A stretch of 64,000 bases of DNA from assembly GCF_000208865.1 (NCBI RefSeq), contig NC_018392.1, positions 2,004,793 to 2,068,792 on the forward strand. Direction: 5' to 3'. This document shows, in pieces, positions 1-64,000 of this stretch. Within the stretch, counting starts at the first letter, position 1; every line of letters starts with the position of its first letter. The DNA comes from Neospora caninum Liverpool (lineage: Eukaryota > Apicomplexa > Conoidasida > Eucoccidiorida > Sarcocystidae). The position numbers were made by a program, and so were the translations under genes. The notes beneath the pieces are model-generated. The model did no database searches and had not been told where the DNA came from. It worked only from the letters and a program-made list of their open reading frames with translations.

Positions 1-30
1 CCGGGTTGCTGTGTGACTACTTGTCTAAAA

Positions 31-32
<2 letters not shown>

Positions 33-62
<30 letters not shown>
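33..62. repeat. (AT)n microsatellite
   Basis: Fifteen AT dinucleotides in a row, inside the intron that precedes the first visible exon of the partial gene at 103. TA tracts of this kind recur in introns throughout the window. Confidence 0.95.
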
Positions 63-65
<3 letters not shown>

Positions 66-102
66 TTTGTGCATGTGGTGTTTTTTTTGTGCTGCGTTTT
101 AG

Positions 103-1529
103 GCGTGGTGTCTGTTGGTAACGGAACTTGGATACAGCGGCCACGTGTTCTCGGAAGAAGAAATCGACATCCTGGAGGCAGACCTCGACGCTGTTCGGCA
201 CTACATGAAGGAGAACGAAATTTCGCCCATCTTCGAAATCGCGTCGCCCTCTGGAGAGGTGAGAACGTGCGGCAGAGAGCCACGATCCTTTCGTTCGAAG
301 GTTCTTGCCTTCGGGTGTCTCTCCACAGCTTCTCTTCCTCGACGCAGGGGCGCAATTGAGCCGCGTCGTGACTCCGGTTTCGCGAAACACACTCGCGACG
401 AGATCTCGCTCCGAATATGCCTCAACGTCTCGAAACTATCTGTGATCTCTGTGTGTCGCGTGTTTTTGCTTTTTCCTGGATCCGTAGTCCTCACTTCTCT
501 TCACTTTGTTCTTGCCCTTTGTGTCGCTTTTTCGCAGAAAGTATCTCTGGACATGTTAGAGAAAGTGGGAGACTTCTTCGTTATGCTCGCCAGAGACGGC
601 GCGTGCCTGGCCCGTGTCGAGCAGAAGGAAGGAGAGAGGAGGCGAGCAGCCGAGAGGGACGGGGCAGGAGCGCGGGAAAGATCAAGGTCAGTCCCAGAAC
701 AAGTTGGAAAGTGGCGAACCTGTGTGCATCGATCAAAGCATGCGACGTTCGTCTGGAAGTTTGCACATGGCTACTCGTTCCTCCACGTGAAACCCGAGGC
801 GGGCAATGCAACCAAGCAGATGCTGTCATTGCATGCATTTGTTCAGAACAAGGCTGTTCTCTCCCTCTTCTCGATATATATATGTATATGTATATCGGTG
901 AGGACGTTTAGTTGGGTGCCGGCTGATGCCGCGTTCTGATAGCCGGTGTGTTTGTTTCTGAGGCAGATTTTGCCTGTGTCTCTGCATGCTCTGTGTGAGT
1001 CGACTCGGAAAGCTGCGCCTGCATGCGAGAAGCTTGGCCCTGGTGGAAGCGTGCGAGAGATAGAGAAAACTTGCCATCGCTGGACCGTGTGTGCCGGCGC
1101 GCGGACCTCACTCGCCGCCGTTTGGACCGGGTGTCGCTGTGCGTTGATTCCTTCAGGAGTTTCTTCCGCGGGCGAAGTAGCCGACGAGGCAGTTTGTCAC
1201 CCACGGCGCAGGAGGGGCGGCGTTCGCGGGGGGGTTCGCCTGGGCTGTTTTCCTTCTCTGGTCGCGCGGAAGGCGAAAAGCGGGAGGTTCGTGGCGATCT
1301 GGAAGCTGGCGGTGAGGGCGGGGTTTTCTTTCGAGCAGGCAGAACAAGCGAGGCAGGAGAAGACGGCAAGGCAGAGGAAAAGAAGAAGGGCGGCGCCATG
1401 GGTTCCGTAGGAAAATGGATGAAGAAGAACCTCATGGGATCTGCGAACGCAGCCTCGAGGCCGGAGGCAGAGCGCACGAGAGACATCTCTCAGTCGCGGG
1501 CTGCCCCGTCGGACTCCGGCGACGAGTAG
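103..1529 (+). CDS. C-terminal exons of a partial gene, possibly a formin FH2 tail
   Basis: Three exons join in phase: 103-258 (after a CAG-type acceptor, ends phase 0), 538-686 (phase 0 in, phase 2 out) and 1157-1529 (takes one base, ends at a stop). The gene continues upstream of the window. The first exon has an acidic helical stretch with SEEEIDILEADLD. The second reads SLDMLEKVGDFFVMLARDG and runs into a charged Glu/Arg helix. The last exon is basic and disordered and ends SDSGDE. The pattern of a helix, then an FF-containing helix, then a charged tail resembles the end of a formin FH2 domain and its tail. That is family knowledge applied to a short stretch, and the catalytic part of FH2 lies outside the window. 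Exon structure is fairly secure; identity is weak. Confidence 0.55.
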
Positions 1530-2423
1530 ACGCCGAGAACACGCACCGAGAGAATAGGGAGAACGAGAGGAGAGAAAGAGAAGGCAGAAAGGAGAACGGA
1601 ACAAGACAGAGAGGAGGCCTTTCTCAGCACAAGGGTCAAGAAAAATAAGACAAAAAGTGGAGAGGTGGAGGGGGGGAAGAATGCCCGACAGTGGAGGTTC
1701 GGGCCAGCAAGCTGGGAGAAGAAACACCGCGGAATGGGGGCGAGGTTTAAGTGAACAAAGAGAAGAATCAGGCAGCATAGCGGGGGATATTTGGAGACAA
1801 AGTGGGTAGCGATTGCAAGAAGAAGGCCTAGTTATGAACAGAAACATTCAGTGTTTAAGTCCGCGAAGAGATGTCTTTCACCCGTTGACTTCTCAACGCA
1901 GATTCCTTCCTGCCCGCAGGCAATTGCTTGCACGTTTTCTTTTCTCAGTTTATTCATATCGCTTCGAAATGATCTGTTTCCCTCTACCTACGCTTTTACA
2001 TAGTTATGCATCTACGTATGTACAAATAGCAGACGCATGCTTAGTCAGTGCTTGCATGCATTTAGCTATATAGGATATGTGTATATGGGTTGCATGCCAC
2101 CGAAAAAAGGAGGCCTGGTCGTCTCTCATTTTCCACAATTTGTGAATGACCAAGCACTTGCCGTGTTTCCGTTTTCGGTAACGACTTCGAAATACGTTAT
2201 TTCTGCATGTAACGTATCTTTTTCTCCGGTGCATTCCCGCTCTGTATTAACCTCTCTCGCCGCTGTCCCAGCTTGTTGCCTTCCCGGATTTTGGCATCTC
2301 GTTTTTTTCGGCCGAAGAGAACCGCCACCACCTGCTCTTGGTGCGACAGGGTCTCACACAGGCTCCAGCGTCATCACTTTTCTTCCAAAAATGCTCCCCA
2401 GCGACACATCAAACCGCCCACGC

Positions 2424-2454
<31 letters not shown>

Positions 2455-2468
2455 TGTATGTATGTATG

Positions 2469-2510
<42 letters not shown>

Positions 2511-2699
2511 ACGGTTCTTCGCACTTATTTGTGGAAACAGAGCTAGCGGTAATGGAAGATATCCGTATCTGACTCTGTATGTTTCACTGTACCTTCTGCA
2601 TAACAATGTGGGGTTATATACCCAGCGGCATTCGTTTTCCCGAGGAGTTTGGCAGGAAGTTGGTGGTTTTCCCTGCGTGGTGGCGCATGCGTTCACCGC
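1530..2699. other. Intergenic, no gene seen
   Basis: 3' flank of the partial gene. I see no exon with supporting splice sites. It contains a compound TATG/TA microsatellite at 2425-2508 and is otherwise unremarkable. Confidence 0.6.
2425..2508. repeat. Compound (TATG)n-(TA)n microsatellite
   Basis: About twelve TATG tetranucleotides run directly into about sixteen TA dinucleotides. The same compound arrangement occurs at 46925-47014. Confidence 0.95.
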
Positions 2700-2704
2700 G
2701 CCGT

Positions 2705-2761
<57 letters not shown>

Positions 2762-2772
2762 GGGTCACGGCA
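2700..2772 (+). tRNA. tRNA-Phe (anticodon GAA)
   Basis: A 73-base cloverleaf. The acceptor arm GCCGTGA pairs with TCACGGC and is followed by A. The D loop contains AGTTGGGA. The anticodon stem TCAGA/TCTGA encloses the loop CTGAAGA, giving anticodon GAA for phenylalanine. The T arm contains GGTTCGATCC, which is also the internal B box; TAGCTCAGTTGG matches the A box. No intron is present and CCA is not encoded, as expected for a eukaryotic nuclear tRNA. It decodes UUC/UUU in cytosolic translation and is transcribed by RNA polymerase III. It stands alone between a microsatellite and the long 5' flank of the coiled-coil gene. Confidence 0.97.
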
Positions 2773-5765
2773 CATTTCTTTGCAGGAGAGTTTCTGTTCC
2801 TCCCCTCCCCCCCGCGAGCATCGTAAATTGGGAAGGCATCAGCGGAAGGAATAGATTGTATTAGAAGAGGCTATATGCAGAACATTTATCTAGGTCCTAC
2901 AAAGTTACGTGCGTTCTGTACGAACGGAACCTCGCGTGAGGGTGAACATGCACCCTCGTGAACCTCGTGACGTCCATGTCGCCGTTTTGTCTTTCCATTT
3001 TTAAAACTATGGAACCCGCAAGTCGATATACGTCACCGCTTGCGAGTTTTTGAACCTGGACTCTCTGGGAGCGCCGTCGCGTTGAAACCACTGCGGCACC
3101 TCCGTTTCGCGCATTTTTTGCGGCACTCACTTTGTTAGCAACCCTGGCGGCACTTTCGGGCGTGGCCGAACTTCGGCACATTTTCTGGAACTCTCCAGTT
3201 CGAAGCCAGCCTTCCTCTTTTCATAGGTTTACTAGGCGCGCATACGGTCACCTGTAGATCGCGGGAGTTTCCACAGCCCCGATCGTGGCGACACCCCAAT
3301 GTATGCTTTTCAGGAGGGAGCTCGCCACTCAAGGAAAAGGCTGTTCAGTGCGCCCACGTGTTCAAACACACCTTGCACGTGATGACTCGTTCTGATGTTG
3401 GGAACCTGAGTTTCCGCACGGGTCCGTTGGTACCCGAAACCGTTCGACCGTGCCCACGTGCTGTCGAGTACTTGCTTGTACATGCGCCGCCAAGAAGGCA
3501 CCTATCTAACTCCGTGCGTGGCAAGGAAGCATTCACCATTGGTGGTCCGACTCTTTCGTTTGCCAAGTCTCTCGTACCAACGTACATCTGCGAATGTGCT
3601 TCCATGTACGGATATTCGTGCAATGTATATGTGGTATTGACCAAGATGCGAAGACACCTACATCTTGCCGTTGCAACGCAAGGTGGGAAGTGGGTCTGAA
3701 CTTCAAGTTCGCTTAGCAGATCATCTCTCTGCTGTCGGGAGAGCTCTCGTCGTTCGATACTTTTTCCTGCCGCTGTCTTCCAGGCGGCGTTTCGCCTTCC
3801 GTGGGGTCGCGGAAAGCGCAGACACTGTGACGGAGAGTGGAAGGGAAGAAAAAGCGAATTTGTTCTCCGAGGATTCGAACAAAAGCTTCCGGAGGGGAAC
3901 AGAAACGACCGTCACCTCTTGGCTCCCGCGGGAACCTCGCTGTTTTGTATCCGACGTGAACGCCCGAGTCCCGGTGCCACAGCCAGCGGAAGACACTGCT
4001 TGCATCCGCGGTTCGCGAAGTTTGGCCGCCAGACAGACGGCGATTTCACGGAAAAGCGTTTCTGGCCGCGCAACAACCGGCTTTTCGCAGAGAGGAAGAA
4101 GCAGAGAGGCCCGAGAATGTGGAGCCGGCCAGCTCCGCCTCATTCTGAAAACGCCACACACAGCTCGATGGGAAAATGTGCGCGCAAAGAGGCCCTGGCG
4201 CTGAGCCAGCGCGGCGCGGAAAAGCGCGCCACTTTCGCGGTTTCTTGGCGGATTCCGGATCCAGAGTCAGATGCACGGTCGTTCTGTGATATCGGCTTTT
4301 CAACGGGATTCACGCAAAACAAGACCAATCGCAGGTTTAACGCCGCCTTCGCGCGCTTCTGTCTCGTGACTCGCTGGCTGAAAACGCGCGTGGCATGCGC
4401 TGTACATACACCTCGAGTCAACTGAACCGAGACAAGTGCCGCTCAGTTTGCTCCAGAAGAAAGGCTCCGAGGGATGAACGGGTAGGACTCTCTCGTGTCT
4501 TCATTCCCACCGCGCATTTTGTGTGCATAAGGCGCCAGGTAAGGCGACGCCGCTCTTTCTCTTGCTTCTGCCGGCACTCGTCCGCTGTTTGTCATCCCAA
4601 ACGTTTTCCGTCGGATGCACCGCTCCCTTTGACTCCTGGTGTCCAGGTTGGTGGGATTTCCGCGCGCCTCGCGGTGCTCTACAGAGACACCTGAACCATT
4701 TCTTCCGGATTCGGAGGCCTTTCTCTCTGATCTGTTTCCTCCTTCCGTCCTCGTCCTCCCGCGCCGCTTTTCCGCGGCTCAGGCTCAACTAACGCCAGCT
4801 TGCTCATCGACCCCTGACAATATTTGCAGCTTCGCCTCTTCCGAGACAAAACATACCACGTGTACATCCCAGCACGTGCTCCAACAGATTTCCTCAGCAG
4901 TCGGGTCCCTTTCCTGCCAGGAAACGGTTGTTCGTACACACCGACCAGGCGGGGGACCGTCTTGCTGCCCTACTGCAGTAGAGATGTGCTTTGCTTAGAC
5001 AATCCTTTTTCTTCTCGAGGCTGCCGCTGGCTTACCGCGGACTCTCTCAGTTTCAACACCCCTGCATCCTGGTCCTTCCCCGCGCTTCTGTCTTTGCAGT
5101 TGTTTCTACGCATTCGACCGACTGAGGAGCCTCCTCGCCGTCGCCTGACGTCTTCATCCACTGTAGATCCCAACTCCAAGACTTCATGTTTTCGTTTTGT
5201 GCTTCTCGTGCTGCAAAGGCTCTTGTTTGTCTTCCGTGGAAGCCGTTTCCTTTCTTATCGTCTCATCGCTTCCGTTTCGCCGAGTCCGTGGGTTGAATCT
5301 TTTTCAGACCATTTTATTTCGTTCTGGTCTCCGTCTTATTTCGATATCCCACTTTTGTTGTCCTTTTATCGCCTCTGGGTTTCAACCGTCCCTCCACCTC
5401 GTGCTGCAAGTGCGTTTCCGCGCCTCCGTCTCTCCCTGCTCGTTTCTCCACCACGCCATCACTTGTTCCCCTTCTCCTGGCGGTTCACCCCTTTTCTGTC
5501 TGTTCAGTTGCTTTCCATGCTCTTTCTCGGGATCTTTGTGCCCACCACTTTGTCGCTCGCCTCTTCCTCCTTTCCCCCTGAACCTTCCTGAGCACCCTCC
5601 AACTCGGCTTTCCTGCTCGTCCTGTTCGTCTCCCTCTTGCGCGTTCCCGCCCCCAATCTCCACACGTCATCTTTGTTCGCCTGCCGTCTTCTTCCTTTTC
5701 CGCTTGGTCTGTTCTTCGCCTCGCTTCGCCTCTCATGGTTCTTTCCGGCACCTCGCCCTGTCGCC
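2773..5765. other. 5' flank and probable long 5' UTR of the coiled-coil gene
   Basis: About 3 kb without a supported coding exon. The last 650 bases (about 5100-5765) are strongly CT-rich on the + strand, which is common in coccidian 5' leaders, and end just before the ATG at 5766. Several open frames here have no splice or family support and I treat them as chance. Confidence 0.5.
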
Positions 5766-8700
5766 ATGAAGAAGTTGCTAAGTCTCCAGCTGGGCGGGTC
5801 CGGCCACCCCACAACTAGCAGTCCCCTGCGGTTCAAATCGCCTCGAGAGCCAGGAGACAGGGGCGACGGGGATCGAGACGAGACAGCCTCGGTGACGGCC
5901 AGCGCGGCAGGTGACCTCGACTGTGTGTCTCTCTCCCGACGGTCATCCGTCCGAACGAGCGCGGTACCCCCCACGCCGCGTGGGCGACATGGCGGTAAGA
6001 AGCAAACCGCACATCTCTGCAAAATTCGACGTGGAGATACAGAAAAAGACTGCTTCAAAGGTCCAGCTTTCCCTGCCTTGCGTGTGGCGTGTTCGCTGCA
6101 ACCACGCCCACAGTCCCACTCCCTTACGGGTCAAATCACACAGGCGATTTGGATATATTTCGCTTCTAGAGCCAAAAATTTCCATGCGACTTCTACATGC
6201 ATATCCGTTTGAGAGGTCAGCAGTTCTGGATAGAGACTCCCTGCACAGAAACGTATACATATAAGGCGTAAAGGTAGCGTATGCATATATATATATATAT
6301 ATGAATGGGCGTTGGTGGGCGGTTATCGTTTTGGCATAGCAGGCACATGCGTGCGCATGAGCCTTTCCATCCTGTTTGTCTTGGTGAAACGATCCCTTTG
6401 GCGTTCTCTGTGAGTTTGTTCCTTTTCAGAAAAGCCGTGCAAATGCTGCGAAAAAGGGTGCTCAGTTGTGGGGCGGCTGCGTCAGCAGCTCCAGAATCTT
6501 CGCGAGGAGAAGATGCAACTCGAGGACATGATTTCAATGCAAACGATGACTCTTCATCAAATCGACCAGGCACGTCAGATGGGAAAAGGGAAACTCATGC
6601 CGTCTCCTTTGCCTTGTGTCTTCCACCCAAGTTCAGCTTCGCCGCATGCACATAGGGAACAGAATGAGAATTCTAGAACAAAGCATCTGTTCAAATCGCT
6701 CTCTTTGGCATCAGCGGCCACGCCCTTGATGCGTTTACATGCATACCAATCTTAACTGAATATGTCTATATATAAATCTGCTGATGTACCTATCTTTTCA
6801 TAAATATAGATGTCTATATATTTGTATATGTATGTGTAGTCCATAAGTGAGGATGTGATATATGGAGAACAGCCTGGGCGGAATGGGGAGTAGGTCTGAT
6901 TGGCGCGAGCGGCAGGAGATTCCTTTCCTTTCTTGGCGCCGGGGACCCTGTTTTGCGTGTTTAGGACGGAAAAAATATTGAAAAAATCACAGCGGAGCGC
7001 CTCGAGAGCCAGCGGAAACTGGCAGAAATTCTTCAGGATGAACGAGTAAGAAGCGAATGCCCCCTCAGGTGTCTTTACACAAGACATGAACAGGCTCTCT
7101 ACCGCAGTTGTGGATGTGAATGATGAATGTTTCGGAACCGTTTTCGATATTTTTGCGCTATCTGATTCTTTTCCGTCTCTCCGTTCCCCACCCTCTTTTC
7201 GCAGTCACATACCTCCGTTTTCTCATCCTTTTGCGCCGTGACGCCTTGCCTCTCCTGGCCCGCCGTCTCGAGCCTGTTCTTCTTCTCTCCGTGTTTCGCT
7301 GCTGGATGTCTCCTCTTTGATCACCGTTCTTCCTGCGAGTCTCTGTCTTCCCGCTCTCCAGCTTCTCTCCGTGTTTGCCGCTCGTTTTTTTCCATTTTGA
7401 ACCTTTCTCTTCTCTGCTTCGGCGTCTTCTCTTTTCGCTTCCTCAGCGATCCACCGAGGAGCGCCTCAAAGCTGCCACGGACGCCTTCAACGCTCTGCAG
7501 AGCCAGCTCGTGAGACAAAATCGATTTCCACGTTTTGCCGAAACGCTTTCGCACGCGTGCATCTGTAGCGCGGATCGCGTCTCTCATTGTCCCACTCACG
7601 CGCCGTGCACCACGAACGCCGCGTAGCGGCACATGTATCCCCTCGGCATCAGCACATCTGTCTGTCCATATCGCTGAGTTCCGTCGGCCGATCCTCTTTT
7701 TCTGCACATCTAGACAACTCCGGAAACGCTGTTCTGGAGGCTGCTTTTCCGTTCAAAAAAATGCTGCTCTCACGAAACAAAGCAGAAAAAAGGGCAACTG
7801 AGAATGGGAAAAACAGAGGCGACTCTCTCTGTGTGAGTCTGTCTGTGTTTTCTCTCTCTTCACTGGAAATGAAACTCAACGCCGCTCTTTCGTTTCCTGT
7901 CGGTGTTCGTCTGTGCAGACTCGAGCGCTGCAACAAGCGGATGAGGAGAGGCAGGCGTTGCGAGAGGAAGTTAGCAAGCAGGTAAATGCAGGAAAAGAAA
8001 GCGAACAAGATGATGAAACGCCCGCGTTAAAGACCCACCCCAGCCCCCCCATACACTTGCCGGGAAGGTTCCCATCCTTCTCTTTCTCCCCATTTGCCTC
8101 TCCTGTTCTCCTGTTTCTTTCTCTGTCTCCTTCCACTTGTGTTTTTTTAGACTGAAGAGGCGACGAGAGCCGCGGGGCTCATCTCTCAGCTTGAGACGGA
8201 TTTGGAGCTCACGAGGCGATCGCTGCTTCAGCAGGTGAGGCGCCAGCTGGCCGGACTTGGGGGCCTTCTCTTTCGTCTTTTCCCTGTATTTCTGCGCCTC
8301 TTCTAGCAGTGCTTCTTCGTCTTCTCGCCTTCCGCTCCTTTGTGTCTTGTCCATATCGAGGAGCGCACGAGAAAAACGGGGAAGAAGAGAGGAGGAAGAA
8401 AAGGCTGTCTCTCTTCCTTTTCTCTTGAGCATGCATTCCGCCTCGCCTGCCGTCTCCGTCGTCGCCGTCGCGTCCTTTCTGCTCCTCGTAGCGATTTCTT
8501 CTCCACCCTCGCCTTCCTGTTTGTTACTTCACCTGTCTCCTTTTTTCCCTTCGCTTCATTCTTGCCGTCTTCCCATCTCCTTCCCTCTATCGTCTTCCCT
8601 CTATCTTCTTTCTGGTGTATTCTATGTTATGTCTACGCCACTCCTTTCCCTCTTTTCCTTCCACTGTACCTCTCGTTCGCCGCATGCTCGGTCCCTCTTA

Positions 8701-11700
8701 TGCTGGCTGGTTCTTTTAAAAAATCTCTCTTCTTCTCGTCGTCCTCCTCCTCTCAACTTTCTCGTTTCTCTCCAGTGCGTTTCCTTTTCGCATTTCCTTC
8801 TTCGGTCTTTCTTGTCTCTCTTCTCTACCTCCTTCACGCCGTTCTCCTCCCCGCTGTCTTTAGGTTCGTTTGTGTTTTCTGTTTGAAGCCGACTCTGTGT
8901 CGGGCTGTCTGCCTGTCAGGAGTCAGAATGTGTCGCCCTGGCTGCGCCTCATTGCGTAGGACTGTTCTTCCACTCTCTTGCTTTCCACTCGGCACTTTTA
9001 GACTTTTTGGCCCGTCTCTCTTCGCTGTTCCGGCGGTTTCTAGGTTCTTCCTCCTCTTGAACTCGGGTTGTAGGTGTCCTTTCTTTGATTCTTTTTCGGC
9101 TGCTTTTCTTGCGTCTTTTCTCAGACTGCCCTAACCGCGGCCGCCGCAGCCGCTCAGGCGATTGCGGCCACGGAGGGGGAAGAGAGCGAGAAACAAAAGA
9201 AGCTGGAGGATGACATTCAGCGTCTCGAGGAGGCAAATGCATCGTTAGAGAAGGCCGTTGCTGAGGAGAGGAAGAAGCTGGAGGAAGAAAGAAAAACATG
9301 GAAACAACAGGAGGACGAGAGAGAGAAGACGCATCAGGAGGCAGTTGAGAAGGCCGTTGCTGAGGAGAGGAAGAGGTTAGAGGAGGAAAGGGAAACATGG
9401 AGAAAACAGGAGGACGAGAGAGAGAAGGCGCATCAGGAGGCAGTTGAGAAGGCCGCTGCTGAGGAGAGGAAGAAGCTGGAGGAAGAAAGAGAAACATGGA
9501 GAAAACAGGAGGACGAGAGGGAGAAGGCGCATCAGGAGGCAGTTGAGAAGGCCGTTGCTGAGGAGAGGAAGAAGCTGGAGGAAGAAAGAAAAACATGGAA
9601 ACAACAGGAGGACGAGAGAGAGAAGGCGCATCAGGAGGCAGTTGAGAAGGCCGTTGCTGAGGAGAGGAAGAAGCTGGAGGAAGAAAGAAAAACATGGAAA
9701 CAACAGGAGGACGAGAGAGAGAAGGCGCATCAGGAGGCAGTTGAGAAGGCCGTTGCTGAGGAGAGGAAGAAGCTGGAGGAAGAAAGAAAAACATGGAAAC
9801 AACAGGAGGACGAGAGAGAGAAGGCGCATCAGGAGGCAGTTGAGAAGGCCGTTGCTGAGGAGAGGAAGAAGCTGGAGGAAGAAAGAGAAACATGGAGAAA
9901 ACAGGAGGACGAGAGAGAGAAGACGCATCAGGAGGCAGTTGAGAAGGCCGTTGCTGAGGAGAGGAAGAGGCTAGAGGAGGAAAGGGAAACATGGAAAAAA
10001 CAGGAGGAAGAGAGGGAGAAGGAAACGCAGAAGGCAGTTGAGAAGGCCGTTGCTGAGGAGAGGAAGAAGCTGGAGGAAGAAAGAGAGACATGGAAAAAAC
10101 AGGAGGAAGAGAGGGAGAAGGAAACGCAGAAGGCAGTTGAGAAGGCCGTTGCTGAGGAGAGGAAGAGGCTAGAGGAAGAACGAAAGGAACGAGAGGAAGA
10201 GGACGGAAAGAGGAAGGAGCAAGAGAGAGTGGAGAGGACCGAAGTGCTGAAGAGGACCGAGGAAGAAACGGCGAGAGCGAAGCAACAAGTGGAGGAGTTG
10301 GAGAAACGGATGTGCGAACAAGAGGAGAAGAATCGCCGCCTCGAGACCGTGTTACGAGAAAAGGAAGAAAAAGAAGAAGCGTTCAAACAACAGACCGCAG
10401 AGGAGAAGCAGGCCCTCGTGAAAGAAATTGAACGGCTGACAGACCAAGTAGGTTCGAACGTTTTCAAGACATGATTTTGTTGCAGCGTTCCGCTCTTGGC
10501 GTCTCTTTGGCTTTCACTCGCTCCATCTTTGTTCGTGAATGGAAACGACGTTTTTTCGTTTTGTATGGGCCTTCTCAGGCTGCAGAAGCTGCAGGGTACA
10601 AAGACGTGGCGGAAAAGGTGAGTTTCTTCACAACGCAAGATCAGTCGATTTTGGTGTCGACCTTTCCCGCGGAGGACAGACCTAGAACGGCATCGGCATC
10701 CCTTCTTCCGCTTCACCAGAAAGCTCCTAGAGCGTCTCTCATGGACGGGTTCTGGGGGACTGCAGTCTCAAAACCACCAGACGCCCGCTGTGATTCACAT
10801 GCATATATTTGTGGCAAAAGATACATATGCTTGCATACGCCTATACATATAAATATATAAGTATATACATATATGTATATATGTGTATATATGGACATAA
10901 TTAGTGCATTCGTGTGTGGTTGTTCATTCAAATAAGAACAAACATGACGTGAGAATGCTGATGGTGCGCGTGGATGTCTCCTGGCATGTGGCGCCTGCAG
11001 ATTAAATCCTCGGTGTATTGCAATTTCCGTCGATCGTCTGTGGAACTCGGAGTATAAGCGGATGCTGAGCCGTTTCTGTCACGAGCATGAAAAGGACGGG
11101 TTTTCGTTCCTCGGCGCCGTCAAAGAGGCGCTCGCAGCCAGGACCTTGGCGGGGTAGGGCGCACCTTGTTTCTGAAGCTGAATGTTATCTTTTGGTGTTT
11201 GCTTTCCCTTTTTGTTTTCCTCAATCCTCGCCGTTTTCACTCCAGCTGAGGAAGGCGAATCAGGAGAACGGCGACCTCGAGTTGCGCCTCGAGGCCCTCG
11301 TCGACGAGAAGGTGAGAGGCGGTGCATGCAGCGGCTTCCCGTTTCTCCTCCTACAGAGTCTCAGCCTTTTGACTAACATCTGTATGTCTGTTCCAATTCA
11401 CCGTTTTTCTCGCCTTCTTTGCGCGGTCGCCTGCTCGCCAGGAAGCAGCGGTGCGCGAGGTTACCGCGGCGATGGAAAAGGCGCAAGACGAGGTGCGATA
11501 TTTGCAAGAGGAACTGCGAAGAAAGGTCCGACGCAACCTGAAGTTTCAGGAAAGAAACAAAGATTCACGCCTCGGGGCGGCGCTCAGGGCAGCAAAAAGG
11601 GGAGAGGAAAAGAAAAAAGAGAAGCGCGCGAGAGAATCCATGCAGAGGGGGAAGGGAAAACACGAGAAGCGACGAGGCAGGATGCAAGCGGAAGGGAAAC

Positions 11701-13254
11701 GCGTCTTCCAGTGTCTGCTTTAGAATCGCCTTGTCTCTCTCTACAGAGCTCGTTCTCCACATACCTCTGTAAACGACTACAAACATCTTTCCAACATGCA
11801 AAGAAACATCAATCTGTACACATGCTTACGATTGCTGTGAAAACGGCCTTTTTTCCGAGAGCGACATGCACGAACATGCATGCATATATGTATATATGGA
11901 TATACACGCATCTACATGTACGTATATATATATATATATATATATATGCTTGACTGTCTAGATGTGTGTATAATTTAGTTGTCTCTGTGATGTGTGAACA
12001 TCTGTTTTCTCAGGAGACGGAAATTGTGATGTTTAGCCAGAGTGGCGAGTTTTCAGACGAAGAGGACGAGGGGTTGCAGCCCTCGTCAGTCATAAGGCGA
12101 AAGTTGCGCCGCATTGAGAAACTCGAGGGAGAGGTGAAAACGAAGGAGGCGGCAGTCCACGACCTCGAAGAAAAAGTGAACACGCTGCTCGCCAGTCAGG
12201 TCAGAAAAAGAAACAGGATGCAGCCTAAAGAAGACACAAGAAGAAAGGAAAAGGCAGAAGACAGGCAAATGCAGAAGGAAGGAAAAGACCGGAGGAGAAG
12301 AAGCGAGAAAGTCCGTCAAACAACGACAGAATCGGGCCTCGCGTGTCTATGGGACGTGCAGACACCAAAAGTTCGAGACGAAGAGTGCGCGGCAGTGAAA
12401 GACAGCGAGAGACGAATCAGGGGTTTATCTTTTTTGAGAATCTTTGATTGGTCTGTTTCGTTTGGAAACGCCCCTTTTCCCCTGTTGATTCCCCCTGCTC
12501 TGCACAGAGCGCTGCAACGGTGAACCTCGCGGCGAAGGAGGAGGAGCTAGCAGCCGAACAGAAAAGAAACGAACAGCTTCAGCGCGATTTGGACGCACAC
12601 AGAAAAGAAGAAGAGGAGAAGAAAAAGGTGAACACGAGATGAAAGCGCTGTCGCGATACCGCCCCTAAAAGCCGCTCCGGCTCTTGTGTGCTTCGTCGTT
12701 CGTCCCGCACCACCGAGATACGTCTGCAACCAGCCTTCCATAAATATATAGAAATGTATATTTGTATTGATATGTGTGTATATGCATGCAGATGGATGCA
12801 TATATACGTGTGCGTTCTCGATAGATGAATCAGTGCATATATATATATATATATATATATTAATGCATTGTGTGCACCCGGGAGAGCGTACAACCCTAGA
12901 CTAGGAGATGAGCATGGGCTCTGTTTATCGATATGGAATGAAAAAGTCTTGTTTTTGTTGGCGCGTCGCCCTCTCTGCATGCCTCTGCATCCACCGAATC
13001 TTTCAGTTATCAGCCTGTTTCATTTCTGATCACGTTTTTGCCTCTGGAACTTTCTTTCCCTTCTTTTGGATTTCTTCGCACACAGAGCGTGGAGGCTCTC
13101 GAGAAGGAAAACTGTGCTTTGCAAGAAAGGAACGTAAGTCTCGATTTCCGTGCAACGCAATTCTGCAACTGTCACCACCTGAGGTCTCCTGTTCATCGTA
13201 CTCCACATGTATTAATCTATTTTCCTGTATTTTTATCCGCGTATCTACATATAT

Positions 13255-13294
<40 letters not shown>

Positions 13295-16200
13295 CTGTAT
13301 ACCTGTCTTTCTATCTCTAAAAACTATCTGTCTCTATCAGCCTATAGCGACCTATTTCTCTATCTATGTGTACATTTATGTATATATATATATATATATT
13401 TAAACTACATGGATCGATATTTGCGATGTGTAAATTGTGAGATGTTATGGGTGTATAGTCGTCTGTTTCTAGGCAGGTTATTCGTGACATTCTTTTCCAT
13501 CTGCATTGTGAACAGCCTTTCTTCTTGCTGTATTGTTTCATGTCTCCAGACCTTGCCTCGCATTCTTGCCGATTCCCTCGTCTCCAGGATCTCTCATGTC
13601 CTGTCTCTCTTTCTCTTGCACAGGCCTGTACAAAGTGTCTCTCTGTCTCCTGCGAGTTTTTTTTTCATTTTTTCCTCCGTGTTCCTCTTCTCTATATATC
13701 TCTGCTCTTCTCCCTTCTATCCTGACCTGTCTCCCTCCCCAGTGTGTCCTTTTTTGTCTCCTTTTTCGTGTTTTTTTTCATTTTTCCCTGTGTGTGTCTT
13801 TCCCGAGTTTTGTCCAGTTGGCTCTTGCCCAGCAACTCGCTGACGAGGGGACGAAGGCAGCAGACGCCGAGGCGAAACTGCATGCAGCCGAAGAGGCCTT
13901 GAAGGCGGCACGAGAAGAAGCCTCGGTAGGCGAGGGAAACTCGAAAACTTAATGAAACTCGAAGACAAAACAGTAGAAGAAAGAGGAAAATAAGTGTGTG
14001 CATAGCGCCCTTCTGGCTGCTTGTGTGAGTTGAGGCAACGCCCCGAGGTATCTCGACGAAGGGAGGGCTTTGTGGAGATGAATGCTCAGATGAATTCTTT
14101 GCATTTTGATATGCTTTTTCATGTAGTTCCACCAGCCTCTCCGAATTGTTTTCTGCAGGCGCGAGCAGCCGAGATGCGAATTCAGGATGACGCAGAAATC
14201 CAGAGGCTCTCGACGAAGCTGGCGGAGGCGCAGAATCAACTCAGAGATCAGGTGACCTATCCACGTTTCCGCGTTTCTTTATCTGTTTCTCTGTCACTCC
14301 CTTTCTCTCGCTTCTTCTCGCTCTCGTTCACTCTTTTTATCGTTTGCTTCCCGGCATCCAGTTTCTCCCCACTCTCTTTCCCTTTCCCACGCTCTGTCTG
14401 CTGCACTTTTTCGGCGCCTTCAATTTCTCTCCGCACCTTCTGCTTCTGGCCTTCTTCCCTTCGTCCTCTCTCAGTGTGACTCATTCTCTTTTTTCTCTCA
14501 ACTCTCGCGTCTCGACTGGCCAGGGGTTTCTTTCTGTCGCTTCCGTACGATATCCACCCTTCGACTTCCGTCTCATTTCCGCGTTCGTTTTTCCGCAGAT
14601 TTCCGCGGAAAGCGCTTCAGCATTTGCGGACCGCCAGGAACTCCTTGAGAAGACGGTGAGGTTTGCGCGCTTGCGCGTCTTCGGGAATTCATCGACCGCT
14701 CCTTTTTTCCGTCACTGCCTCTCACCGGAACGCGTCCAGTACAACCCAATCCGATTTCCGATTGTCTTGTCGCGCGCGTCGTCTCGCCTCGCTTCGCTCC
14801 TTTTTCCTTCTCTGTTTCCTCTATTTTCTCCTCTCCGACTGTCTTTGCAGCGCGTCCGGGCTCTTAGCCGTTTCCCGCGTCTTCTGCGAATGATTCTCAG
14901 TGTCTTCCCTGCTCGTTTCCCTTCTCATCTTTCGTTTCTCTTCTCTTTTCTCACTCTTTTCTGTCTCTCTCCCCCGGTTCCGTTCTTTTCTTTTTCTAGG
15001 GGCGACTGACGATGGACCTGGCGGAGAAGACTGAGGAGGTTGCTCAGCTCCAGCAGAAACTTCGGCGGCTCGAGAAGCTGCCGCAAACCGCAGAGACTCT
15101 CAGCGTCCCCCCCACTGTACGCCCCTGCCTCGTTTTCGATCTTTTTCGTCTCTCAGAGGGGATTTCCGAGAGACATGCTTCCTCTCCTGTTCGGTTCGTT
15201 TCCGGTGTCTTGCCACTGCGTTGCTCGTCTCTGTCTCACTCGAGCACTGGACTTCAACACGCGCACTAAACTTTGTGGATTTCTTCCTCGTCTTCACTGT
15301 TTCTCCGATTCGTCTTCTCTGCTCGTCTCTCTGTTTTCGGTTGCGCACTCTTCATCCTTTTCCTGTTTTCCTTCACTTTCGTTCTCTTTGTTGTCGCTTC
15401 GTGCGCTGTTCCCGGAACCTCGCAGAACGCAACCGGAGACGCCCTCGTCGACGAGAATGTAAGCCCTTCGTGTGTGTTTTCCCGGTTCGGCCCCTTTTCT
15501 GGGAGACGGCGTGCAATCCATCTCGTCTCTGCTTCGCGTGGACCCTTTCACGCTGTCTTTCCCTGTCTCTCTCTCCTCTCTAGGCGCGCTTGCGCCGCGA
15601 CATCGCCACCAAGGACGGTCAACTCGCCGAGCTCGAACAGAAACTTAGCGAGGCCGAGCAGGAGGTGAAACTGAGAGCTGTAGGAAAGGAAAAGACGGAA
15701 ACGGAACGTGAACGGGAAAAGCGATAAGCACGTGTCTTTTCCTCCTCGATTTTGCATCCCTCTTCTCTCTTTCTCAATCGCTGTTTCCTCTCATCGCCTA
15801 CCGTCGTCGCCGAAAAAGGGGGAGGGGTTCTCAGGTCGCCATCTCGCTGCCTGAATCTTGAGTTTCGCTTTTCGCTTCGCAGGTGAACTGTGGAAAGCTC
15901 CACGTTTTCCTGAAAGGAAAGGGTGGCTCAACCTTTGTGGCGTTTCCCATTAAAAGCTGTGTTCTCGTTTTGTCTTTTTTCAGCGCTCGAGAGCCGGTAG
16001 CGAGTGGAAGGTCGTGACTCTCGTACAGACCAACGTAAGCTTCTTCTCTTTTTCGTTTTCCGTTTTCACAATCCTTCCTTCTCTTTCTCCTTTTTCACAA
16101 TCCTTCCTTCTCTTTCTCCTTCTTCACAATCCTTCCTTCTCTTTCTCCTTTTTCACAATCCTTCCTTCTCTTTCTCCTTCTTCACAATCCTTCCTTCTCT

Positions 16201-19200
16201 TTCTCCTTCTTCACAATCCTTCCTTCTCTTTCTCCTTCTTCACAATCCTTCCTTCTCTTTCTCCTTTTTCACAATCCTTCCTTCTCTTTCTCCTTCTTCA
16301 CAATCCTTCCTTCTCTTTCTCCTTCTTCACAATCCTTCCTTCTCTTTCTCCTTTTTCACAATCCTTCCTTCTCTTTCTCCTTCTTCACAATCCTTCCTTC
16401 TCTTTCTCCTTCTTCACAATCCTTCCTTCTCTTTCTCCTTTTTCACAATCCTTCCTTCTCTTTCTCCTTTTTCACAATCCTTCCTTCTCTTTCTCCTTTT
16501 TCACAATCCTTCCTTCTCTTTCGTGGCGAGCACCTCTCAGCGGCGAGTTGTTTCAATTCGCTTCTCCTCGTGTGGGCTCGCGTTTCTCCGGGCGCTCGCG
16601 TCTCAGCCGTTTTCCTCTGCTCCCAGCCGCCCGATCGTTTTCGCTCTCTTTTGCTCGACACGGTCTGCATGCATGCGAGCCGGGGGAGCGTGTTTTTCGC
16701 GCGCGCAGGCCGACTTGGTTACGAAGCTGGCGAAGGCTGAAGAAGACCTCGCCGCGGAGCGCCGCGCCGGCACTCAACAGAAGGAAGAGCGAGAGAGGAT
16801 GGCCCAGCAACAGGTGAAGATTCAAGATCGAAAGAGGAAGGAGCAGAGAAAGGGATGAAAACGAAGAGAATGAAATATCAATGGCGATGAAACGTATTTG
16901 AGTAACATAACAACATGGAAGATGAAGCTGCATTACGTTCAAAAACTTCACACTGGATACGTTTTCGAGACAGGCAGAGAAGGAGAACAGGAAAGAAAGA
17001 GATGGCGAGAAGGAGAAAGAGAAGGAAAGGAGACAGGGATGGTGGGTGAGAAGGAGAGGGAGAAGGATCGAAAGGTCGAGTGAGAGGCACGGGCGAGGAC
17101 AAAAAGCACATTTTGGGAAGCGCAACAAGAAGAAACGTCTTTGCAAGAGCGAGAACTCACAGAGAAACATCTGCTTGCGAGCGAAAGTGCAGCGAAGAAA
17201 AGGACAGCAAGTGTTTCTGTCGTCCACCCGTGAGCCCTCTCCCCCCTTCCGCGTGTCTGGGCTCTCGTTTGGAAAACTCCAAGTCTTGCTTCGTCACTCT
17301 CTTCCTTCTCTTTTGCGTGTGCCGAATTGGTTTTCCCAGAAAGACCAGGAGGAGAAGATTCACGACCTCGTGGCGACAAATGTACGTCGTCCTTATGGCT
17401 GCGACGCGTTCCGTCGACATTTTTCGAACGCACCTCTCTTCTCTCTCCTTTTCTTCCTGTTCTTCCCCTTTTTTCTCTCCGCCTCGCCTTCTCCCCCCGG
17501 CGTGCCTCCTCTGCGGCCTCCTCGCTAGCCTCTCTCCCCGCGATTCTGTCTCTCTTTTCGCGAGTTCCTGTCTCCGTTTTCTCCGCTTTTTCCTCTCCAG
17601 GCGCAGCTTGTTGACGACTTGGCCGCGAAGGACGCGGCAGCGAGCGAGGCGACCAGGCAGCTGGTGCTCGCCACAGAGAAGCTGAAAAACCTCGAGGCTC
17701 GCCAGGTGAGTCGCGCCGGGGACGCAAGGAAACACCTGGACCAGAACACGCAGTCTCGACGCGCTTCGCGGTGTCTAGATAGCGCGAAAACGCGGAAAAG
17801 AGGCGGTCGTTTTGATCTCGCGACCTGGCTGCTTCGTGGTTTCCTCCGGTTTCGCGCGGTTGTTGAATCTTCCCCAGATTCGATTTTAGAGACGAAAAAG
17901 CTGACGGCAAGAAACGCAAAAAACCTACCGGTGGGGTTCCGTCGCCCCTCTCTGTCTTTGCACATGCGTGTTTTCGTGCGCAGGTGAAGGCAGGCGAGCA
18001 GGCGTCGAAGATAAACGAATTGAAGACGTCCAACGTAGGTCGTCTCTTGGCGAGACAGGGAAAGCATGCGCGCTCCGCTCATGTTTGTCTCATCAGGCAC
18101 ACGTGCCTTTTCTCCCGTGATTCTCGATCGGAAACATCACACACGCTGCGATGTGCGGCCAGCCCCGTCTCTCTCTTTTTTCCGAGATCTATACCAGTCG
18201 TCCTACTCGCTCTGCTGAGAGTTTTGGAACAAACGACAGGCAGTCAGAGAGCGGACTTGTCTGCGACGCGCATGCAGTGAAGTAGGACACGTTTCGCCTC
18301 TTGGGCCAGCTGATCGATGTCTCTCTCTCTGTCTCTAGGGCAGACGACGAACAAACACTCCACTTGCTGACATGGAGTCTGTCTAGAAACGGCGTCAGTC
18401 TCGCGGGTTCGTTTCTGCCCAACCGCCGAGTCTGTTTCGCGGCTCTTCACACCGCCTGCAGGCGTGTGTGGATGCAAACATGTATGCATACATATACATA
18501 TATATTTGCATATCCTTAAATGCATATATATACATATATATACATATATATACATATATATACATATATATAGGTATATGCATACTAATACATATATATA
18601 TATATATATATTAATGCATATATATATATATATATATGAAGAGAGGGACATGTGTGTTACAACAGGCACGGGCGAGGAAGTGTGGTGACGCCAGCTCGAG
18701 TGTGTGTCGTTTTGGAGTCGTTCAGGAAACTCTGAGCGAGAAAGTGCAGGAGCAAGAGGCGGCGATACGCGCACTTCACGAGGAGGCAGAAACGCGGAGG
18801 CGAGAAGCGGAAAAGGCCGCGGCGGTAGGCGAGGAGAAGCGCTCAGCCAGGGAGAGAAGGGAAGAACTAGAAGAAAACAGAAGCATACAGAACTGAGGTG
18901 TCTGAGTCGTTTTTTGCACCCCATGCGTGGCGACAAATGTGGAAACGGAACAGCTGGAAAGAGGTGATGGATCTTTGAAGCGCGCGAGTGAAAACGGGTA
19001 GGCATCCGCCAAGAAGAAGGGGAAAGAAGCGTCGAAGAAGAGAAATCATTTTTGGAGGATGCTTTTTTTGACAGGACCTCGAGGCCAAGAATCGGGACAT
19101 TGCAGAAATAAACGCGACGCACGTAAGCAGATGCAATCGCTCTCTCCTGAACCTTTTCTGTCTGTGTGGAGCTGTCTCGTCGATCTACACTTCTGCCACA

Positions 19201-22200
19201 CGCTGCGAATTCCAAATGTATATTTGTCTCGGCCTTTTTGTACGACGCTGGACTTCCATATCTGTGTGCGACTGTCTGTTTATCTGTCGATGCTTTCGCT
19301 TCTTTCCTTCGTCTGTTTTCGCGCTCTTCCTCGTGGTGACTTTTCCTCTTCTCGCTTCCTCCCCCTGGTCGAGTTTTTGTGCTTCCGATCTCTCTCGTTT
19401 CCCGCTCGCGGTCTCTGCTCTGTCTTTCCTCTCTCTTTCTCTGGGAGTCTTCTTCTCTCATCTTGGGTGCGTGAAAATCGTCTTTCCTTCCAGGAGAAGG
19501 CTGTCGATACGCTGACGAAGAAGGAGGCAGAAATGGAGCGCGCTGCTCAGCACGCCCGCGAGGTCGAGGCATCTCTCCGAGAGTCTCTTTCTGCCGCTCA
19601 GGTGGGACGCGAGCCTCTCTTTCGAAATGTGAAACGGCGCAGCGGCGTCCCAAGGAGGCGAGGAAAAGGCGAGACGAAAAACTCTCGCTGCGCGTGCGCT
19701 TCGGGAAATTAAGAAAGCAAAGAGGGCGTCGCATGCAAGAGAAAACGCTTTCCTTCAAATCCTTTTCCGTTCCATACGTCACAAAGCATGTGCTCTCTGC
19801 TCTAATCGCGCAAATGCAGTTTCCTGGTCATGACCGCTCCGGTGTATATACATGCGACTGTTCTTTCCTTTGGGTTCCTGCAAGCGCACACGTGTTTGTA
19901 TGTGTTTGTATAGAAATACGTATATATATGTATATATGCATTTGAGTTCTGGAAGCTCGCCGCGCACATTCAACTGCGTAGGCGAGGGAGAGGCGAGTTT
20001 GAGGGAGGCGCGCAGATTTTGTTCTTGTCTGTCCAGGCGCGACTAGAGGAGACGGAGAAGAAAATTGTCGAAATCGAATCGCACTATCGAGACGCGAGAG
20101 CGGCGGAAACTCAAGCGAAGGACGCAGCACTCGCCTCTCTGCGCTCTGAGCTCGCCAGTCTGAAGGCCCAGCTCGCCGGCGCGCAGAAAAAGCAGAACGT
20201 AGGTGACAGAACCCCGTCGATTCACCCGGCTTCGCTGTGCGTTTTTTGTTTCTTCCGCATCCAAACGGCATGCCTCACATCAGACGATTTAAGTATTTGT
20301 TTCTCTGTCCAAAAACAAACCGCATGCACCCAAACATATATGCGTATATGCGTGGAGATTTGGATACACATGTATATATATAAATATATATAAATATATA
20401 TAAATATATATAATCATATATAAATATATATATATATATATATGAGTATATGTATATGTGACAGTGGGTGTTTTTTTCCGGTGTACGAAAACGTGATGCA
20501 TCCTCACAAACACATATATACACATTTAAATGTAAACCTCGCTGCAAATATATAAATATGCATGTGAGCATGCATGCAGGCAAAAGGATATGTTACATTT
20601 GGAAGTGTATTCTGTGTTCACTGAGAGGCGGTTTTTTGCTCGAAGACACTCTGTCATTTTTTCATGTTTTTTTTTCGCCACAGGCCGCGCATGCGGAAGC
20701 CGATGAGAAGGTTCAGCAGCTCCTCGCGGCAAATGTGAGGAAACGGCGAATTCACCTCTGCACATGCGTTGCTCGACGCTTCTGTTTTCGGATTTGCATA
20801 CGCAGACTACTGACCCATAATCTGCTTTATACAGACATCTCCACACATGGATGCCTGAGTTTCTTGACAGACAGATATATATAAAAAACTATATAGATAT
20901 TTAGGTAATCAGATAGAGAAATACACAGCTGTGTGGTCTGAGAGTAAAGAGATGCCTAGACGTATGTGCAGGTGCGTCCTCACATGTAATATGTATACGT
21001 GTGTCTACATCTCGATATACATATGTGGAGAGAGAGATATGGATATGCACACTGTTGTCTGCGGTTCTGTAAAGAATGTGTGGCGTGCAGAGCTCTGTGT
21101 TTCTTGCTGACAAGTGTCGAGATGCGTCTGGGCCCACATGGTGGTGTTGTGAATTTTCTGGTTTTCCGACTCTCTCGGCAGAGTGGGCTGGTCACAGAAC
21201 TTGCCGAGAAGGAAGCTCATCTGGCTGACGTGAAGCACCAACTGGGAAAGTTGGAAGCGAAAGCTGCAAGATGCTCTGAGGTCCGTTCACGCTCGCTTCA
21301 GTCTCAATTGGAAAGGTGTTTCGCTGTCTTACAAAAGCATCCCGCTCTCTCTTCTCCAGGCCACTTCTTTCCCAACCATACACGGACTTGCTTCTCTCCG
21401 TGTTTTATCGTAAAAACGACTCTCTGTCTGTCTTAAGAATAGATTTGTGCTGGTACATGTACAATATGCATATACACGAAGAGATCTATGCATGTGCATA
21501 TCTCTATACAGGTGCTTGTGTATGTGCATAAAAGAGAGAGAAGCTGAAAGCGCGAACAAGAGGTACATGGATGATTAGACAGACGTGCGTGTGAACATAA
21601 ATATATATATATATATATATATGGAGAGAGAGATGCATGCGTGGTCTTGCGTCGTTCGTTTTCTTTGGTTTCCCTCTTTTCTTCTTAGCCTGACGTCTCT
21701 CCCAGTCTGGGTTTTTCCAGTACTCGCACCTCGCTCCATGACCACCAAACGTATTCCTCCACAGATTCTTGCGAGCATAAATGTGTGCATGTACGCAGTA
21801 CCGCACATCGTGTTTTTCCCTTCGCTTTCTCAACTGGGCTCTGTTTCTCGGAAAGATTCACGTTTCCTTCCTCTCTAGAAACTTTTTCTCGCTCACACTC
21901 TGCATCTGCAGGCGGTTTCGCCAGAGTCGAGTGCTGACGAGGCGATGGCGCGCCTCCTCATCACAAACAGTGAACTGATGAACCGGCTGGCTGAAAAGGA
22001 AGAAGAATCGACGCACGCCGCGCAGCTTCTGGCGACGCTGAAGTCGGAAAACGAGATGCTTCGGTGTCGAATCGAAGACCGGGAGCGCCAAGAACGCGAG
22101 GACGCGAGAGAAGACGAGAGAGGGAAGAACCTCCACAGCGAGCGAGAAAGCGAGAACGTCACGGCGCTCCGCGAACACTTGGAGGAAGCCCGAGTCCTCC

Positions 22201-24842
22201 TCGCACTCGAGAAGGAGAAACGCGTTCAGCAGAATCTGAAGCTAAAGCGGCAGCTCGCCTCGGTCGAGGAGGCGCGGTGAGGGTTTTTGAAAAAGAACAA
22301 GAGGGGAAGAACCGGAATGAGAAAAAGTTGAAGATGAAACGACCGGCTATACGCAGGAGTGCATCTGGGGGCCGGATGTCTCCGAGGCCGTCTTCTCAGC
22401 GGCAGGGAGTCGAGCGAAAGAGAGAAGCGAAGAAAAGAACCCGAGGCTGGGGTTGGGAGGCTAGAGAAACGTGAATTGCATATAGACGATAAGACACCGC
22501 ATAGGGGATGATGGTGTGGTGGGTTTTTGGAGGCAGAAACAGCGACGCAAATGGGAGAGAGACGGGGGATCTGTGCAGAACAAGAGGGACTGAAAGAACC
22601 TTCAGCAGTCTGACCATCGTGTGAAGAGAAAGCAGGCGCGAACGCCAAGAGAAAAATCAAGGGCAAAAGATGAGAGATCAGCAACTGACGTCTCTCCGAA
22701 TCCTTTGCTTCGTCGCTCCTTCGAGAGCTTTCCTACCCCCTTCTCGCCCTTCCGCGACGCATTTTCTCCCCCGTTTCCTCGTGAATCTCCTCGTTTTCTT
22801 TTTCTTCAGAAAGAAACTGGAAGAAGAACGCGACGAAGCACTCGCTGCGTGGGAGACGCACCAATGCTCGACGTCGCCCGCGCCTTCAGGTCGCCGGCGA
22901 AGCCCAGAACGAAGCCAGACGCCTTCAGAGAGAGAAAACGTTCCAGAGACCGGAGCCAGCGGGGACGCGGGTCCCGGGGTGCCGCGTCTCGCGCGTTTCA
23001 AGCGCGAAGTGGAGAGACTCCGCGAGGCAGGCGCCGACATCAGCCCGCTGGAAGAGCGGTTTCTCCTCCGCAAGATGGAGCGACATCCGACAGAGGCGGA
23101 AGCGACGCTCGCGATTCGCCGCGCAGAAGTCGAGATGCACGAGAAGGTGGCCGCGGGACGTGGCGGAAAACATCCAGGAAGCTGGTGGCCAAACGACGGA
23201 ACCAGTGTGCAGGCGAAACCTCCTGGGACGCGCCTCGCCGCGCTGAAAGATCGCGAGAACGACCGAGTTGAGTTGACAGCTGCAGAGATGGCTTTCTTCG
23301 GAGGCGACGGGCCCTCTGTTCTGAGTGTACTGGAGCACTCCACTCCGCCTGAAAGCTACTTGGTACGAAAAAGGAAGAAACTCGGAACTTTCTTGGCGCG
23401 TACACCCGCCGCTGTTTCCTTCTGGACTCCTGGCCTCTCTTGAGTTGTTTTCCCCTCTCTCTGTTCTCGTCTCGGGTTCGTCTCGCGATGGGGAGGGGGG
23501 ATGTTCCCCCCGGTCTTTCGCCATGGGGTCGCATTCCTCTCGGGTGCGCATGCACGTCGAGGAAATTCGTTTTTCCAAGTGCCTCGGAAACGAATATGGC
23601 TTGGGAGCAAAAGCGGCGCACGGAAAGATCTGCTTCTCATCCCGCGCCGTCTCTCTTGTGTTCGAGCTCGCTTCGGCGTGTGTGTGTGTGTGTGTGTGTT
23701 AGCAACCCCGCTGTCGCTGTGTCTGTTTCGTACACGTCGTGCTCGCACACCGAGCGTTTTTGTTTGCATCTCTGCGACTCTCGTGTGGTTCTGCCGCGCT
23801 TTCACACAGAGACAGTCTAGCCCCCACGTTCGTCTGGGGGGTCGGGTCAGGAGAGCCCCCTTCCTTTGCCCCGTATCTGAAAATCGTGTTTCCACTGGTC
23901 ATCCGAGTCTTGTCGTTCCATTGGACTTTGCGCCTCCGCTCACTTTTGTTTTTTCAGGCTCTTCCGTTCGCTGCGCCTCCTCACGCGCACCTCCAGTCTT
24001 CCTCCTCTCGTCCTCGCCTTGTCTCCCCTTTGTCTCCTTTCGCGGGTTCTGCGGCGGCGTCGCCTCACCCTTCGGATTTCCTCACTTCGGTGTCTCTGTA
24101 TCGGCCAGAGTTGTGGCGAGAGGCTTCAGCAGCTTGCCTGACGTTCTCAGAGCCTCAGCCGTTCGAGTTGTCTCCTTCGAGGCTGCCGCCGCTTCGACAG
24201 ACTCCCGAAGAAGCGATGCGGAACCCCTTCCCGCTGATTCATACCCTGGCCACAGTCTACAAAGGCCACCCCCGTCCGTCGCGCTGTACGGCGAACCGGA
24301 ATTCTTCCTCGTCGACCAGTGCGTCGCGGGTGAATTCCCCCGCTTCGCTTCAGCCTTTCTTCGCACCGCTGCCGCTCTCGCGACCGTTTGCAGCGAGAAG
24401 AGCGAAACGCGGCGACTGCGTGCGGAACGGCCCGATCGCAGTCGCCTCGCCGCACGGAAACGCGGAAAGAGAGAACGGAAACAAGCACAGGGAGAACGGC
24501 GGAGAGACAGAGCGCGAACGGGCGAGAAGACCTCTTGCGGAGTCTCCAACAGAGACGCCGTTTGCGGCAGAGAAGGGAGAAGGAAATGGAGAGCAAAGAT
24601 ATGGACAAGACAGAGACGAGGAAGATCAAGGCTTTCACACAAACAGTTTAGACTCTGACAGCCCGGGATCGGGAAGGCAAGAGACACCGGAAGGCAAAGG
24701 GAAGAAGAGGCGCGGTTTCCAGCGACTCTTTCCGCACAGAGACTCCGAAAAAAAACCAAAGGGAAGAGGCCTCGGTGGGCGCGTTGCGGGCATCATCTCA
24801 GTCAGTCGAACGAACTCTTCAGGCCGAGACTGGAAGCGGTAG
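5766..24842 (+). CDS. Large coiled-coil protein, 33 exons
   Basis: Exons: 5766-5994, 6430-6569, 6965-7045, 7447-7509, 7919-7981, 8151-8234, 9125-10447, 10579-10617, 11246-11311, 11442-11525, 12014-12199, 12508-12627, 13086-13133, 13818-13925, 14159-14251, 14599-14655, 15000-15116, 15426-15458, 15584-15664, 15984-16034, 16709-16813, 17340-17381, 17601-17705, 17984-18034, 18726-18824, 19075-19122, 19494-19601, 20037-20198, 20684-20734, 21182-21280, 21912-22276, 22810-23362, 23958-24842. The protein has about 1,912 residues. The first 76 are a basic Ser/Thr-rich head. Residues 80-1480 are almost entirely Glu/Lys/Ala/Leu coiled coil, with a 33-residue repeat at about 260-560. The last 300 are a Ser/Pro-rich disordered tail. 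No catalytic motif, membrane segment or signal peptide is visible, so a scaffold role (cytoskeleton, centrosome or conoid) is only inference. Every intron from exon 2 to exon 31 is phase 0. The start was chosen because GCC ATG A follows the CT-rich leader and its exon donor is in phase with exon 2. Confidence 0.85.
9248..10138 (+). repeat. 99-bp coding tandem repeat (33 residues), nine units
   Basis: Units begin at 9248, 9347, 9446, 9545, 9644, 9743, 9842, 9941 and 10040. A decaying tenth starts at 10139. Each encodes [15 protein letters not shown] followed by a [20 protein letters not shown] half. Copies differ by only a few bases, so the array expanded recently or is kept alike by conversion. 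Thirty-three residues equal three hendecads, which suits a continuous coiled coil. The last full units (from 9941) carry [13 protein letters not shown] variants that grade into unique sequence. Confidence 0.95.
13256..13290. repeat. (TA)n microsatellite in an intron
   Basis: About seventeen TA dinucleotides in the intron between exons ending 13133 and starting 13818. A shorter TA tract follows at 13380-13399. Confidence 0.9.
16067..16521. repeat. 29-bp pyrimidine-rich intronic minisatellite, about 16 copies
   Basis: Direct head-to-tail copies of a 29-base unit starting CACAATCCTTCCTTCTC, with period 29 from 16067 to about 16502. Copies differ mainly at one T/C position before the TTCACA. It lies in the intron 16035-16708 of the coiled-coil gene. 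Apart from the CACAA core the unit is pure pyrimidine on the coding strand. There are no spacers, so it is not a CRISPR array. Confidence 0.96.
18480..18638. repeat. TACATATATA and (TA)n satellite in an intron
   Basis: Several copies of the ten-base unit TACATATATA (about 18520-18575) followed by two pure TA tracts, all in the intron 18035-18725. Confidence 0.9.
20371..20443. repeat. TAAATATATA decamer repeat
   Basis: Five to six copies of a ten-base unit ending in a pure TA tract, in the intron 20199-20683. Confidence 0.9.
23677..23699. repeat. (TG)n microsatellite
   Basis: Eleven TG dinucleotides in the last intron (23363-23957) of the coiled-coil gene. Confidence 0.9.
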
Positions 24843-27082
24843 AGGGTGAAACAGGACAGAACGTGGGCAGAAGGAGGCGAAAGAGAAAGACGAGTTTCGC
24901 TCGAGCAACGTGAAGACGGACCCCTGAGAAAGAGTGCCCAAACTCCTTCGAAAGGATACAAACCCAGCTGTAGGAAAATCTCGGGGAGAAACTGCCACTC
25001 AGGCGCATCGATACCGTCTTATTTTTAGGCAGGTACATTTGTAAATATACATGTTCAGGTATATAGGTCCAACCATTCATGCATTCTTTTATTTATCTAT
25101 ATATATTTGTATCCTTCTGTGTCTATATGAAGTTGTGAATGTGTGAGAATACGCCTGTTATATAATTGAGTGTTTGTGCCGATTGATATGGATATGAGAC
25201 TTCCGAGAGGAGAACACAGGATGCGGTTCCGCCTTCGGTTTTTTCTGGAATGCGCGAACGCACCTCTAACGCAGGTTGAACTTCGGCAAAGTGCACCGTT
25301 TTGCAGGTATTTGTTTTTCTAGCAACCCTCTTGATATGTCCCACGCCGCCCTGCCTTACTCTCGAGTCGCACCTCGTGAAAAGTGTGGGTTGCTAGCTGT
25401 GGGTCTCTTGCTTTCGTGCCGACAAAGCGGGAAAGGTTTCCGAGAGGAAGGGAAACAGCTCTCTCTCTGTTCCTCGCGCGACGCGAAGTGCCTGTCGATT
25501 TTGCAAGTGTTTTGAATTCGGAGAAAAACGAGATTTCGAGGGCTTTCCGGTTTCTTGCCAGGCCGAAAAAGGGGTTTGCGTACGGCCGTGTGCTTTCCGG
25601 TTCTCTCCCGCAAACCTTTTGTTTTGGGCATTTTCTCGCCCCCGAGATCAGGTGAATTTGCATGCAGAGAGCGTCTCCAAGGGAAGAGAAGCTAGTTCTC
25701 TGTATGTAAACGCCGAGACACGAAGAGCGAGATTCCGCTCTTTTCCGCTCGCCGCCTCCGTGTGAGAGAAACGACTGTCCTGCCTTGATGCAAAAGCGCG
25801 CATGTTTGTGCTTCGGCATACAGTACCCATCAGGTAAAAGCGGAAGCTGCACTCGCTGTTACACATCAGAAAAAGGGATTCGTAGGTTGTCTCCCCTCGC
25901 TTCTCACGAGGGCGGGCGTATGGAAGAGGCCTTAAAGCGATAGGTCGCGAGAGCAAACCGCAGTTCGTCTGAGAGACGGTTTTTCCACGTATTTCTTTCC
26001 AGAAAACAAAGGCGCCAGAGACCGTGGGCGTCCCTGCTTCGACAAAAAGTTCGATTTTCGCACAGACCGCGAAAGAGGAAAGACGAGAGACGCAGCGTTT
26101 TTTCTCTCGCGGAGAAGCCTCGCGGCTTCCCGCTCATCGACAAAAACTGAACGTTTTCCCGACGCGACACAGAGAGAGCACGTCGACCTCACCCTGATCT
26201 TTTGGGTTTCGAGGGCCCACAGGACGCGTGAAAAAGGGAAGGCCCCCGCCGGGGGAGCCTCGAAGAACGCAAAAATGCGAAAAAGGAGGAAGGAGAACGG
26301 CCTCCGAGGAAAGGAGAAAACGAGAGCCGAAAAACGGTTCAGACGAACAAAGAAAAAGTTGCCTCAGACTCAAAAGCTTGTTTCCTGTCCAAAACATAGC
26401 GCCCGCTTCACCCTCCTAATTGCAAAAATGCTCTTATACATGCACATAAATATATGCATGTAAATATATATATGCATATTCTGTACTTTGCAGACGCGTG
26501 GTGCTTGCGGGAAGCAAGCACGCATAAAAACATGTATAAGTAGGTGGTTAATGGAGATGTCTATAGGGTAAGCGTTTTTACAAAGAGAGAAGATAAATAA
26601 GGGCCATGTGCCGACACATCGGTACATGCACAGATATGTTTCAGCGCAGCACTGCGACATTTCGTCGGAGGAGAAAAAACGGGGAACCTGCAGTTTTTTT
26701 CCGAGCTGGAGAGATGGAAGAAACCCGAATTTGTCAGTATTTCGGTGAGAGCCAGAGGGGGCCGAGAAAACCAACCTTTGTGCAACTTTTTTGAAGACTT
26801 GAGAAGAGTGAGAAGATCGGTTTTTAGGCAGCAAACAGAACCAGGCCGTCAAACTACAGAAAAGCGCTCTACTGTTTGGAAAATGAACATCGACATATAT
26901 GTATTTTGTCGACAAAGAGATTTATATACATATATGTGTGTATGGAATGGTGCGCGCGTGTGGTTGGAAGTGGTGTATGTCGACGCCCCTGGCGGAAGGG
27001 CGGGCACGACAGTCCCCTTTTCATTGAAGAGAGTAGCGAAGACGCGAAGCAGAGACGAAAGAAGAGTGCTGAAGCGTCGCGC
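24843..27082. other. Convergent intergenic region
   Basis: Lies between the stop of the coiled-coil gene and the stop of NSA2, so it should hold both 3' UTRs. The only notable content is a TA-rich stretch around 25035-25180 and a short segment at 25230-25325 with words such as GAACTTCGGCA and TAGCAACC. Similar words occur near 3140-3180. I see no supported coding exon. Confidence 0.5.
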
Positions 27083-30000
27083 CTAGACGAGGAGCACGGC
27101 GTTGATGCAGCCATCCAGTTCGGGGTTGTTGGTAACCTGGGCATATTTGGCTGCAGAAAAAAGAAACAGTTTGTGAAAGAAGTGTGAAGAACCGACCCTT
27201 GGCAGACCCCCGGAGAGCGCTGCTGGCCACTCGACGAGAAGCACAGAAGACAACTTCCCCGGAAAGCAACGCACAAACCGGATACACGGAGGCGCACCCT
27301 GTCAACCCTATGCGTCTCTGTTGCAACCTCCAAGTCGCCATCTCCAGACTACCGCAACCGCAGAGGTCTCCTGTCTCTTCATCCCATATATATATATATA
27401 TATATCTGGATATCTATATCAATATACGAAACGCAATACACATAGAAGTATTAGACCTATGTGTACAACGTGTACATATATATAATGTATTTGCACGGGA
27501 TTAAACAAAGGCAACATTTATGTCTGTATCCAGTAAGCACATATTTCCATAGATGTGTACTGTAAATACACATGAATACACAGCTAAAAAAGCTTGCATA
27601 CATATACGTACACAGATATGACCAATAGGCATTTATGTGTATATGTATACGCACGGCGTAGAGAGGTATACGCGTATGGAAGTCTGTGCAAAAAAGGGAC
27701 TGTCTCTTTCCAGGTATATCCGCAACAAGGTCGAAAGGCAGTGTTTCCGAATTCGTACCCCATACGACTTTGCCGGTTTGAGTGACAAGGCCCAGTTCGC
27801 TCACGTTGACCTCGATGATCGTTCCTGCAGAGAAGGAGAGGCGACAAAGGCGCGTCCCGATTTTGAGACGCGCTCCAGGGCGACCCAAGGCGCGATTTCT
27901 GTCTTTTTGCGTGGATAGACAGCCCGGACGCCGTGTGAGTCGTGTGTGGATTTCCCCTAGGTTTTTTGCGTACCCTTTGTGATGACGCCGAGGGAAGTGT
28001 AGAGGTGAGACTGGGGATTCTTCTTCACGCCAACGATGTCCAAGTGGAAGGTGGTTTTCAACTCGGGATGCGTGACATGCGCCTTCTTGAAGCGAAGACC
28101 CGTGGGCCGAATGTACCTCTCGAATTTGGGCGGTTTCCTCGTGAAGTCTTCTCCGACGAAGCACACTTTGTTCACCACGCGCTTCCACATCTTTCCTGCA
28201 TGCACGAGCCGCCGACAGAGAAGAAAGGAAAGCTGAGAAAAGGACCAGTCCGGAACCAACGCGCGTTTAGGTGCACTCTGGGGGGCCGCCCTCGAGAAGC
28301 GCAAGCCCCGCAGCTGCGACACGTACGGTCCCATTCCTCGCCATGCTCGACGTTTCTCCGGAGAACGAAATCCAAAAAGGAAAGGCGAGGATTCGGAGGA
28401 GAGAGGGGACACGACGAAAAGCTTACTTTTGCGCTTTCCACTGCGGAGAACCTTGAACATCTCGTCTTCGGTCATTGCTTTAACTTTCGGGAGAGGCACT
28501 TGCCATTTTCCCGCCTTCTCCTTTCGCTTTTGTTTCACCATGTTGCTGAGGACTTTGGTGCGTTTCACAGCCTCACGGTCGAGCAGGTACGCGGGGACTG
28601 CGCCCTCGGGCGCCTGTTCCGGTTCCTTGCTCTTTGCATCCTTTTCTTCAAAGTGCTTGAGAGTCTTCTTCATCGTCGCCTTCTCCACGTAGCGCTTCTT
28701 GTTGAACAACTTGGCGCGAATGCCGCGAAGGCGACGCGCCTGCTTCGACAGTTTGTGCGGCTCGCGCGCCGCCTTCTTGCGTCTGGGAAAGGCAAGACAA
28801 GCGAGAGAAGCGAGGTAACAAACACGGGAGAGATGGAGACACGAAGAGACGAAAGTGGAGGAAACTCGCGACTCTGTGGAGAGGTCGAGAGGGAAGAGAG
28901 AAGAAAGAGACAAGAGAGAAGGAACTCAAAGACAGAGAAGTACGAGAAACGGGGTCAGAGAGGAAAGGAAGGTGAGAGGATGAAAGGAACTGAAGAGGAG
29001 GGAGAGGAAGTCGAGGATGATGGAGGGTACAAGAAAGAGGAGAGAACGAAATGAAATAAGGTAGGTGGGAGACAGAAAATGAAAAACGGGGACGATACAC
29101 AGAGGGGGAAAGAGGGAAGCAAAGGAAGGTACAGAGGAGGCAGCAAAGAAAAAAACTGGAGAGAAAAAAGACGTGAGAAAGGTCGGTAATGACAGGAAAT
29201 AAGTTAAAATCCAAGGAACGACAGAAGGAACTGAGGACAAAGGGAAGCAAGAGACACAGAGATACGGCAGAGGAAAACAGAAAAAGAAGGAAAGTAGGGG
29301 CGGAAAGAGAAGCAGACGAGGACAAGGAAGAGGCAAAAGACGAACGGAAAAGGAAGAACAAGACCAAGTAGAATAAACAGGAGNNNNNNNNNNNNNNNNN
29401 NNNNNNNNNNNNNNNNNNNNNNNNNNNNNNNNNNNNNNNNNNNNNNNNNNNNNNNNNNNNNNNNNNNNNNNNNNNNNNNNNNNCAAGAAGCAGATCATAG
29501 GAGTAGACAGGCATATAATGAGGAGAATGATATGAGAAAGAGTATGTGACGAAGCATAACAAAGAGAAGGAGTTCAATGAGAATGTGAAGAAGAACAGGG
29601 AGAAGTGAGATCAAGGTATGAGAACGTGAAGAGAAAGGGAACGAGAAGAAGGAGAAGAACAAGGAGAGGGAGAGAAGGAGAACGACAGGGAGAAGGCGAA
29701 GGAGAACAAGGAGGAGAACAAGGAGAAGGAAAATAAGGAGAAGGAGAACAAGGAGAAGGAGAACAAGGAGAAGGAGAACAAGGAGAAGGAGAATGAGGAG
29801 AAGGAGACCAAGGAGGAGAAGAAGAAGAACAGGGAGGAGAACGAGAAGAAGAACAGGGAGTAGAACGAGAAGAAGAACAGGGAGTAAAACGAGAAGAACA
29901 ACAGGGAGTAGAACAAGAAGAAGAACAGGGAGTAGAACGAGAAGAAGAACAGGGAGTAGAACGAGAAGAAGAACAGGGAGGAGAACGAGAAGAAGAACAG

Positions 30001-30322
30001 GGAGGAGTACGAGAAGAACAACAAGGAGAACGAGGAAAGAGGAGGAGGGAGAGAAGGGGACAAGGAGAAGCAGAACAAGGAGGATAAGAAGGGAGAAAAG
30101 GGTTAAGAAGGAGAACAAGGAGGAAAACAGGACACCGAGGAGAACAAGGAGAAAGTTTCTAAGAAGATACGGGGGAAGAGACACCCGCAAGGACACGGAG
30201 AAGAGGCCTTGTGAAAAACAAGGAAATAGAATGACAGGGCGGATGCCTTACTTTCTCTCATGGTGGTCGAGGCGTCGTCCGAAGCGCTTCTGGTGAAGCT
30301 CGATGTACTCGTTCTGCGGCAT
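27083..30322 (-). CDS. NSA2: NSA2, 60S ribosomal subunit assembly factor
   Basis: Five exons: 30322-30252, 28782-28427, 28195-27974, 27824-27759, 27150-27083. All junctions are in phase and the product is 260 residues, the same length as the human protein. It starts [15 protein letters not shown] and has the family landmarks [55 protein letters not shown] and the C-terminal [13 protein letters not shown]2 is a nucleolar factor needed for late 27S pre-rRNA processing in 60S maturation. Exon 1 codes only the conserved N-terminal 24 residues. Intron 1 (28783-30251) is about 1.5 kb and contains the assembly gap and an AG-rich tract. The gene is head-to-head with the + strand gene at 31459 and tail-to-tail with the coiled-coil gene. 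Confidence 0.97.
29384..29483. other. Assembly gap (100 N)
   Basis: A run of exactly 100 undetermined bases inside NSA2 intron 1, flanked by low-complexity purine-rich sequence. The true gap length is probably unknown. It does not interrupt any exon. Confidence 1.
29600..30170. repeat. Purine-rich low-complexity tract (GAGAACAAG-type)
   Basis: Irregular repeats of GAGAAGAAGAACAGGGAG and GAGAACAAG on the + strand. In the NSA2 transcript this is a CU-rich intron. Open frames on both strands here are made only of a few residue types and are not genes. Confidence 0.9.
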
Positions 30323-31458
30323 GGCGGCACTCGGGAGAAAGAGAGGCAGAAATGCGCGAAGAAAAGCGAGAGAAGGCGATGCGTTTCCTTGGAAAAGTGT
30401 CAAGAGACAGCGCCGGAAGGCTCTCGCTGTCCGGAGCAGAGGGTGGGCACAAGCCTTTCCTGGGAAGCACTTTGGGGCTTTCGAGAAAAATGGTTCCTGC
30501 CGAAATCCCGAAAAAAAAGAAATTCGGAGTGCGACCCAAAGCGCCAATTTTCTTTGGGACTTCGTGCGCTTAACTGCTGGCCATCCCACAACGCGCGGAA
30601 CGCCGACTTTTCGTCGGCGAGCAGGGGGACGAGAAACGGGTTCCGGCCGAAGAGACAGGCTGCAGAAATGGCCAAGGAAAAGCCTCGGAGAGTTTTTGTG
30701 TTGAGGGTGTTCTTGGATAGCAAGCGCTGAAGAGAGCAGAGGAAAAGGAGCCGCGAAGTTTCCTCTTTCCTCGCGGTCGCACTGTCTCTCGCGCTGTGTC
30801 GTTCCGATGTACGTACAGCTGGGCAGGCAGGAGGAAGTGTCTCTGTTCTCTGGGTTTGGGTCGCGCAGCGCGCACAGCACGGCTCCTTCGCTGTGCCGCC
30901 GGTCGCATGCATCTACGAGAGGAGAAGATCGACGCCCAAGGAAGGAAAAACGGGAAACACGAAGGAGAGCCTCGCCAAGAGAAACGCATGCAGTCATTTT
31001 GGAGACCAGTCCACGGTTCTGTCGACTGGGGAAAGGCCGGTGCCGCTCCCAGTCCTTCCACGGGTCTCTCCGCCTTTCATGGTTTCGCCCTCCCACCTCG
31101 TGTCTTCTGTCTCCGGAGGGAGGGCGACAGAGTCCCTCTTTTTATGCACCCAGTCGACACTCCGTTCGGGTTGAAGTCTTCTCGGGATTACCAATTGGAC
31201 TTTTGCGTCCTCTCTCGTTTTTCAAACCTCTTGACTCCCTTCGCTTTCTCGCAGTCCCTTTCCTGGTGTCGCTTCTCCAGTGTGCTCGGAGGTCCAGCGC
31301 TGCCCATGGTCGGAGATTGACCTCCGCTTGTCTTGCCTGTCCCGTAAATTCGGATCCCTGCCTTTTCTCGCGTTTTCCTCTTCTCTCCTCAGTTTCTTCT
31401 CTTGGTCTCTTCCCTCTGTCTTGCTTGCTCTCGGCAGCGGCAGTCTCGTTAGTCCACC
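30323..31458. other. Divergent promoter region of NSA2 and the 31459 gene
   Basis: About 1.1 kb between two start codons pointing away from each other. No coding exon is supported. It should contain both promoters and 5' UTRs. The half next to 31459 is CT-rich on the + strand, as for other 5' leaders here. Two GCATGCA motifs lie near its middle. Confidence 0.6.
30905..30992. promoter_or_regulatory. Paired GCATGCA motifs in the divergent promoter
   Basis: GCATGCA occurs at 30905-30911 and again at 30986-30992, 81 bases apart. This word is reported as enriched in Toxoplasma promoters and is a typical ApiAP2 target type. The same word occurs in introns of this window, so position rather than presence is the argument. 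Function is inferred. Confidence 0.4.
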
Positions 31459-34400
31459 ATGACGGAGACACGGCTCGACGCCGGCGATGTGTCTCCCTCG
31501 CCGTCTCCAGCACGCAAACGAAAACGCCTTCACGCAAACGACCAGTCAGCTTCTCCTTCTCCCACTCATTTCGCGTCTTCTCCCTCTTTTCCCGTCTCCT
31601 CTCCTCTCTCTTCGTCGTCTCTCCCATCACCTCTGTCTTCTTCCTCATCGTCTTCACCCTCTTCGTCATCTTGTTCGTCTTCGGCCTCTTCGTCGTCTTG
31701 TTCATCGTCTTCACCCTCTTCGTCGTCTTGTTCATCGTCTTCACCCTCTTCGTCGTCTTGTTCATCGTCTTCACCCTCTTCGTCGTCTTGTTCATCGTCT
31801 TCACCCTCTTCGTCGTCTTGTTCATCGTCTTCACCCTCTTCGTCGTCTTGTTCATCGTCTTCACCCTCTTCGTCGTCTTGTTCATCGTCTTCACCCTCTT
31901 CGTCGTCTTGTTCGTCTTCTCGCTTGTCTCCGTTGTGCTCTGCTTCGGCGTCGCCTTTCTCTCCGCCGGCACGCTCGGGAGAGAGCGACGTGGGAGGGGA
32001 ACAGCGAGAACTGCGAGATGTGTCGACTTTCTCGCCCCCGGCGAATTCTGGACAGAGAGAAAGTGCGCTGTTTGGCGCCGGAGCCGAAGAAGCAGGTTCC
32101 GCGGCGGCGCAGGAGACCTCGTTTCCCGAAGCGTCGAGCGCCGACAAAGAAACAGTTCCTCTTTGTTCGTGCCGAACTCCGACTGACTCGGCCCCTGCAT
32201 CTGAGATTGCAGACGAGGGAGAGCAGAGAAGACCGTGTTTCGCGTTCCTCACTTCCCCCCTGCAGCCGCCCCACCTTTCTGCGTTTCCCAGTCAAAGAGT
32301 CGCGCGCTTTCAACTGAAGCGGCTAGCGACAAGACGAAGGAACGCCGAAGGCAGTCGGCAGGCGCGCTCTCCAGTCGAGGCGGTGTCCAGGTCGAGTGTA
32401 CATACACCCGTGGAGGAACGGGTGGCGGCTCCCCGATCGGGTGTACGTACGCGTGAGCCTGACTCTCCTGCGTTCTGCGGGCCTCGCGTCCTCCTCCACG
32501 GTGTTCCGAGTATTTCGCGCGATGCAGCAGCTTTCTTCTTCCTTTCTCGCCTGTACAACACCAAGGTCTCTGCTCTCCTCTCGCAGCCTGGGCTGTCCCG
32601 AAGCAGAAGCCAAGACAAGCGCAGCACGTCTCCCGCTCTCGCTTCTTCCTCGCCTTCCGCGTCTTCTCCGACGCCTGCATCTGCGTGGATCGTCCGACGC
32701 AATCGGTTCTTCACGCAGCTCCACGGCCCTTCGCTGAACGTCGCGTGCTACTCTCCCGAGGCTTGGCGAATCTTGAAGTCGCTGCTCCTGCTTATTTCGA
32801 GCGAGTCGAGGAAAGCGTCTTCTCTCTTCATCTCGACTGGCGTCTCCCCTGCTGCGTCTGCCTCTCGGAGTCCGCCAGGTTCTCTCTCCAGTCCCTTCTC
32901 TTCTCCGTCTCCGGCGCCCGCTTCGTCTCTGCGTCCTTCCCACGCACCGCGGATGTCTTCGGCGTCTGAAAGCTTCGCAGGCTCGGCCCTCTTCATTGAG
33001 GATCTCGACCAAGTTGCGCCTTCTCTGCAGCGGCGCCTCGCGGCGCTCCTTCTGCGCCTGCAGGAGAAAGCTGCGGGTGCGCCCGCGTCTCGCGTCTCTG
33101 GAGCCCAACTGGCGTGGCTGTTCACGGCCTCTCAGCCCCACGGCGTTGTCCCCGCTCTTCGACACAGCTGCACGGCGGTGCGCCTGCCTCTCCCTTCTGT
33201 CTGTGAGCTTGCATGCAGATTCTCGGGCGAAGCGAGGGAAGGGCGAGAGGATGTGCGGGGAGAAGCGACTGCGGCAGCCGGACCAGGCGTCGAAGAGATG
33301 GCAGGGAAGGGACAGGAGGAGCGGACGGGTCAGCAGGAAGGAACGCAGAGGGAGAGACGCGAGCTTGAAAGACAAACAGAGGGGGGATACAGTGGGCGCG
33401 AATGCGCTGAAAGTTTACAGAAACCCCGTCCCAACTCGCAGTCCGCTAACTTTTCTTCGCTCGCGGCTGCAAGAGCAGCCTCGTGTTCTGCCGCCGGCGC
33501 ATCATCGCTTCTTCATCTTCTCGCGCGGGAAACTGAGCAGTGTCCCTTCTCAGTGTTTCTCTCGCTCTTTCGGGCGCGACGCGGAGACCCCGCCGCTGAA
33601 GCACTGCTCCACCGTCTTCTGTGTCTCTCCGCGCAACGCGGAGAAGAACCTTCCGCAGGCGACAAAGGAGAACAAGGCGGGCAAAGGAAAGAAGAAAGAG
33701 AGAAAGACACAGAAGCAGAACGAGAAGAAAGAGAAGCGGGGACGGGAGGAGATTCGGAGAGGGGAGCGGGATCTGAACCGCGGGCGAGCGAGGGGACAGG
33801 GCAGGAGGAAGAAGGGGACGAAGGCAAGTCCTTTCCTTCGTGTCCATGGCTGGAACAGAAGAAACGGTGGCAGTCTTCGACATGCAGCGCTCGCCTGAGC
33901 GGCTCGGGGCTCTCGGCAAAACCTGTGAATGAGAGAATCGGGAAGATTGCGCAGCTGCTCAAAAGCACAAAGTGCTCCGACCGGAGGTAAGGAGACGCCT
34001 GCGAGGGGAGGAACAAAACGAGACAGTGGAACTGGAAGTCTGGGAAGAAACAGACGAACGACTGAAAGGAAGTGCAGGAGAAAGAACCGCGAAAAGCGCG
34101 GTCACGAGGCAAAGGCACACAGGCACCACCCCGAAGCCCCTGATTTTTTAGAAGATCAGAAATGCAATCAGGAAAAACGGGACTTCCTTTCGCCACATCT
34201 TTTTCGGCTTCGCCTCTTCATCCCTCCCTGCTCTTCCTTCTGCACTTGTCTCTCTTCTCCCTGTTTCTTTTTGCCGCTGTCGCTTCTCGCGCATCTCTCC
34301 ACTCGCCGTGTCTCTCAGCTTCTCGAGAGTTGCTCCTTCTCTCGGGCCTCTGCTTTGTCTCGCGCAGCTGGCCGGCGCTACGGCATCTCTGGCATGGGGC

Positions 34401-35539
34401 GCTACAGCAAGACAACCTTTTCCGGACGCGCAACGCCGACGCTCTTCTTTTGGTAAGCTTCCACCTTTCCGTTTGCCTGGCTTCGGCCTCCATTTGTCCC
34501 CTCCGGGTATTTCCACGTGCCTCCTGGGAACCTCGTAGCAGCAGCTGTTTCTGAGAGTGCCCCGCCCGCTGTCTTTAACGGACTCGAAGGCTCGCGACTG
34601 TCATTCGTCACGTTTTTTGGTTTCTGCGTTCAGGAGCTGATGCGAGCTTTTCTCCATTCCTCGGCGAAACCGTGCCCGTCCTTTGCTTCCGAGCTTATTC
34701 ACCTTCTTGCAGATACGGTAAACTCTCCTGGAGGCGTGCACCATTAGAGCGGCAAACGCTTGCTGCCGTAGCCACACGCGCACACATTGCCGCGTGTATG
34801 TGTGTCGGGAGGATAGACGTTATTGGCGATTGAGGAAAATAGTTTTCGACGCGTTGATCCTGATCCCGCCTCGGCAGAGAGACGCGGTGGTAGGCGCGTG
34901 CCCGGATGTTTTGCGTCGCCCTGAGGTGACTCGCTACCGACACTCGAGTGCTGTAGGTCTTCTCTGCGAAGCGCTACGTGGAAGAAATGTCTCGGCGGCA
35001 GCGACGCCTTGGGATGAGATCTTCGCAACTGTTTCTCTTCCCTCACGGGTGTGTATCTTTTGTTTCCGGCAGTTTCCCCGGCATTCTTCAGAGGTGCGTT
35101 GTCCCCGGCTGATCTGTGTCTTGTGCAGTCGTGGGAAATCGCCCGAGGGGAGTTTGCTGTGGGTGCACCAGCGAATCTTGAACTCTGTTCTCTGCGTGCT
35201 TCGCGGCTCTATCATGCGAATCGGGCGCGTCTCCGGGCGTCTCTCGAGCAGCAGGGAGAGAAGGAAGAGGACGAAGCGCAGGAAGACGCAGCAGATGGCG
35301 AAGAGGTGGGCGAAGAGGCCGACGAAATGGAGGAGCAGACGTCCCAGGTCGACGAGCGCGGTCTGGAGAACTCGACGCCCTGGAGTAGTGGCCAGGACAC
35401 AGAGATGGATCCGGAGAGAAGCGAGAGAAAAGATGGGCGCATGCAAGTCGAAACGACAGCCAGTCCTGCGACGAGCGAAAGAGGTGAAACCACGAGCGAC
35501 ATTGCGGGGGCGGTGTCCCTGTTCGACCGGGATGATTGA
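31459..35539 (+). CDS. Putative AAA+ / clamp-loader-like protein with Ser/Cys-rich repeat
   Basis: Four exons in phase: 31459-33986, 34368-34452, 34634-34717, 35129-35539; 1,035 residues. The ATG is in the context CCACC ATG A. Residues 1-155 are Ser-rich and include a ten-residue repeat. Around residues 345-380, RVLLHGVPS sits where a Walker A would be but lacks the GKT. Around 505-530, LFIEDLDQVAPSLQRRLAALL looks like a Walker B helix. It is followed by LAWLFTASQP and a LRHSCTAVRLPLPS segment, the order seen in clamp-loader and ORC-type AAA+ proteins. The small C-terminal exons carry a helical domain (LLLELMRAFL, then a WEIARGEF helix) and an acidic tail. A degenerate Walker A would fit a non-hydrolysing subunit. 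Gene model is good; function is tentative. Confidence 0.6.
31650..31917 (+). repeat. 30-bp coding repeat (SSPSSSSCSS)
   Basis: Unit TCACCCTCTTCGTCGTCTTG plus ten bases, period 30, starting at 31711, 31741, 31771, 31801, 31831, 31861 and 31891, with one or two diverged copies before. It encodes a ten-residue Ser/Pro/Cys unit near the N terminus of the AAA+-like protein. Frames on the other strand and in shifted phase are also open, which is a by-product of the repeat. Confidence 0.95.
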
Positions 35540-36387
35540 GGTCGGAGGTACACACGCCACAGTGTGTCTTAGTGTTTCGTTGGGCGAGGTCGAGACTGCC
35601 AGAAAATCTCGGGAAACGGGAGCCCTCGCCGAAAAAAAAGGAAAGAGCGTTGTCTGACAGAGCAGCTGTTTAGAATTCTATAGAGAAACGCTTCCTTTAT
35701 CACCCGCATGCAATGCAGAAAACTCTGGACCTTGCTCTCTTTATCACACGCATGCAATGCAGAAAACTCTGGACCTTTGCACCTGTGCAGCGAAGGCCTG
35801 GAACTTCGTGCTATTCGCGGTCGGCGAGTTCACCTGGCAGCAAGTGTTGAGCCGTCAGCGGCGTACCAGCGTTTTTTTTTGCGGCGCGCCTACGGTCTCA
35901 AGTGTAGAACGGGTTTTTGGCTGCCACGGTGAGGGGTTCCTTCAGCGTGTGCTAGTTTGAGAGAACCAGCGAGTTCCGCTGAACTGGAGACGTCTCTCAA
36001 CGGGCAGAGGCGCTTCACTGGGTCCCCGCGAGGAGAGACCCAGATCATCTTAACACATGCAGAGAACTCGAAACGTAGCAGATCGTATTGAGTCAGCGAG
36101 TTGTGCACCATTCCTGCGTGATCCAGTAGAGCGAGGAAGAACAAGCTGTTTCACGGCCGATGAAGCAGGCGGCCTCGCAGTCACAGTTGGAAACCAGTTT
36201 CACCGTGGCCCCTGGAGAACGCCCGAGACACGCGTCTGCAGCGAACCACACCGCTTCGTATAATTTACCACCCTGTTTGTCCCTCGCACGCGGGCTTTCG
36301 GAGACTGTTTTAGAGGTCTTTTCAAAAGCATTTACGGCTCTGCTGTCAGACTTCCAGAGACACCCTCACGCTTTAGACGCCAAGATG
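35540..36387. other. Intergenic, with a 44-bp duplication
   Basis: Follows the stop of the AAA+-like gene. Apart from the 44-bp tandem duplication at 35694-35781 I see no supported feature. Confidence 0.5.
35694..35781. repeat. 44-bp tandem duplication
   Basis: TTTATCACCCGCATGCAATG and the following bases, ending CTCTGGACCTTG, are repeated 44 bases later with one or two differences. Each copy contains GCATGCA. It lies about 150 bases after the stop codon of the AAA+-like gene. Confidence 0.9.
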
Positions 36388-39258
36388 TCAGTATGGATGC
36401 AACCACATTTCGCACGGCGGTACCACGAGGTGCACGCCGGTGAAGTCTGGCAAGTGGACCAAGCATCTCGAGAGATCTGGAGCATAAGCCGGCGACGTGG
36501 CACACTGGTTTTGCTTGACGCTGTGACGAACGAGAAACCAGTTCAAGGAGGTACCTTTGCGTCGAGTCCTTGCAGGAAGTTGCGGTGTATACTGCCTGAA
36601 GTTTGTGTGAAAAAGGAATACGCGGTGTAGCGCTTCTTGGGAGAGTATGGACGGCCCCCGACTGGTGATATTCTGTAGACATGTGTGAAGAATTCGAGCT
36701 TCATCTCCAGAGGTTCTCCTTTGGATTACGCGTTTCAGCGACGTTCGCACGCAACGCTACGTTGCACGGCCCCGCGGTGTGGAATTTGATTGCACAGAAC
36801 ACGAAGGTAGGCGCTTCCATGTAAGGTCCCTCGGTGCAAGAATGTTGCTGAGCTCTCTGCATCCGTACAGCTTTTCAGCGGAAGAGATGGGGCTTATGAT
36901 GCGTAGTTCTGCTCTCCAACTCATGCGGATAGTCGCCACGTTGACTTGCGGGTGCACTAGCGGATGCACACCTGCGAATCGGAGAGATCCTTGGCCGGGG
37001 TTATCGCCGTAGTGAATGTGTAAACGTGTTCCACCTGAGCACTTTTGAAAAATGAAGCATCTTTGGGAGTCGCAGCCGGCACAGTTTTGATGCCTTGCAG
37101 CGGCGGGTATCCGACGCCTCTCACCATCGGGCACGCCGCCACATCAAGTCGGGGTGCCTTGTTGGGTGAATACAGCAACATATGATCGTAGGAATACGCC
37201 TCTCTGTGTACCACGTGCGCCTTTCTTGCCCCCAAAGCGTACCTTGCCTGCAACGACTGAACCGACTGCTGGTAGAAGTATGCTTTTAGGCAAGGGTCTC
37301 TAGAACTCCGCATCTGAAGCCTCTCGTTTCAACAGTCTCTAAAAAGATCGGCACGTGTATCGGGGACGGGGCCAGCCTTGGACGCGGGGTCGCTGTTTGC
37401 CAGGTTGGCGAAACAGCTTTTTGTTCTGTTCCCGCGGGGTTCCGGACGGCTCTTTTTCCGGCAGAAATGCAGTTTACCTAAACGTGCAGCGCCCTGTGTC
37501 TGTTTAGGTGAACTTTCTAAATCAACGGCTAAGGCGGCTTTGCGCCGCCCAATCTTCTCCCGAAGAGAGAGCAGCCGTTTTTCATTATGCAGCAGCCACT
37601 CTGTGTCCGAACCGCCGAGCCTCGCTGTTACGAATGCACTCGGTGACAATCATCTTCTCGAAAGGGGCTGTGGTGTTCCGAGAATGACTGACGAGCTTCT
37701 CCCCAGATAGGAGTTTTCCGAAAATCAGTGAGGGGGGGATGGCAACTCCCAGTAGTCTTTGGAGCGAGTCTTTGATCCACGCGCTGACGGTGGCTGCCCG
37801 ATCATCACCGCCGCGGTGTTCCCATCTATAACGGAAATGTTACACAACAATGTCATGCAGGGAAACGCGCCAAAGAAACGACTTCCCTCCCATTGACTGC
37901 TCCCTCTGTGAAACTGTCTGCCTTGACGCCAGCACTTGCATCGATGCGCCGGAAAACGCCGTTCTTCTTCACCATGTACGGTTTTACCTCTCCGTGGGAA
38001 CGAGTGTCTCCGGCACGTGTCATACCGGGCATGAGCGCCAGCGGACCCCAAGGCTTTCGTCATCATATCACCGATAGAAAAGGAAATTCTGCGCGTCTTA
38101 CCCCCAGCACAAAAGAAGACAAAACGATCGAAACGAATTAGACCACTCCGTTCCCGGTGGGCACCTTAGCGGCACATCACAAAGAGCAGGCACGGGCCAC
38201 CGGTGGCGGACCAACACAAGAGAAAATTCTCCAAACCACGAATGGAATTCACATGTGGTTGGAAATTCGGATTACACCCCTGCGAAGCGCCAGTATGGGC
38301 GCCGGTCTCGAAAACTGGAAAGTATCACGTTCTGGAATTACCCGGAGTTCGCACAGCGCCGCCTGCGCTCATGCATCGCATGACAACAGACAGAGTCATT
38401 GGATCTGGCCGGCGACCGTCAGAAGCCGATGCAGCAATGCAAACGAAGGGACAAAGTCGACAGTCCCTGTTTGAAGGCGTCAGTCCAGTTTGTCCTCACT
38501 AAGGATAGCAGTTTCAGGCCTTCGTCCGGGTATGAAACACCCTACACCTGAAACCACGTCCCTTTCTTCCGAGTGGAATGGTCGCGGCGAACGCGGGGCA
38601 AACTTGTCACAAACGGCTGCACAGAAGCCCCAGGCGGGGGCTCAGATGCACGAGATCTGCATCGGCGCCTGCGGACCGCCGGTCTCTCAGCTCGACTGCC
38701 AATCGGGGCGGTGCCTCCAACGGAAGAGCTGCTGGAAACTTCGCTCGTCTATCACTTTGACTCGTCCCTACATCGACAAAAGTGTCGGGGGGGTTTTCCC
38801 CGCTAACTAGCCATCAGACCACATATTCCTCTAGACCGAACAGAAAACAGGAAAGTCTTCAATCCAGTGTGACGGTGCTGTGAACCGGCACCGACCAGAC
38901 ACCATCCCTCCGCCGGCGACAGTTGGGCGCTCCGAAGACGCCATTTGTCCCCTGGCCACAGGTGAACGGGGCTTCGGGAAGTACGCACATCCGCGAATCC
39001 TGCATAGGGGGCCTTTGTGTGTGTGTTTGCAGGCGCGATGCAGGCGGTCAGGCTTCAACAGGCACACAAAGGGGGAGCAAGTACGGCCCTCCCCAAGTTC
39101 AAGTTGTGAGGCCAAGTCCAAAGGCGACGGCAGTTTGCGCTCATCGGCAACGCGGAGCATGGCCGCTTGGCTGTCCTTGGGTGGAACTTCACGACGAAGC
39201 ATGTCCTTCAGAGCATTCCACATTCCCGGAATGTTGAATGTCTCCTGCCTCGATCCAA
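36388..39258 (-). CDS. Cluster of coding-looking exons, unassembled gene(s)
   Basis: I do not recognise a family. Protein-like segments on the - strand, in transcript order: 39258-39100 (after a CAG acceptor, TFNIPGMWNALKDMLRRE), about 38810-38620 (NPPDTFVDVGTSQSDRRAK), about 38060-37880 (LMPGMTRAGDTRSHGEVKPY), about 37650-37480, about 37310-36965 (CLKAYFYQQSVQSLQARYAL, ending TTAITPAKDLSDSQ), about 36960-36780, about 36725-36555 (YRISPVGGRPYSPKKRYTAY), and a last piece ending at the stop 36388 (LVHLPDFTGVHLVVPPCEMW). Third positions favour G/C in most of them. I could not join them with consistent phases, so there may be one multi-exon gene, two genes, or partly decayed sequence. No signal peptide was located. 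Confidence 0.35.
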
Positions 39259-39321
39259 CACCACGCTGCTCGGATTGACAATTCCATAGCCACGAAAACG
39301 GTGCTTGGCTCGGCATTGTTC

Positions 39322-39990
39322 CTATTCATCGTCATCATCGTCTCTCTTCTTTTTTTTCGACTTCTTACCGTCGTCATCGTCATCATCATCGTCGCCCTTC
39401 CTTTTCTTCTTGTCATCGTCATCGTCATCATCATCGTCTCCCTTCCTTTTCTTCGACTTCTTATCGTCGTCATCGTCATCATCGTCTCCCTTCTCTTCCT
39501 TCGACTTCTTATCGTCGTCATCCTCATCGTCGTCGTCCTTGCTCTCAGATTTCGATCCCTTAGGTTTGCCTGCGACAGCACCCGCTATGAGGTTTGTTGC
39601 GCCACCAACGAGCGCACCAAGTCCAAATCCTTCCGCAAGCTGTGTCGCAACGCCCCCTACAGTTCTCACGATGTGTGCGGCCTGTTTCCTTCCGTCGTCA
39701 CCTTCATCCTCATCATCTTCGCCCTTCTTTGTCTTGGCCACCTCTGACTGTAGACCTTGCATGGATTGATTGGTTGTAGCCTGAACGGCCTGTGTACCTA
39801 GTGCCTGCATGTCGCCTCCTCCAGCGTTTTGCATCGCTCCCGCTGCACCCATTAGGCCACTAACCAACTGAGCAGCCTTGAAGAGACGCACAGCTGAGCA
39901 CGGAAGAAGCACGGCCGATTCCTGCAGTCCGAGGAAATCTGCCCCAAGGCGCCAACTTAGGGCGAGCAGGAGGACGACGAATGCACGCAT
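39322..39990 (-). CDS. Dense-granule-like secreted protein with acidic/basic repeat tail
   Basis: Single-exon frame of 222 residues from MRAFVVLLLALSWRLGADF; an in-frame ATG ten codons upstream (40020) is an alternative. The N terminus is a clear signal peptide. A Gly/Ala/Gln-rich segment follows (GLMGAAGAMQNAGGGDMQAL). A hydrophobic Gly-rich helix is near residues 130-155 (GFGLGALVGGATNLIAGAVAG), probably a transmembrane or membrane-inserting segment. The last 65 residues are four blocks of Asp runs alternating with KKSKKRKG-type basic clusters. This layout (signal, small hydrophobic segment, low-complexity charged tail) is typical of coccidian dense-granule or other parasitophorous-vacuole proteins. 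I cannot match it to a named GRA. Function is unknown and localisation is inferred. Confidence 0.75.
   Translation of the reverse strand: MRAFVVLLLALSWRLGADFLGLQESAVLLPCSAVRLFKAAQLVSGLMGAAGAMQNAGGGDMQALGTQAVQATTNQSMQGLQSEVAKTKKGEDDEDEGDDGRKQAAHIVRTVGGVATQLAEGFGLGALVGGATNLIAGAVAGKPKGSKSESKDDDDEDDDDKKSKEEKGDDDDDDDDKKSKKRKGDDDDDDDDDKKKRKGDDDDDDDDGKKSKKKKRDDDDDE
39330..39545 (-). repeat. Asp-run / Lys-cluster coding repeat
   Basis: On the + strand this is runs of TCATCG alternating with CTTTTTCTTCTTCGACTTC-type blocks. It encodes four units of six to nine Asp followed by KKSKKRKG or close variants, at the C terminus of the secreted protein. Such GAY-run repeats often vary in length between strains. 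Confidence 0.9.
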
Positions 39991-40213
39991 TCTCGCAACA
40001 AGCAGCCGCAGGCAGTCCAAGCCCCACTAACTCTTTAGGAGACCGAGACACTGATGGCTTGGCCTCTGTCTCGCCACTCTCCCTTAAGTCGTTGAAGTCA
40101 CTGCCCTCCGGCTCATCGAATCACCCTTGTCGGTTTTTCTGGCGGCAGACCAAGAGAATCACGCAAACCATGCCGTTCACAAGACCGCGCAACTAACTAG
40201 CGCCGCCCTGTAT

Positions 40214-40867
40214 CTACACTGCAGCCAAAGTACTCGGCCGAGCAACACAGATCGAAGACAGCGGAACCGTTTTGAGAGCAAAATGAATCAAAGCCTTCGC
40301 GTCACAAATATCTCGACGGCCCTTACTAGTGTGTCCAGAAGAGCAAAGCACGATGAAGTCCCGTTCTCTCTCGCGCCTGCCGTTTTGTGTGGCGGGGACA
40401 ACTTTTCTCAAGGAACGGTTGCGCCAGGCGCTGCTTAGCCAGCTGTCTATTTGCAGTCTCGAGCGAATTTGCCGTACATCGCTGGTTCTTCCGCATTTTG
40501 CCAACGTTTTAGACACCCCATGAGAAAAATGATGGAATTTTTTTCGTGCCTGTCCATGAATTAGAGAAGCAAGCTCCCCCGCGATTTTAAAAAGCGACTC
40601 GGCAGGCACTATAGATAGCTTGGAAGCTAACACGGAGGGCACTCCTGACCGGAGTTTGGTCACTGACGACGCCGTATCACGCTCCCGCTCTTGTTTCCGC
40701 GCCGCACCCGAAAAGTTCTGAGAGAGAGGGCCTGGATCTCTCACAAAACCAGTTCTGCTTGGATTGTCCTCCTGTGCAGGCTTTCGTGTAAAAGAGCCGG
40801 ACTCCTTTTGAGGGCTGGCACACGTGAATTTTTCGGCATGAATCGGCAAACAGCGCTGCCACCGCAT
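40214..40867 (-). CDS. Hypothetical open frame, 217 residues
   Basis: Uninterrupted frame from an ATG at 40867 to the stop at 40214, immediately upstream of the dense-granule-like gene on the same strand. The middle has plausible helices (PSVLASKLSIVPAESLFKIA). The ends are Ser/Arg-rich. No signal peptide, membrane span or recognised motif is visible. A random frame of this length is uncommon but possible, and part of it could instead be promoter or 5' UTR of the neighbouring gene. Confidence 0.3.
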   Translation of the reverse strand: MRWQRCLPIHAEKFTCASPQKESGSFTRKPAQEDNPSRTGFVRDPGPLSQNFSGAARKQERERDTASSVTKLRSGVPSVLASKLSIVPAESLFKIAGELASLIHGQARKKFHHFSHGVSKTLAKCGRTSDVRQIRSRLQIDSWLSSAWRNRSLRKVVPATQNGRRERERDFIVLCSSGHTSKGRRDICDAKALIHFALKTVPLSSICVARPSTLAAV

Positions 40868-40907
40868 CTCTCTTTCGACGACGTTAGGAGATGTCTACAT
40901 ATCTCCA

Positions 40908-42466
40908 CTAACGTGCCGGCGGATGGCCTTGAGTCGGCGGCCGGTGGGTTTCAGTTAACTCCCTTCTTGTGCAAAACTGTGGTACGGCACCTGAAGGCAA
41001 GGATCTGAGCGTAAGCACCAGTTGTCGTGGCTTCCCAATGTGAAACACGACCCTTTGGTTGTAGAGGCGCGTCTCGGACTCGCCCGTAGACTGGAGACGA
41101 GGTCTGAGGGTTCCATGAACTGGGAACGAGTGTAATTTTTGTGGTTCGACTGAAACAGACCCGTTACACAGGCTCATCGTCCATGACACCCTGGTTCGCC
41201 ATTACAGCAGCAGTCTCCGAACATCTACGCCGAATTTTGCGTGGTACTTTTTACCGACTGCTTTAACCCGTAGATGCATCTAGCATACTTGCGTGACGGC
41301 AAATGCACACAATCGCTTTGCATGGAGAAAGGGACCGCAGTGAAAGCCTCAGGTCTGTTCACGCCTCAGTGTTGGCGAAGTGCGTGGAACAAGCCGCCTA
41401 CACTTGGTAAGTTAAGGTTTGAATACCAGGGATGGGCACGACACTGCAAGGTTGTTTCCCCTGCAGCTGAAACGGATGCCTGAGAATGTCTTGCTTGTCA
41501 CACTGCAAAACAACATTCCCCATGATAAACTCCACACAATGTAGGCAGGAACTGCTCTGGTCGACGCTAGCCTTGCAAGGAGGCACGCGGCCATGTGTTG
41601 ACTTCTTTTTTTGCGACCAAACTATATTCCGGTTTCTTCGACGGAACCACGGACAAAGACAGAGAGCACCGGGGCGCACTTGCCTCTCTGTCTTGTGTGT
41701 GGACAACGATGTCGACCGTTCGAACAGTCAGTTGCGCGATTTCCTACGTTGCTGATATGCGGTACAGCAGCTGAATGCCCCCGCCTACTGGCGACTCCAG
41801 CTGTTGATTTGAAAGCGACGAAACCGTTCAGATATAGCACCATTTTACCTCATTTATTTGCATGGCGCAAATCGCTTAACCGCAGGCGGGGAGCTAAATT
41901 GTCCGGGACTGTAACTGTAGGGAGACTGAGCTTCGCTGGTTCCCCCGCTAAGGAAGGCCTGGTCGCCTCCACATTCTGAAGCAGCGACTCGTCCAAACTT
42001 CTATCGGTTCTAGTAACCTTGCAGGTATAGATACTGCGCTTAAAGTTGCCGCTGATCCCCATATGCTACTGACGGATGCGAAATCATACTAGAAAATTGG
42101 AGTAATCTTCTCAGACTCTTGGCAACGGTCCACCCCTCCTCTACCTGAGAAAACGCCAGGAAAAATTAAAGTTGGTCCTCTATGGCTGCAGCCACCATTC
42201 GTCGGTAACAGAGACAGTTCCCCTTCGTGGAAGGTGGATTTCGAAAAACAAAGAGTGAAACGCAGTGTATCTGTTCCCTCGAAGCACACGCGTTTAAAAA
42301 CAGGGTAAGAGTCCTGACAGTCGACCCTCCCGCACTTTGACTTTAAATTCTGAGAAATCCTAGAGTTTGCCGACATTGAAATCGTCACAAAACACTGGGC
42401 ACAGGTGCACTTCCCATGATTGTTTCGCTGTCTTCCTCTCCATTTCAGCGCTTTGAACTGCTCCAC
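40908..42466 (-). CDS. Cys-containing candidate exons, unassembled gene
   Basis: Protein-like - strand segments: about 42440-42160 (KSKCGRVDCQDSYPVFKRVC, then FTLCFSKSTFHEGELSLLP, ending near a TTTTCTCAG|GTAGAG donor), about 42062-41880 (NFKRSIYTCKVTRTDRSLDE), about 41600-41412 (CLHCVEFIMGNVVLQCDKQD, CSVVPIPGIQTLTYQ before a GTGTAG), and about 41190-40980. Regular Cys spacing with beta-type sequence suggests an extracellular, disulphide-bonded protein. The SRS or s48/45 folds are possible but not shown. Exon phases did not close, and I found no start or signal peptide. Confidence 0.3.
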
Positions 42467-42593
42467 TCAAGTGTCGAGGAAGCGTGTTCACTGTAGGCCT
42501 CGCTGCAGCCCGTTCCCCAGACCCCGTGTGCCCTGGCTCCTCATCTTCAAAGACACTGTTCTGCGCGCAGACTGGGCTGCCCGCGCGGGCTCA

Positions 42594-45500
42594 CTACCGC
42601 CTCTGCGATCCGCGAAAGCCATTTGAACCCCGGCCAGCAGCCCCACGCCCTCTCCCCGTAGAAATCGCACTATTCCGAGCAGTTCCTGACCTCGCGGCGC
42701 CGCCAGAGGGACCACCCGCCTGCGTTCCGCGCCTTCCGGCTGTACATACACCCGAGGCCGCGGAACGACACGGCAGCACACTGGTGCGCAGCAAGACTTC
42801 ATCGTCTTCTTCATCCCGTCTACTTGTGTCTGGTTCATTTTCGACGCATGCCCCGGCCGCGCCGTCTGCCGGCTCGCGATTCTCGGGCGTAGACAGATTT
42901 CCTCGAGACCGCTCCTTCCCCTTGAGCAAGTCGAGCAAGTTCCGGCCTTGCTGCGCCATCGACGGCGACGCTCCGCTGGCCGCAGGCGTCCCCGCCGTGG
43001 CCGGCGGGCAACTCGTCGCGCCGGAGCTCGCCGTGCAAGGCGTTCTCGAGTCGAGGAAAAGTCCCGGGGTGGCGGGAGTGTGCGTCGCATATTCGCACGG
43101 CTTTTGAGAAACGTGCCGAGCTGCGTCGGCGGCTCTCGGTTTCTGACTGACGCTTCTGCTCTCTACCGTTTGCTCGCGTGCAGGCACGGCCGCTGGTGGA
43201 TTCATGCGCGCAAAAGACTGGACTATCGGCTCAGCTGCGTGCTGTGGATTCGGCGTGTCGCGACTCATCAGCTGCTTGATGAGCGAAGTGATGTTTGAGG
43301 CGCCTCTCTCAACGGTCTGCGCCGCGCTCGTCTGCGGAACGCTATGGGTGTCGTCTCCCCTCCCAGGGTGCGCCTCTCCTACAGGCCGCTCAGCCGCGGA
43401 ACGGGCCGAAGCGATCTCGCCGCCTGACCCCTGCCCCGTCAAAGACGCTGCAGATGCTGCAGTCTTGATTCCTAAAAGCTCTTTCATGTGCTGCGTTGCA
43501 TGTTGCTGAACTTGGAGCGACGCAGGCCCCGGCCGCGGAACGCCAGACGTGCTCTCCGCAGGCTCCTTCGCCGTTTCCCTGTCCGAACCCCCTTGAAGGA
43601 GGCGCAGCAACGGCCGGCTCTGGTCGGCGGAAGGCGACGCACCCGGACGCGCATCGGCAGATGAACCACCTGCGCGCCGCCCTTGACCGCCGTTCGCAAC
43701 AGGATGTGGAAGCAAACCCCGACCCTGCGCTTGCGATTCCGTCTGTTGAGCGTCGGGGGCAGTTGCGGGACGAGCGAGGTCGCGGAGGCCCGCGCTCGGC
43801 AACAGCGGAGACGCGTTCGAACCTACCGGCGCGGCTCGACGCGCGGGCGCCGTCTCCGGGCGAGCGGCGCCTCGAGACGGCGCAGCTGAACCAGAAGGCG
43901 AAGCCGGCTGCACACACAAGAGAACAAAGACACTCGCCTTCCCCTCCAGCACCAAAGGGTTGAGAAGATAGGAACCGTTCCCGACGTGCCCAAGGGCCCA
44001 CGTGATACGCATTTTCTCAAACGCACAATATGCATAAACATATATGTATGTGTTTTTATATAGGTATATGCATATACAAATGTGTATTTCTAGATATTGG
44101 GCGCATGCCGACAAAGAGGAGACATGCGTCTGAGGTCTTGATTAGATACGTACGCGCAATCTGAACGCGTTACATTTGGTCTGCCGCCAGAGCGTTCGCC
44201 ACTACGCATCTCGCGACTTTGAGACTGAGACGTTGAATCTACTATCTGTTCGTCTCCTCGGGGGCCTGCCGTCCAGGGTCTTTGAAAGTCGGCCACGTGC
44301 ACACTCTTGTCTCCTCGGGCCACACCGACTCGCAAGGTGCCTTCGGGGCCTCGAAGACAGGGAGCGTGCGTTCTTTAGTCGGTTTCTTTGCACTTACGCG
44401 GCTGACGAGAGGAAAGAGCTCGATGCACGGCACGCGAATCAGTCGAAGCGACGCGCACCTTCCGTCCATGTTCTGGGCTCCTACAAAGCAGGCCGATAAA
44501 GGATAACGAAAAGGGCGATGAACAGCGAAAAACGAGAAAACTCCTGGAACGCGGCGCGCCACGAAACCCGAAAGAGCATCTGCCAGGGAAAGCGCCTGTC
44601 TGCTCGTCGCAGCAACAGTTCCCTTTTTACTCTGTACACCGCTCAGCCAGCGGAACGCGGTTACTTGCACCCTGTGTTCGACAAACGAGCAAAGAAAGAC
44701 CCGGCATCGACGCGTCTCCGGCGTACGCCTCCACAGAGACAGCTCTACAACTCTGTACCCAGGAAAACCGCACAGTGACCAGCGCTACGCACACCGTAGG
44801 TATCTCTATGAGGCTTACGTGAACACCTACGAAACTATGTCCTGTACCTGATTGCAAACTTTTTTCAGATCGCGAACTTATTTCCGATTCGGGTATAGCC
44901 TTTTCCGGTTTTCTTACCGAGCTGCACGTGATCGAGAAGAACTTCCACGACGATGTCTTGTAGAATTCCCTGTAGGGCGCCTGCGATTTCTGCCTCATCC
45001 CACCACGCCCAAGCTTCGGGTCTGCCGTCGCCGCCCTTCCCTCCTTTCGCGCCGCGTCGTCCGAGCGAAGCCTTCACGCTGAGCGTCGTTTCAAACGCGG
45101 TGTCTCCAGAGATGCGGAAAGGAATTGAACCGTCGACCGAACACAACCCGGTGACTGTACCGCGGCTGCCTTGGTAGATACACCCGGCCTGCGTTATGTA
45201 CGCCACGCGCTGCCCGAGAAAGAGGCGGAGGGTCCAGCGTCCTTCGACGACACCCGAGGGCCGAGAGGCCGTCGAGACAAGCGAGAAGAAACCTGCCGGC
45301 ACCGCAAGAAACGCATGCGTCGCGGCGCGTCGCATGCACACCCATCTCCCAAGAGAGCGCAGAAGAGAAGCAATTCAAAGATTACACGTTTTATCACAAC
45401 CATTTGCAGATACAGAGGTACGTATTGACGTCTTTAAATTCTCTTCTCGGGCATTCCTGTACCTCGCTGTCTGAGTGTATCTACAAAACCACAAACCGTG

Positions 45501-46981
45501 CAGCGGCGGTACGTAACTCTGCCTTTCTACGACTCGAGGGCGGAGGGGAGTTGCACGGAGGAGACGGATGAACAGATCGCGAAGGCAGGAACCGCATCCA
45601 CATGTGTGAGAGACCACGCGCGTTTGTCGAGACGCCGTTTTTCCCACCTGCTATAATTTTCTTTCGGAGTGCGTCGGCGGAGGAAGCCGGCAGGAGACTG
45701 GCAGGCTCAAAGTTCTGGAGAACCGGGAGGTCGTCTCTTTCTCGGTTTGGCCCCACATCCTCTTGGCTTCCCACCCCGTTTTCTCGCAAAACGCCCCTTT
45801 CGGATGTCTCTGCTGCCGCAGCGTCGCGGGATTCGCGAGATTTCCGAGGCTTCGACGCTCCGCCTTTCCAGGGAGAACCCGAAGAGGCTCCAGAGTTCTT
45901 GCCGAAGGACGCATCGACGACACTTTCGAGAGACGGGAGAACTGCAGAAACATCCGAGAGGGAAAGAAACCAAATCTCCCTTCAGCGACGACCACTAGAG
46001 GTAGCGGGACCGCGCCCGCAAAGCCGTTCCGTGGGACGCGCCGACCCACGACGCGAGACGCACTCTGCACACGGAAGCGAGTGAGAATGACACAGACGAG
46101 ATGAACAGACGGCACCGAGGCGGAGGAAGACAGTTAACACGCAGGAAGCGTCTCAGACCGCTCGCGGCCGAGAGTCGGTCCCCAGTTTCCTCTGTCTCTA
46201 AAAGAATTTGTTCCGCTTCCAGAGCTGCCCCGAAGACATATCGAGGCTGCATTCATCGGTGCCAGGGCAAAACAACGCGCAGAGAGAAAGGGAGAGAAAG
46301 GGAGAGAAAGGGAGAGAAAGGGAGAGAAGGGAGAGCACAGACAGAGCGGGGGAAGGTGAAACGGAAGGGGAAGAGAGATCACAGAAGGGAGAGTTTTTCT
46401 GCCTTTCTGGAGTTTGGACGAGAGACGAAGCGCCACTTGGGCAGCGGCTCTGGATTCTCACCGTCTTTTGGCATCCAAGTGTAGCTACCCTTGACCAGCT
46501 TGTTCTTTCGACAAGGGTGTCTCTCCATCGCCGAAACAAACATCGAGGCAGTGAACTGGAAATCGCCGCCTTCCGACGCAAACACACTCGCCGCGGTCAG
46601 CGTCGGCGTCTTGAAACTTCCGCCCTGCTCCTTCTGAAAAAGCAGAACGCGGAAAGAGCAGACACTAAAAACAAGGAAATGCCTCTGTGGTTCGTGCTAC
46701 ATCCCGACGAAACAACTTTCTCGGCGATCCCCGTGAGCCCACGCACACCTGTAAGTCGGCATGCAAAAACTTGCGCACATTCACATACACAAATATAAAC
46801 AGATATACACTTAAATCAAGGTACATGCGATACGGACAGGTTAAAGGGGAGCGCATGCAGAGACAGATATGTTGATATACCTATCTTTAACCACTTCCCT
46901 AAAACACCGTGTGCGATGTGAATACTATGTATGTATGTATGTATGTATGTATGTATGTATGTATGTATGTATGTATGTATG

Positions 46982-47018
<37 letters not shown>

Positions 47019-47026
47019 GTATATGT

Positions 47027-47063
<37 letters not shown>

Positions 47064-50000
47064 ATAAGACGGCCGTGCACGAGGCATGCTGCGTTCGTCT
47101 CTCTGTACGCGTATTTCCTTCTCGTTGCTCTTGGACTTACACAGACTTCGAAAAGTCGTTTGTAGACTGCAGGATATTCGGTGAAGACGTCCCTCACTGC
47201 TTGAATGGCTGCTGGCGTGAGAAGGTGGGAAGACATCCTGGAGCCTGGGCCTCGGCGCGGGTTGTCACCTGAAGACCGGAAACAAGAAAAGGACAAGTGT
47301 GGAATGGCAAGAAACAAAGACTTGTCGCAGCCAGTCTCTCCAGAAAAACGCGCAGAAACCTAAAGATATTCGTGCATATAAAGGGATATCTCCGCTCAAC
47401 TCTCTGGAACTGTTTGCATGCATTCATTTACGCCTGGATGCGCATATATATATATATACATATAGATGTACATACAGAGATGCATGCAGATGTGCATTTC
47501 TACATTTATGTGCATGTGTGTGTCCGGTTGCATTGTTCGTTGATGACTACACACGGGCTCTTTCTGTTTCCGGGTCGATCTCTACGGGTCGTTTTGTCTG
47601 TGTATTCCTGTGTGAAGAGAAAGAGACACGCGTATGCATGCACTCCACTATGCACATATCTACACATATACATATACGTATATATATTCATGTATATATA
47701 TATATATATATATGTGACATGAATGTTCTTCTGAGAGGTCGGTGGAGAGCGGGAAGCACTTACCATCCTTTCGAGGCCCCATGGAGAGAGGATAAGAATA
47801 TCCTGGCGAGAAGAGAGGCTCTGAAGAATTTGGGACGAACGTCGCAGTTCCGTCGGCGCCTTCGATCTTTTCTGGTCTGGTGCTAGCGATGATGTGCAGG
47901 CCGCAATCCTGCGAAGGGACGAGGCGTTCGACAAGAAACCCGACATGAGAGAGGAAAACCGGAAAAGGCGAAACAGTTGCCGCGTCTGCTGGGCTCTCTC
48001 GCGGCCAGTGCTGGCGACCGCATGCAAAAAGTGGATGTCTACGGATCGCTTCTTCCTCGCGGCAGTCGTGGTTCCCTTGGGAAACGAGCCTGAAGAAAAA
48101 GCGAGGTCAGCGACGCCTTGCAGACCCCCCGTCCTCTCGCTCTCTGTCTGCGGTTTCCATCCGCGAAAGGAGAAGCGCGCATCCTTGTTGGACAGCCCGC
48201 AACGAGGAAAAAAGGCACCACACGGACGGGCGCTTTGCTTACCTCTCGGCGTTCGGCGAGCTTGAGGAAGAAGGACGAGGCGACGGCGTAGAAGACAGAC
48301 AGGGGCATCTTCAGGAGCGCAGCGGCCTCCGGGACGGTGTGCAGAGGCGGAGGCTGAAAAAGAAGGGCGAGGCCGGAAGGTGAGCAAGGTGCGAGAAAGC
48401 TTCGCATGCAGAGACACCGGAGAGACACACGTGGACAAACGCGGAGAGACGAAGCCGCGCCGAAGACTCGCACCCTTTTGGGGAAGAGAACGGCGGTGAG
48501 GCGAGAGCAGCACGAAAAAAGGCGAAGACAAGAAATGGACACACACAGGTGCCCAGAAAGGCTCAACAAGTCCCTGTCTTGTGCCGATCTCCCCCGTCCC
48601 TTACCAGGCACTGGCGAATAACGCGGTCGATGTTCCACTGGAGTTTTTGTTGGTTGTCCTGTCTCCGGTCTCGCGCGGCCCACGGACTGAAGAAGAGAAC
48701 GCTGACTTTGTCTTCTTTTCCGCGGTCTGCGTGATTTCTCTGCAGAACAGCCACGACCTCTCCACAACACGCGAGCATACTTTCTCTCTGGTCCACGACA
48801 AGAACTTCCGTCCCCTCTCTCCATTGAGCGTCTCCGCCGGCTGTCTCCTCGCGCCCCGCCTGTGCGCTCTCGGGCGCGAGCGGAGGGCGGAGACACCGCG
48901 GCAAAGGCACGGGGAGGGAGACGAGGGGAAGGAGACGGAAGACAGGTTTCTCCTCGAAGACAACTGCAGGCGAGCGCGCATCCGCAAAAACCTCCACAGC
49001 CCTGACAGGATTCAACTCGAGCAGAATGGAAGACGGGAGCGTGGCGGGATGTGCGCTTCGACGCGCGACTTCGGCCTTTTGCCCTGGAAGCGCAAAAGTG
49101 ATCAACTCCGCGAGACGCAGAAAGTCCTCGGCAGACGAGAGCGCGAAGCGGGCTAACGCCGACGGAGACAGCGACTGCGTGGCGAGAGGGAGGGAAACTT
49201 CGTTCTTCGGCTGGGTCGGCGAGGCACGAGCAGACAAGGCCGCGTAGGCGGCGTTCGCGGGGAAGTCCAGACCGATGCGCTTCAGTCGACGCGTCTCCGC
49301 TGCGACTGCTTCCTGCTGCTGGAGCGGCGGGGTCGACTCTTCGACGCCGACAGGACAGGGTGAAGAAAACAGGAAAGCCGGCGAGAAGGAGGAGAGACAG
49401 AGCGACTGCGCAGGCAACGCGTAGTAGAGATTGGGCAACCACACTGCAACCTGGAAACCGGAAAGAAAAAGAAAGAGACCGCCGTCGTGAGAAAGAGAGG
49501 CGCGCGCGAAAGAACAGAGACATACGCGCAAGAAGAGGGAACGCAGAGACAGAAACCAGAGGGCTCAGAAGAACAAAATCAGCAAGGCGAAAGAGAAAAG
49601 GAGGGAGAAGGAAGAGGAGGAAATCGAAAGAAGGGAAGAAACGGCGCCACAGGAAAAAGACTCCAGAGTGGGGACTGTCTCCTGACTTGTCTCTTTCCGG
49701 AGTCGCTCTTCTCTCGCCGTCTTGCTCAAAAAAAAGAGGCAAAACGCGGCAAAACGGAGCAGCGCGGCGCTGGCGCTGATACGGCAAGGCGGAAACACAA
49801 GCGAGAGATTCAAAACAAGGACGCACCAGTCCAAAAGCTCCCGTCTCCGGCGCTGTGTTTCTGTACGTTTCTCTGTCTGCGGTTTTTGTCTCTTTCTGTC
49901 TCCGATTGGCAGGCCGCGTGTCCCTTTTCTTCTCCTCACCGGTTTTGCGAGACGCAGAAAGGGAAAGTCGTAGTGGAGCAGCGGCGCGCGCAGGTACGGG

Positions 50001-53000
50001 AGGAGATGCTTCGCGGGATCGAAGGGCTCTACCGCCCGCGTCAGTTTTGCATGCGCAGCTTCTGAAGGCCCGTCGGAGTCGTCTGACCTGGCGAGGACAG
50101 GCGCGAAGAACGACGCACCAGAAGCCGCAGCGGCGTAGGGCGGCACGACTTGAATCAGCACTGAGTTCTTCTTCGATTCGCTGTTGAAGACTTTCACCCC
50201 AACGAAGTAGTCCCACTGAAAACGCAGAAAGGAGGGACAGCGCAAAGGGCCTTAAAAGACGAGAGAGAAAAAGAGAGGACGAGACAGGACGGAGCGAGAA
50301 GAACGGCGACCGGCAAGCAACGAAGGTGAGCGAGGCCACGTTTCCTTACTTCGAAGTTGAGGCGGTGAAGGGAAGGGAATTCTGCGAGGAGAGGCTTGGT
50401 TCCTGTGAGGACAAAGTTTGGAAAGGCGTACGCGTTCCGAGGAAGGGCGGGCCCTCTGCATGCATCGACGTCTACTCCGCCTGGCAGCTTTCCGTCGGAG
50501 ACGCCTCCGCCTTCTCTTTGTCTCTCTTTCTCGCTCATCTCGACCACCATCGCAGGCGGGCAGACCTCAATCACTTCCTCGCGCACGCAGGAGTGTTTCA
50601 GACTCGGGAAGACAGACGGCAGGGACGAAATCGCTTTCCGCGGCTCCAGCGAAGCGGCGGCACGCGCGAGCGACGCGTCGAGCAGCGATTTGTGGGGCGG
50701 AGCCCGTCCCTTTTCTTCTGCCACGCGCTCGCGGAAGAAGAAGAAGCGACAGGCCATCACGGGGTCTTCCTCGTCTTCTCCGCCGAACCACTGAATCGCC
50801 GAAGAGCTCTCGAGAGCCTCCGCCTCGTCCGCCGCAGTCTGCGCAGCGACGGCCAGCCGCCTCAGCGTGCGGGAACGCAAATGACGGTCCCGGTACAGCA
50901 GAACGTTTTTCCCACGCGTGTTGCGGCGCGCCTCCTCCCCCGTCAACTTGGAGAAGAGCGGAAGAGCCTCCTTGTACAGAAGCTTCTCCTCGATGAAAGG
51001 CAGCAACGTCACGCCTCCCCATGGCACCTGAGCGGGAAAACACGACGAGACAGCAGGGGTTTAAAACGGGCACAGAAAGAGGGAAAGGCTTCCGACGCTT
51101 GCTCTAGCTTTCGCCTCTTTGGAGTTTTCATCGCCAACAAAGATTCGATCGAAGCACTCTCCGTCAAGACACACACAGACATCAGGAAGAAGGAGACTTT
51201 CGCGCAGGCGAAAACCGCCAAAAAAAGGCGCAACTCGTTTCCTCCACCGCACGCGTCTTCTGCCTGGTCGTCTTTCGCGCTGGTCCCTTCCTCCTCGCGT
51301 CTCTTCGAAGGGATGCTTTTTCACCCCACAGGTTCCGGCGCCACCGTGTGCGTCTCTCTCCTTTCTCTCTTGTCTCTGTTCTCCCTCGTCTCTTCCAGCG
51401 GACTCACCGTGCAGCCTTCCATGTCCACCTCGAAATCCGTTGGAAAGTACGGCAACAGTTCCAGCGACGGAGACAGCAGAATTTGCCGCAGGGCTTTGGG
51501 CAACAGAGACGCACTCCTGAAGAGACCGAAAACGAACAAGCCGACAAACACGCGTCGCTTCTGGTGAGAGACGCACCGTGATGCAGGAGTCGCCCGAACC
51601 GGTTCTCGTCTTTGAACCCCCCTGCTCTCCGTTGTCTTTTGCTCTTTGATCGATATTTTCTCATCGACTTTTTCGTGCACTGTATGTGCGGCCCCCAAAC
51701 AGAGAAGAGGAGCTTTTGCCAGCGCGAGACGGTTTCTTCCCTCGGCCCTCTCTCGCGACTTCTTCTGTTTCCGTCTGAGCTGCTCGTGCCGCTCTCACTG
51801 GGCATAAAGCGAGAAGAAGGACAGAAAAGAGCGGAACGCGTGGAGCACCAACTTTGCTTTCTTGTTCTTGTTTCCGTCTCTCTCTCGCAGCCGCTTTTCT
51901 TCCCTTTCGTCTTTTCTTCTTTGCCCTTTTTCCGTTTTGTCTGTGGGCCGCTTGGCTCCGCGTTCCGCCTGTCTCGCCTACTTGGGCGGGAGAATCGAAA
52001 GAAGCTGCATGAAAGGTGCGTAGGGTTTGCTGGCGGGGAATCGGATTTCCTTCCGTCGCAAGTCGGCGAGGTCTTTCACGCCCTCGGTGAAGAAGGAACA
52101 ACACAGCACGTCGGTCATGAACGGCGCGTAGTGGTGGGGATAGAACCAGTCCCATCCACTGTAGTGCGGTCCTCTGAAGTAGTAGTAAAGAACCTGCAGA
52201 GGACAGAGACCGAACGGAGCACCACACGGAAACGGGGGAGCTTTACACAGAAACACCCAAGAAATCCGAAAATAAGGAGGCTGAAAGAGTGGACGGAACC
52301 CAAACAGCGACAGAGGAAACCCAACGGCGCTTCCAATGCACAGACAACAGGCGGCACGGCTGAGAGAGAGAAAGGGAAAGAAAACCGAGAAGGACGAGTG
52401 GCAAGGAAGCAGCGAAAGAAATTGAAGGGAGCGCACGACGAGAGAGAGCGGAAAGATAGGAAAGAAAGAGAAGTGGAAAGATAGGACAGAAAGAGAAGTG
52501 GAAAGGAAGAAGAGAAAGAGAAGTGGAAAGGAAGAAGAGAAAGAGAAGTGGAAAGGAAGAAGAGGTGGAGAAGAGCGAATAGACGAGACCGGCAACCTAC
52601 CCACTGGAGGCCTTCGAGATAGTCGACAGCGAGGCGGTCAATCTGTTTTCTGCCTTCCGGTGTGTGCCCATCCATGCCCATCTTCTTGAGGTAAAAAGCC
52701 TGTCTGTACGCGAGAAGCGCGTCCCCCGACGGAGGCGGTTTGCTCTCTGCGTGCGCCTCTCTCTGAGCCAGGGACGAAACAGGAGAGAGGCGGGGGAGCG
52801 AGAAAAGATGAAGACAGCAAAACAAAGGAGAAGAGAAGAAGCAAAAGAGAAGAAGAAGGCACAAGAGACGGGAGACAGCAGACGAGAAGGATACGAGGGA
52901 AGCGAGGACGAAGACGAGAGCAGAAAAAGGCGCAGTGCAAAGAGATCTGAATACACGCGGAAATTCGTCAACGCACGTATTCGTAGAGGAGAGACAGGGA

Positions 53001-54655
53001 GAACGGTTTCTGTCTTTGTCGACGAAGGGAGGGAAAACCCCGAAACCAGCCTGAGCGAGACAATTATCTTCCCAGCAATCGATCGTCTCGCTGCATGCAA
53101 GCTCCACGGCCTCCCCCCTCTCCTCTCCCGGGCACCTGCCTCAGAACGTCCAAGACGAAAACGCACGCACCGCGTTTCTGCGCTTCGACTGGATCCACTG
53201 GCTGTCCGCGGCCCACTCCTGGAGAAGATCCGTTTCGACAGTGTCGACGAAGAGGGAAAGAAAAAGGAAAAAGTTGCAGAAATCGATCTGGCCGCACCCC
53301 GTCGACAGCCAGGGCCCTGCGGGGCTCGGCGCCTGCTCGGCGAGGACGGCGTACCCCTGAGAGAAACGAGGAAGGAAACAGAGCGACAGCGTAGACTTCC
53401 TGGACACGCCAAAAAAGGCGATGTACCAGAAACCCAGCACAGGACGCGGCGCGCTGTCCCCATCTTTCTCGGGAAGGCGCACAGAGACAGCGTGAGGCGA
53501 GCGCGCTGTCGCGAGCGCGTGCGCGTTCGAGCCCAGAGCCCTGCTAGGCTCCTCGCTCTCTGGACATCTCGCGTCTCTCGCGTTCTTCTTCTCTTACTTG
53601 CAGGTACTCCTTGTAGCAGGTCATGAGGAGATCGAGGCCGCCGTCGGCGATGTCTGTGGCCTTTGGGTGTGGTAGAAAGTCGTTTCCAACCATGAAGCAG
53701 AAGAGCACGTAGTCGTCGATGATGCGTTCGCGTTCTCGCGGATAGAGAAGAGAAGGGCGGAGACTCGGACTGCCCAGGCTCGCGTCGAAGACGATCTCTG
53801 CGGGCGCGGCGCCGTCCGCCCGCGAAGGCTGCTCTTTCTCGTTTGAGCTCGATTTCAAAGCAGGCGCCGCGCGGAGAGCGACAGCGGCAAACTCCAGAAA
53901 GAGGTACTCTCGCAGGAGGGAAATGTGGAGAAGCTGAAGATTCTCGCGCTTCGTCAGCAGCTGAGAACGCGCACGGGGCGAGACAGAGAGAAACGGCGAG
54001 TGGGAGATTAAGCGAGGAAGCCGAGAAACGAGACAGACGCGCCGGAAAAAAGGCGAGACACGGGAGCGATCGGGGACAGGAAAGAAGCAGGAGGGCGCCG
54101 GAGCGAAAGGCCACGCCGCCCGTAGAGCATGCAGAAGAGAGAAATGCAATTTAGGACAGAAGAGAGAGAAGAGCCAGGCACCTCTCACAGCTCTCAGAAA
54201 AACAGACGAGAAACTCACTCGGTCTTGCGGACCCTTCGTGACAGCTTTTCCGAAAACCACTTCCTCTCGAAGAAGACAAAAGTGCGGCTCGTGCGACGCC
54301 AGTGCTGAAAAAAAGAAAACAGAGACACACAGGAGACACAAACGGAGACAGTGCAAAAAGGGCCTTGAGGGCCGCCGACCTGGACCTTCTCTCCGCTTCC
54401 CAGCAACCTCCATCTTTAAAAAAAATACCGGAACCGCCTTTCATACGCAAATGCCCTCAAAACATCGAAACGCAAAACTGTGGCAGCTAATCTACTACCT
54501 TACAAAAGCACATATATATATATATATATGTAGACAGAGATATACCGATACGTATATACATGTAAATGTGCATTGTCTAAATAGACATATTTACAGGTAG
54601 TGCGTACAGATTTGAAAGCATATGTACATGCATCTATGGATATCCATATGCATGC

Positions 54656-54696
<41 letters not shown>

Positions 54697-56344
54697 TTGA
54701 TGAAGATGAGTTTGTTTACTGCGTCCACGAGCGAACTTACAAAGCATAATAAGATCAGCATCCAAGCCGTAGAGGCAGTGGCGAACATTTCGCCCGCTGT
54801 GGGGATCCGATTTCGAGCACCGTATGAATTGCATGATTTTGTGTTCGCCTTCTCCTGGAAACAACAGGAGAGATCGAGAATCTCAGCCCAGACTTTGAAA
54901 GGCAAACGAACAGCTCTATCACGAACCGGGCAGAACCACACCTATCGCAGAGAACGTATATATATATATATATTTCTATCGCATGCATGTGTCTAGACAT
55001 ACCTATGAAGATCCACATTCATATCTCTACATATATCTGCATATCTGCATATATATATATATATATATACGTATTTATGCGCATGCGTTTCTTTGTCGTT
55101 AAAAGATATGGGAAGAGAAACGGCGGGAGAGAGTCGACTGAACGGAACTTTGAAGCAAAGAAGAGATCCGCTGAAGGCGTTAAGCCTCGCTTCTCACCGG
55201 GGACGTCCGGGCCAGAAAGCACAACTTTGAGATGCTTCCACCGCGCATCTTCGTTCAATTTTTTTTCGCAGAAGAAGCGCAGATGACGGAAGAACTTGGC
55301 CATGAACTCCGTTCCCGGAGAAATGCAGTTGGAATCAAAGTGTCCTCCCGACGGAGGCGACTGCGGGGCACTCTTGTCCTGTTTGCGCTGCATCTTCAGC
55401 AGGCGATGCTCCTCCTTTTGCCGAGCCAGCTCCGCGGCGTCCTTCGCCGCGCGGTAGCGGCGCGCACGCTGCAAGAATCGAGCAAGAACAAGAAGAACGG
55501 GAGGATGGACACGAAAGAGAGGCAGAGAGAGAAAGAAAGAAGAAAGAAAGACAGAACAGAAGGAAAGAAGCGAAAGAAATGGGAAGAAAGAAGATGAACT
55601 AAGAAGAGGAAGAAAGAGGAGGAAAGAAGAAGAGGAAGAAAGAGGAGGAAAGAAGAAGAGGAAGAACGGAGAGAAAGAAGAGTGAGACAGTGAGGGAGGC
55701 ACAAAGCCACAGGCAAGAGGTGAGGAAAGAGACAAACGCGCGGGAGTCAGGCTATTGAGCACGGGGCGAGACGACGAAGGAGAGCGACAGGAGGAGAGTC
55801 CCTCAGAATGCGTTTCTGTTCTTGTTCAACGCTTTTACCTGTTGATTCATCTTTGCACGAGGCGCAACACCATCTGCTGCCAAGACCAGAAATTTCTTCG
55901 GATTGACAGTGGAGATGATGAGGTCGAGAGCGGCAAAAACGTCAACCCACATCGCGTCTTCACTCTCATGCAGCATTCCCCCTGCAAAAAAGTGAAAGCA
56001 CACCGGGAAATCCAACTGTATACATAGATATACGGATAGAGCTATATATAGATAGATGCATCCACATGAATAAATAGGAAATCAGCTTCATGGATGCGGA
56101 GGTCGACGCCGAGAAGGAAACAGGAGAACGTGATGACGCGAGTGACGCGCAGCAAGGCGTGCTGTCGCTACAAGAGGTGATCTCGAGGGGGGTGTTTACC
56201 TGAGTTTCCATGGGAGCACGTGTGCAGAATGCCGTTCATATCGAGGTAGAGGTTGTCGAATTCCGGCAACGACGCTTGCGTGATTTTTTCGTTGATGAGC
56301 GGGTAGCGCTCACTAAGCCACCGGTAGAACCTGCCGATCCCCAT
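42594..56344 (-). CDS. XRN1: XRN1-type 5'-3' exoribonuclease, 20 exons
   Basis: Exons: 56344-56200, 55981-55839, 55468-55198, 54854-54741, 54304-54219, 53960-53598, 53356-53171, 52762-52601, 52193-51982, 51516-51408, 51027-50350, 50215-49940, 49450-48605, 48353-48243, 47908-47764, 47268-47141, 46633-46462, 45292-44918, 44480-44398, 43907-42594. Phases close throughout; 1,972 residues. It degrades 5'-monophosphate RNA, chiefly decapped mRNA in the cytoplasm. Catalytic acidic motifs are present: [10 protein letters not shown] start, DMNGILH (Asp35), [14 protein letters not shown] (Asp85), PGEGEHKIM (Glu187/189), GLDADLIML and MVGNDFLPH. Later conserved pieces are [30 protein letters not shown] and an SH3-like segment, [12 protein letters not shown] with [11 protein letters not shown]. 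The SH3-like part favours XRN1 over nuclear XRN2. The last exon adds 437 disordered Pro/Ala/Ser-rich residues. Some C-terminal exon choices (47268-44398) are less certain than the catalytic half. Confidence 0.93.
46281..46335. repeat. 10-bp GGGAGAGAAA repeat in an XRN1 intron
   Basis: Five direct copies of a ten-base purine unit in the intron between exons 46633-46462 and 45292-44918. It is CU-rich in the transcript. Confidence 0.9.
46925..47061. repeat. Compound (TATG)n-(TA)n microsatellite
   Basis: About fifteen TATG units (46925-46988) pass into a TA tract (to about 47014). A second TA tract follows at 47030-47061. It lies in the XRN1 intron 46634-47140 and has the same order of units as 2425-2508. 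Confidence 0.95.
52471..52570. repeat. 25-bp purine minisatellite in an XRN1 intron
   Basis: AAGTGGAAAGGAAGAAGAGA-type units start at 52471, 52496, 52521 and 52546, in the intron 52194-52600. Confidence 0.85.
54655..54695. repeat. (TA)n-(GA)n compound microsatellite
   Basis: Eleven TA dinucleotides pass directly into about ten GA dinucleotides, in the XRN1 intron 54305-54740 to 54219 side. Further TA tracts lie at 54508-54528, 54958-54972 and 55050-55070. Confidence 0.9.
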
Positions 56345-58126
56345 CTTGGAGAGCAGGCGGAAGAGACGCGCGAAACAAACTGGAAAAGACTCCCTGACGG
56401 GGGGACACTGGCGAGGACCGGAAGTTCCCTCTTCGCAAGGACACCGGGCGGCGCAGTTCTCGGCTATTCGGCGTAAAACCGAAAACGGGTCGGCACAGAG
56501 AGACGGAACCTGTCTCCGAAAAAGAAGACCACGTCAATTCGAGAGAGCAGCAAGGCGACAAAGAGAGCGGAAACGACTGGACAGACTGGAAAGCAAATAC
56601 GCAAGAACGCCTTTCCCTCCAGAGGAGAGAGACAACACAAAGGCGTCAAGAGACGGCAAAGGCTGCGACGCTCGAAGGCTGACGACTCGCGGCAAGTTTG
56701 CGCCGAGAATTGAAAAGAACGTTCCCTTTCGAAACTCATTCCCTGCTCAGGCGCTGCAGCGGCTGCAGCGGGACAGGAAGAAAGGATCTTTGCCTCTGGA
56801 GAAAGAATTTTTGCCTGGGAAAAGGGGCTGAACCTGCGGCGGCGAAAACGGTGAGAGCACGTGGCAAGCATTCAAGTGACCCAGGCACGTCCTCCGGGGG
56901 CGGCATGTGGAAGTCCGTCCCTCTTTCTTCCTCTCCCCTCTCCCTCGCAGTTCTTCCGCCTCGCTGTGCCTGTGTGGGTGCATGCAAGATCTCTCCCGGG
57001 TGTCCGGCCTTGGGTCACATTCGCAGGAACAGCTTTCGCTCGCGAGATATGTGGACAGGTGCGTCCACGGAGACACGCGACGGGGGCATGGCTGAGACAG
57101 GAACCTAAGGGACTGGCGGGTGTGCACATCCCCGTCTTCGTGAAGCGCCGGTGGCAGGGGGGGGCCGCGTCGACGCGTTTCAGGCGCAACTCGCCGAGAG
57201 AAAAAGAGGGAGTTGCCGAAGAACGAGAAAGAACGCAAAGAAGGGACGTTTCAGACCTGCGATTGGCGTCGTCGCCTCGATGCGGTTCGGGAATGTCGAT
57301 TTCCCGAAACGACGCGGTCAGGCAGACAGCCACTTTAACGAGCGAAGAACGGCGAAAACGAGAGAAGACGCGCGAGCGCGACTTCTCCGCAAAAAACTTG
57401 GCCGTGAAGACTTTCCAAAAAACAACGCAAGCGACAACTGCGACGAGTCCCGCGGCGCGAGAAGCGCGGGCGGCGAAGAAACAAGAAAGCCTCGGCCTTT
57501 GTTTGAGAGAGACACGTGATCCTCGGAAGTCGTGACAGGCCGGTCGGAAGCTGGCAGAACGAAAGACACAAATCTCCAAGAGTGGTTTGTCGAACAATTT
57601 CTCGCTACAGAACGAGAAACGAACGCCGTGTGCATGCCAAAAAATCCCGACATATACACGCTGCCGCATGCACTTCCCGCTTCTACCGTGGACTTGGGCC
57701 GAGAAAAACGCACAGCGAGTCGTTTCTCGGCCCGAAGCCTCGGGGAGGAGAAGCCGCTTCGCCTAGTCCAGAAGAAAAGATGTAAAACAGGGAGACGCGG
57801 TGGAGCGACGCGTCGAGATTCCCCTGGCGAGTCGGTGCACATGACTCTACGCACATCAGGTATCTACGGCAGACACGTATGTCTGTCGACGGTACAAAAC
57901 CTGCAGCAATGTACAAATATGTGTACATATATATGCAAGTATGTGTATGCAGTGTGTCTTGCTGGATCATCACTCGCTAGGCAAAGGCGCTGGTATGCAT
58001 TTACTGCTGTATACATGTATACATACACTAGGGGAGCAGCCAGCACATACGAACCGGTGTTAGCCATTTCGAGGCTTTTTGCGCTGGGAAGTAGAAGCCA
58101 ACCTTTTTCGGATGCAGCACAAGCGT
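56345..58126. other. 5' flank of XRN1; no gene supported
   Basis: About 1.8 kb upstream of the XRN1 start. It should hold the XRN1 promoter and 5' UTR, plus the 3' flank of the - strand gene at 58127. Long frames on both strands lack splice signals, homologous motifs or codon bias, and I do not call them. Confidence 0.5.
56979..56986. promoter_or_regulatory. TGCATGCA motif upstream of XRN1
   Basis: A palindromic TGCATGCA lies about 635 bases upstream of the XRN1 start codon. This word is associated with Toxoplasma promoters and ApiAP2 binding. It also occurs in introns here, so this is a weak call. Confidence 0.3.
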
Positions 58127-58637
58127 CTAGAAAGCAGTTCGTCGTTTCCACAAGGGAGGCTTCTCGTAGTCGGTTAGCACATAAGAGAGCGAGACGCATT
58201 TAAAGCCCGACGAACGTCGCCCCGAACAGTTGATAAAAAACAAGTCTGGTTGCTGGCACTGCAGAACAGAAAAAAATGAGACGGTCCAGTCCCCCGAGTT
58301 GCAGACCAAGTCGAGCACTCGCACGGGGAAAGAAGGGATTTTTCTGGGCGGAGATGTGGAACCTCCGGTAAGCGGGTCTCGTTGTTTCGCCGTCTTCACT
58401 AGTGTCACGTCCTCAACTCGGCTAGACCGTTGATCTACAGTTACTTCTTTCCTTCCATTTCGGAGCAATCCCTACCTGTGTACTGAATCACAAAGTGCAG
58501 GAGCTTAGGAGATGATAATTTCGTTCCACCGGTTACGTCCACGCGTAGCGTGGCGCCTTTGAGGTGCACGGGGGCGGTTGTGATTGACAGGAGTCTCTGG
58601 GTATCCTTCTCGAAGGACACATTTCCCTGCTTGCAAG
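58127..58637 (-). CDS. Last two exons of an unidentified gene
   Basis: Exon 58637-58476 follows a CCATAG acceptor and ends at CACAG|GTAGGG. Exon 58398-58127 follows a CACTAG acceptor and ends at a stop. Both junctions are phase 1 and match. The product includes SITTAPVHLKGATLRVDVTG, LLHFVIQYTG, then FPVRVLDLVCNSGDWTVSFF, QCQQPDLFFINCSG and SLSYVLTDYEKPP. Alternating hydrophobic residues and a few Cys suggest a beta-rich domain, possibly extracellular. I do not recognise the family. The 5' exons lie upstream (towards 59 kb on this strand) and were not resolved; a small phase-1 exon near 58790-58740 is possible. Confidence 0.5.
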
Positions 58638-59148
58638 CTATGGCAGGTGATTCTTAATGCGAGGTTCCCACTTTTCTAATGGTGTGCGCCTCCAGAAAGT
58701 TAACTCGTTTCGCATCCGGTGCTTGGCGAGGTCGGAATCCGCACCGTCACCTTCGAACCTCTCCGGATTCTCGAAAAGAACGCCTCTGGAACCATCTGCA
58801 TTCCAACAGCAACGCGACTCTCGGAAGATGCGCAATGACAGTTTACACGGCGAAAACGTGACGTGTGAGTCTGCAAGTCGGATTCAGAGGTAGCAACTCA
58901 TGACTGGGCTTCACGATTGGCTTTGACGTTTTTGTGTGGCCGCCGGCCGCCAGAGGAACAAGTTTCTCGTTTTTGGGGAACGGCCCAGATATTAACCACT
59001 TCGCAGTCCACTTTGGGACCAAGCTGCGGGATGCTCCAGCGGCCTTACGAGATCCTCGGAGTTACCGAACAGATATGCCCTTTTTCGGACTCCACCCGCT
59101 TCTGGCTACAATGTCTGGTGCTCTGCACTTTTGGTTTGTCTCTGTGAT

Positions 59149-59571
59149 ATGTCTCAGCATTTGGATGACATGATAGCCTTGCGTCTTTACGGTGATTCTG
59201 CCGCCGAAAGAGCTGCAACTTTTCCCCGACACTGCCTGAGACGTCTCAGGTATACTATGTATTCTCTAGCGGAAGAGACGTGGCTCTCAGAAACTGAGCT
59301 CGAGAGGTGGGGACAAAACCATCTACGCTACAAGTTTGGCTCTCAAGGAGTGACCGAAGTTGAGCATAGCAACAGTAAGGTGGAGGCGTTTTTCCAACCA
59401 ACTGTCTGCTTTAAGTTGAACGCGGCGCTGCTCCACGGAAGGAACGGATCTAGGTGGTCAGTGCACTTCGTCAGAGATGGCAGTATACATGTAGAATTTG
59501 ATATTAACAGTGTCTGTTCGCGCAGCTGCCCCGAAGTTCCTCTTTTTCTGGAGACGTGGGGTCCGCTGTAG
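59149..59571 (+). CDS. Candidate ORF or exon, unidentified
   Basis: An open frame of 140 residues from ATG (MSQHLDDMIALRLYGDS) with a protein-like composition: LRRLRYTMYSLAEETW, WGQNHLRYKFG, then FFQPTVCFKLNAALLHG and WSVHFVRDGSIHVEFDI. No splice sites clearly link it to a neighbour, and codon bias is only mild. Just upstream (58985-59100) another frame reads NHFAVHFGTKLRDAPAALRD, which hints that several frames of one gene, intact or decayed, lie here. Confidence 0.3.
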   Translation: MSQHLDDMIALRLYGDSAAERAATFPRHCLRRLRYTMYSLAEETWLSETELERWGQNHLRYKFGSQGVTEVEHSNSKVEAFFQPTVCFKLNAALLHGRNGSRWSVHFVRDGSIHVEFDINSVCSRSCPEVPLFLETWGPL

Positions 59572-60084
59572 CTCTCGGTTCTCCTTGAAACTGTCCTATC
59601 CGCTGGCTTTTCTCACAGTTATGGCACCCGAAGGCAGGCCGCTGAGCGCAACATCGTATTTAAACCCCATAAACGGCCCGCCATCTCCTGGGATATCCTG
59701 ATCAAATTGGCCACGTCCTCGAGGGCAGGAGGACGTCTTCTCATGCTATGATCATCTTCCGTGGCTCCGCTACTAGGGTTTCTCCTCCGGTCAGGCAGTA
59801 TATACCCCAGGTTTTCAACACTGTGGCAGCCTCCCTGTCAAGGGAGAGTCATGGAACATCTCAACGAAGCAAATACAGACCCCCCCAGCAAGTAAGAGGC
59901 GAGGCTGCCAGCATCTCGTGCTATCGCTGAGGCCTTTGCTGGCGGTCCAAACTACGACTACCCTGACAGTTGTTCCGGACCTTGTGCGCTGCTGAGAGGG
60001 TCCCCGTCTTGAAACTGGGCCCGAAGCTCCTTACACATGTGTTTGAGTCGATGGCCCTTAATTCCAATGTGCAGTGGGTGTCTG

Positions 60085-61004
60085 TGAAGTCTTACGGCAT
60101 TTCGTTGGTCTTCGACACTGCGCCGTCTGGGCTACGTTCGTGGAGTTCACCACCAAGGCCAAGCACGAAAAGCCTCTGCCGTGGTCAATGTTGAGGGCAA
60201 CTTCTTCGTCAGAGACTTTGGCACTACGACATCAGGGAAGTGTGCCGTCTACGTGGACGCGGAAAATCCTCCAGAAATGGTAAGGTACGCGAACTTCCGG
60301 TCCGTTTCCGTAGCTATTTGCATGTGTCTGAGGTTCGGCAACCCTCAAAAAGCGCGGGTGCATGCGGTTTCCTCCCGGCCGCAGGTTGCGACCGTTTGTC
60401 GATTTTTCGCTTGCGTGCACCGGCAAGAAAGCACCGGGATCGTGGCCCAAACGCTTTTCATTTTCATCCAGATCCTGAAAGTGACTTTTCCGCTGCGTGT
60501 CACCGCTGAATTTGCTCTCAGGTTCCTCGCACAGGGACTCACGCACTGGGCATCCCGTGGTGGCGTTGCGGCCTTTCTTTGTCGTCCAGGGGCGACTGCT
60601 CCAAAAACTCTTGCTATTTTCCCCTTCATCTGTACTGCAAAAAGATGGGAGTGTATCCTCCCGTAGCAGGTGGGCCCATCTACTGGGCACTCCGCAACAC
60701 GTTCCTCGGCGCGCGTCGGACGTCTTGCCGTCTCATGCGCGCGTACGACATGAACTGGGACATCTCCAAAGTCGTTTGCAATGGCGTTCCGAGGAACTCT
60801 TACAACCCGAGCGTGAATGAGTGGATTTGGAATGTCGACACAGATCTGTGGAATGGTGCGGGAGGAAAGGCCTGGTTCATTCTGAGCGGACAGGTCATGT
60901 TCACGTTCTTCTGGTCCTTTTCGCTGTACACCCTTCTCGAGCGCTGGTACGTCAACGGCAAGATTGATACGTTCAGCAAGTGGCAAGGCCGTCCGACAGA
61001 CTAA
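60085..61004 (+). CDS. Small single-pass membrane protein, probably mitochondrial (5' end unresolved)
   Basis: Two exons join at phase 0: about 60085-60279 (ends GAAATG|GTAAGG) and 60522-61004 (after CTCTCAG, ends at TAA). The first reads ASAVVNVEGNFFVRDFG and GKCAVYVDAENPPEM. The second reads THALGIPWWRCG, GVYPPVAGGPIYWALRNTFL, NWDISKVVCNGVPRNSYNP and a C-terminal membrane helix FILSGQVMFTFFWSFSLY followed by LLERWYVNGKIDTFSKWQG. High Trp/Tyr content, a basic region before the core and one C-terminal helix suit a small inner-membrane subunit, such as lineage-specific parts of respiratory complexes. That is inference only. No in-frame ATG exists in the first exon before 60279, so at least one upstream exon is missing. 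Confidence 0.55.
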
Positions 61005-61101
61005 ATTTCGCCACCGAGAGCCCATCTGCGTCAAAATGCGATCCTCTTGTGGAAGGTCTTCACCGAAAGAGTTCCCTTTTCTCGATGCTCGTTGGCGACG
61101 T

Positions 61102-63693
61102 CTAGTGGGTTCCGTCCTGTCTGTGGTCCCCGACGCGCGCGCCGGTGTTGACGGCTGAGAGTTCACAGTCCAGCAGCTCTGTAAACGGCTGCTCGCTCTT
61201 CTGTCTCTCTCCGCGCGTGTGGACGAGGGGAAAAACGTTGCTCCAGCTTTTGAGTTGCACGAGCAAACTGGGGCCGGACGCAGTTGACGCCTCCCCGACG
61301 ATCAAAACGTGGAGGCAGTGCCTGCTGGCATTGGTGACGTGGGACGGTATGAGGGTGCCTTTTGTGATGATGCAACCGTGTTGATGAGCTATGTGAACGA
61401 ATATGAGTGTGCATGCGGACGATTGTCGCATGAAAAGGACTTCTGTGCTGCGCCCGAGTTCAACATCCATTCCCTTGTGAAAAAATCACTGACCGATTCC
61501 TGTATTGAAGAACACGAATCGACAGCAGCGGAAACGCGAGAAAGTCTCTTTTTGACGATAGGTCGGAAAGAGTATTCAGAGGATAGCGACTCCGGGGGTA
61601 CTTCTTAGGTTGTCCGGGGGCGAAACTGGGTTTTCTTCGGCTTCCCAGGAAAACGTACCATTTCGCCAAAAGAATCGAACACACCTTACAAAACGTACGT
61701 GTGCGTTGTAAGCTTTGGAGATAGACAGAAAAACAGGCGAGATGTGATTGGTAACGACTCCTGGCTCAAGAGGCGAGCCGGTCCGGAGCGGTGGGTTCAA
61801 GAGTTCGTTTGTGAAGCAAGTCGCATCTAGCATACGCTGATTCATGTGCTTCCACACGCTACACACACCGCACTCGAACTGGAAATCGTCCGTAGTACCC
61901 CGGAGGCTGACGATGGGTCCCGGGACAAGGTTCGTCGCTTCAGAACCTAAACACCGGTCTGTGTTCATGCGCAGCCAACCGTGCACTGAAACCGAGGGGT
62001 GACACGTGGGAGAAAAATTAAGATTGCTCCTGTACCAAGATGCAGTGATCTAAGAATATGTTTGAGTTGGCGTCTTCTCGGCGTTGCCTTAGGCGTATAG
62101 CCGTGCATATCTGTATCTTACCCCTGCAAGGATGGCCAGAAAGTCTAACAGTTTAGATGCTAGGGGGACAACACCGGAAAAGCTTAGTCTAGGCAGTGAC
62201 AGGAGAGCACAACGCAGGCAGCTTCGACCAGCAGCGGAAGAAAGTTTTCCTTCTGCTTAATGCCACTAAGACCTCGCTTCCTATATGGCGCACGGAGGAT
62301 CACCCGAGCACTAGGATGCCGCCGCCGCGATGGCATCTCAAACAGTGCCCCGATCTACACGAGAAACCGGACCATGCGCAAGTCATGTGAAACGCCCTGT
62401 TCTTGGCAAGTTCTTTCGAGTTTACGCAATTCACAGCTTAAGTGAGCATTTGTGTGTAAGCCCTATTGTGCCGAAGAACTTTGTTCATTTTTTCTGGTTT
62501 GGACGAACCACCTCTTTCGGCGTGTCGCTGGGCGTGAGTGACTCAGTCGGCTGTCCCGTTTCTTTCGGACTTTCTTTCCTAGTGGTACCGACAAGCTGAA
62601 TTTTCCATGCGTTATACCATCGCACACCGTGGACGTATCTCTGGTCGAATGAAAGTCGACCGGCCATGCGCCACAAAAACCTTTGTCGCAGAAGGCAGAC
62701 TGAAATACTGAGGCTAGAAGAACCCCTTGTACGAAAACAAAAAAGAAAAACCTCTTACCGTGTTGAAGTTGACCCTGGGACAGAGTTCCCTCCAAAAACA
62801 CTAGGAGGTCCCTACGAAAAAAAAACCTGCTAAGCACATTGTCCACGTCGCTACCTGATACACTACGCTGGTTTCTTCCAACTGCACGCTTTCTGTTCCA
62901 GGCTTTTCCAAACGCTCGGTTGAGGCAAACGTCTCTTCTGCGAAAGCCAAAGCGTGTACTGTCCATTCTTCCTCTCCTGTCAGATTTCCGTCCGCGTAGT
63001 TTTCTCCTGTCGAGGCCAGGAGAGCTAGAAGGATGTCGTTTGGGATGCGCTATAAAAACCTCTTTCGAAAGCCACCGAGCCGCAGACTTCCTCAGAGAAA
63101 GAACCTAGATGCTGTGCTCCTTGCCTCATCTCGGAAAACAGTCAGGGGTACTAGCGCCGCATGGAGGAGTCCAAGCGGTTGACGTCACGCGGCATAACTG
63201 CATGCACAAAACGAAAAAACATGCGTGCTCCGGCATCGAATTTGGTCTTTTGAGCATCTCCACTGCTTCGTTCCACGAAAGCTTCGCCAAGCACTCGATG
63301 CAACGGGCAGCCCTCCTCTTTTCAGCTGCTCCCTTGAACGTGAATGCACGGAAACACTCTTTCTGCATCATTCTTCGTTCTCTTGCCTGCGTGTGTCTAC
63401 GACTAGACAGTCCCGTAACCCTGGAGGCACTACGCCGTAGATAAAAAATTTGTGTGCACACATCGATTTGTGGAGAGAAACAACCTGCTGCATAGGATAG
63501 CATAGACACTACTTCTGAGCGCGCACACCCCATCACTCACGCTGGAATATCCAGGAACCCGCCGTGCCTGTCGAAAACCTATCCTCATGACAAAAATGCC
63601 GAGAGACTTACAGCAGCTGAGTTGGGAGCAAACAAGGAAGGCGATAAAGATGAGGAAGGTCAAGAGCCACTGCAGACGCCGGCACAGCGACAT
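61102..63693 (-). CDS. Hypothetical secreted protein with signal-peptide exon
   Basis: Best model, five exons: 63693-63612, 63325-63152, 62699-62589, 61985-61699, 61473-61102; 341 residues. Exon 1 reads MSLCRRLQWLLTFLIFIAFL and on to VCSQLSC, a strong signal peptide, and ends at a perfect GTAAGT donor in phase 1. Exon 3 follows a GTATTTCAG acceptor and exon 4 a CTCGGTTTCAG acceptor, both phase 1. Exon 4 reads VPGPIVSLRGTTDDFQFECG and KHMNQRMLDATCFTNELLNP. The last exon reads MDVELGRSTEVLFMRQSSAC and SLLVQLKSWSNVFPLVHTRG, with 75% G/C third positions over its main part. Exon 2 and the donor of exon 3 are the weakest choices; the last intron could instead join 61659 to 61388. It is convergent with the membrane-protein gene, 97 bases away. 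Family not recognised. Confidence 0.5.
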
Positions 63694-64000
63694 GCGGGGA
63701 AGCAAAATGAGATGGGAGAAAAGGAGGAGGGCTCGCGTTTTGCGGGGAGACGAAACATTCGCGACTCTCTAGTCGACGCTGTTGAGTCAGTTTTTGAGAA
63801 AGCACCTGTCGCACACCCACTACCGATTGGTAGAAAGACGTTTTCCCGTGTCCTCCGTACACAGCCAAGAGACCGTGCTCCCTTTGTGCCGCCCGCCTGT
63901 CCCCGAAACCTGTTTCTCTCCCTTTCCCCTCCATTCGAAGGCGCTCTCACGTGTCTCACATGCCACCAAAAAACCGGCGACAGACTGGCACAGAAGCGCG
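63694..64000. other. Upstream flank of the secreted-protein gene
   Basis: About 300 bases to the end of the window with no supported exon on either strand. It should contain the promoter or 5' UTR of the - strand gene starting at 63693. Confidence 0.4.

Follow-up and report, generated by a model that had tools for sequence, protein, structure and literature searches.

Does the exon-intron layout of a large coiled-coil gene record how its protein grew? This question is raised by a gene within a 64,000-nucleotide stretch of Neospora caninum Liverpool DNA (the window; contig NC_018392.1), for which an initial annotation proposed repeated tandem duplication of a two-exon unit. The predicted gene model used here comprises the following parts, numbered along the window:

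5766..24842, plus strand: whole predicted gene model, 33 exons (E1 to E33), 1912 codons in a single open frame with the sole stop at its end
5766..5994, plus strand: E1, predicted
22810..24842, plus strand: E32 and E33, predicted, the C-terminal 479 whole codons (stop excluded), downstream of the coil
23958..24842, plus strand: E33, predicted

The product is predicted to be a long rod-shaped coiled-coil protein. No Pfam family was found at E 0.001 or better with the N-terminal 294 residues and the 1251 residues after E7 (a query that excluded most of E7), and none in the C-terminal region encoded by E32 and E33; the parts of the protein queried had no match among Protein Data Bank sequences. 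A search for a second copy elsewhere in the genome, in which only the best candidates were scored, found none at E <=0.01 with E1-E6, two units of the E7 repeat, E8-E25, E26 to mid-E31, E29-E30 and E32, and the gene is apparently single-copy.

In the predicted model introns 2-30 are in phase 0, intron 1 is in phase 1 and intron 31 in phase 2, so that the proposal that all introns are phase 0 holds for 30 of 32. The donor of intron 2 is of the GC type (CAG^GCACGT; the caret marks the splice junction). One alternative, which we consider quite improbable, dispenses with unit duplication: the protein would be an ordinary coil selected for leucine-zipper spacing, with phase-0 introns near Asn codons by chance and an exon choice by eye that favoured phase 0. 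An excess of phase-0 introns in nearly all genomes, described in the accessible text of PMC3488318, agrees with it. However, a crude gene finder open to every phase, with splice weights from textbooks and codon usage taken from 51 ORFs in 18 other 10-kb stretches, also yields mostly phase 0, namely 32 of 35 introns at the setting agreeing best with the model; at this setting the two predictions have in common 28 donors, 26 acceptors and, in full, 21 of the 32 model introns. Over seven settings the number of model introns recovered exactly was 4, 12, 17, 21, 19, 14 and 12 of 32; the loosest setting placed 64 of its 108 introns in phase 0. The intron after E20 was missed by the gene finder.

For the part of the gene between E13 and E30 we distinguished class-A junctions, the eight located after exons of 19 codons or fewer, and class-B junctions, which follow longer exons. 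The exons concerned are listed below, together with E7, E9-E12 and E31; ranks refer to the class-A profile described further on, those of class-A members being leave-one-out ranks.

9125..10447, plus strand: E7, predicted exon, 441 codons, contains a tandem array
9236..9238, plus strand: Asn codon of an intronless class-A-like motif in E7, fourth-ranked non-training position
9248..10185, plus strand: in-frame tandem array in E7, 99-bp (33-residue) unit, 9.5 copies, 94% matches
10331..10333, plus strand: Asn codon of an intronless class-A-like motif in E7, third-ranked non-training position
11246..11311, plus strand: E9, 22 codons, end LEALVDEK, class-A-like junction (Lys, residue 696), fifth-ranked non-training position
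11442..11525, plus strand: E10, predicted exon, 28 codons
12014..12199, plus strand: E11, 62 codons, end VNTLLASQ, class-A-like junction (Gln, heptad a), best non-training position
12508..12627, plus strand: E12, predicted exon, 40 codons
13086..13133, plus strand: E13, short, 16 codons, end QERN, class A (weakest member), rank 91
13818..13925, plus strand: E14, predicted long exon, 36 codons
14159..14251, plus strand: E15, long, 31 codons, second long exon in succession (alternation break)
14599..14655, plus strand: E16, short, 19 codons, end LLEKT (Thr), class A, rank 6
15000..15116, plus strand: E17, predicted long exon, 39 codons
15426..15458, plus strand: E18, short, 11 codons, end LVDEN, class A, rank 4
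15584..15664, plus strand: E19, predicted long exon, 27 codons
15984..16034, plus strand: E20, short, 17 codons, end LVQTN, class A, rank 1
16709..16813, plus strand: E21, predicted long exon, 35 codons
17340..17381, plus strand: E22, short, 14 codons, end LVATN, class A, rank 1
17601..17705, plus strand: E23, predicted long exon, 35 codons
17984..18034, plus strand: E24, short, 17 codons, end LKTSN, class A, rank 7
18726..18824, plus strand: E25, predicted long exon, 33 codons
19075..19122, plus strand: E26, short, 16 codons, end INATH, class A, rank 3
19494..19601, plus strand: E27, predicted long exon, 36 codons
20037..20198, plus strand: E28, 54 codons, second long exon in succession (alternation break)
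20684..20734, plus strand: E29, short, 17 codons, end LLAAN, class A, rank 1
21182..21280, plus strand: E30, predicted long exon, 33 codons
21912..22276, plus strand: E31, 121 codons, with an intronless class-A motif (Asn codon 21966..21968), second-ranked non-training position

The regularities first described for this region were recovered in part. The short exons have 11-19 codons as reported (16, 19, 11, 17, 14, 17, 16 and 17), and each is followed by a longer one (36, 39, 27, 35, 35, 33, 36 and 33 codons), the alternation being broken at E14/E15 and E27/E28. All seven donors at which short exons were said to end in Asn or His are present at the bases assigned to them, while E16, missing from that list, ends in Thr. 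Only five of ten long exons, rather than most, end in CAG^GTG or GAG^GTG. Comparison of the two length classes has shown that exons are closer to their own class than to the other, a difference reached in one of 5000 label shuffles, as the duplication proposal had predicted.

The junctions themselves were compared with class-B junctions and random windows, all from the same gene, as controls. The eight class-A junctions share, roughly, the motif LxxxN^xxLxxxLAxKE. In windows from -8 to +14 they score 18.46 per pair, whereas random windows of the same coil have a mean of -7.52 (sd 2.60) and none of 5000 random sets reached the class-A value; class-B windows score -4.69, reached by 515 of 5000 random sets. 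Coils are inherently repetitive, which would favour the ordinary-coil explanation, but even when random sets were optimised for register none of 1000 reached the class-A score. In a wider window (-12 to +20) one of 1000 such sets matched class A, with only the 14 residues after the junction four of 1000, and with only the eight residues before it 75 of 1000; the signal needs the whole junction. The eight residues preceding class-B junctions are also mildly similar (119 of 5000 random sets reach them).

A profile of the class-A junctions found its own members again when each was left out in turn: the ranks listed above, among about 750 positions, have a median of 3.5, against 193.5 for class B, and the median ranks of 300 random sets of eight average 372, the lowest being 62. 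In the whole protein the five best positions outside the training set comprise two exon junctions (E11/E12 and E9/E10; P 0.0015), the copy in E31 and two positions in E7. High scores at junctions that the profile had not seen are a further point against an ordinary coil. E8, a short exon (13 codons) outside the range first reported, is absent from the 30 best class-A profile positions. Judged by these comparisons, class-A junctions look homologous and class-B junctions scattered.

The heptad register was computed with a simple scoring scheme, with junction residues masked and at four penalty settings. At three penalties all eight class-A introns lie directly after heptad position a, and at the strictest seven of eight do; at the same three penalties the class-B introns fall at b, c, d, g, a, a, f, e, b and f. 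The E9/E10 junction is at d, not a. Six of the eight class-A units have Asn in core position a, the other two having Thr and His, and the computed heptad spacing is that expected of a dimeric parallel leucine-zipper coil with a core-a Asn. Among the 25 Asn residues of E8-E31, 11 or 13, depending on the setting, occupy position a, and the scoring slightly favours Asn there; since Asn favours a in this coil anyway, as an ordinary coil would also have it, residue and position are not independent facts. The register breaks about once per unit, marginally nearer to class-B junctions than expected (P 0.048, 0.048, 0.051 and 0.085). The gene was said to have grown in fixed steps without frame damage. 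The reading frame is indeed intact, but the heptad register is not, and the steps are not fixed: the class-A sites are spaced by 90, 56, 86, 50, 44, 49, 52, 49, 107 and 52 residues, seven of these ten spacings being 44-56.

Such a constant position could also have arisen in the reverse order, if the coil repeats came first, intron-free, by in-frame DNA duplication of the kind seen in the E7 array, with introns entering many units at the same point only later, in independent events. We regard this as unlikely, although the 33-residue array of E7 is intron-free growth within the same gene, and class-A motifs without an intron occur in E7 and E31. At least eight insertions at an identical heptad position and phase would be required, and according to the accessible text of PMC3488318 parallel gain accounts for 5 to 10% of the positions that distant species share. 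The donors bear on the same point: G is found at -1 in one of eight class-A donors and in eight of ten class-B donors (P 0.015), and AG precedes the donor in none of eight and six of ten, respectively (P 0.013). The protosplice consensus is (A/C)AG^G (PMC3488318, accessible text), and class-A donors, being unlike it, argue against insertion at such targets; this argument is weakened by the statement in the same text that recently gained introns need not occupy protosplice sites. Where the exon side is weak, a compensating G at +5 was not significantly enriched: all 12 donors that lack G at -1 have it, as do 15 of the 20 that carry G at -1 (P 0.13).

The introns contain no clear common sequence by which a mobile intron family could be recognised. 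They share only short matches, the best being 32 bases at 97% between introns 12 and 24; these presumably represent AT-rich and pyrimidine simple repeats, and with no more than such matches the copying looks old. Units do not become less similar the farther apart they lie in the gene (r 0.078; 3277 of 5000 permutations gave this value or a lower one), which an ordinary coil would also produce, and tandem order has thus left no trace. Like-phase flanking introns, expected of a symmetric (phase 0-0) unit, are present for introns 2-30 of the predicted model, and likeness above chance in register with the exon boundaries was found; closer neighbours or alike introns were not, these being marks of recent tandem copying that old copies need not carry. 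Repeated duplication of a two-exon unit is therefore the best-supported reading of the proposal, given the greater likeness within classes and the alike class-A junctions, while its serial order finds no support.

Instead of single units, a larger block of several units may have been duplicated once or twice, which we hold to be rather unlikely. Neighbours are not generally most alike, and the E11/E12 window scores highest with E20/E21 and E29/E30, as block duplication might produce; on the other side, the matrix of 11 windows of 41 residues, judged by eye and hence weak on this point, has no consistent offset of best matches. The E31 copy is nearest to the E29/E30 unit (15 of 41 identical). 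E28 as a fused unit found no support at the one register compared, with negative scores to nine of the ten other unit windows.

From the sequence we conclude that a rod stretch of at least eight units probably grew as a phase-0 two-exon unit of about 50 residues was duplicated repeatedly. The unit would extend from one class-B intron to the following one and comprise, in this order, a short exon, a class-A intron and a long exon. Units would have been added when class-B introns recombined with one another, leaving the reading frame unbroken because both flanks are phase 0; with unit lengths that are not multiples of seven each addition would break the register, perhaps mostly near class-B joins. 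E31, and perhaps E7, would represent the unit minus its inner intron, most simply through intron loss. Most units would have at their centre a zipper-like segment that carries Asn in core position a. In GCN4 a core-a Asn favours parallel two-stranded pairing, and this arrangement predicts a product that is a parallel dimeric rod with its chains in register. It may, tentatively, act in the parasite cytoskeleton as a scaffold or tether. A bolder and rather doubtful idea sees the intron layout as the means by which a molecular ruler grows: recombination between phase-0 class-B introns would add or remove whole 50-residue zipper units, the core Asn of most units would re-set the pairing register, and rod length in this parasite lineage would change unit by unit, with register errors left at the joins.

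As a large and much-studied coccidian coil, RNG2 was considered for identity with this protein. The accessible texts of PMC3990729 and PMC12671742 describe it as a coiled-coil tether of the Toxoplasma conoid and apical polar ring, with 2595 residues in T. gondii, a coil at about residues 550-2150 and the Neospora orthologue NCLIV_019030. Both are large coiled-coil proteins with repetitive charged sequence and non-coil ends; here, however, the protein has 1912 residues and a coil that starts, by eye, at about residue 90; neither size nor coil placement agrees with RNG2, to which the predicted scaffold or tether would be similar in kind. The coronin paper PMC3203266, in its accessible text, treats other exon duplications, and among the matches listed from the open-licence literature no title or abstract beginning describes the present exon pattern in an apicomplexan coil. 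Should orthologues prove to differ by whole units, the gene would be a direct test case for length change of apicomplexan cytoskeletal tethers.

An Asn at position a is also described for plant bZIPs (PMC4599898, accessible text). As in a GCN4-type zipper, most class-A segments follow the order a-d-a-d-a with hydrophobic residues at the two outer a positions, Asn at the central one and L at both d positions, but here the segment recurs along a long rod. Genes for intermediate filaments and lamins likewise encode coiled-coil rods with introns at fixed structural places; there the fixed introns are compared across genes, whereas here the place recurs inside one gene. A single gene combines an inner junction whose computed coil position is the same throughout eight units, another junction that is free to drift, and intron-free growth in E7, and it lets one ask whether reading frame or heptad register limits the growth of a coil. 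The growth of fibrous proteins by duplication of phase-0 exons is known from animals, and it is a tidy way to lengthen a protein, not an unprecedented one. In fibrillar collagen genes, with their 54-bp exons, each unit is one exon of fixed size. As there, a fibrous protein appears to have been enlarged here through duplicated phase-0 exon units that encode whole structural repeats; unlike there, the unit has two exons of variable length, and its inner junction alone is constant within the structural repeat.

The 33 exons of the predicted coiled-coil gene (E1-E33, 5766-24842, plus strand; window C7:2004793-2068792 of the 57.5 Mb genome in 14 contigs) were joined by eye from a reading of positions 5000-27500, and they form a single frame of 1912 codons with one stop, at its end. 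All seven donors listed in the initial annotation lie where it placed them. In this manual model the phase is 0 for introns 2-30 and 32, 1 for intron 1 and 2 for intron 31. Two introns stand out:

6570-6964, intron 2, with the GC donor CAG/GCACGT
16065-16522, minisatellite making up most of intron 20 (29 bp, pyrimidine-rich, 15.8 copies, 98% matches)

As a check we used a small purpose-written gene finder with all phases permitted, textbook splice weights and codon usage derived from 51 long ORFs. These ORFs came from 18 of 20 genome stretches of 10 kb, the two around weak coil matches being left out. At the best-agreeing setting it predicted 35 introns, 32 of them in phase 0; for the 32 introns of the manual model it gave the same donor in 28 cases, the same acceptor in 26 and the same intron end to end in 21. 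It recovered both ends of seven of the eight class-A introns (those after exons of at most 19 codons in E13-E30; class B follow longer exons) and missed both ends of intron 20, whose minisatellite is open in the E20 frame and may be the source of the error. The six remaining settings agreed with the manual model in 4 to 19 of 32 introns; the loosest setting put 64 of 108 introns in phase 0, the strictest 18 of 22.

Heptads were assigned by a simple procedure at four settings, with a mask on the residue that precedes every junction of class A or B, and likewise on the one preceding E9/E10, E11/E12 and E12/E13. Class-A introns directly follow heptad position a, which holds ~15% of residues, in 8/8 cases at three settings and 7/8 at the strictest; at the same three settings the class-B positions are b, c, d, g, a, a, f, e, b and f. 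Asn residues of this coil sit preferentially at position a (11 or 13 of 25, depending on the setting), so the class-A Asn and the class-A location after a are linked facts.

A profile trained on the eight class-A junctions was run along the whole protein, and the best five non-training positions were:

residue 786, E11/E12 junction
residue 1331, within E31, segment [21 protein letters not shown], without an intron
residues 623 and 258, both within E7
residue 696, E9/E10 junction

Two exon junctions are among these five (P = 0.0015), and again two among the top ten (P = 0.0066). Because the best positions include both junctions and intronless sites, the proposed two-exon unit (a short and a long exon, class-A intron inside, class-B introns flanking) seems to extend past the reported 13086-22276, and certain copies seem to have no inner intron. 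E28, tried in one register as a further intronless copy, did not fit. The E11/E12 junction and the E31 site also follow position a, and E9/E10 follows d.

From the E13 site to the E31 site the register is interrupted 7 to 10 times, roughly once per unit, and the breaks lie marginally closer to class-B junctions than expected (P 0.048 to 0.085). Successive sites of class A or class-A-like type lie 90, 56, 86, 50, 44, 49, 52, 49, 107 and 52 residues apart; seven of the ten distances are 44-56, and the overall range of 44 to 107 contradicts the earlier proposal of growth in fixed steps.

Introns share only short matches resembling AT-rich and pyrimidine simple repeats, the highest unit identity is 15/41 (E29/E30 vs E31), and no decay of unit similarity with distance along the gene was found; the duplications therefore look old, their order lost. 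Class-A introns could have been inherited with the units or inserted repeatedly. Exon-side AG, as in insertion targets, precedes none of eight class-A donors vs six of ten class-B donors (P 0.013), which would favor inheritance, although according to a review recently gained introns do not have to occupy such targets (PMC3488318). Growth without introns is seen in this gene as well:

9248-10185, in-frame tandem array in E7 (99 bp, 9.5 copies, 33 residues per copy, 94% matches between copies)

A two-unit query of this array matched no other place in the genome (E 0.01, 17 candidates scored).

The window also holds other features:

2700-2773, tRNA-Phe (GAA), found by two programs
27957-28913, minus strand, open frame that matches Ribosomal_S8e (2.1e-21), presumably resembling NSA2
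31645-31920, tandem array of a 30-bp unit (9.3 copies, 95% matches) within an open frame of 843 codons that matches no Pfam family
50194-54413, minus strand, two open frames that match XRN_M, a 5'-3' exonuclease family, probably one gene

No Pfam family matched the N-terminal 294 residues or the 1251 residues after E7 of the coiled-coil protein. No relative of solved structure was found for 965 residues from E8 onward (threshold 0.001) or, with a slightly inexact query sequence, for a C-terminal piece (threshold 1). Searches with E1-E6, two units of the E7 repeat, E8-E25, E26 to mid-E31, E29-E30 and E32 found no second copy in the genome at E 0.01 or better among the candidates scored. The stretch directly before the coil, at 6430-6569, is rich in Cys ([11 protein letters not shown]) and might serve for lipid attachment or metal binding.

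Most class-A segments share the spacing of the GCN4 zipper, in which the a and d residues are hydrophobic and Asn occupies one of the a positions. Asn at position a is also described for plant zippers (PMC4599898). By analogy, the protein may form a parallel dimeric rod acting as a cytoskeletal scaffold or tether. By description, not by sequence, the closest studied kind is RNG2; the 1912-codon protein does not match the 2595 residues and ~550-2150 coil given for T. gondii RNG2 (PMC3990729, PMC12671742).

Duplication of the two-exon unit, as initially proposed, is the best-supported reading and in our view a likely one; the underlying observation stands after minor corrections. Genes are known to grow by duplicating phase-0 exon units, and the feature of its own in this case is that the inner junction is locked while the outer one drifts.
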